Translations under genes and position numbers: made by a program
Shown here: positions 1 through 64,000 of the stretch, piece by piece
Layout of the letters: each line of letters begins with the position of its first letter
Numbering within the stretch: position 1 is the first letter of the stretch
Source: Beroe forskalii
Taxonomy: Eukaryota > Ctenophora > Nuda > Beroida > Beroidae
NCBI GenBank assembly: GCA_011033025.1
Contig: WFMF01000499.1
Coordinates: 1-64,000 of the forward strand
Direction: 5' to 3'
Length of the DNA stretch: 64,000 nucleotides
The notes under the pieces: model-generated
Database searches by the model: none
Told to the model about the DNA's origin: nothing
The model's input: the letters and a program-made list of their open reading frames with translations, nothing else

Positions 1-348
1 AACCTGCAGCCATGAAGGTATCTTCATATTTACTTAGCACATTTTTTACTGAGTAAGTTTAGGTTGAAGTCACCCATTATGTACACATTATTGCTAGGCA
101 GAGCTTCAAAGATTTTTTCCAGTTTTAGCACAGAATTTATCTTTGCAGCCATCATTGGGGCGGTATACTACTCCAAATGTGATGGAAGTACTTGTATTAG
201 TTGATTGAAGAAAAAGGCACTCTTGTCTTCACAACATTCAGAAATATTTTCTAGGATTGTGGCATTGATCGAATCATGGATATAGAGTGCAACACCAGTG
301 CCTGATTTTTTGTTTTCATTTATATCTTGGTAGTACCCACTGTAATTA
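1..348 (-). pseudogene. LINE endonuclease, C-terminal part (downstream of the insertion)
   Basis: Minus-strand frames read YSGYYQDINENKK, then GTGVALYIHDSI and, after a frameshift or stop near 160, NVYIMGDFNLNLL. GVALYI and the GDFN block are conserved strands of the EEP nuclease (Asp and Asn are catalytic). At least one in-frame stop and a frame change show that it is inactive. It runs off the window edge. Confidence 0.75.
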
Positions 349-378
349 GGTCATGTTGAAAGCTGTCTTGACATATTT
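349..378 (+). repeat. Left terminal inverted repeat
   Basis: It begins GGTCATGTTGAAAGCTGTCT and matches the reverse complement of 2439-2468 over 30 bases with one mismatch (T versus C at position 26). The host ATTA precedes it. Confidence 0.9.
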
Positions 379-397
379 TATAGTCCATAAAAAGCTT

Positions 398-2296
398 GGT
401 TGAGGGGCTCCACCAGTATTTATCATTTTGAGTCATGTGGAGACTTCTGCCTGAGGAAATTTTACATCTATTTTAAAGAACGAAATTAAAAAGCTTGATT
501 GGTTCCAAAGATATAGCCTAATATATGATATGGGAGCTACGTGTGGAGCAAGGCCTCAACCAGCTCCAGATGGACATTTTGATCGAAATTTCAGTAGCTA
601 ATGGGTTACATCATTTCACAACTTTTATTAAGGTTTCTGACATTTATTCCTCAACCAATGTGGAGAAAGATTGAAAATAAATATTAAAATTCCTCAACCA
701 GGGGTTTTATGTCCAATTTGGAGTCAGAATTTTCAATTTTAGCTGAAGTCATCTTCTCTGGCCAAATGTTTGAGGCCATAAAAGTTCTCTAGTGACCTCA
801 ACCAGTGTGGAGAACTATTTCAAATACTCACCCTTCAATTCTAAAATGTGGAAAATGAGAAATTGTAGGTAACCATCAAATTTATATCAATTATGAAGCC
901 ACACGTTGGTTATATACAGGCTCATTTAGTATTTTGTTGTCTCCATAAGGGTTTACTGACATGATTGTTAGCTAATTGATATAGCCCTCAACCATGTGGA
1001 GCTGTACCTTATATCTATATAATTTAGATCAGTCTCCACATCTGGGTTGAATATTCAAATCAATGTAATGTTCATTCAAAGTTATCCAGTATCTATTTAC
1101 GAGCAAAAGGATGCTATCTTGAATAATATCTCAACCATGTGGAGACACTCTTCCAGTTTGTATTGGCAACTCCTATTAGATCTTCAGCTAATTTTGCTTT
1201 GGTTGGAGGAAATCTGTAATTTTTAACTGATGATCATGCTCGGATAGTGGAGGATAGTGTTCAAACAACAAAATAATAAACAATCAAGGTGAATGAGACT
1301 CTCAACCATGTGGAGCTGTTGTTAACACAGACGCAAACAAGTCACACACAAAAAACTCATGCAACAAAATAACAGAAACAGTACCTAATTGATTTTGCAG
1401 CAGGTAATTAGATATAGTTATTTAGATATTTTAGAGACTGCTCCACTTGGTTGAGTTTTTATGATATGCCACAGACAAAACAAAACGACAAGATTTTGTG
1501 ATTACGTCAACGAATCACATCATCACTAAATCACCCAAAAACTCTTACATATCACGTTAGCCCAGTAGGTTACAAATCATGTCCCAGACTTGCATGACGG
1601 CAAGCTCACACTGGTTGAGTTTATGCCATTCAACTCACATGTTTTCAAACAGCAGTAAAACATCTCTGATCATTCCTGTTGTTCTAAATACAGTAGTAGT
1701 AAAATTGTATATTGAAGCTGGATTATAGATGATCAATTCGCGCCGCAATTGTCTCCACATGGTTGAGTAAGGACACATCAGAGCTGGTCTAATGTAAAGT
1801 ATCAATGAATCATATTTTATGTTTGATTTAAAACCTTTAACAGACACACCTCTTCTTAGAAAGAGACGATAGGTTTGTACATCTTCACTTGTGAATAAAA
1901 GGCTCCACATTGGTTGAAAAATGCAACTTAAATTGAACTTGAAGCACTTTCCATTAGCATTCTGTTTATTAGAATGCAGCTCCACGCTGGTTGAGGACTG
2001 TTACACATTTCAATCATTCAAAATTGTAATCATACATATTTGTTTTAGTTTTTAAATAAAGGTTTGACATCTCTATTCACTTAACTTTTGATTCTGTGGA
2101 CATTTAAAAATCGCCTTTCATTCATAAGGATGTCTACATCAGTTGAGTAACCAAAGCTCAACCAGGGTGAAGTATGTTCTCAATGCATTTCAGAGGTGAA
2201 TCAATTTGAAAAATTATGTTTAACCTAATGCTGCTCTCTGGAATCCCGTGAACAAAAACCTGGTTAATTCTAGTCACTGGCTCCACAGTGGTTGAG
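398..2296. repeat. Array of interspersed CTCAACCA-n-GTGGAG motifs
   Basis: The motif CTCAACCATGTGGAG (with 0-2 extra central bases) recurs inside the TIR element between unique spacers. Forward copies: 649-665, 797-812, 987-1001, 1130-1144, 1301-1315. Reverse copies (CTCCACATGGTTGAG): 1034-1050, 1441-1455, 1605-1619, 1753-1767, 1903-1917, 1980-1995, 2281-2296. Weaker or rearranged copies lie at 398-414, 543-563, 2133-2146 and 2157-2172. Forward copies dominate the left half and reverse copies the right half, with the switch between 1315 and 1441. The two half-sites, CTCAAC and CTCCAC read inward from each end, are themselves an imperfect dyad. This fits subterminal binding sites for a transposase supplied in trans. 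Confidence 0.85.
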
Positions 2297-2438
2297 ATAC
2301 AGACCTAAAATTGGTATCATAAGACATTTTAACCACTGTGTAATAGTGTCATGAAGTATCATCTCAAAATTATGAGTATAAGTACAAATAAAACGTAATT
2401 AACATTTTGAGGTGAAAAATGGGTAAAAATCGGTCCTC

Positions 2439-2468
2439 AAATGTGTCAAGACAGCTTTCAACATGACC
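2439..2468 (-). repeat. Right terminal inverted repeat
   Basis: This is the inverted partner of 349-378. The second ATTA copy follows immediately at 2469-2472. Confidence 0.9.
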
Positions 2469-2472
2469 ATTA

Positions 2473-2706
2473 GGCAATTGGTAGGTGCAACCCACATTTG
2501 GAGCAGTATTTGTTTCAGCCAAACCAATTGCAGTGAATTTGTGATTTATGCATTTTAATTCAGCACTAAGAGAGTCAAAATTCGTGAAGTTACCATCAAC
2601 ATTAAGAAAATATGTCGACAGTAGCTTATCACAGTTTCGTAAACCAGGCTTTAACCCACCTTCCTGTAAGAGTTGATTCAGTTCCTGGATACTATAGGAT
2701 TTACAT
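2473..2706 (-). pseudogene. LINE endonuclease, N-terminal part (upstream of the insertion)
   Basis: The frame reads ...LSTYFLNVDGNFTNFDSL... then FTAIGLAETNT. This is the typical start of a LINE EEP endonuclease: a short strand with Asn, a segment asking which subject is addressed, then a strand ending in the catalytic Glu-Thr. The frame stops abruptly at the TIR element border at 2472/2473. It continues in register at 348 on the other side once one ATTA copy is counted. Confidence 0.7.
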
Positions 2707-2998
2707 CCATCCAGGACATTGGATATTTTATTGGCATATTGATCAACATATTCATCATAATGTTTTCTTCATCTGAATCCTGCCAGTGGGAAAAGGGGTT
2801 ATAACGTGGTTCCAAATTTGGTTCACAGCCTGGACAAACCCATTTGTTAGCAACAAATGCAAAGTTTGATTTATTAAAACACTTGCTATGGATAATGATA
2901 CCACAAGCTTCACACTCAGTAATAGGTTTGCCAAGGTTAATGTTCTTATTGCAGCAGTCACATTTTTCTCTAGCTATAACGCGATTGAAATCTAATTG
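2678..2998 (-). pseudogene. PHD-finger segment of the LINE ORF1
   Basis: A frame different from the esterase frame encodes a Cys4-His-Cys3 zinc finger: CDCC, then CEAC, HSKC, and CPGC after a conserved Trp (WVC). This spacing fits a PHD finger, which CR1-like elements carry near their esterase domain. The frame ends in a stop at 2678. A second frame (about 2706-2473) continues into the endonuclease, so at least one frameshift separates the domains. No start codon can be assigned; this is a fragment of a formerly continuous protein. Confidence 0.7.
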
Positions 2999-3008
2999 TC
3001 AAAGATCC

Positions 3009-3641
3009 CTAAGGTGGCCTAGCATGGCCCCTACTCTGTGCCCTGTGGTGTCCCTGACCTGACCGAAAGATTGCCTCCTTAATCACACGCACAAACATAG
3101 CAATTCCCTTACTACCTAAGTGTATGGTGTCTCCTTCTCTTGAGAGGTTTAGAGCTAACAGTCTTTTCTTATCTAAGAAGCTGTACAGTGGAGGCATTGT
3201 TATTTCAAGACGATGTTTGAACTCACTAGCAAATACCATAGTATTGAATTTACAAATGTATTCATTCATCTTGGGAATTCTACTAGGTAGCACAGGCATA
3301 ACAACAATATTTGCAGAGGGATTAAGAGTTTTGATGTCCTCAACCTTGACCTTCAGTAAACCAACTAGTCGCTCAATATACCCATCAGGGTTTGTCTGGT
3401 CAACAGAGTCAGTGCGAAGGTCATTAGTCCCACAGGCTATAACAACATTAGCATACTCACAGCAGTCAGCGGGGTTGATGTTCTTGATCTTTGCAGCTTT
3501 AACTCGCTTACCAGGGTAGCTTTCCCCTACTTTGCCTTTACCACTCCCAAATACAATAGGCTTAGTATTGGAGTCTCCCACTAGAATAATTGATCTTGCA
3601 TATTTACGTTGTATATGAATGCACGATGCATATGAATGCAC
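3009..3641 (-). CDS. SGNH/GDSL esterase domain of the LINE ORF1
   Basis: This open frame of 210 codons carries the hallmark blocks of SGNH hydrolases: GDSN at residues 22-25 (nucleophile Ser), GTND at 71-74 (oxyanion Asn), and D171-x-x-H174 (catalytic Asp and His). All catalytic positions are present although the element is otherwise decayed. In CR1-like LINEs such a domain belongs to the ORF1 protein. It is not a host gene, because the PHD finger and endonuclease of the same element follow directly downstream on the same strand. The tail after residue 195 is low-complexity (Gly/His/Arg) and probably out of the original frame. Confidence 0.75.
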   Translation of the reverse strand: MHSYASCIHIQRKYARSIILVGDSNTKPIVFGSGKGKVGESYPGKRVKAAKIKNINPADCCEYANVVIACGTNDLRTDSVDQTNPDGYIERLVGLLKVKVEDIKTLNPSANIVVMPVLPSRIPKMNEYICKFNTMVFASEFKHRLEITMPPLYSFLDKKRLLALNLSREGDTIHLGSKGIAMFVRVIKEAIFRSGQGHHRAQSRGHARPP

Positions 3642-4463
3642 ATATAATGGTTCATATTATGTTGCCTTTTCCTAACCCTGAGATATGGACTGGTCCGACT
3701 ACAGCACTTCTGTACTGTAGTTCATAGATTAAAATATATAGCGCCCGCATAACGGGGAATATTTATCAAGTTGATTCAATCATCAATGATATTACTATTG
3801 CGAAGTGAGTTGTGACACTTGATAGAAGAAGCGTTTTATCTTTTTATCACGGAAAATTATTTCAGTTTAAAAATTTGGAAGGTCACCTCCATGCTTTTTA
3901 GCTTGATCATCAACTCATCATGTCAGTAAATAAGACGGAAAACGGTCGTAGATTGAATGACGGCGTGTTTTAATACTAGCCCCAGGGAACAGGAAATTAA
4001 GCGCCTGCATACGGAACAACGGGCACAAGAAATACGCCGGCAGGCGCAATTCTTGTTATAATTGAATTGAACTTAATGTATCTGGTGACTTCTTTAAACC
4101 AGTAAGTTTAGGTGAATTCACATGTGAATTATGATATATTTGAGGCACCTGCATCATTTTCCATCAATCAATCAATCAAACTGCTCAATAGAAAAACATG
4201 TGCAAAAAGTGCTCATGCAGACACAGCTTCCTACATATGGTATTGTAAAAATTATGGATTAAATTCAATGTAAAATGTTATTTACATGTAGTTTCACATG
4301 AAGTTTGTACATTTTTTTCAATCAATCAGTCTGTTCAATTGATGGACAATAATGCAACCACCTCATGATGATATGGTTTTTAAATATGATGACCAGTATA
4401 AGATCAACTCCATTATGAGATCAGTTTTTCCTCTAATTCAAATTGATCTCCAGGTGTCAAAAG
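3642..4463. other. Spacer and likely 5' region of THYN1
   Basis: No gene is recognisable here. The first coding exon of THYN1 must lie here or nearby. One possibility is a short exon starting with ATG at 4076 and ending at a canonical donor after 4100 (CA|GTAAGT), which would join in phase to an acceptor at 4463. A small frame from ATG 3957 encodes a charged stretch of about 33 residues but has no evident donor. Neither is proven. Confidence 0.4.
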
Positions 4464-5494
4464 CTTCTCTTTCTGGCTTATCAAATCTGAGCCAAATTCT
4501 CGGATTGAGAAGGGAGTTGATGTGAAGTTTGGTTTAGAGGATTTGAAAAGTGAACCAGATCAGACTGCATGTTGGGATGGGGTGCGAAACTATCAAGCAA
4601 GAAATTTCATGTAAGAACTGTTAACTTTATAATGAGTTTTGGATGAATTTACAAGTTTCTTCAAATGGTGATTTTTGTGTCATAAATTGATTGATTATTG
4701 AATGACACAAGAAATAGAATTGTTGAAATTGTTGTTGATATTCAGAGAAGAATGGCTTTATTATAAAATTCATTTGCAGGATTTCAATGAAAGAAGGGCA
4801 GCAAGCATTCTTTTATCATAGTAATTGCAAGCCCCCTGGCATTGTTGGTATTGTAGATATTGTGAAAGGTAAGCCAGTTGCCAATGTTTTTATTGGGTGG
4901 ATATTGGATAAGCTATTGAGCTAGTTGTTTATCAGAAATTGTGGTATTTTCTTTCAAAATTATATTTCATTTGCTAAAAATAATCATAACAAAGCATTCA
5001 TTTATCAATTGCATTTGCCTATTTAGAGAGCTATGTGGACCATACACAGTTTGATAAGAAAGATCCACATTATGACCCTAAATCAACAAAAGGTAATTAT
5101 GTTTAACTTATAATCAACATAAAAAAATTTTTATTATAGTCATTCCCTTAAAATATGTATGTTGTCTACTAGTAGAAAATAAGGTGTTAATATGCAAAAA
5201 CCCCTACATGTTGCATTGGTCTATATTCAATTAATTTATTTATTAATTCAAATTTAAGCTTTTTAACTCCACCTAGATAATCCAAAATGGAAGATGGTAG
5301 ATGTGAAGTTTGTCAGGGACTTGAAGAGATTCATATCTTTAGGAGAGCTGAAGCAACTTCATATTGAACACAAAGCTTCAGGTGGTCCACTCAGAAGCTT
5401 AGCACTATTCACTAAAGCAAGATTAAGTGTGCAACCATTGACACAAGAGGAATTTGATTTTATCCTCACCTTGGAAAATAAGGAAGTAAATTAA
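4464..5494 (+). CDS. THYN1: Thymocyte nuclear protein 1 (EVE domain)
   Basis: Four exons are clear: 4464-4610 (or from 4454), 4780-4868, 5027-5092 and 5277-5494 with a TAA stop; phases agree at each junction. The protein is almost entirely an EVE domain of the PUA-like fold, a family proposed to bind modified bases in nucleic acid. Recognisable stretches include FWLIKSEP, DVKFGLEDL, CWDGVRNYQARNFM, FFYHSNCKPPGI, DHTQF, DNPKWKMVDV and the C-terminal LTQEEFDFIL, which match THYN1 of other animals along its whole length. The family has a variable basic N-terminus that I could not place. The gene stands alone between the LINE and the minus-strand receptor, and shows no frame damage. Confidence 0.92.
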
Positions 5495-6484
5495 AGGTTT
5501 CAATAACATCATATCAATGGGTATAGTACAAGGTTCTACTTCAATTATTATTTTTTGTTGTTTTTAATATTTCACAATGATGACCATACCTTTATAAAAG
5601 GACAATATAATATAATACTTATATATATCATCTTAAAATATTTTTAGAATTAACTTTTTAACTTTTTAATGAATTTCAGTAAAAATTATGAGGCCTCTAT
5701 CTCATTATAAACTTGAATTAATTTAACATTTTATTGAAATTTAATCATTTTTCATTACAATGCCTACTTACTTATATTCATCATTCAGTTCACAAACTTT
5801 TTGAAAATTATTCATAGATTATTAGCAATGGTAGAATCATCATTTCAAAACATAATACTGTAACTAAAGTATTACATAACATAATAGTATAGATATTGAG
5901 TCCTGAGCATTATTACAATACTCCATCTCATTCAAAAGACATCTCAAAATATGTGCATACAAGTACTTACTCTGTAGTAGCTAATAATTGGGGGTTGAAA
6001 TAAGCATACTGGGGTGAAAAATTTGAGAATTTTATGCTAATGGGGGGGGTTTGCGAAATAAGTTGGTGGACCTGGATTTCTGATGAAATGAGTTAACCCC
6101 TTAATTATTTCTATCCATCATGAAGTAATTAAATTTTCACTGATTTATGCAAGTCAGACCATCTCACAGCCAGGTTTAGAAGCAAATTACAGAAAAATAA
6201 CGAAAGAGGGGACAAAAAATGACCATTTCTGAGTATTTTTTGCACTACATGTGATTGAAATTTTTAAAATCACCTAAACGGGGGGGGGGTCCTTTTTTAG
6301 TGTACCTGGCCTGGACTTTTTCCTTGAAAATTGCTTTCATCTGTCCCCTGCTTATTACCTAGCTAAGCCAGAGTAAGTCAAAATTTATAAATTTAAGAAT
6401 CACAAATTTGTTTCTCATTATCATTAGCAGATCACATGAAATCTAACATATATACATCCACACAGTATAAAAGTTTGTGTACAA
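5495..6484. other. Spacer between convergent THYN1 and the LDLa receptor
   Basis: Convergent 3' region. It is AT-rich, with two G runs (near 6044 and 6282) each preceding a similar short text, which may be remnants of a repeat. I see no gene. The 3' UTRs of both neighbours presumably lie here. Confidence 0.4.
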
Positions 6485-9400
6485 TTACATTTGTGTTGTA
6501 CTAACTTTCGAAGAAATGTCAGCTTTTGATCGATCTTTACTATTGTTTGTCCATGTCATACATGTGCCTTTGTCTGTAGGTGTATTCTCACTATGTTTTT
6601 GGCTTGTACTTTTCATCGAGCGAATTGCATCTTTAAACTTCTTCGGAAGTTCATTATAGATAAGAGGATTCATGATGCTATTGATTGGTAGAAGAACTAT
6701 TGCAGCAACTTGATACATTGTTTCCTTTTCTATATTGGCTTTATTTGCAAATGCCCAAGTCATGATGCAAAATGGTATCCATGTTACCAAATCTGTTAAG
6801 GTTATAAGAAAGACTTTAATTTGTATCTTCCTCTGGCATGTTTGCTGTTTCTTGTCTTGTATGATCCCAATTATATCTGTTTCCTTCCTCATCTTCCAAA
6901 CAACATATATGTAGCAAATTGTTATAACAACAATGCAGCAACAATTCAAAATAGTCATTGCCAAAGAAAATTCATATTGTGGGTCTGTCTTCTCAACAAA
7001 ATATTTAAAAATACATACAGAATTATCCCCATAGAATGTCTGATATGCCTTAGCAGGAACTTTTTCATTCGTCATCAAATTGTCCATGAATCTTTCAACA
7101 TCAATCCATTTTTCATTGATTTTGCTTGTGTCATTACTGAGGTCTTTGTATTTTCTTACAAATCTTAAGTGACTGTTAAGATCAGCGATTTTAGAAAATA
7201 ATGGATTGTTGGGATAGTAAATCCCATTTGAAAAATAATCCTTTAGTGAAGGAAACAGGGGTGTAACAGAGAAAAATAAAGCAATAAATGCAATGGCGAT
7301 ACTTGAAACAGTGAAAAAGAAAATCTGCTTACTATCAGGTAGTTTGGAACTTTTTGATACTGATGAAACACGGTAACAAGCAACAACTGTCATGATGTAC
7401 ATGGAAAATAAACTGCCAAATGTCGACAAAATCCCAAGAAACGAGCATGTTGGGGATGTCAGCCAATCATACTTGTGTGAACAAAACTCAGAAGAATAGT
7501 ATACATCAAATGCTCCTATAAAGATCAAATAGAACCCCATGCAAGAGTCGCCACATCCTATTAATGTCATAAAAAGATGGTTGATTTTTAGATTCTTTGA
7601 CCTTGCATTGATGAACATGAAAATTCCTTGATATACTGTATATCCATTTAAGGTGATGGAAAAGATCCCAAGTGTTATGGCAAAATATGTTAGAAATCTG
7701 ATTTCTAACAGCCTGTTATTCCCACATCCTTGGGAGCACTCATCAGAGCCATCACTACAATCAAAAATGCCATTGCATACTTCAGACTTAGACACAAATG
7801 TAGGGAACCCACTTTTACAACTGTATGAAAACTTGCAATCTTTTTCATCTGAACCATCACCACAGTCATCGATATGGTTGCAAACCAACTTGTCCTGTAA
7901 ACACATGCCGTTGTCACAGATGAATGCCAGTTGCGATACATCATTATCTCCAAATCTTAATGACTTTTTGAGTATTTGATTTTTATCATTGTTTGTCTTT
8001 TCGAAGCTGTATACAATTTCATTAGCTGCACATGCATCAATCATTTCAGATATATTTTGTAACTTTGCTGACCTTTCCAGCTCTGAGCACAGGAGTTCTT
8101 CCATGATAGAATTTGAGTCCCACCCTTTGGCTGATTTTCCTTCAAAATTGCAGTTAGTCCACTGATGACTGAAAACGACATTGTTCTGATTATTAGACCT
8201 TATGATGGTGCACATTGATCGCAGGTTTGTTATATTTTCTTTTGCTAATCCAGGCAAACACGGAAATTGGAATATGTGCTTTGTATCACTTGTTTGGCTA
8301 TACCGTGATAGTCTATCATTTGATGCACTGTGAATGTAAAAATCTTGAGACTTTCTGCTAGATAAACATAGTTGCTTCTCTGACCCAGCACAGCTTTCTA
8401 CATTGTCACAAAACTCTCGTATTGGAACAAACGTTCCTAGCTGATCGGGACATTCAATGCCTTTCTTACAGTCCCAAATAGTATCATCTTCATCAGTACC
8501 ACCCACACAATCTTCCACCCCATCACATATCCAATCACTCAGAATCGGTATTTGTTTGGGAATTTCACGAGTAAGAAGTCGCTGGCAAGTGAAATTAGAC
8601 TTCAGCTTATTTTCACAATCTTTCTCATCTTCTCCATTCGGAATGCAGTCTTTGGTTCCATCACAAACGAGGTACTTATGCACATGACAATCAGCATTGA
8701 ATATTATGCACATTTCATCCCTCCCATCATCACAAACTTTCCAATTATTACAAAGCCATCTGTCTCGAACACGAGTGCTGGGATGACCCTTCACTGTACA
8801 ATTCAGTACGTTTGTGGAACTGCAATTTGTTTGGTCTACCAATCCATCACATCCAAGGAAGTTACTTCTTGATGTTGTCGTACTGTATGATTGTGGGAAG
8901 AAGCATGTGTCAATTTCTCTCACTGGTATTGTTTTCAATGTACCTCTCTGCTGGCACTCAAATTTTACCTCGTTTCTTGACTGACAAAGTTGCTCATCTT
9001 CATCTTCACCTTTTCCGCAGTAAATGTCTCCATTACATATGTGCGTTCTGTCGATCCACCCATCATTGCCCGTCTCATTGATACCGCACGTTATCCCAAA
9101 GTCAAAGCCACAATTTATTTCATCCTCACCATACTTACAGTCACTATAGCTGTCACACTTGTAGAGATTAGGGACCCAGCCGTAGTGCGTGGAACTACTA
9201 CTAGTACAGTTCATACCCCTGTCTTCGGTATAGATACAATCCTTTTCATCGGACTTATCTACGCAGTGATAGTACCCGTCACATATTCTTCTGGTGGGTA
9301 TGTTCCTGTAGGAAACTGATGATCCGTCTATCTGTGCACAGACTAGACTTTTGCAATGACCATTCACGATTTTAACCGCTCCACAGCTGCAAGTTTGATA

Positions 9401-10540
9401 CAGCATTTCTTGGAAATCTGAAATAGAATTGAGAAATAGATGTCTCAGCCATGAGTTGAGTAGTTTTACTGTAAATCATCAAAAACTGAGTTAAATGGTT
9501 GAATGGTATCGTGATAATCAGAATTATAGAATCAGTGGTATATTATTATAGAATCTAAAACAGATTTCAGAATTGCTATTGTTACTGGTTACCTGAGCAA
9601 ATATGGGTGAAATAGCAGTAATCAGTCCGTGCTTGTGAAATCCTGTACACTTCGCGATCATGGCCACATTGGAATACTCTGCTTCCATTGTGCGATGTTA
9701 GTATTCTCCTCGTAAATGAAGAAACAACCTCCTCCTCGAATACCAGATCATCAAAACCTACGGATCAATTGGCTAATAAAAATTATTTGATTATTTCAAT
9801 TAGGATATGATTTGTTGAATATATGAATTAGATGTTAATACTTTAAGACTACACTATGCCTGAATTAAACCGCCGTTTAAGTTTTACATAGTTAAACGTT
9901 ATTTAACTCTAAGAGTAATCGCGTATTTTCCTTCCAGTTCCAAGTTGAATAATTGCTGTCTAGGTATTATATATATTAGGTATAATGCTTACAAGTATAC
10001 TTACGCATGCAGTGTATCGCGAGAGTTTTGTTCAATTCTTCACAGTTGTCATTTATTTCCCCTCCGAGAGAAATTCCCAAATCTTCCGTTAAGCTGATAT
10101 TCTTTTGGAGAGCATATCCTTCGAGAGGAGGTACTTCTGCAGCTATTCCTATGTCGCCTTTGTTAACAGCCTTGCACAAGAGAGTTGCTAGTGTGTCGTT
10201 GTGGATGTGTATCCTCAGTCCATACGATGGGCATACCGTGAAAGTTTTATTTGTGGTGTTGTCATAGACAATTACTCTCTGGTCTGTATCCAGTTCAATC
10301 GACACTTCGTCAGTAGCTGCAAAAATTCAATACATGTAGTGGGACAGAATGGCATGTTATTCATTTCGATCAATTCTATGATAGTCTCTATACCTGTTAG
10401 CACATTTTTATTCACGAGCATCAGTTAAAATCATGAATTTAACTTATGACAGTGCAATCAAATATTGAATTATACTTACATTTCACTGTATACAGAAAGT
10501 TCAATAAGTAGACGAGTACGAAACAAAACATAACCTTCAT
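6485..10540 (-). CDS. LDLa-repeat rhodopsin-like G protein-coupled receptor
   Basis: Minus-strand exons 10480-10540, 10005-10316, 9593-9757 and 6485-9417 join in phase to about 1,156 residues. Exon 1 gives a signal peptide (MKVMFCFVLVYLLNFLYTVK). Exon 2 holds a Cys-containing domain that is weakly like SRCR. The large last exon contains about ten LDL-receptor class A repeats, recognisable by C-D-G-x-x-D-C and DGSDEKDC (Ca2+-binding acidic loops), then seven membrane segments. TM7 has NPLIY, the class A NPxxY signature, followed by a basic helix 8. Such receptors resemble GRL101 and relaxin-family receptors, but no leucine-rich repeats lie between the LDLa array and TM1. It is a plasma-membrane receptor of unknown ligand. 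The 7TM part is intronless. Exon 1 and 2 limits are slightly less certain than the rest. Confidence 0.88.
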
Positions 10541-10846
10541 CCGTGGAAATGGTGCCAATAAACCATGGCAGTCACGTTTTATGATAGCTTGCGAACTTTA
10601 TCACTTTTCCGGAATCTAGAATATTCGTACGAAATAAATCTTTCTTTGAGTACAGTTTGCCAATTCCGTTGAACTGATCGTACACATAACTATATCCTGT
10701 TTTTATTGATAGGAAGGAAAGAAAGCTCATTGGATTCAAGTTTACTATCGCATACGCCACGTGATGTAATTTCATAAGTTTATAGGGCAGAAGCTGTAGA
10801 ATCAATAACCATTCCTATGACAGTTGCAAGAGTGTAATCCGCTAGC
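10541..10846. promoter_or_regulatory. Putative bidirectional promoter
   Basis: Only 306 bp separate the start codons of the minus-strand LDLa receptor (10540) and the plus-strand METTL25-like gene (10847). Both 5' UTRs and promoters must share it unless non-coding exons lie further off. I see no clear TATA box in the expected place, which is usual for divergent promoters. This is inferred from geometry. Confidence 0.5.
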
Positions 10847-12277
10847 ATGACAGTAGGCGATATTAAACGGCAATCATGCGACTTTAATGAATGTGGAAGA
10901 AGTAAATTACAAAATGTCATAGTGGAAGATTTGAAAATATTGGACATCTTCCAGCGCTTGTCAGATTTTTTCATGCTGGACTACTACACTCACGAGGGAC
11001 ACACACTCTTGCCGACATCTTGGTTAGATGTCTCTCGTTTAGGGAAACACGATTTCTTAAAGCAGCTCTGCAGTCTGCTCATTCATGCGAACGAGAAACG
11101 ACAACCGCTTTCATTTGTTATGCCTTTGTCGTTAATTTGTTTCATCAGACTTATCAAAAATCGGCTCAACGCGCGGAAAAATGTGAAGCCTGTTTCCATT
11201 GATTTACCAGTTTCTTGCAAAGAACATCTAAGACATCTAAAACCAAAGAAGATCATTGAACTTAAAGCATTATTGCCGTTCGTGAATAGAATCATTACCA
11301 TGCATGGTATAACTCATATCGTAGATATTGGATCTGGTATTGGACATGTATCACGATTTATTGCAAAGCAAAATCCCAGTTGTAAAATACTAAGAATTGA
11401 GGCTCAATCATCTTTGATTGGAAAGGCAGAAAAAATTGATCAGAAATTTGTGACTAGTGAAAGCTCTGTCAATATTCTGTCGTCAGTGAAATTTTTGAAA
11501 CTGGATGACAACATAGCCGATTCTTTCCATTCAATTTTAAAAGAAGTCGATGATGATAATCAGAATTCCAGTTTTTCAGACCCCAAAAGTCGCATACTTC
11601 TACTCGGTCTCCATCCATGTGGGAATCTCGGGTCCTTCATGCTTAAATTGTTCAAGGAAAGTAGTATTTGTCGAAGTGTCGTTGTCGTCAGTTGCTGTTA
11701 TCTTTTCATTGATGCAGACAGCAATCACACTGGAGGGTTCCCTCTTTCCAACTTTCTGAAGTCAAAGGGAGTGACTACACTCAGCAGCCAGCTCAAGGAG
11801 CAGGCTTGTCATAATGCTGAGTTTTATTTGAACAGACTCCTTGGCTACTTAGAGCAACCAGAAGAATTACTCTCACAAAACTGGCGTTCTATTGCAGATA
11901 TATTCATCTGCAAAAGAGATTCTGATTATTCGAGAAAGTGTTTCAAGTTCAAAAGACGATCTAATGGAGAGGATATTATTGCGTTCATCAACAAGAATCT
12001 ATCCTCCCACCAGTTTGAGTTGTTGGACGATGAGGAAAAAGAGGAGGCTACCACTCTGGCGGTTGTAGACCAATGGAAAACGTGGGCATATTATTTGGTA
12101 TACATAACGAAACTTCTAATCGGTGTTGTTGGAGAATCGCTGATATTACATGATAGGCTCTTGTATTTAATCGAGGAAAATATACCCGCCAGGTTTAACG
12201 TTGTCTTTAATGCAATGGATTCGCCAAGAAACACTGCTATTGTAGCACATAAGATCGATAGTAATAGTTTTAAATAG
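10847..12277 (+). CDS. METTL25: METTL25/METTL25B-like methyltransferase
   Basis: A single open frame of 476 residues. The SAM-binding motif I is VDIGSGIGHVSRF (about residues 159-171), followed by a family-typical GLHPCGNL block and VVSCCYLF. The C-terminal tail SPRNTAIVAHK matches the ending SPRN-x-x-LVA seen in METTL25 and METTL25B (RRNAD1). Length is in the usual range (METTL25B is about 475). It is predicted to be an SAM-dependent methyltransferase; the substrate is not settled for the family. The start was chosen as the first Met, in frame, just after the presumed divergent promoter. No intron is needed, unusual beside many-exon neighbours. Which paralogue it is cannot be decided by eye. 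Confidence 0.85.
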   Translation: MTVGDIKRQSCDFNECGRSKLQNVIVEDLKILDIFQRLSDFFMLDYYTHEGHTLLPTSWLDVSRLGKHDFLKQLCSLLIHANEKRQPLSFVMPLSLICFIRLIKNRLNARKNVKPVSIDLPVSCKEHLRHLKPKKIIELKALLPFVNRIITMHGITHIVDIGSGIGHVSRFIAKQNPSCKILRIEAQSSLIGKAEKIDQKFVTSESSVNILSSVKFLKLDDNIADSFHSILKEVDDDNQNSSFSDPKSRILLLGLHPCGNLGSFMLKLFKESSICRSVVVVSCCYLFIDADSNHTGGFPLSNFLKSKGVTTLSSQLKEQACHNAEFYLNRLLGYLEQPEELLSQNWRSIADIFICKRDSDYSRKCFKFKRRSNGEDIIAFINKNLSSHQFELLDDEEKEEATTLAVVDQWKTWAYYLVYITKLLIGVVGESLILHDRLLYLIEENIPARFNVVFNAMDSPRNTAIVAHKIDSNSFK

Positions 12278-12659
12278 CTTTAAATAGTTCAGTGGTTTAA
12301 GTGTTTAACATTTTAAAACTTTAAAAGGTATTATTTAAATATGCTGGTCATATAATAACTTAATAATCATTTTACATTGACCAGCTTGTCATTTTGTCTG
12401 CAGTGCGTTTAACATATTCGCAATCCCAAATCAATAATTCAGGATTTGATTGGTACATTATACAATAAGCTGCTGCTTTTACAACTTAGTTATGATTTAA
12501 AACTTTATTATACTTGGCAAATTGTCTTATCAGGCCTTCAAATTCTTGAATCAAGTTGTACCATATTTTTCAAGCTTTCGATTTTATCTTATAAACGCCA
12601 TGATCACTTAATATTACTGCAGATAGTATGTAACCCAGTGATATCCAAAATGACAATGA
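12278..12659. other. Intergenic spacer between METTL25-like and PSTK
   Basis: AT-rich, with runs of TTTAAAA. There is no convincing coding potential; the short frame at 12446-12667 overlaps the PSTK start and looks like chance. It presumably holds the METTL25-like 3' UTR and the PSTK promoter. Confidence 0.4.
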
Positions 12660-13546
12660 ATGCGTGATAACCCAGAGATACCGATGCAGTCGAAGAGTAT
12701 TTTGATTTGCTTGGTCGGATTACCCGCTGCTGGTAAAAGTACCCTGTGTTCGGCTCTGATGGCCAGGTCGACTAAGTCTTACATTCCTGACTACATTTGC
12801 TATGATCAGTACATTACGCCAGTGAATCACCGAGAAGATCCCTCTGCGTGGTCCAAAGCTCGCCAAGCAGTCAATCAGATGATCAGTAGCCTTGTTCAGG
12901 AGAAACACATGTCTTTCACTAACAGGGTGCTGTTGCTCGATGATAATTTTTACTATCGGGGAATGAGGAAGGAAATCTATCACATAGCCCAGCGTTATGG
13001 TTGTGTATTTGGACAGATTGTATTCCCCATTTCACGGGAACTTTCGATCTCTACCAATGCCCTGCGGGTGAATCCATGGTTACCTCAGACACCATTCAGA
13101 GGATGTCCAGCTGCATTGAGTTCCCGTCTGAAGCCTGGGAGAAACACGTGCTAGTGCTCGATAAAATCGATCATTTCGATGAGTCAACTCTAGAGAGAAG
13201 GTTGAGTCAAGTTACAGAGTTTGTGGAAAAACTGACAGAGGAGGCTGTGGAAGTCAATCCTCAAGATGCAGCTGAAATGAAAGAAAGGGAGAGGCTCAAA
13301 ACTAGTCAAGATCCGATTCAACAGTGTAGCATCATTGCTCGTAAGATCATATCTCAGAGGATTCAGGAAGATAAAGTTCTACAACAAAATATTCCATACA
13401 AATTTTATGGAGATGCTAAGTCACTGTTATTGGATAGATTGACAAATGAAAATGGTAAGATGCTGCAAGGGAAATCTTATGAAGAACTCGAGTCTATTGT
13501 TGGTGAACAATTTGATGCACTAATTCGTAAACTCAGTGATAGTTGA
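12660..13546 (+). CDS. PSTK: L-seryl-tRNA(Sec) kinase, with one frame break
   Basis: PSTK phosphorylates Ser-tRNA(Sec), the step before SepSecS makes selenocysteinyl-tRNA. The N-terminal part (from ATG 12660; a second Met at 12684 is possible) has a Walker A loop GLPAAGKST and the family block LLLDDNFYYRGMRKEIY. At about 13070-13078 the frame shifts by one base: NALRVNP in the first frame, then VTSDTIQRM in the second, which continues to the C-terminal DALIRKLSDS. Both halves align to PSTK, and the join falls in its conserved RN-x-x-R...ETI region, so a missing base is the simplest explanation. This is either an assembly error or a recent pseudogene. Otherwise there are no stops. Length after the join is about 295 residues, somewhat short of the vertebrate protein. 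Confidence 0.8.
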
Positions 13547-14255
13547 AACGATATTCATACTCTTACCTGGGCACAGATTTGGCATTGCAATTTCAGTTTT
13601 TCAGTCCATGAAATTCGCCATCCTCTTTATTAACTCGTTACTGTGTCTAATCAACCATATTTTATCGTTATTTTTGTCCAATGCACATTGTACATACTTA
13701 CATAATACTTCTGCACATTGCAAATTAAACTTGAATTAAATGCTGAGGATGAATTGTTGCGCTCAGATGCTATAAGTGATATAATATTTCATTTAATTTA
13801 TTGATAGCTTAGCTGATAAGAAATTGATTTGTTGCTAATTTATTATGTTGTTGTGAATTTGTGTAAAATTAGACTCGAATGAATGTTTACGTCCTGAAAA
13901 CTGAGTAGCAATCGTTTTTTTTTAAATTTGTGAGTGGGGGCAGCTAGTAATACTTGGCCATAAATTGCTCCAAAATGTGTTCTTGAGAACAAAGGTATAA
14001 CCAGACTTGAGTTCATACGTTTTCGAAACCAGTTCAGCAATCAGCATTCCTGAAAAATATCATTAATCGTTAACATTCCATTATACCTATCTAGGAAATG
14101 CCAAGGACATAGGGTCATAGGAAGCTCATACCTTCATACCTCCCTCGAACTACTGAAAACTTGAGTTGAGTAAGGGGCATTGCACGAGAGGAACACCTTG
14201 CTGGCATTCTACTTGGGATATATATTGTAAGAAAGGAGATACCATGTGATACAGT
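13547..14255. other. Spacer between PSTK and VPS13D
   Basis: No gene was recognised. An ATTAAA at about 13734 could serve PSTK polyadenylation. TATATA near 14219, some 37 bp before the VPS13D start codon, may be chance. Short frames on both strands here have no similarity that I recognise. Confidence 0.35.
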
Positions 14256-17200
14256 ATGTGGCGACAAGTCCACAGCTTCACAGAATGGTTACTCAACAAA
14301 TACCTTGCCAGATACCTCAGCAACGTTAACCTACATCAGGTTAGATTCTATACAGTGGTATTTAGATGTCACATACCGGAAAAAGGTGGATTAACGTGAC
14401 CAGTTTCTCAACCCATTACTCCATTATGGCAATGATGAAGGAATGATTATATTATTTCCTAATTGCTGAATTGAACTTTTGAAATCAATTAAGGAAAAAT
14501 CACAGGCTTAATAAATCCGGAATCGTCTACTAGAACTATTATATTGATACATTGATGAAAGTATATTTTGTCAAATTTTGGAGAATGTTATTTTCATGCG
14601 TCTCACTATTTCGTGTAATTTACACACAGGTTCATATTGGTCTGACTCAAGGCTCGGTAGAGTTAGAGAACTTGAAACTTCGAGAAGATGCCCTGGAGAA
14701 CTTCAACTTGCCCTTCAAAATAGTTGATGGTGATTATAATTTCAATCTTATTAAAGTCAATTATATCAAATAAAGATCGACCAAAATATCCGTGATACTC
14801 TCGATTCTCGAATCTCGTGCATTTTACATCATATTCTACAAACAACACTCTCCTATTTCGCCCAGGAACGGTTGGTAAGTTGGTGCTACAGGTCCCTGTA
14901 GCCGGTCTTAGCAGTGGTAGTCTGGTCCTGTGCCTCTCCGATCTCAACATTCGAGCAACACCGTACCAGGGTACAGAGGTGGGAATATTCCAGACTTAAT
15001 AATATGTCAAATGATTTAAATACCTATGCGGTTTCCAAGTGCTCAAATGAAATCTAATGGATTTAAGGTCGTTGTTACAATTTACATCAACTTATTCTTT
15101 ATTTTTCATTGCAGTATGACCCTGTCAAAGAAGAAGAGCAGAGATTGGCAGCCCTGAACCTGAAGCTGGAAGCCCTGGAACAGCAGATTTATCAGAAGCT
15201 ATACGCACAGTCCAAGAGCTGGCTGTCTTCATTCGCTTCTTCCTACTTCACTTCAATGATAGAAAACCTCAAGGTCTGTGAAATGCGTTATAATAATTAA
15301 TTGTCTACAATAAGCAAATAAGGAATTCAACCTTCGGAAGATATTTAAAGTGAATTCATCAGTCAATTAACTTAATTCAGTCGATTTTTTGGAGGTAAAG
15401 CGTCCAATAATATAGTTCTAGCTAAAACGTTACCACGATACTAAATTGTCTTCAGTTGGTTATCAACGATGTCCACTTCTGCTACATGGACTCAGTATCC
15501 GTGGCCTCCATGCCCTTCTCTCTCGGGATCACCATCAAACACCTGGCCACGCAGCCGTCTCCTAACAAAGTGGGGGATTGTGTCCTCAAGGAGGTCCAAC
15601 TCGAGGGTCTCGGGGTGTACTGGAACTTCGGGGAGCATGTCGACGGGGAGGAGACGGAGGTGAGTCGTCAAAATAGGTTTATATCATGATTCTTTTATTT
15701 TTTTATGTTCTCCTTCCATGAAAGTATGAGGAATAACCCATTCTTCCATGTTTCATCCTCGTTCGCTCTTTCAGAAGTACTACGTTTTGGAACCGATCTC
15801 TGCCAAAGTAGAGCTGACCCAGAACAAGTCAACTGAGCCGCTGAACAGTCTGCAAACCCCTCGCTTTACCGCCTCACTTACCCTGCAAACCGTACAGCTC
15901 ACACTTTCCAGCAAACAGTACCATCTGGCTGCGAGGATACTGAACATCATAGACTGGCAACGCAGGGTTAAAAAGTAAGCAAAGTTGGAGGTATAGATTG
16001 ATATTTCATCAATATTTCAGCTATAGAATTTGATTGGTTTTAACATTCTAACTTCTAAGATGGTAGGATGCAACCCGGAGGCCGGACATAACCCAACCTA
16101 AAAGCTGAAATTGCGTAAGGGAACGTTTGTGCTACTCTTTCGCCCTATCCGTTACGCACGAGCGTCCCTTACGCGCGCTTTCAGCTTTAAGCTTTTAAGA
16201 CTAAAGCTTAAAGCTTTAAAGGTCATGTCAGGGCATGGTCTCGTCCGCGCGCCTATTCTGACAACCTTCCACTCAGGAACAGAAAGTGGCACCCCGGTGT
16301 CCCCATACTGGGTAACGCTGAGGTCTGGTGGAAGTTTGCCATCTCCGCTGTCAGAGACCCCATTTCCCGGAGGATGGAACGGGAGAGACCGAGCTTTGTC
16401 AGCGCTCGTGCTAAGTTGCTGGTCAAATACGTTAACCTCTACACTACCATGCTGTCCAAACACGAGATAAAGGTGATTGTTAACTGATGTACTTTCATTT
16501 ATTTCTAAAAAACTTTTTAAACCTTTTTGAATTGCAGTTTAGATTAAATTTACTTTGAACAATTTTCCAATCTTTACTAAAATGTATCCAGATTAAAATT
16601 CTCAAATAAAACTTAGCTGCTGTCAATCACTGTATTATCGTGCTGCCTCAAGGACCTGATAAAGCAAGACATCAAGCCCCTCGAGGAAGGATTGTCGTAC
16701 GACGAGTTGTATATCATGAGATCCCTTGCCCTGAGTAGAGTCCAGAAGGTGTCTCCTCCAGCCAGCACTGCCAAGGTTCAGCAGCAGAGCTGGGGAAGCT
16801 GGATGAGGGGTTGGGGGTACTACGCAGGACCCAACATGCTCCCACCTCCCAGCCCTACTGGTTTGTATTGAATGAAGTATTGAGGACGGTGGTTTTTAAT
16901 CGTCAAGGATGTGAAAGTTTGCCACCAATTTTTGACAATTTTAATCATTTTCTGACAATTGGTAAAGGATGATTAGGTGTGAAAATTAAAATTTTCAGTA
17001 TTTTTATTTCGATGTCGAGTTTTTGCATGGTACCTAGTACTTTAAATCTCAATCCCTCCCTCCTATACAGAAAGCAGTGGGGAGGAGGAGGCTGTCGACT
17101 ACTCCCTGTTCTTTGACAAGGACAGTGTGTTCGGTAAAGTGAGTGCTAAGCTCCTCCACGGCTCTATCCTTCTCATGGAGTATCAGAACAGTGGAAGTCA

Positions 17201-19108
17201 TAAACCCCTGGTTCAGCTGACATTTGATGATTTGATCCTGGGGGCTGAGTACAGGATGAAGACTGATACTACCATCCTCTCTGCTTCACTTCAGGTTCAG
17301 GGATGACTCAATAATTTCATTGGATCGGGGAATGATTTTATTATCATTGTACAATTTGATAAATTTTCTGTTAATGAGAAATTTTATTTTTGCATTAACA
17401 TCAACCGCTTACCCTTACATCAGCCGCTCAACTTTCCTGCCCCTTCAGAATATCACGTTAGACAACCACTGCCAGCACAGCTCTCTCTTCCCTCACGTTG
17501 TATCCCGATCCCGGGTCCCGTCCAGTCCCTCCCCCACTCCAAGAAGGGACGAGGACACCAGCACATCGTCTGTTGATGGGGATCAGGAGGGAGGGGATCC
17601 GGTGGATATCTCAGAGGTGGATGTGGAGGTGAAGGAGGAGGATGTGGCTGAGGAGAGTAGAGGTGGCTGAGGGTGCAGGTAGTTAAGGTTGTGTCCCCAA
17701 TCGTTGCCAGACAGTTTTTCTGGTGCAATGGTGAAAATATGTTGTAATCTTGCATCTTTGCATAATCTCCCGCTAAATGGTCACTGAACTACCTATCAGC
17801 ATTCCGTAATCCGTGGTGTACTCAATTCACAAATTCACGTAACATTCCTAGCAAATGCCCGGTCCTCTTGCAGGTGGTAGCCCCACCCTTACTCCCTCTC
17901 CCCGGCTACCCACAGAGAAACCAGTTCTGGATGTTTACTACGAGCTGAACCCGCTACCCACTACTCTGGATCTCTTGCTACGCATCACCACACTACCGCT
18001 GGATATTGTCTACAACGAGGATATCATCGCCAGGTCTGTTATCATTATATTGTATACATCTTTAGTTCTTTAGAACTTAGTAGTGATTATGTGTGTGAAA
18101 TGACTAGATCTAGAGACATAGGTAGCTGTAGATTCTGTCTGGCTCTCTAACAGACAGTTCTGTCTATAAATGATTCCAAATGTCAGGTAAAGGAAATTGC
18201 AGGATACGCATACTAATAAAACTTTAAAAGTTGAAGCTATTTACGTTGCCGCTCGTCAATCAGAAAAGAGTTCGAAACTAATAACACGTATTAAGTTTTA
18301 AGAACATACTTGAATACTAGCATCGAAGATTTTTAAGTTCAAGAAATGTTAAAATCTCGTCATCAGTGTTTTAAGTTTTAGCTTTTTAGAACATACATTA
18401 AAGTATTAATCGGTTATTAAAGCGATGTGTAAAACACGTGGTTGCACAGACGTTGAGACTTTGCAATTTAAAACGATGAAATTTGGAACTTTTAAATTTT
18501 CAAATTGATAGGTTATGAGGTTTCATAAAAAAGTAAGTGGAGTGAATTGTCAGACTCGGACTGACTCAAAGTAATGTTGGTAAAGGGTATTGCAGTCTAT
18601 GAATTAAATTTAATTGTTGGAGCAGTGTATGAATTATAAGTAACAGTGTATGAATTGAATATCATCGCCAGGGTAACGAACTTCTTTGCCTTGGACCCTA
18701 CCATTGACTTTGTGGTCGAGGCTGCTCTGGCGCGACTTGGTGACCTGCGGAGCAAAACAAAGCACCAGCTGAGAAGCACCATAGACAAGATATTCAGTGG
18801 GAAGATGAGAGACTTTAGGAGGTTTCAATTTGGGAATTATAAATATTGTAGATTATATAGTTTCTAGTGTTTAATTTGCCAAAAACCCGCACTCCATAGT
18901 CTAGACTCATCTCCTTTTCTAAGTTTCTACCTAAATTATTTGTCAGCAACTGATATAATACAGTTTAAAATTGTGAAGAAGGTATTTGCCACTATTCAAT
19001 TCTCTGCCCAGGTGGGACATCCTCTGTAAAATCCAGGCTCCCCTCCTGATAATCCCAGAGAGTTTCCACAACCCTAACTCAGCTGTGGTTATAGTGGACC
19101 TTGGACAG
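14256..19108 (+). CDS. VPS13D: VPS13D exons 1-13 (chorein N and first groove repeats)
   Basis: Exons: 14256-14339, 14630-14729, 14866-14978, 15115-15273, 15456-15659, 15775-15974, 16277-16472, 16653-16860, 17071-17294, 17449-17662, 17874-18033, 18672-18821, 19012-19108. The start ATG at 14256 gives MWRQVHSFTEWLLNKYLARY, matching the first helix of chorein domains. Next come SVELENLKL and GTVGKLVLQVP (hydrophobic groove strands), YYVLEP, RKWHPGVPILGNAEVWWKF (the RR-W-x-P...WW block of all VPS13s), a loop with GWGYYAGP, and IVDLG at the end of exon 13. Exon 10 ends in an acidic Ser/Asp/Glu-rich loop. An acceptor at 16616 for exon 8 would also keep frame but fits homologues less well. Confidence 0.93.
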
Positions 19109-22100
19109 GTTTGTAGTACCTATTGTAGTCATGATAATATGAGAATATGTACATGTTTTGCGACACTTCAAAACTAATCATATTGCTCTTGCCCACTAGG
19201 TATAATTGCAGGTTGATGTTGCTGGGAGACAAATAAAATGAGATACACTCAAAATTCAAATTCAGATTTATCAAAGATGTATAATGCAAAACCGGCCAAT
19301 AAATGCCCCCGCAAAATTATGGATTCCTATTCCTGCATAAGTTATTCTATGTTGTAATCTTTGATAATGAAAGAAAGTATCAAAGGAGGATCCAGTGACC
19401 CATATACATCGATTATATCTTGAAGAGTTTTTGACAAAATATAATTTGAATTTATCATTTCAATGTTTTCATTCAAAAAAAATCTATGCGTATGCTTTTT
19501 TCATTGTACTATTCGTTATGGAACTATAAGTTGGTTACTTAGGTACTTCTAAATAAGTAATAACAGTAAGCTACTAAAACATAAAATAAGATCAGACAAT
19601 ATTGATATACAAAATACAAATCAAATATCAAAAGAGGTGAAGAAATAATAACCAGATATCACAGTAATGTTATCCATAAGTTTGTGTCAAATGGACAAAT
19701 CAACGGGGTTAGAATGCAGTGCTAAAATGATGATAACAAAACGCCTCACAAAATTAATAATCAAAGTTAAATAATTAAATGAATAGGTAGTAATCCTTGA
19801 AAGATTGAAATCACAGATTTCACTACATGGACTTTCAAGAATATTAAAGTCCCTTGGCAGTCATATTCCTCAACAGCTGCATTGGAGATGACAAACTCAA
19901 CAAATCGATTAACAATGTTCTGATGGTTACTAATGTAAAATGGGTGACGGGTGCAGATAATCGTTAATAACATTTAATTGATGAGTTATAGTTCTTATGT
20001 ACCTTGAATATCATTCAGTATTCTTGAAATATTGTTCAGAAAGTCGGAAGCAGTAGGAAAATCAGCTAAAAGCCATAAGGTCTAGTAGGAGTATAGGTAG
20101 AAAGTTGAGAGTCTAGTATATTATTAAAAAATAAGTTCAAAGAAATAATTTTAAAGTTTTAAATAGGAATTTATTATCGCCATGTAAAGAATTTTAAGGA
20201 TTTTTTCGCTGGCTTGAGTTTACTTTCACAACATCATGTTGATGTGCCTCCAATACTAATGTATCGTGGCGTATGGGCAGTTGGCGTCCACCCTCAAACT
20301 GAGTAAAACCTAACATTCTATTGTCACTGTCATTGCTGGTCTGCCGCCGTATTGTCTGTCGACACCAAGCTCCTCTCGCCCGCATGGCACGTCTCCGGAA
20401 CCATGCCGCTCTTATTGGTGCTGCTGCTAATGTCCTTGCACGCGTTCATGCCCGTGTCATTGCTGCTCAACTCGGCTAACCCCACCAGAGTCATGATGTA
20501 CTTCCTGAACTCTAGGTTAACAGCTGCGTAGATCAGCGGGTTGGACATGATGTTGATGGAGGTGAAGTAGAAAGTGAGGGTCCGCCACCAGTGGGGCAGG
20601 ACCACGCCCATGTTGCTCAGACACGCGATCAGGTAGGGGAAGTAGGAGAAGATGAAGGTCAGGCAGATCATGGGGATGGCTTTGATGGTCCGGGTGGGGA
20701 GGCGGGAGTGTTTCTTTGGAGGCTCGGGCAGCTTGATGCTCCCCCGGATAGTGGTGATCTTGTTGTCTATTTTAGAGGACGCTTTGTAGATGGACACGAG
20801 GATGAAGATGTTAGCGGTCGTTATGATGAGCATCGGGATGATGTTCAGGATTACGTTCAGCATCGCGATGAACACAACCTGCGGAGTGGTATTAGTGAAG
20901 AAATAAAACCTGCGGTGTGGTATTATTGTAATGTTTGTCGCAATATAAGTGGAAAGGTATTGTGTCGAATGTTCAAAGGAATTCCTCGCAGTTCCCACTT
21001 CCCGTGTTAATTGGACGGCAGTTGTTAATAACAGGAAATTCAATGTGAGAAGAGGGAAATTTGTCATCAAATTCCTCGCCAAAAATAGAATATTTCCATT
21101 TCCGCCGTGTTGTCGCGCACTATAATACCAATACCTATAGTAGCCAACATTTTTCTCTCAAGACGAAACACATAAATTCTAACTGTACCTTGTAAAGAGG
21201 TTCCTCGGAGTTGGCCAGGTCTGCAGAGTTACAGGACTGCGTGTACGGGTCGTAGTAGGGCAGGAACTCCAGAGCAGAGAAGATGAAGGGAAGGAGGGTG
21301 AGACCACCCCACACGCACCCAATGCCAATGTACCACGGCTTCAGGTTGTGTCGGATTGACCGCCGGACTTTACCTGAAAAGAGTCAGGGGTTAGGAACTT
21401 GAGGGTTGAGGATAAGAGGACTTAGGATGTGATACAATTATAGGATGTTAGGTACTTGTGCGTCTACTGCGTTATTGTTAATGAATGCGTATCGGGAGAC
21501 TTATCAATTTCGGTTCTCAGAGTAGGTAATGACTGAAAGTTCGATTAGTACCAGTCATTTAAATGAACCTGGCGTTAAATAGTTATTAGTTAAATGGACT
21601 GTCAAAATTTATCGTCTACTGCAGCTTGGTGCTTGCACATCTAACACTGTTAATTGAGCTGTGAGCGGGTAAAATACCATTAGAATTATTACCTAATCAA
21701 AGAGTGATTGTTAAAGTAATCAACCTGCCTGACACTTTCATCAAAAAATAAAATACCAGAAAGGGGTTCAGCTCCAAACTATTATCTAATGGTTTAAACC
21801 GTGCTGCTTTTCAACTAACAATAGAAACGGCCGTTGGAATTCGAAAATGATACGAGACTTCCTCAGAAACTTCCTTTTAATTAGCGCCCAATTTAAGCGC
21901 GACTCAGGTCCAAACAGCAATTTGGTGTTCATACGCGGTTTTAATTAATGAATGTCAATAGATTTGAGAAATGAGAATACGGTGGAACAAAATGGTACGG
22001 ATAACTTTCTGGTTTTATTCCCAATTATACCCAGAATATTATTATTAAACCGTTGTTGTTGAAATGTGCGAGTACAGTCAGTACACACTATGGACTCTAT

Positions 22101-25100
22101 ATGGACTCTTTAAATACAGATAGCTATTATAATATTAGTGGAAGTGTGTCAACATAGCACACCACTTCACAGATCTGACATGTTCCCACCTTCACACTTC
22201 ATTATCTGACAGATATCCCATAATATCTCGTGCAGTCAATTAATGACTGAAACCCGTCCAATGCGCCGTGCAACTAGCCTAGAATCGAGATGCCGGTCCT
22301 ATGAAAGTACACCGCCCACGGGAAATCGGTTAATTGTCGGCATCTGTTCGCAATTCTAAGTCATGATAATGATGCAAAACTGAACTGCATATTGTATGTC
22401 TACATCTCTCTGCATTTCTGATATTTAGTACCAGACTGCTAACTTCGGCTGTAACTTATAGCTTTATAGCTTGATAACTACTCTCGACTTCTTGAGCTCT
22501 CTATCTACTAGGGAAGACAATCTAGCGTCTTATATAAGCGATCTATTAGCAGTAAGCATACAATCCCGTGAGTCCACATCTTATGCAACGAAAGCAGTAA
22601 AACCCCGTAGTATAACATCTTCTTCGCAATTTCCCATGGCAAGATAACAAAAACTCAACATTAGCACAAAGACCCCATGTCACTATAAAACCTGCGATAT
22701 CGTGTTATTCACCGACTGTTAGAGAGTTGGACCTATAGATCCCATATCTCTAATACCGGGTGCGTCATAATAAACGTTGTGATTGGAATTTTTGAATGAA
22801 ATTTTGGGATGTCATAGGTATGGACCATACAATTTTGCACCAAAAATTTGAAGTGTCTAGCTCAAAAAATGTCTGAGTTATTAACAAAAAACCGGTCAAT
22901 TTGCCATATCTCAGCTTCTGAAATTCAAAAATGTTAGCTACTCCAGGATCATTTTGACCAAATATTGCCCATAATATCCTGAAAGTCTCATTAAGATTGC
23001 TCAAAAAACCTTTGAGATATGAGCGTTTTTGTATCGCAGAAAGTGTACATAAAGCACAATTAAAGGGTACATTTGCAAGCTTGCATAGTTTCACATATCC
23101 AAATATGGAGATAAGCACAGCGTTTGTTTACATTTTATCTGCAGAGTGTGTAAAAAGCTTGCGTATACACACTTTTTTGCGTTACAAAAACGCGCATATC
23201 TCCAAGGTTTTTTGAGCAATCTTGATGAAACTTTCAGGATATTACGGGCAATATGTGTACAATATGATGCTGGAGTAGCTAACATTTTTGACTCTCAGAA
23301 GCTGAGATATGGCAAATTGACCGGTTTTTTGTTGATAACTCAGACATTTTTTGAGCTAGACACTTCAAATTTTTGGTGCAAAATTGTATGGTCCATACCT
23401 ATGACATCCCAAAATTTCATTCAAAAATTCCAATCACAATTTAAGTTACAGCGCGTTACTTTTGTAACGTTTATTATGACGCACCCGGTATTTTATCACT
23501 CAAAACTATTATAATACGAAGATCCCATATGTCACTGCGATATCGTATCATCCACCTACTGTTACTCTGTTAATAAGCATACTGTCAGATCACTAAGATA
23601 TGATTATCGTATAGCTCAGATCTACTTTCAGACAGATACTATCTGCATCATTGCAATATGGTGTCACTCACCTACTGTTAATCCATAAACTGTAGGCATA
23701 CTGTCCGTTTAATATCAGGTCACTAAGATATTATCGTATAGTTCACCTACTATCTGTATCTGTGTCACTCACCGACTATGAGTGCCAGTCTGTAGCAAGA
23801 GAGGACAGTCAGGGTCACTATCTCCGCTACTGTGGGAATGAGACTCATCCAGCCGTTGATAAAACACATGCCGTATCCTAGCAACCAGCGCCCGTGGAGC
23901 AGGTTCATCTGGAGATAGAGAGAAAGTTTATATCTCAAGAAGCGTACTATTTATGCATCATATTCACTTTTGAATTTCAATGAACAGGAGGATGAAGTTA
24001 AATTGCTTTTTGGAGAAAGTTTAAGTGCTTGTGAAGAATGAAGATAAATGAATTGATGAAATAACAGTTGGAATCCCAGAAATTTGTCGAATGCTTGATA
24101 TTCTGCCTTTTTTTGTGGAAATACCCCAACTAATTGTACAAAACAATGTTAGATTTATCACTGTATCTGATTTCCTGACGGAATAAAGCCACGACAGGCA
24201 CACAAGCATTTGCAGCCATTTCAAGGCGTATTAGAACATCATATTATAGTAATGCTGTCGAAATGAAATGCTTTTCAGTCATGTGTTAACCCGGGATGCA
24301 TTAAGTAATGGCCGAATGTGCAACCTGTTGATGTGTTATGTTAATTGTTGTGCACGTTAATATATCAAGATAATTTAGGGCTCAAGCTAATGGTAATAGT
24401 TTATATTACAATTAACGCTGTGCACTGCGTGAAACGAACGATTTACACGTTACGGTTACTACTCGTATTTGTAACACATCTGTAGCTGTATGATATCACA
24501 AACAGCCATCCAATAGCTCATTTTAAGGCAATTTATTGCTGAGGTGAATAACAAGAGTGTAAGAAAATAACTTTAATTTTGTTCGGCAACAAAGTTATGT
24601 AAATTGATTGAACCGGAAGCAACTATAACTGAGTGCAAGTGACGAGTCAGATACAGTCATTATAATTTTCTGAATAATGAAACAACAATGTTGTTATCTA
24701 CTTATCTGCTCTCTTTCCTTACCAAGGCTGGAGGTAGAAAAGGACTGGTAGGTTAATTGAAAGTTATGTAAATTGATGGACCCGGAAACAGCAACTACTG
24801 TGTAACTGAGTGACGAGTTACGAATACCCAGTTATCTAGGTATCTACTCGTTTTTCTTACCAGAGCTGGAAGGTAGAAGAGGACTGCCACCAGAATGTCT
24901 GCTGCTGCCACGTTCTTCACCAGAAGGAGCGTTACTTTGTCCATCCGCAGGGCGTTGTGTACAGTAGAACTGCGAGGGGTGGGTGTTAAATGATATGAGG
25001 GAAGGAACTGGGTGGCTGGTGGCTGAGGGGGTGCGATTGTATGAGAATGAGGAGAGGTAAGTAAGGAGGGGTGGGCAGTTGGGCTTAAATGAAGGGATGG

Positions 25101-28100
25101 CGCAGGGTTTTATCATAGAATTATCGTATTTTGTGGCTAGTCTTGACAGTATCAAAGTAAGCTGTTTCAATCGTTCAATCACAGCAACTTGCTTATCAAT
25201 TAATATCAAGCAAATTAAAATCGATCTATAATTTGTTAAGTTATAACGTACCCGTAAAGAACGATAGCGTTCCCGGTGATGCTAACGAACAGAATAATGA
25301 AGTTAAGCAGGACCAAGAAGTACCGAGTAACCGAACTCATGATGATCTCTATGTGGATCGCATCGTCTATCGAACTCTCGTTTACACCAAACATATTCTT
25401 TCCCTAAAAACCTCAAATTTGAAACAGATTTAGCTTTGAGCTCTATTATAAATATATCACTGAAAATAAATGCGAATGTTCGACATTGCGTGACGATGTT
25501 ACAGAGTAGAGTTACACAACGAAAAACCAAAAAGCTACTTGAAAAGTTGAAAACCACGAAAGAAACAGCTGTAAACGAATTTTAATAAAATGTGTTACTA
25601 AAGTGTCAAATGAACATAACCTCATCGTGACATGAACATGCGAACCTAAACTACTTTATATAGTTCCCTCTGCATGCTCTCTCTCTCCCTCTCAAATTCC
25701 TGGCATCATGATAAGAGATGTGAAGTGTCGGTGAGTTGTGGCACATCCCAAGTAACATGGCGAGCATGATGCCACCTGTCAAGACCATCTCACCACCCCC
25801 AAGAGCTGTTAAACGTCGTCTTTGAGAGTTGTTGCAACATAGTGAATTTATATATATGTAGATGCGTGGAGTAATAACTGTCATTTCAGATATAGTTATC
25901 TTCATATTCATAGGTGCATGCATGTCTTGGAATTGTCAAGCCGGAACGAAAACTTAAGGGCACTTCATGTAAAGCGAGAGATGTTGTTATCACATTTTAC
26001 AGATTTAGCAGCTCAATGTGCGTAAAGTTCGATACATGCGGTGCCTTTTGATCGTCTTGGATTTGCTGCTTTGAGTTTAAAAGCTAGGTTATCCCAAAAA
26101 ACACCGTCGTGTTTCTTGCTGCTGTGCTGATGTGTTATTTGAAAGCATATCGATAATGTCAAGACCTGGTTCTGAACCGAAACTGATAAAGACTACGGTC
26201 GGGCTCGGATAAAGCCATATCCGAGGAGTGGCATCGGAGCGGCTCGTCCAGAAGTCCGGCTGAGAGGTGATGCACGGTGGAAGTGGGGGATATGCCAGTA
26301 TCTAGTTCTGCAACTCGGTGATGTCATACGACGTTATGTGTGAGTTCATGGTCGTGTGCGAAAACTGCAAATTTTTGGAGCTCAACGTACCGGCAAAGGC
26401 ACAAACTCACAAAGAAAAAGTTACGAAGATTGAAAGCTGTCAAAAGCTTTGTCATGAAAATGATGTCAGCAAAATTTGGACACTTCAAAAATGACAAGAA
26501 ATCACTCGGTTTGGTAATTGTTTCAAAGCTTTCGTTCATCTCCTTGACCGCCTTGGCTTTCGTTACCATGTTAAATTCAATAACAATAGTATTTACACTT
26601 TTACACACACGGCACATAAAACTTAAAACTTCTAGAAACTGTCAAAATGGCGATTATATCTGAAACCCAGATGGTGACAAAAGACCAAAGCCGCAAAATG
26701 ACGTAAGGCTAAGAAACAGATGACAATTTAATAAGTATTTAGTCGGGTAATCATAAAGAAATTGATTCCTATGGTTCTATGGTTCATTTTACGGAATGAC
26801 AATCGTTATACCGACAGTCTTGGGTTCCTATATCAACCCGTATCAACTTCAGTCTCCGAAATGCGTGAGAGGTAAAGAAAATTGAAAAAGGTCGAAGCTT
26901 CGAAGATGGAAATTATTAACAAACGAGGCTTGCAATCAATCGAGAAACTAAACCAACTTCTTAAACTCCTTAGTAACCGAAATTCCACTGACAACCTCAA
27001 CCAAACTCCACTAACTGCCTCAACCAAACTCCACTGACTACCTCAACCAAACTCCACTGACTACCTCAACCAAACTACACTGACTACCTTAATAAACAAA
27101 CTCCATTGACTATCTCAACCAAACTACACTGACGCAGGGCATTGCCACTAACACCAACTGTTTGACCACCTCACCAAACCCTGTAACCAAACTCCATGAC
27201 GCAAGACGTTGACGTCACCAATATACCACGCAGATAGCACGTTAGGTATTCCAGGAGAAGAAGGAGGAGGAGGAGAACAATATAATAACAGACTGGTTCT
27301 GGTAACCTATATATATTATATAGGTTACCAGGACCAGTCTGTTGACAGTATCCGCGGTATCTTCACTTCACACCTTGTTACGGTAATACCTACAGCTCCG
27401 TGACATGCCCATGTTATGAAATGTGGAGAATGGACCTTACTGGAGCTCGTTATAGGAGGGCAAGAGACGGCTCGCTGATTGCTTCAGACATGCATTGAAC
27501 AAGTTGCAAACTTTACATGGTGATAACTTTGATTGTCTAAATCCTGAAGTCATTTACTGCGCAACGAAGAATAAATGAGAATATAGCGAATTGAGAAATT
27601 GGTGGTCCTTGATGGTAATTATAGCATGCTCGTGCTTTGGGGAAGTGGCATCTTCAAAGCTTCAATATCTGAAGAAAAGTCTGCAGAAAACTCAGGAGAT
27701 TGAAGTTTAAACGATATTAGTGATTCGAGAGAATTGTAATCAGAAGCTTTCGAAAATCTTGTGATTATCGTCGTCAGCTGCAGAAAAGTTTAGCAACTTA
27801 TGAGCATTAAGCGAGCTGTGACTAAGAAACGGGCGGATTATGAAACGGGCGCTTCGTGGCGTAAGATGAGGTAGGACTGGTCTCTGAGTACCATAGCACG
27901 GACGATGTTTGAAGCAAGATAAATAAAACCAAATGCAAAATAGGGAACAACACCTCATTAGGTCTTTATGTCTTTACGGTGAATGATTAAAAACGGTCGC
28001 TTTGACGGGCTGGAACTCTTTGGCTGCTACTTTGTGATACACCGAAACTCCTCAATCTTGTGCGTCGTGTCAGCTGTCAGTTGTCAATGTCAGTCGAAAT

Positions 28101-31100
28101 AGGAGTAATCGCGTTTCTAATGAATTATTATTGTGATTACTGTTAAGAGAAATAATGGTTTATTACGATTCTATGACACTGCAATTTGTAAACTTGTAAA
28201 AGGAAGGAACATTAATTTGCATGAAGTGGCCATCAAGACTAGGGTAAATTAACATAAAAGTACAACTTGTTAGGTACCACTCCCATCTACTGTTTGTGAC
28301 AAGCAAGACTGTGAATTAGCATTAAGTGATTACGCAGGGAAGACTAAAAGCTTAAAAGCTTAAAGTAGGATACTTAACACTATAATTTGTTAACCTACGC
28401 AATAGATTGCTTAAAACTTCGATATGCCAAGCACATTAATAATCCAACAACAAGGACATATATTATCTAACAGCTAAATGCAAAATTCAAGGACCAAGGT
28501 TTGACGAAAAGGAAGAAATTGACATCTTTGAAAAATTAATATAGCGCAAAAATGTAGAAAGGCAGTCGTCGGGCGAAGATATGGTGTCCCAAAACACAAG
28601 TCCAAAAATGACAAATATATTATGTACTGTACATAACTAGAGACCTAATTATGAGTAGTATGAGTAGGTAGGACTCAGTGTAGATGCCATTGTCCCTCCA
28701 ACCATCAGGAGCTAATTATAGGAGATCCTTGGCTTTTCGCCCGTAGGGTTTCCTCTGAAATACCCCCTTATCTCCAGTGTATACAAATAAACCTCAAGTA
28801 CGTGTGACAGGGATATACTAAATTATTCTAGGTTAAAATTAAATGTTCTAGACGGCGAGCAAGAGCAATTAGGCTCATTAATTTGACTACTCATTAATGA
28901 AAACAAGTCCTGTTTTTGCCGAGAAAAACGACAGCAATTGACAGAGCATAAATTAAAGAAGTCAGAAGGGCATTTCACCCGTTTAGAATAATACTGGCTG
29001 TATTATTGTGTCATCTGTGGTAAATTACACTAGTCAGTGTCCTTTGCTATAAAGTCATAATTCATGTGGTACCCTAATGAGTCAATAGTATAGACAACTG
29101 AAAAGGCATCCGCGATATCCGTTATTAATTTATTGTTCGGAATTTTTATATCCGGATTTGAATATGCCGATGATCTATTTCCTCTAAACAATTTAAGGAA
29201 ATTAGCGAAAAATATTATCTCAGCATGGCAGTCTTATGAAACGACAAGTTACAAAATTACGTAATGGTTCAAAAACAGGGAACATTCGGACTGTGGAACA
29301 ATTTCACCATTAACATCAAATCAGTTATGAGCCCGATGGCAGTTTACTAGCTTGAGGCGTGTTTTTGTAATTGATGATCTATTTATAAATCTATGCAGGG
29401 TTATGACGAGGTTGCATTATAATAACTTGATTCCAACCGAAATTGGTTGTAACACAATCGTCACAGGCGTACGTAATGCGCAGCTTCTCAGCTTATAATC
29501 AGGGGCTATAACCATGGTGTAAAGTTATTACTGGGATGTCTTACGTAATGGTGTGATGCATCAAAATATGATACAGATCTCGTGTACAGTACTATCTAGG
29601 AACAAATAAAAAATGAAGGATCTTTATCTACCAATTAGTTAGAACGCATTTGAATTTTTGAAACCAAGAATCGAGATTCAAAACGAAGGTATAAATAATC
29701 CGTCGAAACGGTGGGAAATTAAACTGACCCGATATGGGTCATTTAAATGGCATTGAGAAGGCAAATGGAACTCATCGAGTGGACCAGTGGTGATAAAAAG
29801 TGAAAAAGTGGAATCCTAAAGCTTAGATGCCATTGGTTAATAATGGAAGTTGATACTGGATAGTGGATACCGGATCTGGGTTGTCACCGATTACTGCCAA
29901 ACATTCAGTGTGAGACGGGGAATATCTAGACAAATAAACACAGAGAGATTGGTTAATCTGTCAAATGTTAGCTGGCTGTGAGAAAGTGTGAAAACAAATC
30001 ACACTTTCGTCTGAAGTGTGAGAACTGAAACACGGTCTTGAAAGATAAATTCAGTCGACTTCTAAACTGTGAAACATGTCTCTTATACGCGTAACCTCAG
30101 ATATAATGCCCGCACATAATGAGATCTGGACACGTCTGACAGCGGTTAGCCAATACTTAACGAGAGAGTAATATGTGTTGTGGATACGCTTCACAGACTG
30201 ATAAATATAACGAATCAAGATAAGTCACACAACATTCCATGACTGTGAAGCACAGTGAAGTGCAGTGGCTGCCTGTCCCACAAGTGCTCTCAGGCAGTCT
30301 GGCCCCCGCCAAGCTCCCTATCACACCTCGCCAAGCTCTGTATATCTCACCAACCTAACGATTATATTATCATAAATAGTGTGCAGCCAATCAAGATAAA
30401 TATCACTGCATATTCTATGGGCACCAGTGCTCTACGCATAAAGTGTGTGGGAAGTGGGTCTTTACCTGCTTTGCGGATGACAATAGTGCTTCCTTATCTC
30501 GCGTGGAACACCAACCGACCGAGGATTGGTGACCGTGGAGAGGACAGGGTTCGCCTGTAAATTCACCCAGACACTGACAAGGACAGACGTGTCACGTGAT
30601 CACGATATATCACAGAAATCACGATATATGTATCTTTATTTATATGTGACTATGTGAGTGGTGTATGATAGTCGAGCTTCCCTGTACAAGCATACAACCG
30701 ATACACGGTCAGGGTTCTCGTGTGAAATTTGCCGCGGTATTTCACAGCACGGTGGATAATAATATCTTGATTCACCTTGGATCAGTGTTACCAATAGCCA
30801 CGTAAGTCTTATTGGGCTGTCATTAACACAGGATTTGGGTTGGTATAGTGGAGCTAGATAGGATCACGTATGGCTTTATAGTAGTGCCGTGTCATGAAGT
30901 GACCAATGATCTTGCGGTTTGTTCATGGACAGTGACAGATAGATAGGGAATCCTTGTGAGAATTGAGGCATCAATCACAAAACTCAAACTTTTAAACCGT
31001 CGCCCGTTAAAGTAAGCCAATGTGGACCTTGATGCATTTATACTTTTATAGCTTTATAGCTCAATTTAAAACTTAATGCAAAAAACAACCCTTATTTCTA

Positions 31101-34100
31101 TCGCTTCGTACCTAAATCCTAGTGACATTCTCTCACCATCTGGTACCCCCTTAAAGCCCTAAGTGATGCTCTGAATGCTACCACATTTACCGAACCCTCC
31201 TCCCCTCTCATATTACCCCCCCAAGGTATTTCTCTGAATACCAGCATAATATCAGAGTAATATCCACATAATGATATCAACCAATCCCTCCTCTCTCAGG
31301 TGGTGGTAGACCCCCTTATAACACTCTGAATATAATTACCAGTCCCCCAATCTACACCTAACCCTCTCATGTCAGGTGGTTGTAGACAACAAGGCAGGGT
31401 TACGAGCTCGCAGTTCTCTCATCCTTCCAACCAGTGACAGCAGCAACACGCGATGTGACACCAACGGATCAGATTCCAACTTCAGCACACCTCCCTCTAC
31501 GCCTGATGACTCGATACAGGATATCCAGTCCTACTTCACGGACCACTCAACGTCTCAACTCATACAACCGTGTATATCCAGAAATATCTGTGAGTTATTT
31601 GTTTGTTTTTATTTGAATGTTGTGTTTTTAATCGTTATTGAACAACGAAAATTCAAAATTTGAAACTGGGCGCAAAACCTCCGAAAACTTTACGCAATAA
31701 TTTAATAAAACTGACAAATTTGTGTAACAAAAAAGATCATGATATGGAAATGTTGAAACTTTGAAAAGAATTAGAAATTAACGATTGTTACAAGCATTAG
31801 ACGGAAACTGGCATCTGAGATATAATATCTGAAGTTATCCAGGAAGTATGTATCACGTGTCAACTGCCACTTTCCACGGGCCCAACAAAGGTTACGTCAT
31901 TGGAACAAACACTGTACACTGTGTTCACAGCGATAACATTCCTTCGGAATATCTGAGACATGGAAATTTGTATCAAATCTCCCAGACGCCAACCACCACT
32001 GGTTTCCCCTACTCTTTCCCTGAACAACTGGAGATTATCTAGACAGAGATGTCACTGCCCCCGATACTACTCTCGGAAGCCATTGTTAGGATGGGAAGCC
32101 CCTCTGATATATATTGGGAGGGCGTACAATGTGGCTAACGTTGAGTGGGAAGCCTGACAATGAACCCCCGACATTTAATATGTTATTTCAAAGTTTCAAT
32201 GTGGTGTGACAAGTTGTCACGCGCGTTCAATGGAAACATGAGTTCATAGGACGTATCAGACGTAATAAGGACGTATCAGACGTAAGGAAAACACTGGAAA
32301 CACGGTATAATAATCAGAGCATCCTAGACATGTAGAAGGCAAACATCTTGCAGACATTACGTTCATAGAGAAGCGTGTGCACAGTGTACAATATAAAGTG
32401 TACCTAAGGAAGCAAGTAGGCAAAGCAGTTGACTTATTGATAGGCAGCTGACTTCATAGGTGTTAATTATCAAAACTTGACATATATCTCAATTAAATCC
32501 CATGTCTGTTTAGCTTGTTTTAACTTTTTTAATATGTGGTCAATGATCAACTTGAAAATTAATTAGCTTGTTTAATCATGGGATTTATTAAATGGAAGGT
32601 GAGATTACGCCATCTAACTGCATGACCTAGAAAGCTAGAATACTACAGCAGTACAGTCTACAAATCGTACGAAAATAATTATTTTGTCGAGGATTTGAGG
32701 AGCTATCAGTCATTTGAAATGTCGGACAATTGCCCATAATTAAATAGTTGAAAAATTTTTAAAAGCTGCTTGGAGAGTTGGAGGTGGAAACTTGAAGTCT
32801 TCGAGCGACGGAAATTATGAAGTTGCAAAAGTCAATCAGAAAATAAAATCTTACGCTCAGCATTGCCCGACCTATTCAATCTTATAGATTGTAGACCTAT
32901 GTGTCGCATCTTGTATATTATGAACGGAACGAATAGTTAAATCTTGCGCTATTCGATATCCGAGGAAGGTACTAGCTACTCATGCTGAAATTTGTGATAC
33001 TTTATTCCCATGACTCGTCAGAAGAAGATGGAACGTGATGATGATATCGCTTTATAATGTTTCTACTTTTCTGTTTCTATTTCTACCAGTCACCGTACGA
33101 GGTCAGATCATGGAAAGGAAACTGGTTCCTTCGAAGATACCAGAATTTCAATAATAAATAAGTAAATATCCCTGAGAAACGCAACTGATTCTAGAATCGC
33201 AACTGGTTCTAGAATCTAGGTGCTTCTCTAAAATCCCATGATATCTTATTCCTCATTTTCCAGTCTACATAGCAGATCACAACCCTTACAGTATACTCTT
33301 ATAGCCTTATAAGATTATAGGGCTGCACAAGGAGAGTATCTAGATAAAGTATTAAAGTCACATAATGCTCCCGCAGCCCCGTCGAACACGAGCATCTCGC
33401 CTTCCAGCAGCAGTGACACCCTGTACGAGACCTTCTCCCTGCAGCTGAGTGATCTGAAGGTGCACGCGGGCATGTTTACCCGCATGGTGCACTCCCGGGG
33501 CGAGGGACAACTCATGGACAGGTAGCGTGGACTGTCATGATTTCAATATATTATAATATTCATTATTCACTTTGCCCTACTCAATGGCCTTTTCCCCTTA
33601 AAGGACTACTGAACAGTGGCGGAACAATAGAGGAATATTGAATAAATTTTGTTTTATGAAGGAGCCTCAAAATCTATAAAAACGTTGAATTCAGACCAAA
33701 TTTAATCTAACTCACGGAATAAGCGAAATAGATCGATAATATTGCAACTTTGAGCTAGCATACTGAACATTGAAGAGGGCAAACTAACTCCCTCTCCCCA
33801 GGTTTTCCCTGGACATGAAGTTGGAGCGGAGATTAGTGTTTTCCCTGGACCCTCTGCACCCCAACATCTTAGTCTCAGCAAATGTCCCTAAACTATCCTT
33901 CCAGCTCGATGTCAACAACATGACGTGAGTTCACAAAATACGAACTGTTCTAAATGAAATATGGCGCTTTATGAACAAGCGAAATATGAACTGCAGTCGC
34001 AAAATTGAAATCATTTCTGTCAAAACGAAATACGAACTGATCAAATAATAACACACGAAATAAACAAGCGAAAGTTCTGCAGTAATAATTGAAGTAATTC

Positions 34101-37100
34101 GTCAAAACCAATAACCATTTGATTTCTAAATGTTGTTGAATATTTACGATGAATATCTCGGATGTGACCAAACAAATAGGGGCGCCACCGCCCACCCAGG
34201 GAGTAAATTAAATGCTGAGTTCTAATTCTAACACACCAAGCAAATATAATCTACGGAAACAAACTGAGTAATAATAAATGAAGCATTTAATGATAGTTAT
34301 TCGAAAATAATGCGGTCGTGACTCCCGATTTACGCGTATCCAAGCTTGCCATAATAGCTCTGTAAACATACAAGTGTGGGCATCATAGTATCGGAGTGAA
34401 GCAGTGCCTAGCATGCTGTTTAAATGTTATCATCTATCACGGTCAGTGTTGCTATTATCAAATGCAGGCTATATTCATGCTTGGTACAAGTAACACGTGC
34501 CCGTGAAATAGATTGTATCCGCCGTGATATTACATATGCGACCTGGGAGCATAATATTCGACGTAATGATAGGGATTGTCAAAATTAGCCATCAGCTGTT
34601 CAGTTTCTGACAGATTTTCTCCCCTACTTGTCAGAGTTGGTGCCCTAATGCCTGGCCGTCTAGTTGTTGTAATAGAGCTGCTGTGGCTCAAATATAAAAT
34701 AATAAAATAAAATATATAAGACATCGTTCAATGCGGTTCAACGGACGTTAATCTGTTTACGCTTATCTCTTTAAATTCTGTAAATTCGGCGTATTGGGCG
34801 GAACTTATATAATCTATTAGCTAAGAAATCTTATTTGAACGTTTTACGTTACTCGATTCAAGAAACCTAGAAGTAATTCAAATTTATTCAAATTTCATAA
34901 ACGTATAGTTTCTATGGAAGCCACAATCAACAATGAAATGTCTGAGAATTTTGAAGGATATATCACATCGTACCCAGTACACACACCCCTATAAAGCTAT
35001 AATTCCCACTTGTACCCCGTACACACACCCTTCTAATATTCCCACTCCTTGACAGGTGCTTCTTGAGATGCTTGCGGAGTATCAGCTCCGGGGAGAAGCC
35101 AGACAGAGCGGCGGCAATACCCCAGCCCGTGGGGCAGGAGGAGGGGGCCCCGGTTAATGTTACGCAAAGCATCTCCGCGGTGAGCTGGCGTTTTTAAGTA
35201 GATAGTTGAACTTTAGCTAAAATCAGCAGTTAGGAAAAATACGGCTTTTCGAAATCATTTCGCATCTTCGTGTCGACAAGAAAGCATTAGGCGTAATCGT
35301 TTTACTGCTAATTTCAGAGTTTGCAACACTCCATGAAGCCTGAAACGCTGATGCACGCGCATCTGGTGGATGTGAAGCTACAGATTGAGAAGATCAGCAT
35401 GACGGTAAAACACGGCAAACAGCTAGGTGAATATGGATTGGTGATATGATCAAATTATTCGCTGACAAGTTCGTGAGATAACTGATAAATCACTGCTAAT
35501 TACGCGTCTTGCGATATTTGATGAAAGAAAGGAAAGTCGCATGATTGATTTTTTTATGAAATTATAAATCATGCGAATTTCCCATCGCTGTTTGATGAGA
35601 TGAAATCGTGTATGTGTACTTAAGGTACTGTGAAGCTATTTAGGTACTGAGAATACAAAAAACGTCACTGAATGAGTTTAAGTACACTACACTAATCACA
35701 TTACTGCTAATGTACATTTAACAAGAAGACGTGTCAATTATCAATCCTGTATTCCTATCAACAATGACTGAAGAGGACCTGAAAAAGGAGAAGGAAGAGA
35801 TCGCTCCCATGGAAACGACATCGTCAAGCGAGTTTATGGGAAGGAAAGCACTAAAACGAAAAGCAACACAGCCTTGTTTACTTCAAGGAAATGAAATAAC
35901 TAAAATTCTGCTTAAGTCAGTGAAGTGTGATTCGATTAAGTTGTGGCAGACGTTTACCCGAGCTATTCCGCCAAACCGGCACATTACAGACTAGATTCAT
36001 CAGACAGACCGGTAATTGGTGTTGACGGGAAGCTAATACTGAGCAGCTCTTGTGGTGTGGGAGGACTCGAGTTGATCAACCCCCACGCGCGAGGCAGACA
36101 TTTCGTGCGCGGTACGCTAGTGCGCCCGGTATGAGACGTTCCGGTTCACTGGTTGTGTTAGTCCATGAACTATGAAATGTGGTAAAATATAAAAGAAATG
36201 GTTTATGGTTTTAGCGTCTGGCAGAGTAATGAATGGCTCTTTGAGTTGTTGCTTAAAGTGTGTCTATAGCTGTTTCACTCATTAAAACTTTAAAAGTAAC
36301 AACTTTGATACGGTTTCATATATAAATGATTTATGTGAATTTTAATAAAACGGTATATAATTGAAAATATAATAGTGTCACACGTTGACATATCAGATAA
36401 TAATGAATCTCATGATATGTACGTTACAGACTTGGAACTGCACATCGATGACATTGAGTTAGCGTATACCAAGCAACCATTCGACTCGGACCTCTCCCTG
36501 CTGATCTCAACGCTGACTATCTGCGATAGGACCCAGCAGTTTGGGGACGAGTCCTACATGATGGCCTCCTCATTTCCCTTCGGTGGGTTAATAGAACTAG
36601 TCGGTTCCCGTCCTACGGACGGCGAATGATGGCAGCCGCATGAGCTAACAGCCACATGTCCCTTTGACAGTGATTTGACCGTGCGAGTTTGGAGGGGAAA
36701 TTCGAAACTTTAATTTCTGCGAAAAAAAAAGCTTCCAACGCCCCCAACGGTAACCCAATATTGCCGACAATATTCTCAAAACCTTTACTCATCATAAGCA
36801 ACTCCATAGCGAAGGAATTTAGAAAAAATTCTAAAATCTATTTTTGTGAAAAAAAGGGCGTGGCCCCCCACGCCCCTTAGGGTGACCCAATAATTCGGAC
36901 AAAATTCTCAAAACTTTTATTCATCATAAGCAACTTGATGGCGAAGGAATTTTGAAAAAATTCGAAAGTTTAATTTTTGCGAAAAAAAAGGGCGTGGCCC
37001 CCCACGCCCCTCAGGGTGACCGAATAATTCGGACAAAATTCTCAAAATTTTTATTCGTCATAAGTAACTCAATGGAGAAGAAATTTTGAAAAAATTCGAA

Positions 37101-40100
37101 AGTTTAATTTTTGCGAAAAAAAGGGCGTGGCCTCCCACGCCCCTCAGGGTGACCCAATAATTCGGACAAAATTCTCAAAATTTTTATTCATCATAAGCAA
37201 CTCAATGGCGAAAGAATTTTGAAAAATTCGAAAGTTTAATTTTGCGAAAAAGGGCGTGGCCCCCCACGCCCCTCAGGGTGGCCGAAAAAATTTCTCATTA
37301 TTTTTCTGATTTATTACTAAGTTTTTGCAACACGACTAAAACATAATTTCGTTGCCTACTCGAAAACGAATCGCCATAAATAAATAAATAAATAAATAAA
37401 TATATATATATTAACAACACGCATTATATATAGTAAGAAGCAATTTTTATATTATTGAGAAAAGACATGGCTGAAGTAATTTGAAATTATGATTTGATAG
37501 TTAGATGGGAAGTATTTATCCCAGCATTCACTGATACGGAAATATGGAATACGACGTTCTGTTAATTGAGTATTTTTGAACTAAACCCACTTTTGTCCAT
37601 CTCAGCGCATACAAAGGACCAATGGTACAGCAGCATAGAGTTCGCGCAGCCCGATGCACTCATCATGGTCCAAGTTCGGGAAATAGGTAAAATATTTACT
37701 GTTGATAGACTAATAACTTGCAGCTTTGCAAGTATCATTGTGGATTGATATATCTGAGTAAAATCACTTCTTTGACACACTAGATTCATGTTAGATAAAT
37801 CTAAACAAGTAAGCAGAGTGGTGGAACCAAAGTTAGGAACTTTATTAACCTAGACACAAACAAAATGAACTGCTGTGGCTCAAAGCCTCAAAGAGCTTGG
37901 CCATTCTATGTCACTTGAAGTGTAACATACTGGAGATCTCTACTTTTACCTCACGCGGGCCGCTAAATTTCAACATTTCGTTACAAATTGGTTGCGTTAA
38001 TATAAAGATTAGCTGTGGCCTGTGTGTAGTATTATAGCTTGAACAGTAACTTGAGTATGTTTATAACTCAACAGTCAACAATATCATATCAAATTAAGAA
38101 GTATAAATTCAGGAAAATTACTTTGTTTATTGGAGTAACAAACTGTTCTATTTACTGTAAAAGTGAACGATTAACTGTAAAAGTGAACGTTTATGATTTC
38201 AATTGTGGATAAAATGAACTATGAATTCCGCAGAAAAGAACAAAAACTAAAATGTAATAACATAATTCATTGCTGACTAGTTAATGAACTCCGAAATTAG
38301 TACAGCAAAGCAAGGCCCGTTTTTATCATGACACTGGTCACCTGATCATTACGTCATGATAATTAGTACTTACACCTATCGCGGTTTTTGTTGTCGTAAT
38401 TGAAATCTTCCGGGATAAAAACAGTTTTACGTACTGAGACGTCCGGGGTTTTTTGTTCCTAATTTATTCGAGACGTTCCGAACCATATGCTTTATCGTAC
38501 TCGTTACTTTTTTTCGTAGGCGACACATAAATTTGTAAATTTGTAAATTTATGGGTTCGAAGTTGTGAGACATTTAGTAGTGATAAAATATTATGTCGGG
38601 TTGTTATTCAAAACGATAAGATTAGAATATTACTATATTAGAAAATTTGGTACATTCTTGGAGGTTTTCGTTTTCAAATCATTGAAAGTCCTCGCGAATT
38701 TAACGAGACTCGTACCAAAAAGTATTGTGATCCGATAAAACAACATAGCATCTAATTAGGTAATTATAGGTTTTCTTGCTTCCAATTTACATAATTTATG
38801 GGCATATGTCAGACTTCTGTGGTATCTGATTGGTAACAATTCACTAAAACCACGACTCAAAACAATTGAAAGTTTTCAAAATTTAATTGTGACAACGTAA
38901 GAGAGCTCCGTACGCACAAAACTGAAAGAGGAGACCGGAAAACTGCTCTCTTTCCTCTGCTTATCTCTCTCTTTCCGCCAACTCTCACTTCTTCCTCTCC
39001 CTACTCACTTCACGTGGTGGAATTATCAGTCAATTGGGCCGAGTAGTAGCTACAAGAGGAGGAGGAGGAGAAGGAGGAGGAGGACAACAGCTCACATGTA
39101 ACATCTCTAATAATATAACGTAACTTTACCTGTTTCCGAAGTGTGTACAACATGTTGATATATGGCTAATTTCCCCGCGACATGTTGCCTTTTTGTCGTG
39201 TCTTACAAAAACTATAGGGCGGGCAATTATCGAAATATTAAGGGAAATATGCATTATGTATGCGTGACAAGAGAGGTCACAGAGTACGGTGCATTACTTT
39301 GTCATATATGAGCATATGGGTGTGAATTCAGTGAAATGTGTATGTCTCTTCAGGTCTCTTTGCCTGTTTCAGAGGGTCTGGTGGCGTGTTTTGATGTATG
39401 AACTTCTAAGTCCTATCCTGCTTAGGCTTTATTCCTCCTGTATGTCTAATGGCTTTTTAATGATAGTTTATATGATACAACAATAGAACAATACCTAGAA
39501 CAGAAGAGGAATTAATAAAAATTGTAGGAAGTGGTGATATTATCGGTGCCAAGTTTCAGCACTTCAATTATTGTTCATGGCCTGAATAGTTGGCAGTTCG
39601 TATTGTTCGTTTAGAACGGAACTCTATTAAAATATTAAAATATTAACCAATACCTATAACCTGGTCTGACTGTTAACATAACCTTATAACCAACTTTATT
39701 GACATTCGTGGTGCATTCCTTGACCATGTTGTGTGTACTGACAAGAAACGGTTAGAATGATTGGAATACTTTATAACCTTGAAACCAGTTCACATACGAT
39801 TAATTTATGAAAATCTGAGTTAAACAAACGACATAAAATCTATTCTTGACAACTGCGACTGGCCGAATGGTAACAATGGTCACCTGTCCCGAAAAGAAGA
39901 AGTAAAGAAGTAAGGGAACTGATTACTACTGAACTCAATGAGTTACCTAATGCTTTCATGACACGGGTTTTATGGTAACAGTCCTACGTCTTCCCCATCG
40001 CATTATTATTATTTTACGTCGCGCAAACAACCGGTAGAAGTTTGAGATTTACGTCGTAATGTAAAGCTTAAAACATTGAACTGATGACGAAAAAAAAAAC

Positions 40101-43100
40101 TCTTTCGTGCGCGGCTTTTGCCACAAAAACTAATAATATTCTAAGGAGTTATTACCGCTGTAATCTGCTGACTCCTCATATTGTTCAGCACTCAATGAAT
40201 ATCCCCTGATATCCCATAATAATGCCAATTACCAAGTTATACGTTTTCCATTATTATTTCGATGAGCTCTTTTGTAACACTGTCAATATATGATTCTATT
40301 TGACACCCTCATTGTCTTACGACAGTTGCAATGATTCTCGTGCGTTTATCATTGCGACTTTCAAATACTCCAAATGTCATCTAGTATTTAGTAATTGTAA
40401 CGGTTCAGTGGATATCATGAGACATCAGAATTTATGGATACAGCCAGAAATAGAATGGCAAATATTTTAAACATCTGATGTTTCATGTAAATTGACAAGA
40501 TCCGTACGCTTGTAATTGGTTTTCTGGTACAAACTACAAGTTGACTCCCCTGTTACGATCTACTACTCGAGTAATTACTATTAAAGGTGTGAATGAAATC
40601 CAATTTTTAGACTTGCACGGGTTCAAACGGAACCGCTCGCCCTCCAAATAACACGCTCCAGACGACGTCTAAGAGGTGTAATATAGCTGTTCTCAGTCAA
40701 TCTTAATAGAGTGTTGCCACAAAGTGTCGAAACCCTAACAAGTGAGGGCACCACTCAAAGTCATCCACCACTTTACGCTGTAAGTTGTCATACCACTCCT
40801 TTACAGGTCCAGACTACCCGACTGACAAAGCAACAGAATGCGTTGGAGCAGCAGTAGAACAGCAGCAACCGCTCAACTCAGTATCGCTGGAAAGTAACAA
40901 AACCCCCGGAACGCGGTATATCGATGTCAAGTTGAACTACCTGGATTTGCTACCCCACCACACCACGTTAGCACACTTGCTGGGGTTTGGGAAGCGGGTC
41001 TCTCAGGGCCGCAAGGAACAGGTTAGTTGGTCGGAGTAATGGTATGTTTAGCCTAGTAGTGCAGCTGTAGCCAGCTTTATGCGGTCCAGCTTGTATGGAC
41101 CGGGATAATATCGTTATTTTATTAGTAAGCAAGGTTAACCGTTGCATATAATATGGAAATATGATCAAAGTTTATTATCATGGGATCCATAATTTGACGT
41201 TGTTATTATTTTATTAAGTATTTAAGTACTTTTAAGAAGGGGTATTCCGCAGGTTCGGCTAAGTGGTGTGTGGGATGATGCTATTTCTGAGACGGTTCGT
41301 GAGGAGTGGCAATACGATATCAAGGTGAGAGGGGTGCCAGAGTACAGCGGTAATATAAAATCAGAAAATTCAAAATATATACTGAACTTTAGAAAACGCG
41401 AATTGCAACAAGGACAAGAAAAGTAGAATCTGTGAAAAGAGTACCGACCTTTCAACTCCCTTGCAATGTACTGTATAAATTGTCTCGGTTGAACAGAAAC
41501 TAAGACTGCACTACCTAAAAGTTTTAGGAAGTACCTTTCATATTATACATGTGCTTTTAGCTACGAATTTTAAAACTCATTGGTAAAGCGTCGCATAGGT
41601 ATAAATTCTTTAATATCACGGCATAATATAATATCTTTGATGGAACGAGGACAAGGCTTTTGCTCGGCCTCTAAATGATCGTAAATGGTCGTATTTTATA
41701 ACGATCATTTACTTTTATGAACTCAAACAAAAATTGTGAAATTATTAAATTTGATGTATTGGAACGTATTTGAACTGTTGCATGTTTTACGTTCGCGGTA
41801 TGGCATAGGTAACAAATTTTTCGCCAACGTAGGTATTGCTTTTGAATCAATCTCTCTCACCCAACCACTACCAATAAGATCTTTCCTAGTTCAGCCCTTC
41901 CCCAGTTGTCAGTTGAGCACGTGTCGTTGGGACTGTTAGATCCCCGAGACTCCCGTAACAAGATCGGCAGTGTGGCCATGTTGGGTGTGGGCCTCAGTGC
42001 TGAGAGAACGGGGCATGCTCAGAAAACCAGGCTCGATGTGGGCCGAATACACCTCCGAGAGTTGGGTAACGAGAGGACCATACTCGGGCTGGGAGAGATG
42101 TGAGTAACCTTCGTGGGGTCGTGGGGAGGCTAAATTCTAACATCAACAAGGACATTTTTAAATCTTTGTTACTTTCAGACTTGGCTGTGAACGAATATAT
42201 TGTTCGAATTCAGAATAATTTTCCCACAACAAATTACACTATAAATCTTGCCATTTAATTAGTAGTTGGTTATATGCATTCATCAATTTACCTTAAATCA
42301 CAGGACGACGAGTAACAACCCATCGCCCCACCACGCTCTGTCAATAACACGCACTAAAACCTCTCCTGTCTCAAAACCCGCAAAAGATCCTTCAACTCCC
42401 TCAGAAGATAGAAACACTTCTCTGACACCAACCTCGCACGACATCATAAGTTCTCCTACTCCTGCCTCCCAAGAAGAGGACGCTCCTCTTTCTCCTGTCT
42501 CAGAAGACAGAGACACGTCTCATGATGTCACCCCTACTAAATCCAGTGATGCGTGTACTACCCCCACTAAATCTGCGGATGCCCACATAACACCCACTTC
42601 ATCTGTGGATGCCCACGTGGGTTCCCTGCAGTACTACCACTCCCCCTCCTTCACTTCTGCCGTGATCAGCAGTGTCAACAGTCTCTTGTTGCTGGTTGAG
42701 GAGCAGGTCTCACAGATCTCAAGTAGAGCCACTCAGGCAGCTAACCGGGTCATAAACTACGGTGAGTTATTTCTCCAGGCATAAGAATGTTTATTCAAAC
42801 TTCGATAATTTTAATTTTATGGCGTGTACATGTATTCTGTGATAGGAACCTAGTGAATATGGTTTTCTAAGAACCAACTAGTATTTGGTGCTTTGAAATA
42901 ACATAATTTTGCCTTATACCTATCCTCATTATTGGGCTTTTATTCGTTTATTGAATTGGATTATGGCGAGTTATGGCTTTATGCTTAGCACTTGCAAGTG
43001 TGCTAACTCTAGATTTCTGTCCGTGCGAGTTCAAACTGTAAGTGTAAAAGTGACAACTTGAGATGAACCGTTAGGTCAAATTGAAACCTGCTTTAATAAG

Positions 43101-46100
43101 TTAACTGATAAGTTTCCTATTCATAAATCCAAGGATTTAAACGTGATTATAACAATATTATTCGGAACTGAAAGGCCATATAAAAGTATAATAAACTGTT
43201 TTCTTGCCATACAAATTGACTTATTGACTTATTGACTTATTGACCGTTGTTACTTTGTCGTGTTGCAAGCTGTACAAGTTTACCAGGACCTCTGAGAGTG
43301 CCTTACGTCGGTGGTAGTAGCCATTATCACGATATTATTGGCACACGTCTGGGTTCACCAGTAATAAACACTACGTCTGGATTCATGCATCAATGAGCTA
43401 CTGATGACAGCGCATTACTCATCACTAACCTACACAATTAGCCATTAATTCTTAATTGCACTGTACTTTGAACCACAATATAGCTAACAATAATCACATT
43501 TGTTTTCAGAGTTACATAAAGCTACAAGCTACAAGCCATTTCTTCATTTCACCTGCACAGAAGTATAAAAATTAGTTCTGAAACCATTCTGTTACATATC
43601 AGAATAATACCTAACACTTACCCGAAACATATTTTACGCCCTTATAAAGTTCATAATTTATTGGCTCCCCCAATCCGAGAGATTTGAAACTTATTCTGTC
43701 CCCTCTGTCATCAGTTTTCAGATTTCTCCTTCCATTCTCACCGCTGTAATTTGTCGCGGTAATCGTGACTTTTTCGGACTTCCGAACATGCCAAGTTGCA
43801 GACTCGCGCTCACTTCACGATATATATCGTATAGTATCACGACTAAAATTAGGCCTAATTGTTTAAGTTTCTCGTGCCGTTTTATGCTGAACTATTGCCG
43901 GGCATTTACTGATGATATGAAAATTTATATACACCGTCCAGTGAGTTCTTATATGGTGACAACATGTCAGAGACCTGCAGCAGCTATATAGGAGAGCTTC
44001 CCAAACATTGGCCATCCCCGAATTAAATACAAAACATCGTTATACGTCAAGTTTCTACGTCTAAAATACACGGGAGCTCCATTACGACGATTAATAAAGT
44101 ACTTATGAACGCGTGTTGTAAGTACAATATGTTAATTTGGGCTGTGGTCCTCCCCCGTCACTCAACCGTTTAGAGAAATCTTACCAACAATGCAGTGCCA
44201 GCGCGTCACACAGCGACAGCTCCCACGTTTTGTTTCGACAAACGGTTCAGATTAAAGTGCTGTGTACTTACCAGAAAGTCGTAAGTCTATCAGAACAATA
44301 TAAAAAACAGCATTGATTTCCATCAAAATCCTCAGAAGTAAGACTCTACAACCCGCCCAGGCGCCCATTATAATGGAGGGGCCTATGATATAATTCGTTT
44401 AATGATATTCCCGCGCGCAGGAGACGCGGGCTGTGAGCGGGTGAGTTTCAAGGTTCTGATAGAGAGCCCCGTGGTTCAGTTACCCCGGGGATATGGGTCA
44501 CGTGATACTCTGGTCGGTCACCTGGGCAACGTGACGATCAAGAACCAGTACTGTGCTCTAGATCAGACAATCCTACACAGGGTACGCTGCCAAATTACAA
44601 AATTACTTACTTTTAATAAAGTTAGGATTCAAAACGTACATCATGATCATTACCTATTATATGCGCTTAGGGAGACTTGATCTTCTTTCTTCTTGACTGC
44701 TATCTACAATTTGAATGGACTTTCCTGAATAGGCAAGTGTACTCCATCTAAAATTGTCCGATGATAACATGGATAAATCCTCACCACTCACAGTTCACAT
44801 TGCCTCAGATCCTGGTTGACGTTGACAACATCCACCTCTACTCGGCCCTTCAGCCTCACTCCTCCGGGGATGTCAATCTACTGGACGACAAGCCAATTCT
44901 ACATGACACTACTCTTAATGTGGTGGTGGAACAGAAGCGAGTCCATCAAGAGGATAAGGTGTGTTATACAGTCAGTGAAACGGGACTACGGGAACAGGGA
45001 AACTATAAATTATCGAAAACAATAAATACAAAGTGTCTTAAAATAAACCTCACCGGCCTCCACCCTCAAATGTTCTCAAGTAACAAATCTCCTCAGAAAT
45101 GCGCGTACTTTCGTAATTCAGTATTTGAAATACCGCAGTGATGACTCAGCCAACTAAACTTGCGTGTGATCTGTCGCTTGTTATTACTTATTTCATGCCT
45201 GATTTCCCACACCCATGCATCCAATCAATAATCATACTTCAAATTCCTTCAGGTGATGCTACTGACAAACATTAATGCCAAGATTCCGCAAGGACTCAAG
45301 GTTACCCTATCAAAGAAGCTTTACGAACAGATCATCGAAACCATGCAGTAAGAATTCCTTGTGTTCATTTCACACGATCTGTCATAATGCAGTGGTTGAG
45401 TAGTTATGCCGTTATGGATGGTATTCAGTGCTTCTAATTCAACAATCCTATACCCAGTATTACTGAGTTACTGCTCCAAGAATTTATGCGCCAAGAATTT
45501 ATCTAGACAAGTAGCTACAGAATACAATGTGAACGTTTATTCTTTGATTGATTCGATTGAATCACTAAAATTTAAATGCTATTCGAGGTTTCCAAGTTTA
45601 CTCTTGACTTTGGTGCTTCACTGAGCATTAACATCATACCGTTATCTCCAGATAAAACATGGTTTCGGAGTTTAAACTTAACACGAACCATTTACTGAGC
45701 TTCATTAAGTCATGATAAATCGAAAAATTGTCTATTTGAATGCAAATTGTTACAGTTCATAGTCTACATGAGTATATGAATATATGATTCATATTTCATA
45801 GTTCCTTGCATCTTTGCATAACCATATTATAAAATACCGTGTGCGACTGTGCGAAAACTCGGTTATCATCATTTTGAAGCTTGAGTCTTGACTCTCTCCC
45901 CCATTCTGCGTGGGAGTGTCATCCTTAACCTATCAAGATGTTTATTGCTTAAAGGGATATTGCCTTATTCGGAGAAAATGCAGTTCGGAGTCTGTAATTG
46001 TACTTAGGGAGAGGTGAAAGGTGGGGAAGTGTAACGCATTATATGTGTGTGCTGATCGCTCGATTGACAGAGAACTTTGATAAAGACGCGCGAATTTTCT

Positions 46101-49100
46101 GTCCGTGCGTCAACTTTCGTACACGTATGCATCACAATTGCGCGTCTTTATCAACCCATCGATCGAGCGATCGCACACACATAAGCGTTAAATGTATCAC
46201 TTTCACGATGCAAAGTATCGTGGTGTGAATTTTCATGGTGTAAAGTCTCGTAGCGTAACTTATGTCATGGTGTAAAGTAATGACGTATGCCAGTTTCTCA
46301 CTCAGGTACGCTACGACACTGCGAGGTCCTGTGAAGCGAGTGAGGACCAGTTCCTCCCTGGTTCTCCTGGATAAGGATAACGTGCTCGAGGAGGAACCTA
46401 TCGCTCTCGTTAAAGGTAACTCTTATTTATTGCTCGTTTGTTGAATTTGTATACCAATTACCCCCCTACACGGTCCCCCGGCACTATTGAAGTATTGACC
46501 CCCTGGTCCATCTGGCCCTACTGACCCGCTGGAAGCCCCTGGTTGTAGGGAAAGTAATTACCAATAATAGCGATGGAATTTTAGTTTACCCAAAGCACGT
46601 GGAAGTTCAGCCAATCAGCTCGCTGGATTTGGTTGATGTAACACGCTGATTGGTCGAGTACAATGAAGTAGTATGGGTTTACTGAAATACAATGCAGTTT
46701 TTCAAGTGCTTTAGCATGACAAATAACACTTACATGATGATTTTATGAAGTCATTCATTTGAAAAAGGCAGAAGCAAATACCATATAATCTGTCTGCAAT
46801 GATTAAAATAAAATTCAATTAACGAAATTGAATATTAAAAGTTTCTACATTTAATATCTGGTATGAAAAATAATTTCATAATACATATATCCAATTAAGT
46901 GATTAGTGTTGTCTGCATTAAGATTGCGAGATAACAAAATGTAAATCCACCAGAATCACAGTAAACCGATCATTGTTACCTACTGAAAAAGTTAAAACAA
47001 GATTTATCCGTAACTTTATTAATATCAAAAGCTGTTTCTCTTTATTTGCCATCACGTGGCGCACGACGCAACGTCTTTAAAATATGTGATTGATCAGTTA
47101 CTAATTAGTCAGCCAGTTTATTGATTATCAGTTTGGGAATTGAGAAGGTACTTTGGATTATGGAATGCTTACGGCTTTGAATTATAAGAAGGGGATTAAA
47201 CAGCATTCAGCAAAACAGACAGTTATTACGTAGTTACTAGTTGCCATAATATGTCCGTCGGTCTTGCCTTCGTTGTCAAACGAATTCATCTAGTAGTGAT
47301 AAGTTCTGACACCGTCAAATCAATCAATAGACATCCAATCATTACCATTGACAACCCAACCGACGCCAGATAAATCCCACCAATTTTCCCATAGTATCGT
47401 GTTCTGTTTACTTTATCTATAAGTTCTTTGTCACTCACAATATGATTTGACTTATCCACATTTATGGACAATGTATTGTGCGGACGAGATGCGCTTTCTG
47501 GCAACCTCTTGTCACACTTGTCATGATCCCGCATTCCTTGATCCTGCATCCCTTGATCACGCATTCCTTGTTCACGCATTCCCACATCACAAAATTCGTA
47601 GTCACTCAACTGCGGTGTTCTGACGGGTAGATCCTCCTGTTGACCACTGTAAGGTAGCACTTCTTCTTCGATTATTCTTTCCATTCTGTAATATAAAGAA
47701 AGGTTAATAATGCTATGAATTATACATAGCATTAATATCGTTTAAAGAAACAGTTTGAATGTACTTGCTTCATGAAATTGAATTGGTCTAAAACGAAGTA
47801 ACACAGAAAAAAACTGATAAAATTGCCGAGAAAACAAATTATTGTAGCATATTGGATCTCGCAACGATGAGCAAACTACTACCAACCTAGTTGTGCAACA
47901 CTTCAAAAGTGTGATTTTCAAAAACTCATATCATGAATTATATATTTTTTGTTTGTCCTACTAACTATCGAGGTACTTCCGTACTGACGTATGTGTGTAT
48001 GTAGATCTATTACATAGCATTTATAAGTGTATTAATGTGCAAACAGCTTTTGGGTGCACACCAATAACTTTCCGGTTGTCGCACGAAATTTGTGTTCTAA
48101 GGTTATCAATATTATATTCTTCATCGATATGAACGGCTGCAGAATGAAACGTAAGAACGAAAGAGGAACGGAAAATTTGGATGAATGTTGTCGCTTCAGG
48201 TAAAATATTCAGGAGACGGAAGTAAATAATATAATACAAGCGTCAAGCAAATTATACAAGCCACTGATTCAACTTACTAACATCGCCTCAATTTACACGT
48301 TTATACAGCAAAAGAATACACAGTTTGGACTTCTGAAAATTGAGTATTCTTTCGAGGGGTGTGACAATTAACTCCATGGAACTGTAACTTGAGCAATATC
48401 TGTGACTGTATCAATATCAAGCAGCAGAATACGTGAATACGCCTTGCCCTCGAAGAATTGTGAGAGTGATTTTTGGTTTTGGCCCCCAACAAAATTCCGT
48501 CATTGGTATCTATTATTACAAACAAGTAAAGACAGGGGTGAGCAATGCCCATTCTGTGAAATGTTATGTTTTTATACTACTATTCTAGTCGAGGTTTATA
48601 ATTTCAATCTGTGAACTTAAGAATCTCTCCAACGTGGTGAGTGGTTACCTATTATCCTATTATTCCTATTATGCAAGATTAAACGCTAGATAACCGTAAT
48701 ATTGTAATAATCAAATTCCGTATGATTCTACTCCATGGCTTTTGAAATGACACTAGTGAACGGACATGTAATCCTCTAATGGAAGAATCAAGTAGTTAAT
48801 TGGTAGTCGGATTAAATTGTTTTATTGATATCGTATCTCAATCAGTCACCACTCCTTAAGGCGTCAAGCCCTCTGATTAATTTTCAATTTGCCGTCAAAG
48901 TTAGCATATTTGATTGTCAAATTCACCAAAATTTTGTATGTCTCGGGAAAAATTATTTGCTCTTGGCATAGCAGTTATCATTGAAGTGAAAACTTTCGAC
49001 AGGAAAATAATAAAAAGCTTGTTAACGATGTTCGCGGACTTGACAAATTTTGTAACCGTCACAAATGAAAAGCAAATAGAACGTAGTTGTTTGAACTTTG

Positions 49101-52100
49101 AGCTCGTGGTTGAAACTGGTCAAAGCAGGCAAAGGGTCCATGTTCATCAAACTATTATAATACCTACGTTACGGTTAGTTCCAGTTTTGTCTAGTATTGT
49201 TTCATTGATACGGAACCGTAGGTCGGTGTAACCCCATTGTTACTCTGAATTACAATAGTTGGTAGTTATACAATGGTTAAAGTAGTCTCTGGTGCAGTCT
49301 TTATTATTGCATATGTGAAATGAGGAATGAGGAATCAGGAGCCAGTCTTTGCACAGTGTGTATGGAGCCATACCTTGCAGGTCTACTCTTGCAGGTATGT
49401 CATTCGCATGCTTATATATTCATTTCAATAAACTAGGTACGTTATTAGGTTATTTCAACTATATTCTCAACAATCCAACCAACAACGTTACGATGGCAGA
49501 AATAAACTTGTATGGCACACTCGACTGAACGAAGATATAACGATGATTTAACAAATAAGAGGAACATAAAGTAAAAGTATGTGCAATGTTTGATGGCACG
49601 TCGACATGGTAACATGGGTCATCCGGTCATGGATGAAGTAATCACTATTCACCAATCACCATTGCAAACTGCTACAGAAAATTTAATTTTGTAGGTACAG
49701 TACAAGTCCGAGGAATTGGGAAAGCACGTATAGCTCGAAACCAATCTCGAAACATCAAACACAAACACTCTATGAAATTAGGAAGATCTTTGGCGGCCTG
49801 ATGTATCATTTCTTGGTATCTAATTATTAATGCGTTTGATATTATATCCCTTGTGTAAACACAACAATACAAGCAGTATTAAAGTGTTGGTCAATGTCCA
49901 TTAGCAAATGCTCCTTGATCATCAATATCATTGTACGATGTATCAGGTTTCACTTACCTAATACCTATGAACATTAACGAATTAATGTTAAAGTATTATT
50001 AAAATACTTTTTGCGAATTATTTTCATAATTCATGTGCGCATCCCACAAAACTCATTAATTTCTTTCCCGGCACTTTTTGTACAGAAATACATCATTATT
50101 TTTACTGGCCAGAATTTTCACTACGCAAATCAATTTACAATGTACATAGGACAAAATGAACCGGGATCGGGGATCTGGAAACTTCATCACTAAGGAATAC
50201 TGACTCTTGGCTCTTGAATGAAACTCCGTGCATACTAATTGTAAATTCATGAATCGAGCAAATTTCTAAATGGGTGAACTATCATAGTAGAGCTATCAAA
50301 TTCATAGTAGAGCTATCAAATTCATAGTAGAGCTATCAAATTCCTCTTCCCTCCCAGAAATCAGGTCTGACTTCGTGTTGCCGGAGGTTCTGATCCAGCT
50401 CCAGGGGGACCTCCTGGATCGCTCCACCCCCAACCTGGCCAAGATAAAGTTCCAAGACTTCACGGTCTCATGGACAAAGTAAGTTCTTTGCTCTTGATGG
50501 AGTTTATCAGTACCCAAATCAATAGTTAGAGTGGGTTGCTCGTCAATTAACTCTAGTAAATTCTATTTCAATTCATTAAACAATAATTAGCTGATTAATA
50601 AAAAGTTAAAACAATACCGATTTATGATATTAACTGCTGAGTGCTGCTGTGCTGAGATAAAATTTAGAAAGGCGCACAATGAACGCAACGGAAACAATTC
50701 GGGTGGCCATCCACAAGGAAGTTGATTTACATTTACCTTGTAATTTTCTTGATATCACCGAATCCTCGTGATCCACTTATCCGTTGGTGTTAATTTGATT
50801 TTAAAGTATCTTTAAATGGGTCTCCAATATCTGCTTCATTCGATTATAAAATGACTGCGGAATATTTTCTCACGATTGTGAATAATCAATGATCGTAGAT
50901 AATAGATTACTATAGTGCAGGTTATATTTTTCCATTGATTGCTCCTCAGCTGCTGACCATATTCGCAAAAAGTGGACCATGGTGTCACTTGTCCGCCAAT
51001 TAACGAAACCTTATTAACTTATTAGCCGTTTCTAGTCAAAATACGTGATTTTCCCTCGTAGAAGACGAAAAATGGGTAAATTCGGAATTCTGACTCCACT
51101 AATGTCTCTATTAGGTCATACCTACTTTGAATACAAATATTCTGGATGCCTGAGAAATGAACTGATACACGGATCACTGTTTTTTTTCTATTTTCCAGGA
51201 TAACCAGCGAAAACTGGCAAATATCATTGCTGCATATTCACAAATAAATATACATATTCACAAATAAATAGACATAGCAGTTTGCAATAATTTTAGAACA
51301 CAAGGTATTGCTTTGGCAATAGACTGCGATAGTACAATTAGATTATTGAGTTGAATTAAGTAAATCTTTTGTTTTCTGAAAACTCAAACAAACTATATTT
51401 GTCCAAATTATTGCTTTATTGGACATACTGGCATCATCAATTATTGAGAAAGAAAGATTCATTTATTGCCGCAACATAATGTGAAACAATCAAACTAATA
51501 TGTGAAATAATGCAAACAAGGCTAAGGAAACCAAAGCCATTAAACCATACTGACACTAGTGCCTCATGGGACTTTAATAACTTGGTAGGTGTGATGACAT
51601 CATTTTCACATATCAAAGAAGAGAGTTGTTGATTACAGTATATGTAACTGCTGGATATTTCGCGTGTGATGGTTGGAAACAGTTGGGCTCCGTTAAACGC
51701 ATTGTTCCAAATTCTTAATACCCAAATGGGTTTAGGAAGATTGTGCACAGTGATAGACCACCTGTAGAACACATAAGGAAACCACGGTTTTGTTCTAAAT
51801 TCGGGATGTTTCAAGTGTAGAACATTTACAACTTTACAATGAAAATCAAATTCAATGATTGAGACCAGTCACTTAGGTGTCAATCAGTATAATTCAAAAA
51901 TTGTGAAATTTTCAATATTTAACTCTTAAAAAAACTTTTTGCATTTAAATGATGAAATATTACTACTACTTAAAAGAAGGACGGACTCAGAAAGGGCCCA
52001 ATTCCTGATTTAATACTTTTGATTTACTCTTATTCACTGAGCCCTGTATAAACATTAACGATTCTGTCCAATATATTCCTGAAGACAGCCTCGTCGATGT

Positions 52101-55100
52101 TCTCATTAACAGCCACAACTCTAAAGTAATCTCTAAAATACTCTAAAAACACTCCCTCCCTTCTCAATCTCGTCACTATCTCATGTACCTTCACTTCTTT
52201 ATCGGATACCAACTTGAAGCAAGTATGAGTCAACGAATCCTCGAGAACTCCTTCAAACCTCTTGTCAGCTGCTATGATTCCCTTGAAAGTGACATTCCTG
52301 TCGTATATGAGCGTTGCCTGAGCATCCAAGTCATCGAGCTGGTCACAAAACCACAGCTTGAACCCGTCAGCCTTCCGCCCGCAGGTGAAGGACCTGTTAG
52401 CGATGTCGTACTGACTATCCTCATGGAACAGGTAGGGTGCCGTGACTTGAGACACGTCGCTCAGTAACCTTCCTTCTCGGACGAGCAGCAGACTGCATTG
52501 TAGGTTGAGGTTCAGACACTTGTGACAGTCGATGGTCACTGAATCGGCAAGTGCGAAGGAATGCGTCAAGTGCCGGTATTTGGAGCTGAACAGGGCAATT
52601 CCGCTGACACACGCGTCAATGTGATGCCAGATGTTGTGCTTCTTGAGAATATCCGAGTACTTCTCGACGGACTCGGTGATACCTTCGCAGGTAGTCCCAA
52701 AGGTCGAGTTTACCATGAACACGTTGTTACGGAGCAGGATATCCTCAAATTCTTGCGGAGTAGTCGTCTCAAAGTCTATCTTGATAACGTTACCAGTTCC
52801 CACGCCCATCATTATTGCTCCTTTATCTATCGAGTAGTGAGAGTTAACCGATGTTACAACCTGTATGGGATGGGACAATCCAGTCCGTTTAGAATCAGGA
52901 TATTTCTTATACCTGGCACAGATCATCCCAACCAGGGTGCAGTAACTCCCGCCCGGTAGAAACAGTCCATTGGCACCCTCACCGTACCCGACGTAGCCCA
53001 TCACCTTGGCGATTATTTGCTCCTCTGCGAAGGTGAAAAGGGGACTACTGCTGAAGGTATGACAGTTCTGGTTGTGGTATGCAACGATCATCTCCGCCAA
53101 GAATGACATTTCCGATCCACCCCCGTATAACTTCGCCATCCAGTTCTTATCCTTTGTTTTGATGGTGTATCGACACACTTTATCCAGCAATGCTTCAAAC
53201 TGGTCTTCCTTGGTGGAGGCTTTGTCAAACACAACCCGTTCTTTCAGTTCCTCAAAGGTACAATACTCAGTGTATGTATCAAGCAGGGCGTTAAGGACTT
53301 GCCCCACTTTTTTTCGCAGCGAGGTATCGGACATGGTCTCAAATAGATTGTACAGGTTAGGCTTTGCGGTTTACGGGTCACAGTTCAAGTTTCTAAAAAA
53401 GCTAAAAAGGAATAATTCAGTGCAATTATTTGAAAGACATTTTGAGCAAGATTGAAGTAAAAATAGATTAACCGAAAATTAACTAGTCATGAAGCCTAAA
53501 AATCAAGACTGCTGAAATTTTGAAAGCACTGGGAAAAGAAAGTTTTAAACTACTAACTTGGAGAAACTTTGAAAGCCATGGGGAAACTTTAAAAGCCATG
53601 GGGAAACGTTGAAAGCCATGGGGAAACTTTGAAAGCCATGGGAAAGCTTAGAAAGCCATGGGGAAACTTTGAAAGCCATGCGAGCTTTGAAAGCCATGGG
53701 ATTCGGAGAGTATTTTATAAAATTAGTTATTAAAGTTTCTTTCCATTGATGTATGGACTATGCTAATGTTAACGGCCACTTAAGCATACCTCTGCAATCT
53801 GCATATATACTGAAATTTCTGATTTCACATACAACAAAAATTAATGAGAGTTGCATGACATCAAATTTCAAAATTTCCTCTCAGCAGCATGCTAAAAGCT
53901 CCCAGTAAATTTGAATCTATTTCTAACAAGTGGAGCAGGGTCTGGGGGCGGCAGCAACCAGGAGCAAGACGTTTTCTATAAATAAATTTCGATAAGATTT
54001 AAACTCTTTCTGCCCTGAAGGTTAGTTATGTGCCTAACCTGGCCAACACGGTGGAGATTTTCGTCTGTATGGAATCGAAATTGTGACAGGTGTTAAAATA
54101 TTGCAAAGATGAAGATTCAAAGTAAAAATTCGAAATGCAAAATGTTTACAGAAATGTGAATGCAGTCGAGTAGGGCATAGTGGGGGTTTTTGTGGCAGCA
54201 GCCCCAGAAGCCAAAAGTAGCCCGGGAAACTAAAGTGGGGATATACTGAAAATATACACAATTATCAGGATTCACTAACAAATCTTATATCTCCCTTGTT
54301 TCTGCCCGTCATGCAGGTCCCCTTTGCAGTTGACTCCCCAATTGTGCTGTGTACGAGGTGCTCCTCTCGTATTCTTTCACCTTTGTACTTCTGTAGTTCT
54401 CCCCTGACATGTTTCGTCTTGAAGTTGTCCCTTAAGTCCCTTAGTTCAGCTGAATCTTCTCCCTTGTCACACTGCTAACTCGTTGCATCTTGAGGATCCT
54501 CTTAGTCTCTAGCCAAGGCGTTATTCCCGACAAACAATAAACATCAGCAACACAATCTAAACCGAGAGGACAGCACAAACTTGATGTGTGTAAACACAGT
54601 CAATATTACGGAAGCTCACGCCTCTTGGAAAGCACTGCATTCTGATTGGTCCTCAGTTCCAGACACCTTGTTTCCCATTCTCTGATTGGTCGCTAAAACA
54701 ACATGTCTCACTGTGATTGGTCCCCTCCTTGAAACGCTAACCTATTGTTATAATATTCCATAACTTCTAACAATGCTCAAACTTCTAACAATGCTCAAAC
54801 TAACTAACTAGGAAACAATAAACTTATTTAACTCAATTGTTATCACGTATTCACATGAGTTTCTAAGAGGTCTTGAATAGTCAACAAAGCATAGAAAAAC
54901 TGGTGTACAAATAGTAATTATAAGCTTCACTATAATATTCTAATATTTACAGTAAACGAGGAACTACAAAATATTCTAAATTCAAAAGTCCAATTATGGC
55001 ATCACCAAAGCTTGTCTCTTGCGTTAGTGACTGGTAACACCAGACACTTACCTGTTGACCCAGCTTGTACTTGCATGGCACACTTGTGACACTTAATCTA

Positions 55101-58100
55101 CTAGCTTCTCCTGGTCCTACCCGACCTATAACTGGCGTGTCCTGATCCTACCTGACCTACTGGCATCTGGAATGATCTTCCCTGACCTAGTGGCTTCTTG
55201 ATCCTACCTGACCTATTAGCGTCTCCAGATCCAACCTGACCTACTGCTGGCGTGTCCTGATCCTACTTGACTTACTGGCGTCTCCTGATCCTACATGAGA
55301 CTTACTTGTAACTTGCTTCTTCTGATCCTATCTGACTTTCTGGTGTCTCCTATCTGACAATATATTATAATCCTGAAGGACTGAATGTTCTAACTCAAAG
55401 ATTACAAAAAGAAGTCAAACCTCATGATCATAAAGGTCTAAGTTTTGGGATAAAACTATACTCTCAACCAGTTTGCTCGATCTGGCAAGCTCTGAAACAC
55501 AGCTTGAATCCTTGACACCAGCATCTAACTCACTGACTCACTGAAATTCAGACGGTCCATTTCGTCTCATTTCAGCCCTGACTTATTTCAGGACGGCAGA
55601 CTGCAAGGACGTGTACATAACACTCCACAAGCTAAGTGTTATCGACATGTTACAGCCACCTGACTCGTCTGCCAAGTATCTCTTCAAGAGTAGACACAGG
55701 GCAAGATATCGAACAAACTCCTCTTTTGATGATTTAACTTTGAATACCAAGAGAATCCGATCAGGTGAGTGTCAGTTTGAAACTCGAAAATGCGCTCGGT
55801 AGTTTATCACTTTATCGTGTTTTGATAAGTGGGCAATCTTATTCGGTCACAGTTTGTGAGTTTAGTTTGCGTACGCCGCGCTGCCTTTTTCTCGTCGAAA
55901 TATGAGGCACATTTCATGAAAACCATTGCGTCACGTACGTTTTATTTTGCTTTGTGCTGATTTCGCGCAATTTTGATATCGACAAAGCTATATTTACTTC
56001 TGTGCACAATATTCATTTTCATTACATCCAATGATATGTTACACGAAACGTGTATAAAATCATAAGATAATTCATAATTCATGAATCTCTTCATACTACA
56101 TCTCAAAACATTCCACGGAAATGGCACCTACTCAGTTTTTAAAACCAGAAAGGTCTATATATGCATATTAAATTAAAACTTCGATAAATTCACATCCCCA
56201 GATAGCCCATCAGGTATCAAATTAAAAGACACAGCAGACAGTGGTAATTCTGGAATACGAGAGGCTTTACCCCTAGAACCCCTGACTGACACAAGCACGC
56301 TCTTAAGTATAGCAAATGATAACTTTGTTCTCATCATGCTCATGACATCTTTGTACTCCTCATTGGTCTTTTCGGCAACTCGTTCAGCCAATCTCCTGTG
56401 AAATATTCTCGCTTGAGGTGCCATACCTCCTGATGTACTGTACACTAGAGGTGTGAAGCTGCACTTCTCCACCTGGATGACCCGCTGTTCGTAGTCCTTC
56501 TTCTTGATGTTCTCATGCTGTGCATACACTGATCCTATGTCCCGGTCCTTGTATGAATCAGCATTGGGATGAAACACCCTGACATCAAACATGGTCTTCT
56601 GGAAGGGTCCCCACAGACCCCGAGCTGAGATGTCGAGACGGGCTTTGTCTTCTGTATTTCCCGGTAGCTGCTGATTGGAGTCAATTGGAATCAGCTCTGG
56701 TTCGGTCTTCACGTCATGACAAACCTCCCTTAGAAACGCAGCATTTGTGTCTCGAACTTTATTGTGCCTGAAGATCAAGTAGCCACCATTTTTACATGTT
56801 AGGGTGTGGTCTACAGAGTTCTTCTTTCCACAAACACAAAATGCTGGAATGTTAGGGATTTGCCAGCCGTACCTCAGCCTGAGTGCATCCCTGAACTCCT
56901 CCTTGTTCAGCACCCAACCAAGGGAACCAATAGGGAGAACAGTGAGCCACGCCCCAGCACCTTTCTCTTGGGCCAAAGTGACAGACTTCTTCAATCTGTC
57001 GGAGGAGCCAGTTTTGACATCATTGAGTTTCCTGAGTAGCCTGACTTCCTTGTCCTTAACTACATCTCTTGTGAGCTCTTCCACAGCCTCGGACTGATAA
57101 CCATCAAGATTTAGCTGCTGGTCAATGATGAGCCTTTTCAGGTTTTCTGTAATCTTTTCAGATGCCTGAAATTCAAAGTCTGCATTTTCAACAGGATTAG
57201 AGATCCCAAGCCCACCTAGTCGAACAGGTAGCGAGAACAGGTCCCTTTCTGCTTGGGAAATCTGTCTTCCTATTACAGCAGGTAGGAAGCTGTTTTTGAT
57301 TGCACTTTCTAGCGGACTGAAAAGCTCTGAAATCGCAGGGATAGTTCTCTGAGCAAATGTCCACCTATGGCAAAGTGCCTTAGTGAAGGCTGTGTATGCT
57401 GACTGTGGGTCATCCTTCCCTATCTCTGATAACTGTTCCACATCTTTCACCCACTTAGCCACCTTTTCTGTCACATATTGCTTGCGAAAATCCTCTGTAC
57501 CTATCACAGCTCCAAGATGACGTTCTCCATCACATGTTATCTTGATACCACATCCCTTGAAGATCTGCCTTGCTGTCTGCACGTGCTCTTTCTTCACAAT
57601 GAGAACTGTTTTTGAAGGCTTAGGATGATATCCATACTGTGGCCCCTTCATACATAAGAAATTCCACCATTTCCTGATTTCATCGAGTTTGCCAGTGGCT
57701 GTGGAGTCATCAGCATACCATATTTGTTGGCAGGCCGAGGAATCCACAGCTGTCGACAGATCAGTGGTTTAGTCCCCAATGCATTGAAAACCATTGCAGC
57801 GACATCCCCCTGTGTACAACCTTCATAAGATCCCATGTACTCCGTTTTCTGACCATCACTGACGACAAGCATTGCTGGTTTCTGATAAGTGTTTACAATG
57901 AACTGATGAAAAGGCGGACATGTTTCTCTGATGTTATGCATAGCCAGCTGCCTGTTGATGGTGTTAAATGCATTCTCTGCATCAACTAATAGTACAGCTT
58001 GGGTGGATGACAGCTCCCATTGCTCTCTGGTAGCATGGATAGAGGCCTCTATTCCTGCCTTCAGACCAGCACAGGTCTGCAGGGGTCCTGCAGCCTGCTG

Positions 58101-61100
58101 GATATCTGACTTAAGAACACCGATAACCAGTTTGCCGACAATTCGCCTCAATACCTCCCCCACACCAACAGGCCTCACCCCAATTCCTCCATGTTTATCA
58201 TTCCCCTTATCCAGGGGTACCAAACGACAAGCAAGAAATTCATCGAGTGTGGCCGGGCTGATGGGCTTAGTACTGATGAACTTAGCAAGCTCAGCGATGG
58301 CTTCACACAACTTCTCTGATGCCTTGCCATATGATCTGCAACACAAGATGTGTTTCCAGGCATCAGCATCAATCAGCGTGGGTCCACCTGAACCGTGCAA
58401 AGTTTTGGCAATCTTGTACACCAACTGACCATCAATTTGTTCAAAAATAACTGGCTGGGGTTCAGGGGCTGTTATATCCATCTTCAACTCTGAGGGCGCT
58501 GGTTTGCCATCCGGATGCTTACAGGCCAAAACTGTTCTTACATTTCGAGTCAGCTTGTGCACCCCTTTCACGTCACTGTTATTGTCTATCAGTTTAACAG
58601 CCTTACCCACTTGTCCCAGCAACATCAGTCTGCTGAATGCTATATGACAACTGACCTCCTTCTTCTTCATGGTTTGAGCTAGACGACTCTGAATTTCCCT
58701 TGCTTCTTCCATGAGACCCTGTACAATTCATAAGTACAGATAAAATTATATTCCGCTTTCAGGGCTTCATTTTTCAATGTATAATTAAATTCCTACTATA
58801 CCTACTATTTTATGTTACCTCAACTACAGATAGCCAGCATTTGCCGATGTCACCCCATAAGAACGAGAGTGATATGAAGGCACTGGTTAGCATACGGATT
58901 GTAGACAACATGATGGATACAGAGGTTCGAACATTTCTTATGAACAAACACATTTTTCGGATTACTCCGGATTTTATCCCGCATCATTACTTTAGTGCAA
59001 TTAATAGCTTCTGTGCAATTTAATTGCATTGTTATAAGCCTCGAAGATTTTGCCATTAAGATAGTGATTCAACCTCATAGAGTTTGACCGTAATCCTATC
59101 AACAGGTGATGATTACACACTGATTCCGTTCCAGGGCGAAATATCAGGGAAGTGCGTGGTAGTTGATCTGAACTGTGTGGACATGACAGTAAACCTCCAA
59201 ACGTGGGTGATGCTGCTGGACTTCATGACCTTTTCCTCGACGAGCTCTGAGAAGGTTGTCCGAGGCTCGCAAGCAGTCTCGGACTTCCTCCACGATATGA
59301 GTGATAGTAGCAAGACAACCGAGCAGCTGCGGGTTAGTTTTTCTGGGTGTATTGAAATTGTTTGTCGTGGATTCGGATAATATCGGGCATCATTTTGGGT
59401 AAATGGTCAGAAACAATAAGACAGACGATGGTTTTATGATGGACTAATATAGTTTTTTTTGGCGTTAAATTGTCCATTGTACGGGAGCGGGAGTTAGTTA
59501 ACATTGTATTCCAGGCACCGTCTGACGAAGATAAGCCAGAGAAGACGACAATATGTGTTCAGATGAAGGAATGGAACATAACACTCAATAAAAAGGAGTA
59601 TCAGCTGGCACTATGCCAAATCGAGGGTGTATCTTTGACGCTTTCTGTTGACCCGAATGTGGTAAGTATGATAAATTTTCGGATATTTCATTAAGTAGAA
59701 CCTTTGATTGATGTGTAACTATATTTTCAATTTGTGTATCCCAATACACACATGGTTTTTTTAAATTAATCAAAGCGACTATAAAGTTGGAAATAGGGAT
59801 TATTTAACAGAGAGAGAATATTATACGGAATAAATTATATGATTTCATCCCACTGTTTGCACCATCAAGCACTCTTTGCATCATCAATCGAGATCGATAA
59901 TAAAATCATCAGTGAAAACACCATCTTCGCTACAAATGACCTTATTAGCAGCCCAGAGGGTAATCGAGTATTCCCCTCCTGAGGTCTCTGTAAATTCCGC
60001 CATGTGCTGAACGTTCACGCACTCATGTCCGGCTGGTATCTCAGCTTTCACCTTCTCAGTCCATCTCCACTCTTCCATCTTCTCCTCCCACCCCGATACG
60101 GTCTTACCTCTCGTTAAAGCCTCATCCATGTAATCCATGATACTATCGGAGTTCTCTCTGTTCACGTTGTCCACCAGTAGCGCTTCCTGGAGTGAGCTTC
60201 TGAGTGCATCTCCGTATGGTCCCAAGTTAGGAATGGGATCAGAGGTAGAAGCACCCCGCATCAGACCATGCTCTGCAACAAAGTCCCACTCCATCCCTTG
60301 CTGATTCCATCTGTCGTCCCTGGTACCACGACAACGGGTAGTGTAGATCCTCACGGTGAACCTCGGGACCAACTTCCAGAGTTGAGCATCGCTGAACGCA
60401 TCTCCGCCCCAGATCTTCACTTCACTCTGTTTCTTTGCTGGATTCACCACTCTGTCCTTTTGATCATAGTTGCAGCTGTAAATATAGAAATAGCCGTCTT
60501 TTTCTCTCGAAGGAGTCATTTTCCAAAGCTGCCTATCTTTATTTCTACTGTTCCACGCACCTAGATTGTGGTCCTTGTTCGACATCGTCCAGCCTGTCCA
60601 CTTCTCATTAACCCAATAGTAGCACCCTGGACGGCTAGGCTCAGCTTCCAAGATCCAGACCTGACCACGGTAATAGGCTCCGTTATAGCCGATCATACCA
60701 CCCCAATCGTCATCTTTAAGTGTTAGTCTGGAATTCTTGTGGTATTTGTTGTAGAAGAGGAATTGGTTGTTGGCAATGAAAGTGTAACTGAGTGTCTCTC
60801 CAAGTAGGGCAAGAGTCGTTAAAATGATAAGCATTTCTTGATGTGTTTCAGTTTTTGGTGTGGAAGTAATACAGCAATCTGTCTCAAAATGCAAAGAGAA
60901 AAATAGCCGTGAATCAGAAAACAATTATTGCTTCATAATAATGGAGCAATCTTAATTATTATGCACTGAGTTTTGCTATAGCAGCTGCGTCACTGTGTGA
61001 GTTGTAAAGTTGCTAAATTTCACAGCTTTAATACAATCAGTTTATCGGAATTTCAAGTTATATTACCAAGAATTTCGATGTCTCGTTGTTTCGTTGTAAG

Positions 61101-64000
61101 GTGGTCAAAAGAGTTAATTTTTCACCTGGTTCCTCAAACATCAAAATTTAAGCGACTTATCCGCCTAAGATCGGAAGGCTTATTGGGTTTTGGAGCCTAC
61201 TGTTGTCGAAACTGATCGGGGGCTTGCCCATTTTGAACGCAGTAGCATGCTCGCCTCTCACCACAAGGCTGAAAACTGCCACAGGAGTCTCACCGGCCCT
61301 CGATCCTTAGTGTAACGTATCCTTTGTGTACGTCTCCACAAGAAATCCGAGTAGTATGAGTTTGAAGTTTGTGGAAACAGGTGATAACTCTTTATGACCC
61401 CCAAACAATGATGCATCATGAGTCTTGCACGAATTCCTGGTAATGCTAGAAATGTATTTTTAACTTCCGACATAGTGATTGAGTACACGTAGTATCGGGG
61501 AACTGGCGACCTACGTGTTTTTCTGTCAGTCAATAACCAATGTTAGGTGACTGGTGAGCAATTGTAACATGACTTCAAGCGTCCTTGTGGGTCTTGGGAC
61601 ATGAAGTAACAATGAATGTGGGTCGAACATGACATCACATGACCATCGAATCATGTGACCCCAGAAGCCAGCCATTGACTGCTTACAAAATACTTGTGGT
61701 AACTAAGAGTCCACAAGACAAGTGATATTTTTGTTGACCTCGCTTACCCTATGCCCATACATTCAATTTGATTGGCGCGGATTATTTCATTAAAAAGATT
61801 CATCATTGATGACTATGAACTGACACTTTAAAAGACCGTTTTAAGAATATTGGAATTCCTCAGATTCAGTGTCAGGGGCGAATGGATGGTCTTTCTGTCG
61901 AAGATTTAAGTCCAAGCGCAGGGCTTTTCAAGAGCAAATTCTCTGTATTAGGGAACGAAGTATTGCAGGTAAATGCTTTGTAATCTGACTGATACCTTGT
62001 TGTAATTTATGAGTATGGTCTTGAAACTCGTTCTATAAGTTATTAGCTGAAACAAGTTTCACATCTAAAAGCCTATCATCTTCAGTTTGATTTCAAGAAA
62101 AACACAAAAGAAGACAGAGACCTTGAGCGGCAATACGACTCCTCTCTTGAACTTCACATGTCAGCCATCAGATACGTGCACACCAAACGGTTCCTGGCTG
62201 AGACTCTGGCTTTCCTCGATCATTTCATCGTTTTAGATAATTCACTGCAGGTTATCTACCGTTTTACAAAATAAACTTATCTTACAATCCAAACGGACCC
62301 CGTAATTACCTTTTTCAAGGTTTTTGACATACGAGAGGTTGAGTTAACAAGTTCACTCTGATCCAACATTTCGATATAACCTTATCACTAACCTGACCCT
62401 AGGTGAACCGTAACGCAGTTATCACCGGAACATACAGAGAAGCAACCCCGAAACACGGACATCGCATTCTCCTGGACGTGCAGATGAAGTGCCCCGTTGT
62501 CGTGGTACCAGTCACCCCATCCAGTGCTCACGTGCTGGTAGGGTACCCTGGCAACATAGAGGTCTCCAACTCATTCAGGTACCCTGGCAATATAGAGGTC
62601 TCCAACTCATTCAGGTACCCTGGCAACATAGAGGTCTCCAACTCATTCAGGTACCCTGGCAACATAGAGGTCTCCAACTCATTTAGGTACATGGGGTGAC
62701 ATAGTGGTCTCCAACTCATTCAGGTACATGTGGTAACATAGAGGTCCCCAACTCCTTCATATCAGGTATTACATGAGGCAACTCATTCAGGTATATGTGG
62801 CTTTAGAGCTGCATTCAGGGACATTGGTGATGGAACAACATTCAGATACAATATTGAACGCTTGATAAATCAGCAAACCACTGATCATAGACATTACCCG
62901 TTCAACAAATAACAAGATGATAGGACATCACCCGAATTTGGAATGGGATTTGGAATATTTCCGATTAGTAAGGACATCTCTTCAGATTTGCCACTCAGGA
63001 GGAAACTCTTGAAAGCACCCAGGAGTCTGGGCGGGAACGGAGTAGTCGGCCGTGTCTTCTGGACTGTCTAGATGTCAAACTGAGGTAAAAACTTCCTGTG
63101 ATTTAAGGAAAGAACAACAGACTAGAGTTAAATATATCTGTAGTTCATTTCGATCAAAAGTTTATCATAATTTTCACCTACCCCTCGATCGATTTTCAGA
63201 GATATGGACGTCGTATCGGCAGTCTGGGATTCTAACGAGATAAAGCAAGCTTCCTCCCTGTTGTATGAGAAGTGTCTGCTTACCCTCCTGATTAGAAGGA
63301 ACCTGGATAGTTCCTTCAACCACAGCTCCCCCAATATCTGTGTCAGAGGAGAGCTCAGCAAAACGGGAATCAGGTAACCTCATAGCTCTACAAAGCATTG
63401 TTTTGTGATGTTTCACCATTCATCAATTATATTGCGCTTTTTATGGGGATTTTGAAGTGGAATATCATTGAAAGGCTTACTTTTATTGATTCACCGGGCT
63501 TCATCCAAAGCTCTCAGCAAGTTTACCGTATGTGATTCTCCGTCGCAGGATTACGGAGACGGACCTGGCTAAAGTGAAGGGATTCCTGGGCTACAACATG
63601 TCCGAGGACATTGGGGAGTTTGTGATTTCCCGCGAACACATCACTGACACAGTAAATGTTGAAAAGTATGTGAGAAAGCACTGCACAGTTTCATAGTTTG
63701 GCGAATGTACTAATTTGGTTTAATCAATTCTCTCACGTATTAAACACTCTCGTATTTTGGTTCTCGAAACAATGCATTGACATCATACGTCAAGATTCAT
63801 TCTCACACAACTCAGATCATGAATAAATCTGTGTTATAAAAACTTAAATAATCAGCGCAATAAAGAATAACCGTTTAGCATGATAATATTCTATAACAGT
63901 TATCATCCCCGTAGGTTAGATTTGGATGGTGTACGGTGCTGGTTAGACATCGACATAGCGGTACAACTGGATAACGTTAGCATTGAGTTGCTGCACCGCA
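14256..64000 (+). CDS. VPS13D: Bridge-like lipid transfer protein VPS13D (5' half, 40 exons, continues past the window)
   Basis: VPS13 proteins form long grooved rods that move lipids between membranes at contact sites; VPS13D acts at ER, mitochondria and peroxisome contacts. The window carries the N-terminal chorein domain and about half the repeating beta-groove: 40 exons, about 2,070 codons, with GT-AG introns whose phases agree throughout. VPS13D rather than A/B/C is indicated by stretches such as SVELENLKLREDAL, KFQDF after QLQGDL, NCVDMTVNLQTWV, LVGHLGNVTIKN, MSAIRYVHTKRF and PCLLDCLDVKL. Details per exon group are in separate entries. UBA, VAB and C-terminal domains lie beyond the window. 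Introns reach 12.3 kb and contain five antisense coding units. Confidence 0.95.
16098..16197. repeat. Foldback element in VPS13D intron 6
   Basis: AAAAGCTGAAATTGCGTAAG (from 16099) pairs with CTTACGCGCGCTTTCAGCTT on the other side (to about 16187), giving an imperfect hairpin of about 27 bp per arm around a 35-base loop. The right arm runs into further AAAGCTT palindromes to about 16219. It looks like a small MITE or its remnant. A related GACTAAAAGCTTAAAAGCTT text occurs near 28343. Confidence 0.6.
18021..18672 (+). repeat. 14-bp direct repeat at both ends of VPS13D intron 11
   Basis: ATATCATCGCCAGG occurs at 18021-18034, ending on the donor (CAG|GT), and again at 18659-18672, ending on the acceptor (CAG|G). 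The repeat therefore lies across both splice junctions of the 638-bp intron (18034-18671). Just before the second copy are three near copies of GTATGAATT (about 18597-18659). Confidence 0.85.
19109..20329. other. Start of the 12.3-kb VPS13D intron 13, 3' flank of the nested GPCR
   Basis: AT-rich, with no recognised coding exon on either strand. It includes the presumed 3' UTR of the nested minus-strand GPCR. Confidence 0.4.
20170..20175 (-). terminator. Candidate polyadenylation signal of the nested GPCR
   Basis: AATAAA on the minus strand, about 155 bases after the GPCR stop codon at 20330. It is the canonical hexamer at a plausible distance; the AT-rich context makes a chance match possible. 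Confidence 0.35.
20330..25394 (-). CDS. Class A (rhodopsin-like) G protein-coupled receptor nested in VPS13D intron 13
   Basis: Five minus-strand exons join in phase to 373 residues: 25252-25394 (start, TM1), 24861-24969 (TM2), 23773-23908 (TM3), 21189-21373 (TM4 and loop 2), 20330-20878 (TM5-TM7 and tail). TM1 ends SITGNAIVLYG (conserved Gly-Asn), TM2 has AAADILVAV (conserved Asp). TM3 ends in LSCYRLALI, so the DRY motif is CYR. Loop 2 has YDPYTQSC, like the YDPRIYSC of melatonin receptors. TM7 has NPLIY. N-glycosylation is possible at NES near the N-terminus. Melatonin- or moody/Tre1-type relatives are the best guess; the ligand is unknown. A MITE lies in its intron between exons 3 and 4. 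Confidence 0.88.
22756..23488. mobile_element. Mariner-like foldback MITE
   Basis: Two long inverted arms (about 22756-23048 and 23160-23488) surround a roughly 110-base centre. The outer ends are CCGGGTGCGTCATAATAAAC and its complement, flanked by TA on both sides (22754-22755, 23489-23490), which fits the TA target of Tc1/mariner elements. The arms are over 85 percent alike by eye; the left arm lacks about 27 bases present on the right (around 23436-23466). No transposase is encoded; open frames here are mirror images of each other. It lies in an intron of the nested GPCR. Confidence 0.85.
26985..27135 (+). repeat. 23-bp minisatellite
   Basis: About six or seven copies of a 23-bp unit with core CTCAACCAAACTCCACTGAC, slightly diverged, one with an insertion. 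It is unrelated to the CTCAACCA motif of the 0.3-2.5 kb element beyond the shared eight bases. Confidence 0.85.
27287..27343. other. Near-perfect 57-nt hairpin
   Basis: AACAGACTGGTTCTGGTAAC... pairs with ...GTTACCAGGACCAGTCTGTT; the stem is about 25 bp with one T/C difference (a G-U pair in one transcript orientation) and a short AT loop around 27314. It may be a small-RNA precursor or a TIR remnant; nothing decides between them. Confidence 0.55.
31376..35426 (+). CDS. VPS13D: VPS13D exons 14-18
   Basis: Exons: 31376-31589, 33377-33521, 33802-33924, 35056-35179, 35318-35426. Exon 14 encodes a Ser/Thr/Pro-rich loop with STPPSTPDDS, at the place where vertebrate VPS13D has TPPNTPPP. Exon 15 (TLYETFSLQLSDLKVHAG) and exon 16 (FSLDMKLERRLVFSLD) are groove strands; exon 17 ends VNVTQSIS, matching VMNLTQSI in vertebrates. 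Exon 14 follows a 12.3-kb intron that hosts a GPCR gene. All junction phases agree (0, 1, 2, 2, 0, 1). Confidence 0.88.
31590..33376. other. VPS13D intron 14
   Basis: No gene was recognised. It holds a two-copy repeat of GGACGTATCAGACGTAA near 32257-32285 and a short TCTAGAATC repeat near 33190. Confidence 0.35.
35731..36134 (+). pseudogene. Unrecognised coding-like region in VPS13D intron 18
   Basis: A frame from 35731 to 35994 encodes an acidic then basic segment (MTEEDLKKEKEEIAP..., GRKALKRKA...). An overlapping frame from 35943 to 36134 continues with DRPVIGVDGKLIL and ends in a stop. Codon use is more even and GC content higher than in the surrounding intron, and the two frames could be one gene with a frameshift near 35940. 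I do not recognise the protein. It cannot be a regular VPS13D exon because exons 18 and 19 already join in phase 1 and no phase-1 donor follows. It could be a processed pseudogene or an orphan. Confidence 0.3.
36397..42761 (+). CDS. VPS13D: VPS13D exons 19-24
   Basis: Exons: 36397-36582, 37606-37686, 40807-41021, 41253-41324, 41906-42099, 42304-42761. Exon 19 reads TKQPFDSDLSLLISTL, aligned to VKRPYDAEVSLTVHGL of vertebrates. Exons 20-22 are short groove pieces with weaker similarity but fit in phase and have good splice sites. Exon 24 begins with a roughly 110-residue Ser/Thr/Pro-rich insert containing a 10-residue repeat (KSADAHITPT type), then SLQYYHSPSFTSAVISSV, matching SLHYNHSAKFLKELTLSM. 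The insert is probably disordered and lineage specific. Confidence 0.85.
36690..37290 (+). repeat. 133-bp satellite array with a GC-rich hairpin per unit
   Basis: About four and a half tandem units in VPS13D intron 19. The anchor GGGCGTGG starts at 36856, 36990, 37123 and 37252 (spacing 134, 133, 129); a more diverged first copy begins near 36690. Each unit has a poly-A run, then GGGCGTGGCCCCCCACGCCC, which folds on itself, then AATTCGGACAAAATTCTC and a long AT segment. Confidence 0.9.
37375..37412 (+). repeat. TAAA and TA microsatellite
   Basis: TAAA repeated about six times, followed by a short TA run, just after the satellite array. Confidence 0.85.
37687..40806. other. VPS13D intron 20
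   Basis: A 3.1-kb intron without a recognised gene. A pyrimidine-rich tract (about 38945-39000) and a GGA run (39056-39085) stand out. I see no exon on either strand. Confidence 0.4.
42531..42620 (+). repeat. VPS13D: In-frame 30-bp coding repeat in VPS13D exon 24
   Basis: Three 10-residue units (KSSDACTTPT, KSADAHITPT, SSVDAH...) in the Ser/Thr/Pro-rich insert. The repeat length keeps the frame, so copy number can vary without breaking the protein. Confidence 0.75.
42762..44420. other. VPS13D intron 24
   Basis: No gene. CTTATTGA occurs three times in a row near 43217-43245. TTTCTGTCCGTGCG near 43014 recurs in the loop of the foldback at 46032-46190. Confidence 0.4.
44421..50478 (+). CDS. 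VPS13D: VPS13D exons 25-29
   Basis: Exons: 44421-44581, 44809-44958, 45253-45347, 46306-46415, 50358-50478. Exon 25 holds FKVLIESPVVQLPRGYG and LVGHLGNVTIKN, a signature block of VPS13D. Exon 26 is ILVDVDNIHLYSALQ. Exon 27 encodes TLSKKLYEQIIETMQ, aligned to VLAKHVYEQVLQTLD. Exon 29 encodes LPEVLIQLQGDL and KIKFQDFTVSWTK. The exon 29 acceptor is preceded by three tandem 20-bp repeats. The 3.9-kb intron before exon 29 carries a small antisense gene. Confidence 0.92.
46032..46190. repeat. Foldback element in VPS13D intron 27
   Basis: TAACGC-ATTATATGTGTGTGC-GATCGCTCGAT and TTGATAAAGACGCGC on the left find their complements on the right, ending GCGTTA at 46190. Arms are about 60 bases and imperfect, the loop about 40 bases. 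Several TCGTGGTGTAAAGT repeats follow (about 46205-46280), directly before the exon 28 acceptor at 46305. Probably a MITE. Confidence 0.7.
46416..47285. other. VPS13D intron 28, first part
   Basis: No gene recognised. An inverted pair CCAATCAGC (about 46613) and GCTGATTGG (about 46646) resembles two opposed CCAAT boxes. Confidence 0.3.
47286..47684 (-). CDS. Small single-TM protein with MRDQG repeats, nested in VPS13D
   Basis: 132 residues from ATG 47684, which directly follows a good acceptor (ATATTACAG) at 47686, so a non-coding first exon probably lies upstream. The N-terminal part is acidic. Residues 36-55 are four pentapeptide repeats (MREQG, MRDQG, MQDQG, MRDHD). A hydrophobic segment at about 101-121 (IGGIYLASVGLSMVMIGCLL) suggests one membrane span near the C-terminus. 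I do not recognise the family. It is antisense to VPS13D in its intron 28. It could be a lineage-specific gene; a chance frame is less likely given the TM segment and splice context. Confidence 0.45.
   Translation of the reverse strand: MERIIEEEVLPYSGQQEDLPVRTPQLSDYEFCDVGMREQGMRDQGMQDQGMRDHDKCDKRLPESASRPHNTLSINVDKSNHIVSDKELIDKVNRTRYYGKIGGIYLASVGLSMVMIGCLLIDLTVSELITTR
47520..47585 (-). repeat. 15-bp coding repeat in the small TM gene
   Basis: About four copies of a 15-bp unit (CATTCCTTGATCACG type on the plus strand) encode the MRDQG pentapeptides in frame. Confidence 0.75.
47685..50281. other. VPS13D intron 28, later part
   Basis: Unrecognised sequence. A 105-codon plus-strand frame (48914-49231) has no similarity that I know and lacks splice context. 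A 5' exon of the small antisense gene may lie here. Confidence 0.3.
50282..50341 (+). repeat. Three 20-bp tandem repeats before the exon 29 acceptor
   Basis: TTCATAGTAGAGCTATCAAA three times, nearly identical, ending 16 bases before the acceptor at 50357. It may contribute to branch-point sequence. Confidence 0.9.
50479..52029. other. VPS13D intron 29, 3' flank of the nested decarboxylase
   Basis: No gene is supported. A 125-codon minus-strand frame (51437-51814) lies downstream of the decarboxylase and is unlike anything I know. Minus-strand AATAAA hexamers near 51411 and 51459 could end its transcript. Confidence 0.35.
52030..53334 (-). CDS. PLP-dependent decarboxylase, GAD/CSAD family, nested in VPS13D
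   Basis: 434 residues in one coding exon. Group II decarboxylases convert acidic or aromatic amino acids to amines (GABA, hypotaurine, beta-alanine). Seen here: the phosphate-binding FLPGGS block (about 125-130), SHYS at 165-168 (His stacks on PLP), Asp240 in HHIDAC (binds the pyridine N), and HK at 271-272 (Lys272, Schiff base) followed by LQCS as in GAD (HKMMGVLLQCS). It is odd that the usual HVDAAWGG is HIDACVSG and SPGG is LPGG, so substrate preference may differ. It is shorter than GAD/CSAD (about 490-590), lacking N-terminal sequence. A strong acceptor (TTTTTTAG at about 53393, minus) suggests a 5' UTR intron, so this is not a plain retrocopy. Confidence 0.88.
   Translation of the reverse strand: MSDTSLRKKVGQVLNALLDTYTEYCTFEELKERVVFDKASTKEDQFEALLDKVCRYTIKTKDKNWMAKLYGGGSEMSFLAEMIVAYHNQNCHTFSSSPLFTFAEEQIIAKVMGYVGYGEGANGLFLPGGSYCTLVGMICARYKKYPDSKRTGLSHPIQVVTSVNSHYSIDKGAIMMGVGTGNVIKIDFETTTPQEFEDILLRNNVFMVNSTFGTTCEGITESVEKYSDILKKHNIWHHIDACVSGIALFSSKYRHLTHSFALADSVTIDCHKCLNLNLQCSLLLVREGRLLSDVSQVTAPYLFHEDSQYDIANRSFTCGRKADGFKLWFCDQLDDLDAQATLIYDRNVTFKGIIAADKRFEGVLEDSLTHTCFKLVSDKEVKVHEIVTRLRREGVFLEYFRDYFRVVAVNENIDEAVFRNILDRIVNVYTGLSE
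53561..53700 (+). repeat. 20-bp minisatellite
   Basis: Seven units of GGGAAACTTTGAAAGCCATG with few substitutions, the last one shortened. It lies in the presumed 5' UTR intron of the decarboxylase and in VPS13D intron 29. Confidence 0.92.
54643..54721 (-). promoter_or_regulatory. Cluster of three CCAAT boxes, possible decarboxylase promoter
   Basis: CTGATTGGTC or close variants at about 54642, 54682 and 54712, which are ACCAATCA on the minus strand, spaced about 40 and 31 bp. Regularly spaced CCAAT boxes are typical of NF-Y promoters. They are 1.3 kb upstream of the decarboxylase start codon, in the right orientation, and compatible with the inferred 5' UTR intron. Confidence 0.4.
55100..55360 (+). 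repeat. Degenerate minisatellite of about 30 bp
   Basis: Eight or nine diverged copies of a unit built on CTGATCCTACCTGACCTACT followed by GGCGTCTC. Units vary in length. It lies in VPS13D intron 29, about 230 bases before exon 30. Confidence 0.8.
55592..59661 (+). CDS. VPS13D: VPS13D exons 30-33
   Basis: Exons: 55592-55764, 58830-58924, 59135-59332, 59515-59661. Exon 30 encodes DVYITLHKLSVIDMLQP and SSAKYLFKSRH. Exon 32 has VVVDLNCVDMTVNLQTWVML, near-identical in pattern to VDFNCLDVLITLQTWVVI of vertebrate VPS13D. Its acceptor was set at 59134 (TTCCAG|GGC), because the earlier CAG at 59104 would lead into a stop in the required phase. Exon 33 has MKEWNITLNKKEYQLALCQI, a groove strand pair. 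A decarboxylase gene lies in the intron before exon 30 and a reverse transcriptase in the one after it. Confidence 0.92.
56173..58712 (-). pseudogene. Frameshifted reverse transcriptase with a C-terminal nuclease-like region
   Basis: Two overlapping minus-strand frames make one protein. The first (57648-58712) has GVRPVGVGEVLRRIVGK (fingers), LVDAENAFN at 242-250 (first catalytic Asp) and CTQGD. The second (56173-57747) starts before the YADD box at residues 11-14 and runs on for 510 residues. One frameshift near 57760 separates them; there are no other stops. The C-terminal part has C304-x-C306...H314-x3-C318, a zinc-knuckle-like group, then LDISARGLWG...FDVRVFHPNADSY, which may be a PD-(D/E)xK-type nuclease core. 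This RT type is common in marine invertebrate genomes; I cannot name its clade. The 5' end appears truncated near 58712. It lies in VPS13D intron 30. Confidence 0.8.
59884..60834 (-). CDS. Secreted ricin-B-type beta-trefoil protein with a second domain, nested in VPS13D
   Basis: 316 residues from ATG 60834, giving a signal peptide MLIILTTLALLGETLSY. An upstream in-frame Met at 60924 would bury it, so the internal Met is preferred. Residues about 18-157 contain three Q-x-W motifs (58-60, 102-104, 151-153) spaced 44-49 residues apart, the mark of the three-fold ricin-B/beta-trefoil fold that usually binds carbohydrate. Residues 158-316 form another domain with many Trp and Glu and WTEKVKAEIPAGHE. 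It faintly recalls beta-rich pore-forming or natterin-type modules, but this is only an impression. There is no intron. Expected to be extracellular. It lies antisense in VPS13D intron 33. Confidence 0.65.
   Translation of the reverse strand: MLIILTTLALLGETLSYTFIANNQFLFYNKYHKNSRLTLKDDDWGGMIGYNGAYYRGQVWILEAEPSRPGCYYWVNEKWTGWTMSNKDHNLGAWNSRNKDRQLWKMTPSREKDGYFYIYSCNYDQKDRVVNPAKKQSEVKIWGGDAFSDAQLWKLVPRFTVRIYTTRCRGTRDDRWNQQGMEWDFVAEHGLMRGASTSDPIPNLGPYGDALRSSLQEALLVDNVNRENSDSIMDYMDEALTRGKTVSGWEEKMEEWRWTEKVKAEIPAGHECVNVQHMAEFTETSGGEYSITLWAANKVICSEDGVFTDDFIIDLD
60835..61863. other. VPS13D intron 33, remaining part
   Basis: Upstream flank of the lectin-like gene up to exon 34. I see no additional gene. 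Short tandem text with ATGTGACC/CATGACATC occurs near 61630. Confidence 0.35.
61864..64000 (+). CDS. VPS13D: VPS13D exons 34-40 (exon 40 cut by window end)
   Basis: Exons: 61864-61968, 62086-62250, 62403-62578 (minimal form; may extend to 62614, 62650 or 62686), 62986-63084, 63200-63373, 63549-63665, 63915-64000 and on. Exon 35 has LELHMSAIRYVHTKRF, the best conserved VPS13D block here. Exon 36 has GHRILLDVQMKCPVVVVPV and ends in the repeated GYPGNIEVSNSFR strand. Exon 37 has PCLLDCLDVKL, exon 38 LLIRRNLDSSFNHSSPNI, and exon 40 the start of a strand ending QLDNVSIELLHR. Exon 36 has alternative donors created by a 36-bp minisatellite. Confidence 0.92.
62543..62818 (+). repeat. VPS13D: 36-bp minisatellite across the exon 36 / intron 36 boundary of VPS13D
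   Basis: Four near-identical 36-bp units (62543-62578, 62579-62614, 62615-62650, 62651-62686) start GTACCCTGGCAACATAGAGG and end CATTCAG (ATTTAG in the fourth). More diverged units end at 62723, 62765, 62790 and about 62818. In frame, a unit encodes YPGNIEVSNSFR. Each boundary reads AG|GTA, so donors exist after 62578, 62614, 62650, 62686, 62723, 62765 and 62790. The first four share phase 2 and fit the exon 37 acceptor. Beyond 62686 a stop occurs at 62697-62699. Confidence 0.92.

Follow-up and report, generated by a model that had tools for sequence, protein, structure and literature searches.

The human gene IFI6 contains a tandem repeat with a unit of 12 bp. It is a published precedent for an array of donor sites, and the original study is cited in PMC2572611 and PMC4526556, the latter describing three mRNA species that arise through the use of two downstream units. 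In the intron gain model (PMC4974935, PMC3443670), a tandem genomic duplication carries AG/GT with it. A survey of human donor pairs (PMC9225289) deals with competing, nearly equal 5′ splice sites; by its account the outcome depends on the length of the flanking intron, the border lying near 250 nt, and in short introns the downstream donor is favoured.

Here we describe an array in the genome of Beroe forskalii, within a window of 64,000 nt (contig WFMF01000499.1, positions 1 to 64,000; all features lie on the forward strand). COI is identical over 507 aa, which points to this species or one very closely related. The array resembles IFI6, as far as that system is described in these sources, in the tandem repeat across an exon end, the donor in each unit and the unit of whole codons. 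However, its unit has 36 bp, gene and phylum are different, and the outer units are decayed and include a stop. With the described cases of intron gain (PMC4974935, PMC3443670) it shares a duplication carrying AG/GT. As in the human pairs of PMC9225289, more than one donor of similar strength shares a single acceptor, but here there are seven donors, the organism is a comb jelly, and the intron has 407 nt instead of 195 through the array itself.

The array and its splice sites

The array has a 36-bp period and occupies positions 62543–62818, starting with the final 36 nt of an exon and extending into the intron. The gene encodes VPS13D, a lipid-transfer protein, as the original prediction held: 39 of the 46 protein matches carry that name as listed, one is named VPS13A and six have no such name. 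The exon, which ends within the array (62403–62578 up to donor 1, phase 2), was defined by its open frame, its VPS13D homology and close relatives ending at the same residue. TRF placed the array at 62542–62759 (period 36, 6.0 copies, 91% match) with a score of 327, against a top score of 56 among 20 dinucleotide shuffles of the window, and the array has a single locus in the assembly.

Unit 1 (62543–62578), recognized by TRF, alignment of relatives and frame analysis, is the coding exon end (G)YPGNIEVSNSF(R). Units 2–4 (62579–62686, 36 bp each, in frame) start at 62579, 62615 and 62651, which are also the positions of donors 1–3; units 2 and 4 are each one base away from unit 1. The decayed units (62687–62818) start at 62687 (37 bp), 62724 (42 bp), 62766 (25 bp) and 62791 (28 bp), the positions of donors 4–7. 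The repeated segment runs from GTACCC within the exon to the last CAG of the exon. TRF and the unit boundaries confirm the expected four clean and several decayed units over the exon end, and all seven candidate donors, AG/GTA at unit ends, are present.

The acceptor at 62986 reads CTCTTCAG/ATTTGCC and opens the next exon (62986–63084, FATQEETLES...). With it donors 1–4 stay in frame and add 0, 12, 24 or 36 residues, in agreement with the prediction, and donors 5–7 run into TGA at 62697–62699 in the frame of the exon, the stop foreseen for farther donors. The claim that donors 1–4 keep phase stands for this acceptor only, and falls with the competing acceptor CACTCAG/G, whose first following base is 62999 and which leads to a stop with all seven donors.

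From donor 1 the intron has 407 nt (62579–62985). Ten introns of the neighbourhood, this one included, range from 115 to 407 nt, and without the units behind donors 1–7 it would have 195 nt, similar to its neighbours. Scoring against U1, for which the original prediction had asked, gave −8.4 to −8.7 kcal/mol for six array donors and −6.3 for one, with a median of −7.5 over 40 donors in the model of the gene, donor 1 included. By this measure the seven donors differ little in strength, the last having a slight advantage.

Donor 1 in the protein family and in close relatives

Alignment to VPS13D relatives indicates that only donor 1 yields the family-standard protein. Its junction with the acceptor at 62986, NSF-R-FATQEETLES, is gapless against 12 VPS13D proteins taken from the 46 found. 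Extra residues would sit directly after a conserved strand and ahead of a segment whose length varies greatly: between two fixed anchor columns it has 25 aa here and 21–95 aa in the 12 relatives. The proposed addition to a groove strand is therefore unproven.

In close relatives, two fragments with 90% and 85% identity each contain a single unit, and the VPS13D-like sequence of both stops at the donor-1 position. Past the single unit one fragment ends at once, and the other continues into unrelated residues. A third match, not significant (E 9), likewise departs from the shared sequence after SNSFR. The end of relative fragment P0167 could be a contig end.

The gapless donor-1 junction and the one-unit fragments stopping there suggest that the array is probably a later tandem duplication across an old VPS13D 5′ splice site, with donor 1 working and the others possibly minor. 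Judged by sequence, donor 1 is most likely the main donor in life; the use of donors 2–7 is possible.

The base changes that set units 2 and 4 apart are both synonymous (chance 0.05–0.09), a pattern that coding use of the units would produce as well. These changes count against the donor-1 reading, as do the possible contig end in P0167, the near-equal strength of the seven donors, with the last slightly stronger, and the human preference for downstream donors in short introns as given in PMC9225289.

Alternative explanations

It is conceivable, but unlikely, that splicing draws on several donors side by side, as has been reported for IFI6, giving transcripts with one to four units. Repeat number would then set the isoform mix or, through donors 5–7 and nonsense-mediated decay, the expression level. 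The equal strength of the donors fits this, as do the unit length of 12 codons, the four open units with synonymous changes only, the insertion point close to the variable-length loop and the IFI6 precedent as described in the cited sources; one unit in the relatives, a stop from three of seven donors and the loss of frame in the gene's other two arrays speak against it.

These further arrays over donors lie at 76.0 and 85.5 kb. Both begin at an exon end, array 2 consists of 12 copies of 46 bp, and the first donors give family-like junctions, in favour of a working donor 1 in the present array. GT donors stay open in 2 of 10 cases in array 2 and in 2 of 9 in array 3, and the mostly stop-leading extra donors argue against adaptive length tuning. 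Together with the standing of donor 1 and the single unit in two relatives, this leaves the idea that copy number tunes protein length or expression unsupported. Random 10-kb samples gave two likely further donor arrays, but whether arrays prefer donors in general was tested without a significant result.

An assembly artefact, with a wrong unit number through collapse or expansion, or an array created by misjoin, is very improbable. The contig does carry the gene's 3′ end a second time (84.6–88.3% identical in the four longest pieces), and the stretch past contig position 94361 looks error-rich by eye, but the units have private changes, the flanking exons are open and homologous, the array has a single place and the same layout recurs at other loci. 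Hardly credible is that the repeat made the intron by turning coding sequence intronic through tandem duplication of an AGGT segment (the model of PMC4974935 and PMC3443670): the units do span GT to AG with AG/GT boundaries, but two close relatives that lack the array also depart from the coding sequence at this residue, so the intron predates the array.

Proposed evolution of the array in this Beroe

Under the reading that we prefer, later duplication with a working donor 1, the lineage leading to this Beroe would have undergone a short tandem duplication across an exon/intron junction that VPS13D already possessed. Since the copied segment runs from GTACCC to CAG, each copy would begin with a GTA resembling a donor, and the CAG/GTA junction would be multiplied. 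The first copy retains the entire exon end and 5′ splice site, so splicing at donor 1 would still give the normal protein, the added copies being intronic and the far ones decayed. Donors 5–7, if used, would lead to a premature stop, and donors 2–4, used at some rate, may add 12–36 residues before a loop already variable in length.

A repeat array across a VPS13D exon end

By sequence similarity, the gene carrying the 36-bp repeat is closest to VPS13D and not to VPS13A, VPS13B or VPS13C. A protein search with the model-exon query gave 46 matches (best E 2.7e-57); among the 46 listed, 39 are named VPS13D, one is named VPS13A and six are without such a name. The VPS13A match is far weaker (48 bits versus up to 213). 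Among proteins of solved structure, the exons at the array match VPS13C (E 9.8e-15) and VPS13A (E 1.5e-06). The Pfam model VPS13_M scored 37.3 bits for a 189-aa piece, below its cut-off of 50, which refers to the whole protein.

The array itself (array 1, 62543-62818) was reported by TRF at 62542-62759 with period 36, 6.0 copies and a score of 327, against a top score of 56 in 20 shuffles of the window. It consists of four near-identical units followed by four decayed ones of altered length. Since the array starts at 62543 and homology sets the end of the exon (62403..62578, plus strand) at 62578, the exon/intron boundary lies inside it. Each unit starts on GTACCC, a coding stretch in the exon that lies in the G-Y-P codons, and closes on the exon's final CAG, so that every copy creates a new CAG|GTA (TAG|GTA at donor 4). 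A KpnI site, GGTACC, marks the start of each of units 1-4. In all there are seven unit ends of the form AG|GTA, with a donor-like site in each (donors 1-7 at 62579, 62615, 62651, 62687, 62724, 62766 and 62791). TRF, homology and these unit ends together confirm the original observation of a minisatellite straddling a VPS13D exon end with seven candidate donors. Scored for pairing with U1, as had been proposed, six donors score between -8.4 and -8.7 kcal/mol, with donor 4 weaker at -6.3 kcal/mol; the median is -7.5 kcal/mol for 40 model VPS13D donors, a set that includes donor 1 and some sites derived from the exon chain alone. Unit ends such as CTCATTCAG|GTAC also match, by sequence, the AG|GT form of recursive (ratchet) splice sites.

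The reading frame depends on the acceptor. The acceptor at 62999, chosen by the exon chain, was dropped, as it leads to a stop with all seven donors. The acceptor at 62986 was taken instead, because it restores the frame and recovers the family residues FA...E.T. With it, the frames hold as predicted: donors 1-4 are open and add 0, 12, 24 or 36 residues, and donors 5-7 reach the TGA at 62697. Both changes among units 1-4 are synonymous (2/2; chance 0.05 for all single changes, 0.09 for transitions), and these numbers were too small to be kept as proof of coding use.

Where would the additional residues go? The extra units insert just past a conserved strand and ahead of a stretch of variable length: measured between the same two anchor columns, it has 25 aa here against 21-95 aa in 12 relatives. 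For RBG domains of this kind, PMC7613979 describes loops that vary in length. We infer that extra units would more likely enlarge a turn than lengthen the groove by a strand, so the proposed addition of residues to a groove strand is not established.

Age of the first exon end

Donor 1 gives the product LVGYPGNIEVSNSF-R-FATQEETLES, and in an alignment with 12 of the 46 relatives the junction has no gap; one of these relatives reads IVANLGKLKVKNKF-L-FAGTPGTFSL. A search with the four-unit exon, in which 1363 candidates were scored, gave three matches at E <=10. The fragment P0167, from a close relative (90% identical), stops exactly past one unit: YPGNIAVSNSFR. The fragment P0168, from another close relative (85% identical), has a single unit and then unrelated residues forming a 10-residue repeat. 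This structure, on a contig of 542 bp, suggests that a different tandem repeat may occupy the start of the same intron in that relative. The third match, P0169, is not significant (E 9); it too departs from the common sequence after SNSFR.

The single unit of the relatives and their common exit point indicate that the exon end at donor 1, with the intron behind it, is most likely older than array 1. P0167 taken singly could end there by chance, at the end of its contig. Birth of the intron by tandem duplication of AGGT at array 1 was rejected, since in two relatives with one unit the coding sequence is left at that very residue, as judged at the protein level. At the position where P0167 and P0168 have Ala, a Glu codon stands in units 1-4 and 6 and a Val codon in unit 5. 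This pattern would fit a local expansion at a later time.

Other arrays in VPS13D and elsewhere in the genome

The window covers the first 64 kb of its contig, which is 123 kb long and belongs to an assembly of 216 Mb in total, and VPS13D continues beyond the window. The mitochondrial COI of this assembly, read with code 4, matches that of the comb jelly Beroe forskalii with full identity over 507 aa. Array 2 (46 bp x 12, contig 76003-76551, L004:2003-2551) lies across another exon end of the gene and has a single place in the assembly. Its first unit encodes the RHKVSHALQS stretch common to relatives, and its donor 1 product, HALQSRSLRVSVGDW, is consistent with relatives such as HDLRIHQLQVRVNGW. 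Ten of its unit ends are GT and two are AT; only the first and third GT donors (2/10) give an open frame. Array 3 follows an exon end at about contig 85468 (L018:1467-1772) and has nine donors, with only the first two open. Its unit boundaries, CAACTCCAG|GTGAAC, resemble an acceptor plus a donor. A version with 36-bp units is found at about contig 94099 (L019:97-361), inside a second VPS13D 3' end. The 3' end of the gene is present twice, at contig 84.0-91.2 and 91.2-98.5 kb (L018, L019), with 84.6-88.3% identity over the four longest pieces; either a segmental duplication or two joined haplotypes would account for it. The contig past 94361 is error-rich in appearance.

As for the interpretation offered originally, the assignment to VPS13D, the donors and the frames stand, while tuning by copy number is not supported by the comparison: the donor-1 junction is family-like, two close relatives have one unit, and the extra donors of arrays 2 and 3 lead mostly to stops.

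Other features were recorded as well. A 446-aa open frame for a pyridoxal-dependent decarboxylase (52030-53370, minus strand; PF00282, E 2.1e-48) sits between VPS13D exons on the opposite strand. By eye, two long open frames at 56173-58727 (minus strand) resemble a reverse-transcriptase element, and a 996-aa open frame at 6485-9475 (minus strand) resembles a seven-helix receptor with LDL-receptor class A repeats. A dispersed family of 131-134-bp tandem repeats with a common core (GGGTGACCCAATAATTC... or close) occurs at 36698-37280, at contig 70712-71104 and at L012:2827-3224.

Donor-spanning arrays are likely present in other genes. Random sampling of 13 stretches of 10 kb brought up a UDP-glycosyltransferase exon (L009:6865-6933, minus strand; joined exons PF00201, E 3e-17) whose three donors are spaced by 34 bp. 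It also gave a locus next to a GalNAc-transferase-like exon (L005:5228-5338) with spacings of 39 and 36 bp between its three donors, the match covering only part of the array exon. A coiled-coil exon (L017:4560-4688), for which the Pfam search gave no match, is a weaker case. The arrays inspected singly (4 of the 38 in the random stretches) had been picked for a strong donor motif, so they provide no unbiased count.

Three tests did not show that minisatellites in general favour donors. The donor motif in real versus shuffled units of 55 arrays in 234 kb gave a combined p of 0.08. Of the 13 arrays in VPS13D, 3 contain a model donor (52 in all), where random placement expects 1.7 (P 0.24). The coding flanks (n=110) had no excess: with the cut-off at 95%, the donor side and the acceptor side each gave 5/110 where 5.5 were expected; a cut-off of 90% gave 11 and 12 against an expected 11, and one of 98% gave one on each side against 2.2. 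With no significant preference in these tests, chance placement in a minisatellite-rich genome (55 in 234 kb) is enough to explain the meetings of arrays and donors.

Donor choice and meaning of the arrays

A duplication spanning an exon end and its 5' splice site would be nearly harmless, because the first copy stays a complete exon end with its donor and the remainder can be spliced out. The array would then be free to grow and decay within the intron. Leakage to donors other than donor 1 may occur. The intron bearing array 1 is 407 nt long and the one bearing array 2 is 638 nt; other introns near array 1 have 115-249 nt (n=9), and those near array 2 have 126-172 nt (n=5), plus one of 543. 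For near-equal human donors, PMC9225289 describes a preference for the upstream site under exon definition and for the downstream site under intron definition, with a border at about 250 nt. Spliced from donor 1 the intron of array 1 is 407 nt long, and from donor 7 it is 195 nt; the array therefore straddles this border, and theory does not settle the choice of donor.

The human IFI6 minisatellite provides multiple splice donors. According to a citing paper (PMC4526556), two downstream repeat units act as donors, giving three mRNA species, with the 130-aa form predominating. The layout of array 1 is the same, an array across an exon/intron boundary with a donor per unit. Array 1 may thus be placed with the IFI6 kind by layout, its transcripts being candidates for the use of more than one donor. 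Among the papers listed, from a library with subscription papers mostly outside it, none describes a donor array for VPS13 genes or for comb jellies.

A far-reaching possibility, which we consider improbable, is that comb-jelly genes repeatedly make arrays of equal donors by exon-end duplication and that unit number varies between individuals, which would give widespread heritable variation of isoforms and dosage, VPS13D having three dials. Similar arrays recur in one genome, that of a non-bilaterian, where several exons carry natural series of near-identical donors facing a single acceptor. The old question of how a cell chooses among equal 5' splice sites could be answered from cDNA, with no construct needed. 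The arrays also show how a tandem repeat can be tolerated on an exon end with the gene intact, as the first copy retains the splice site along with the coding sequence.
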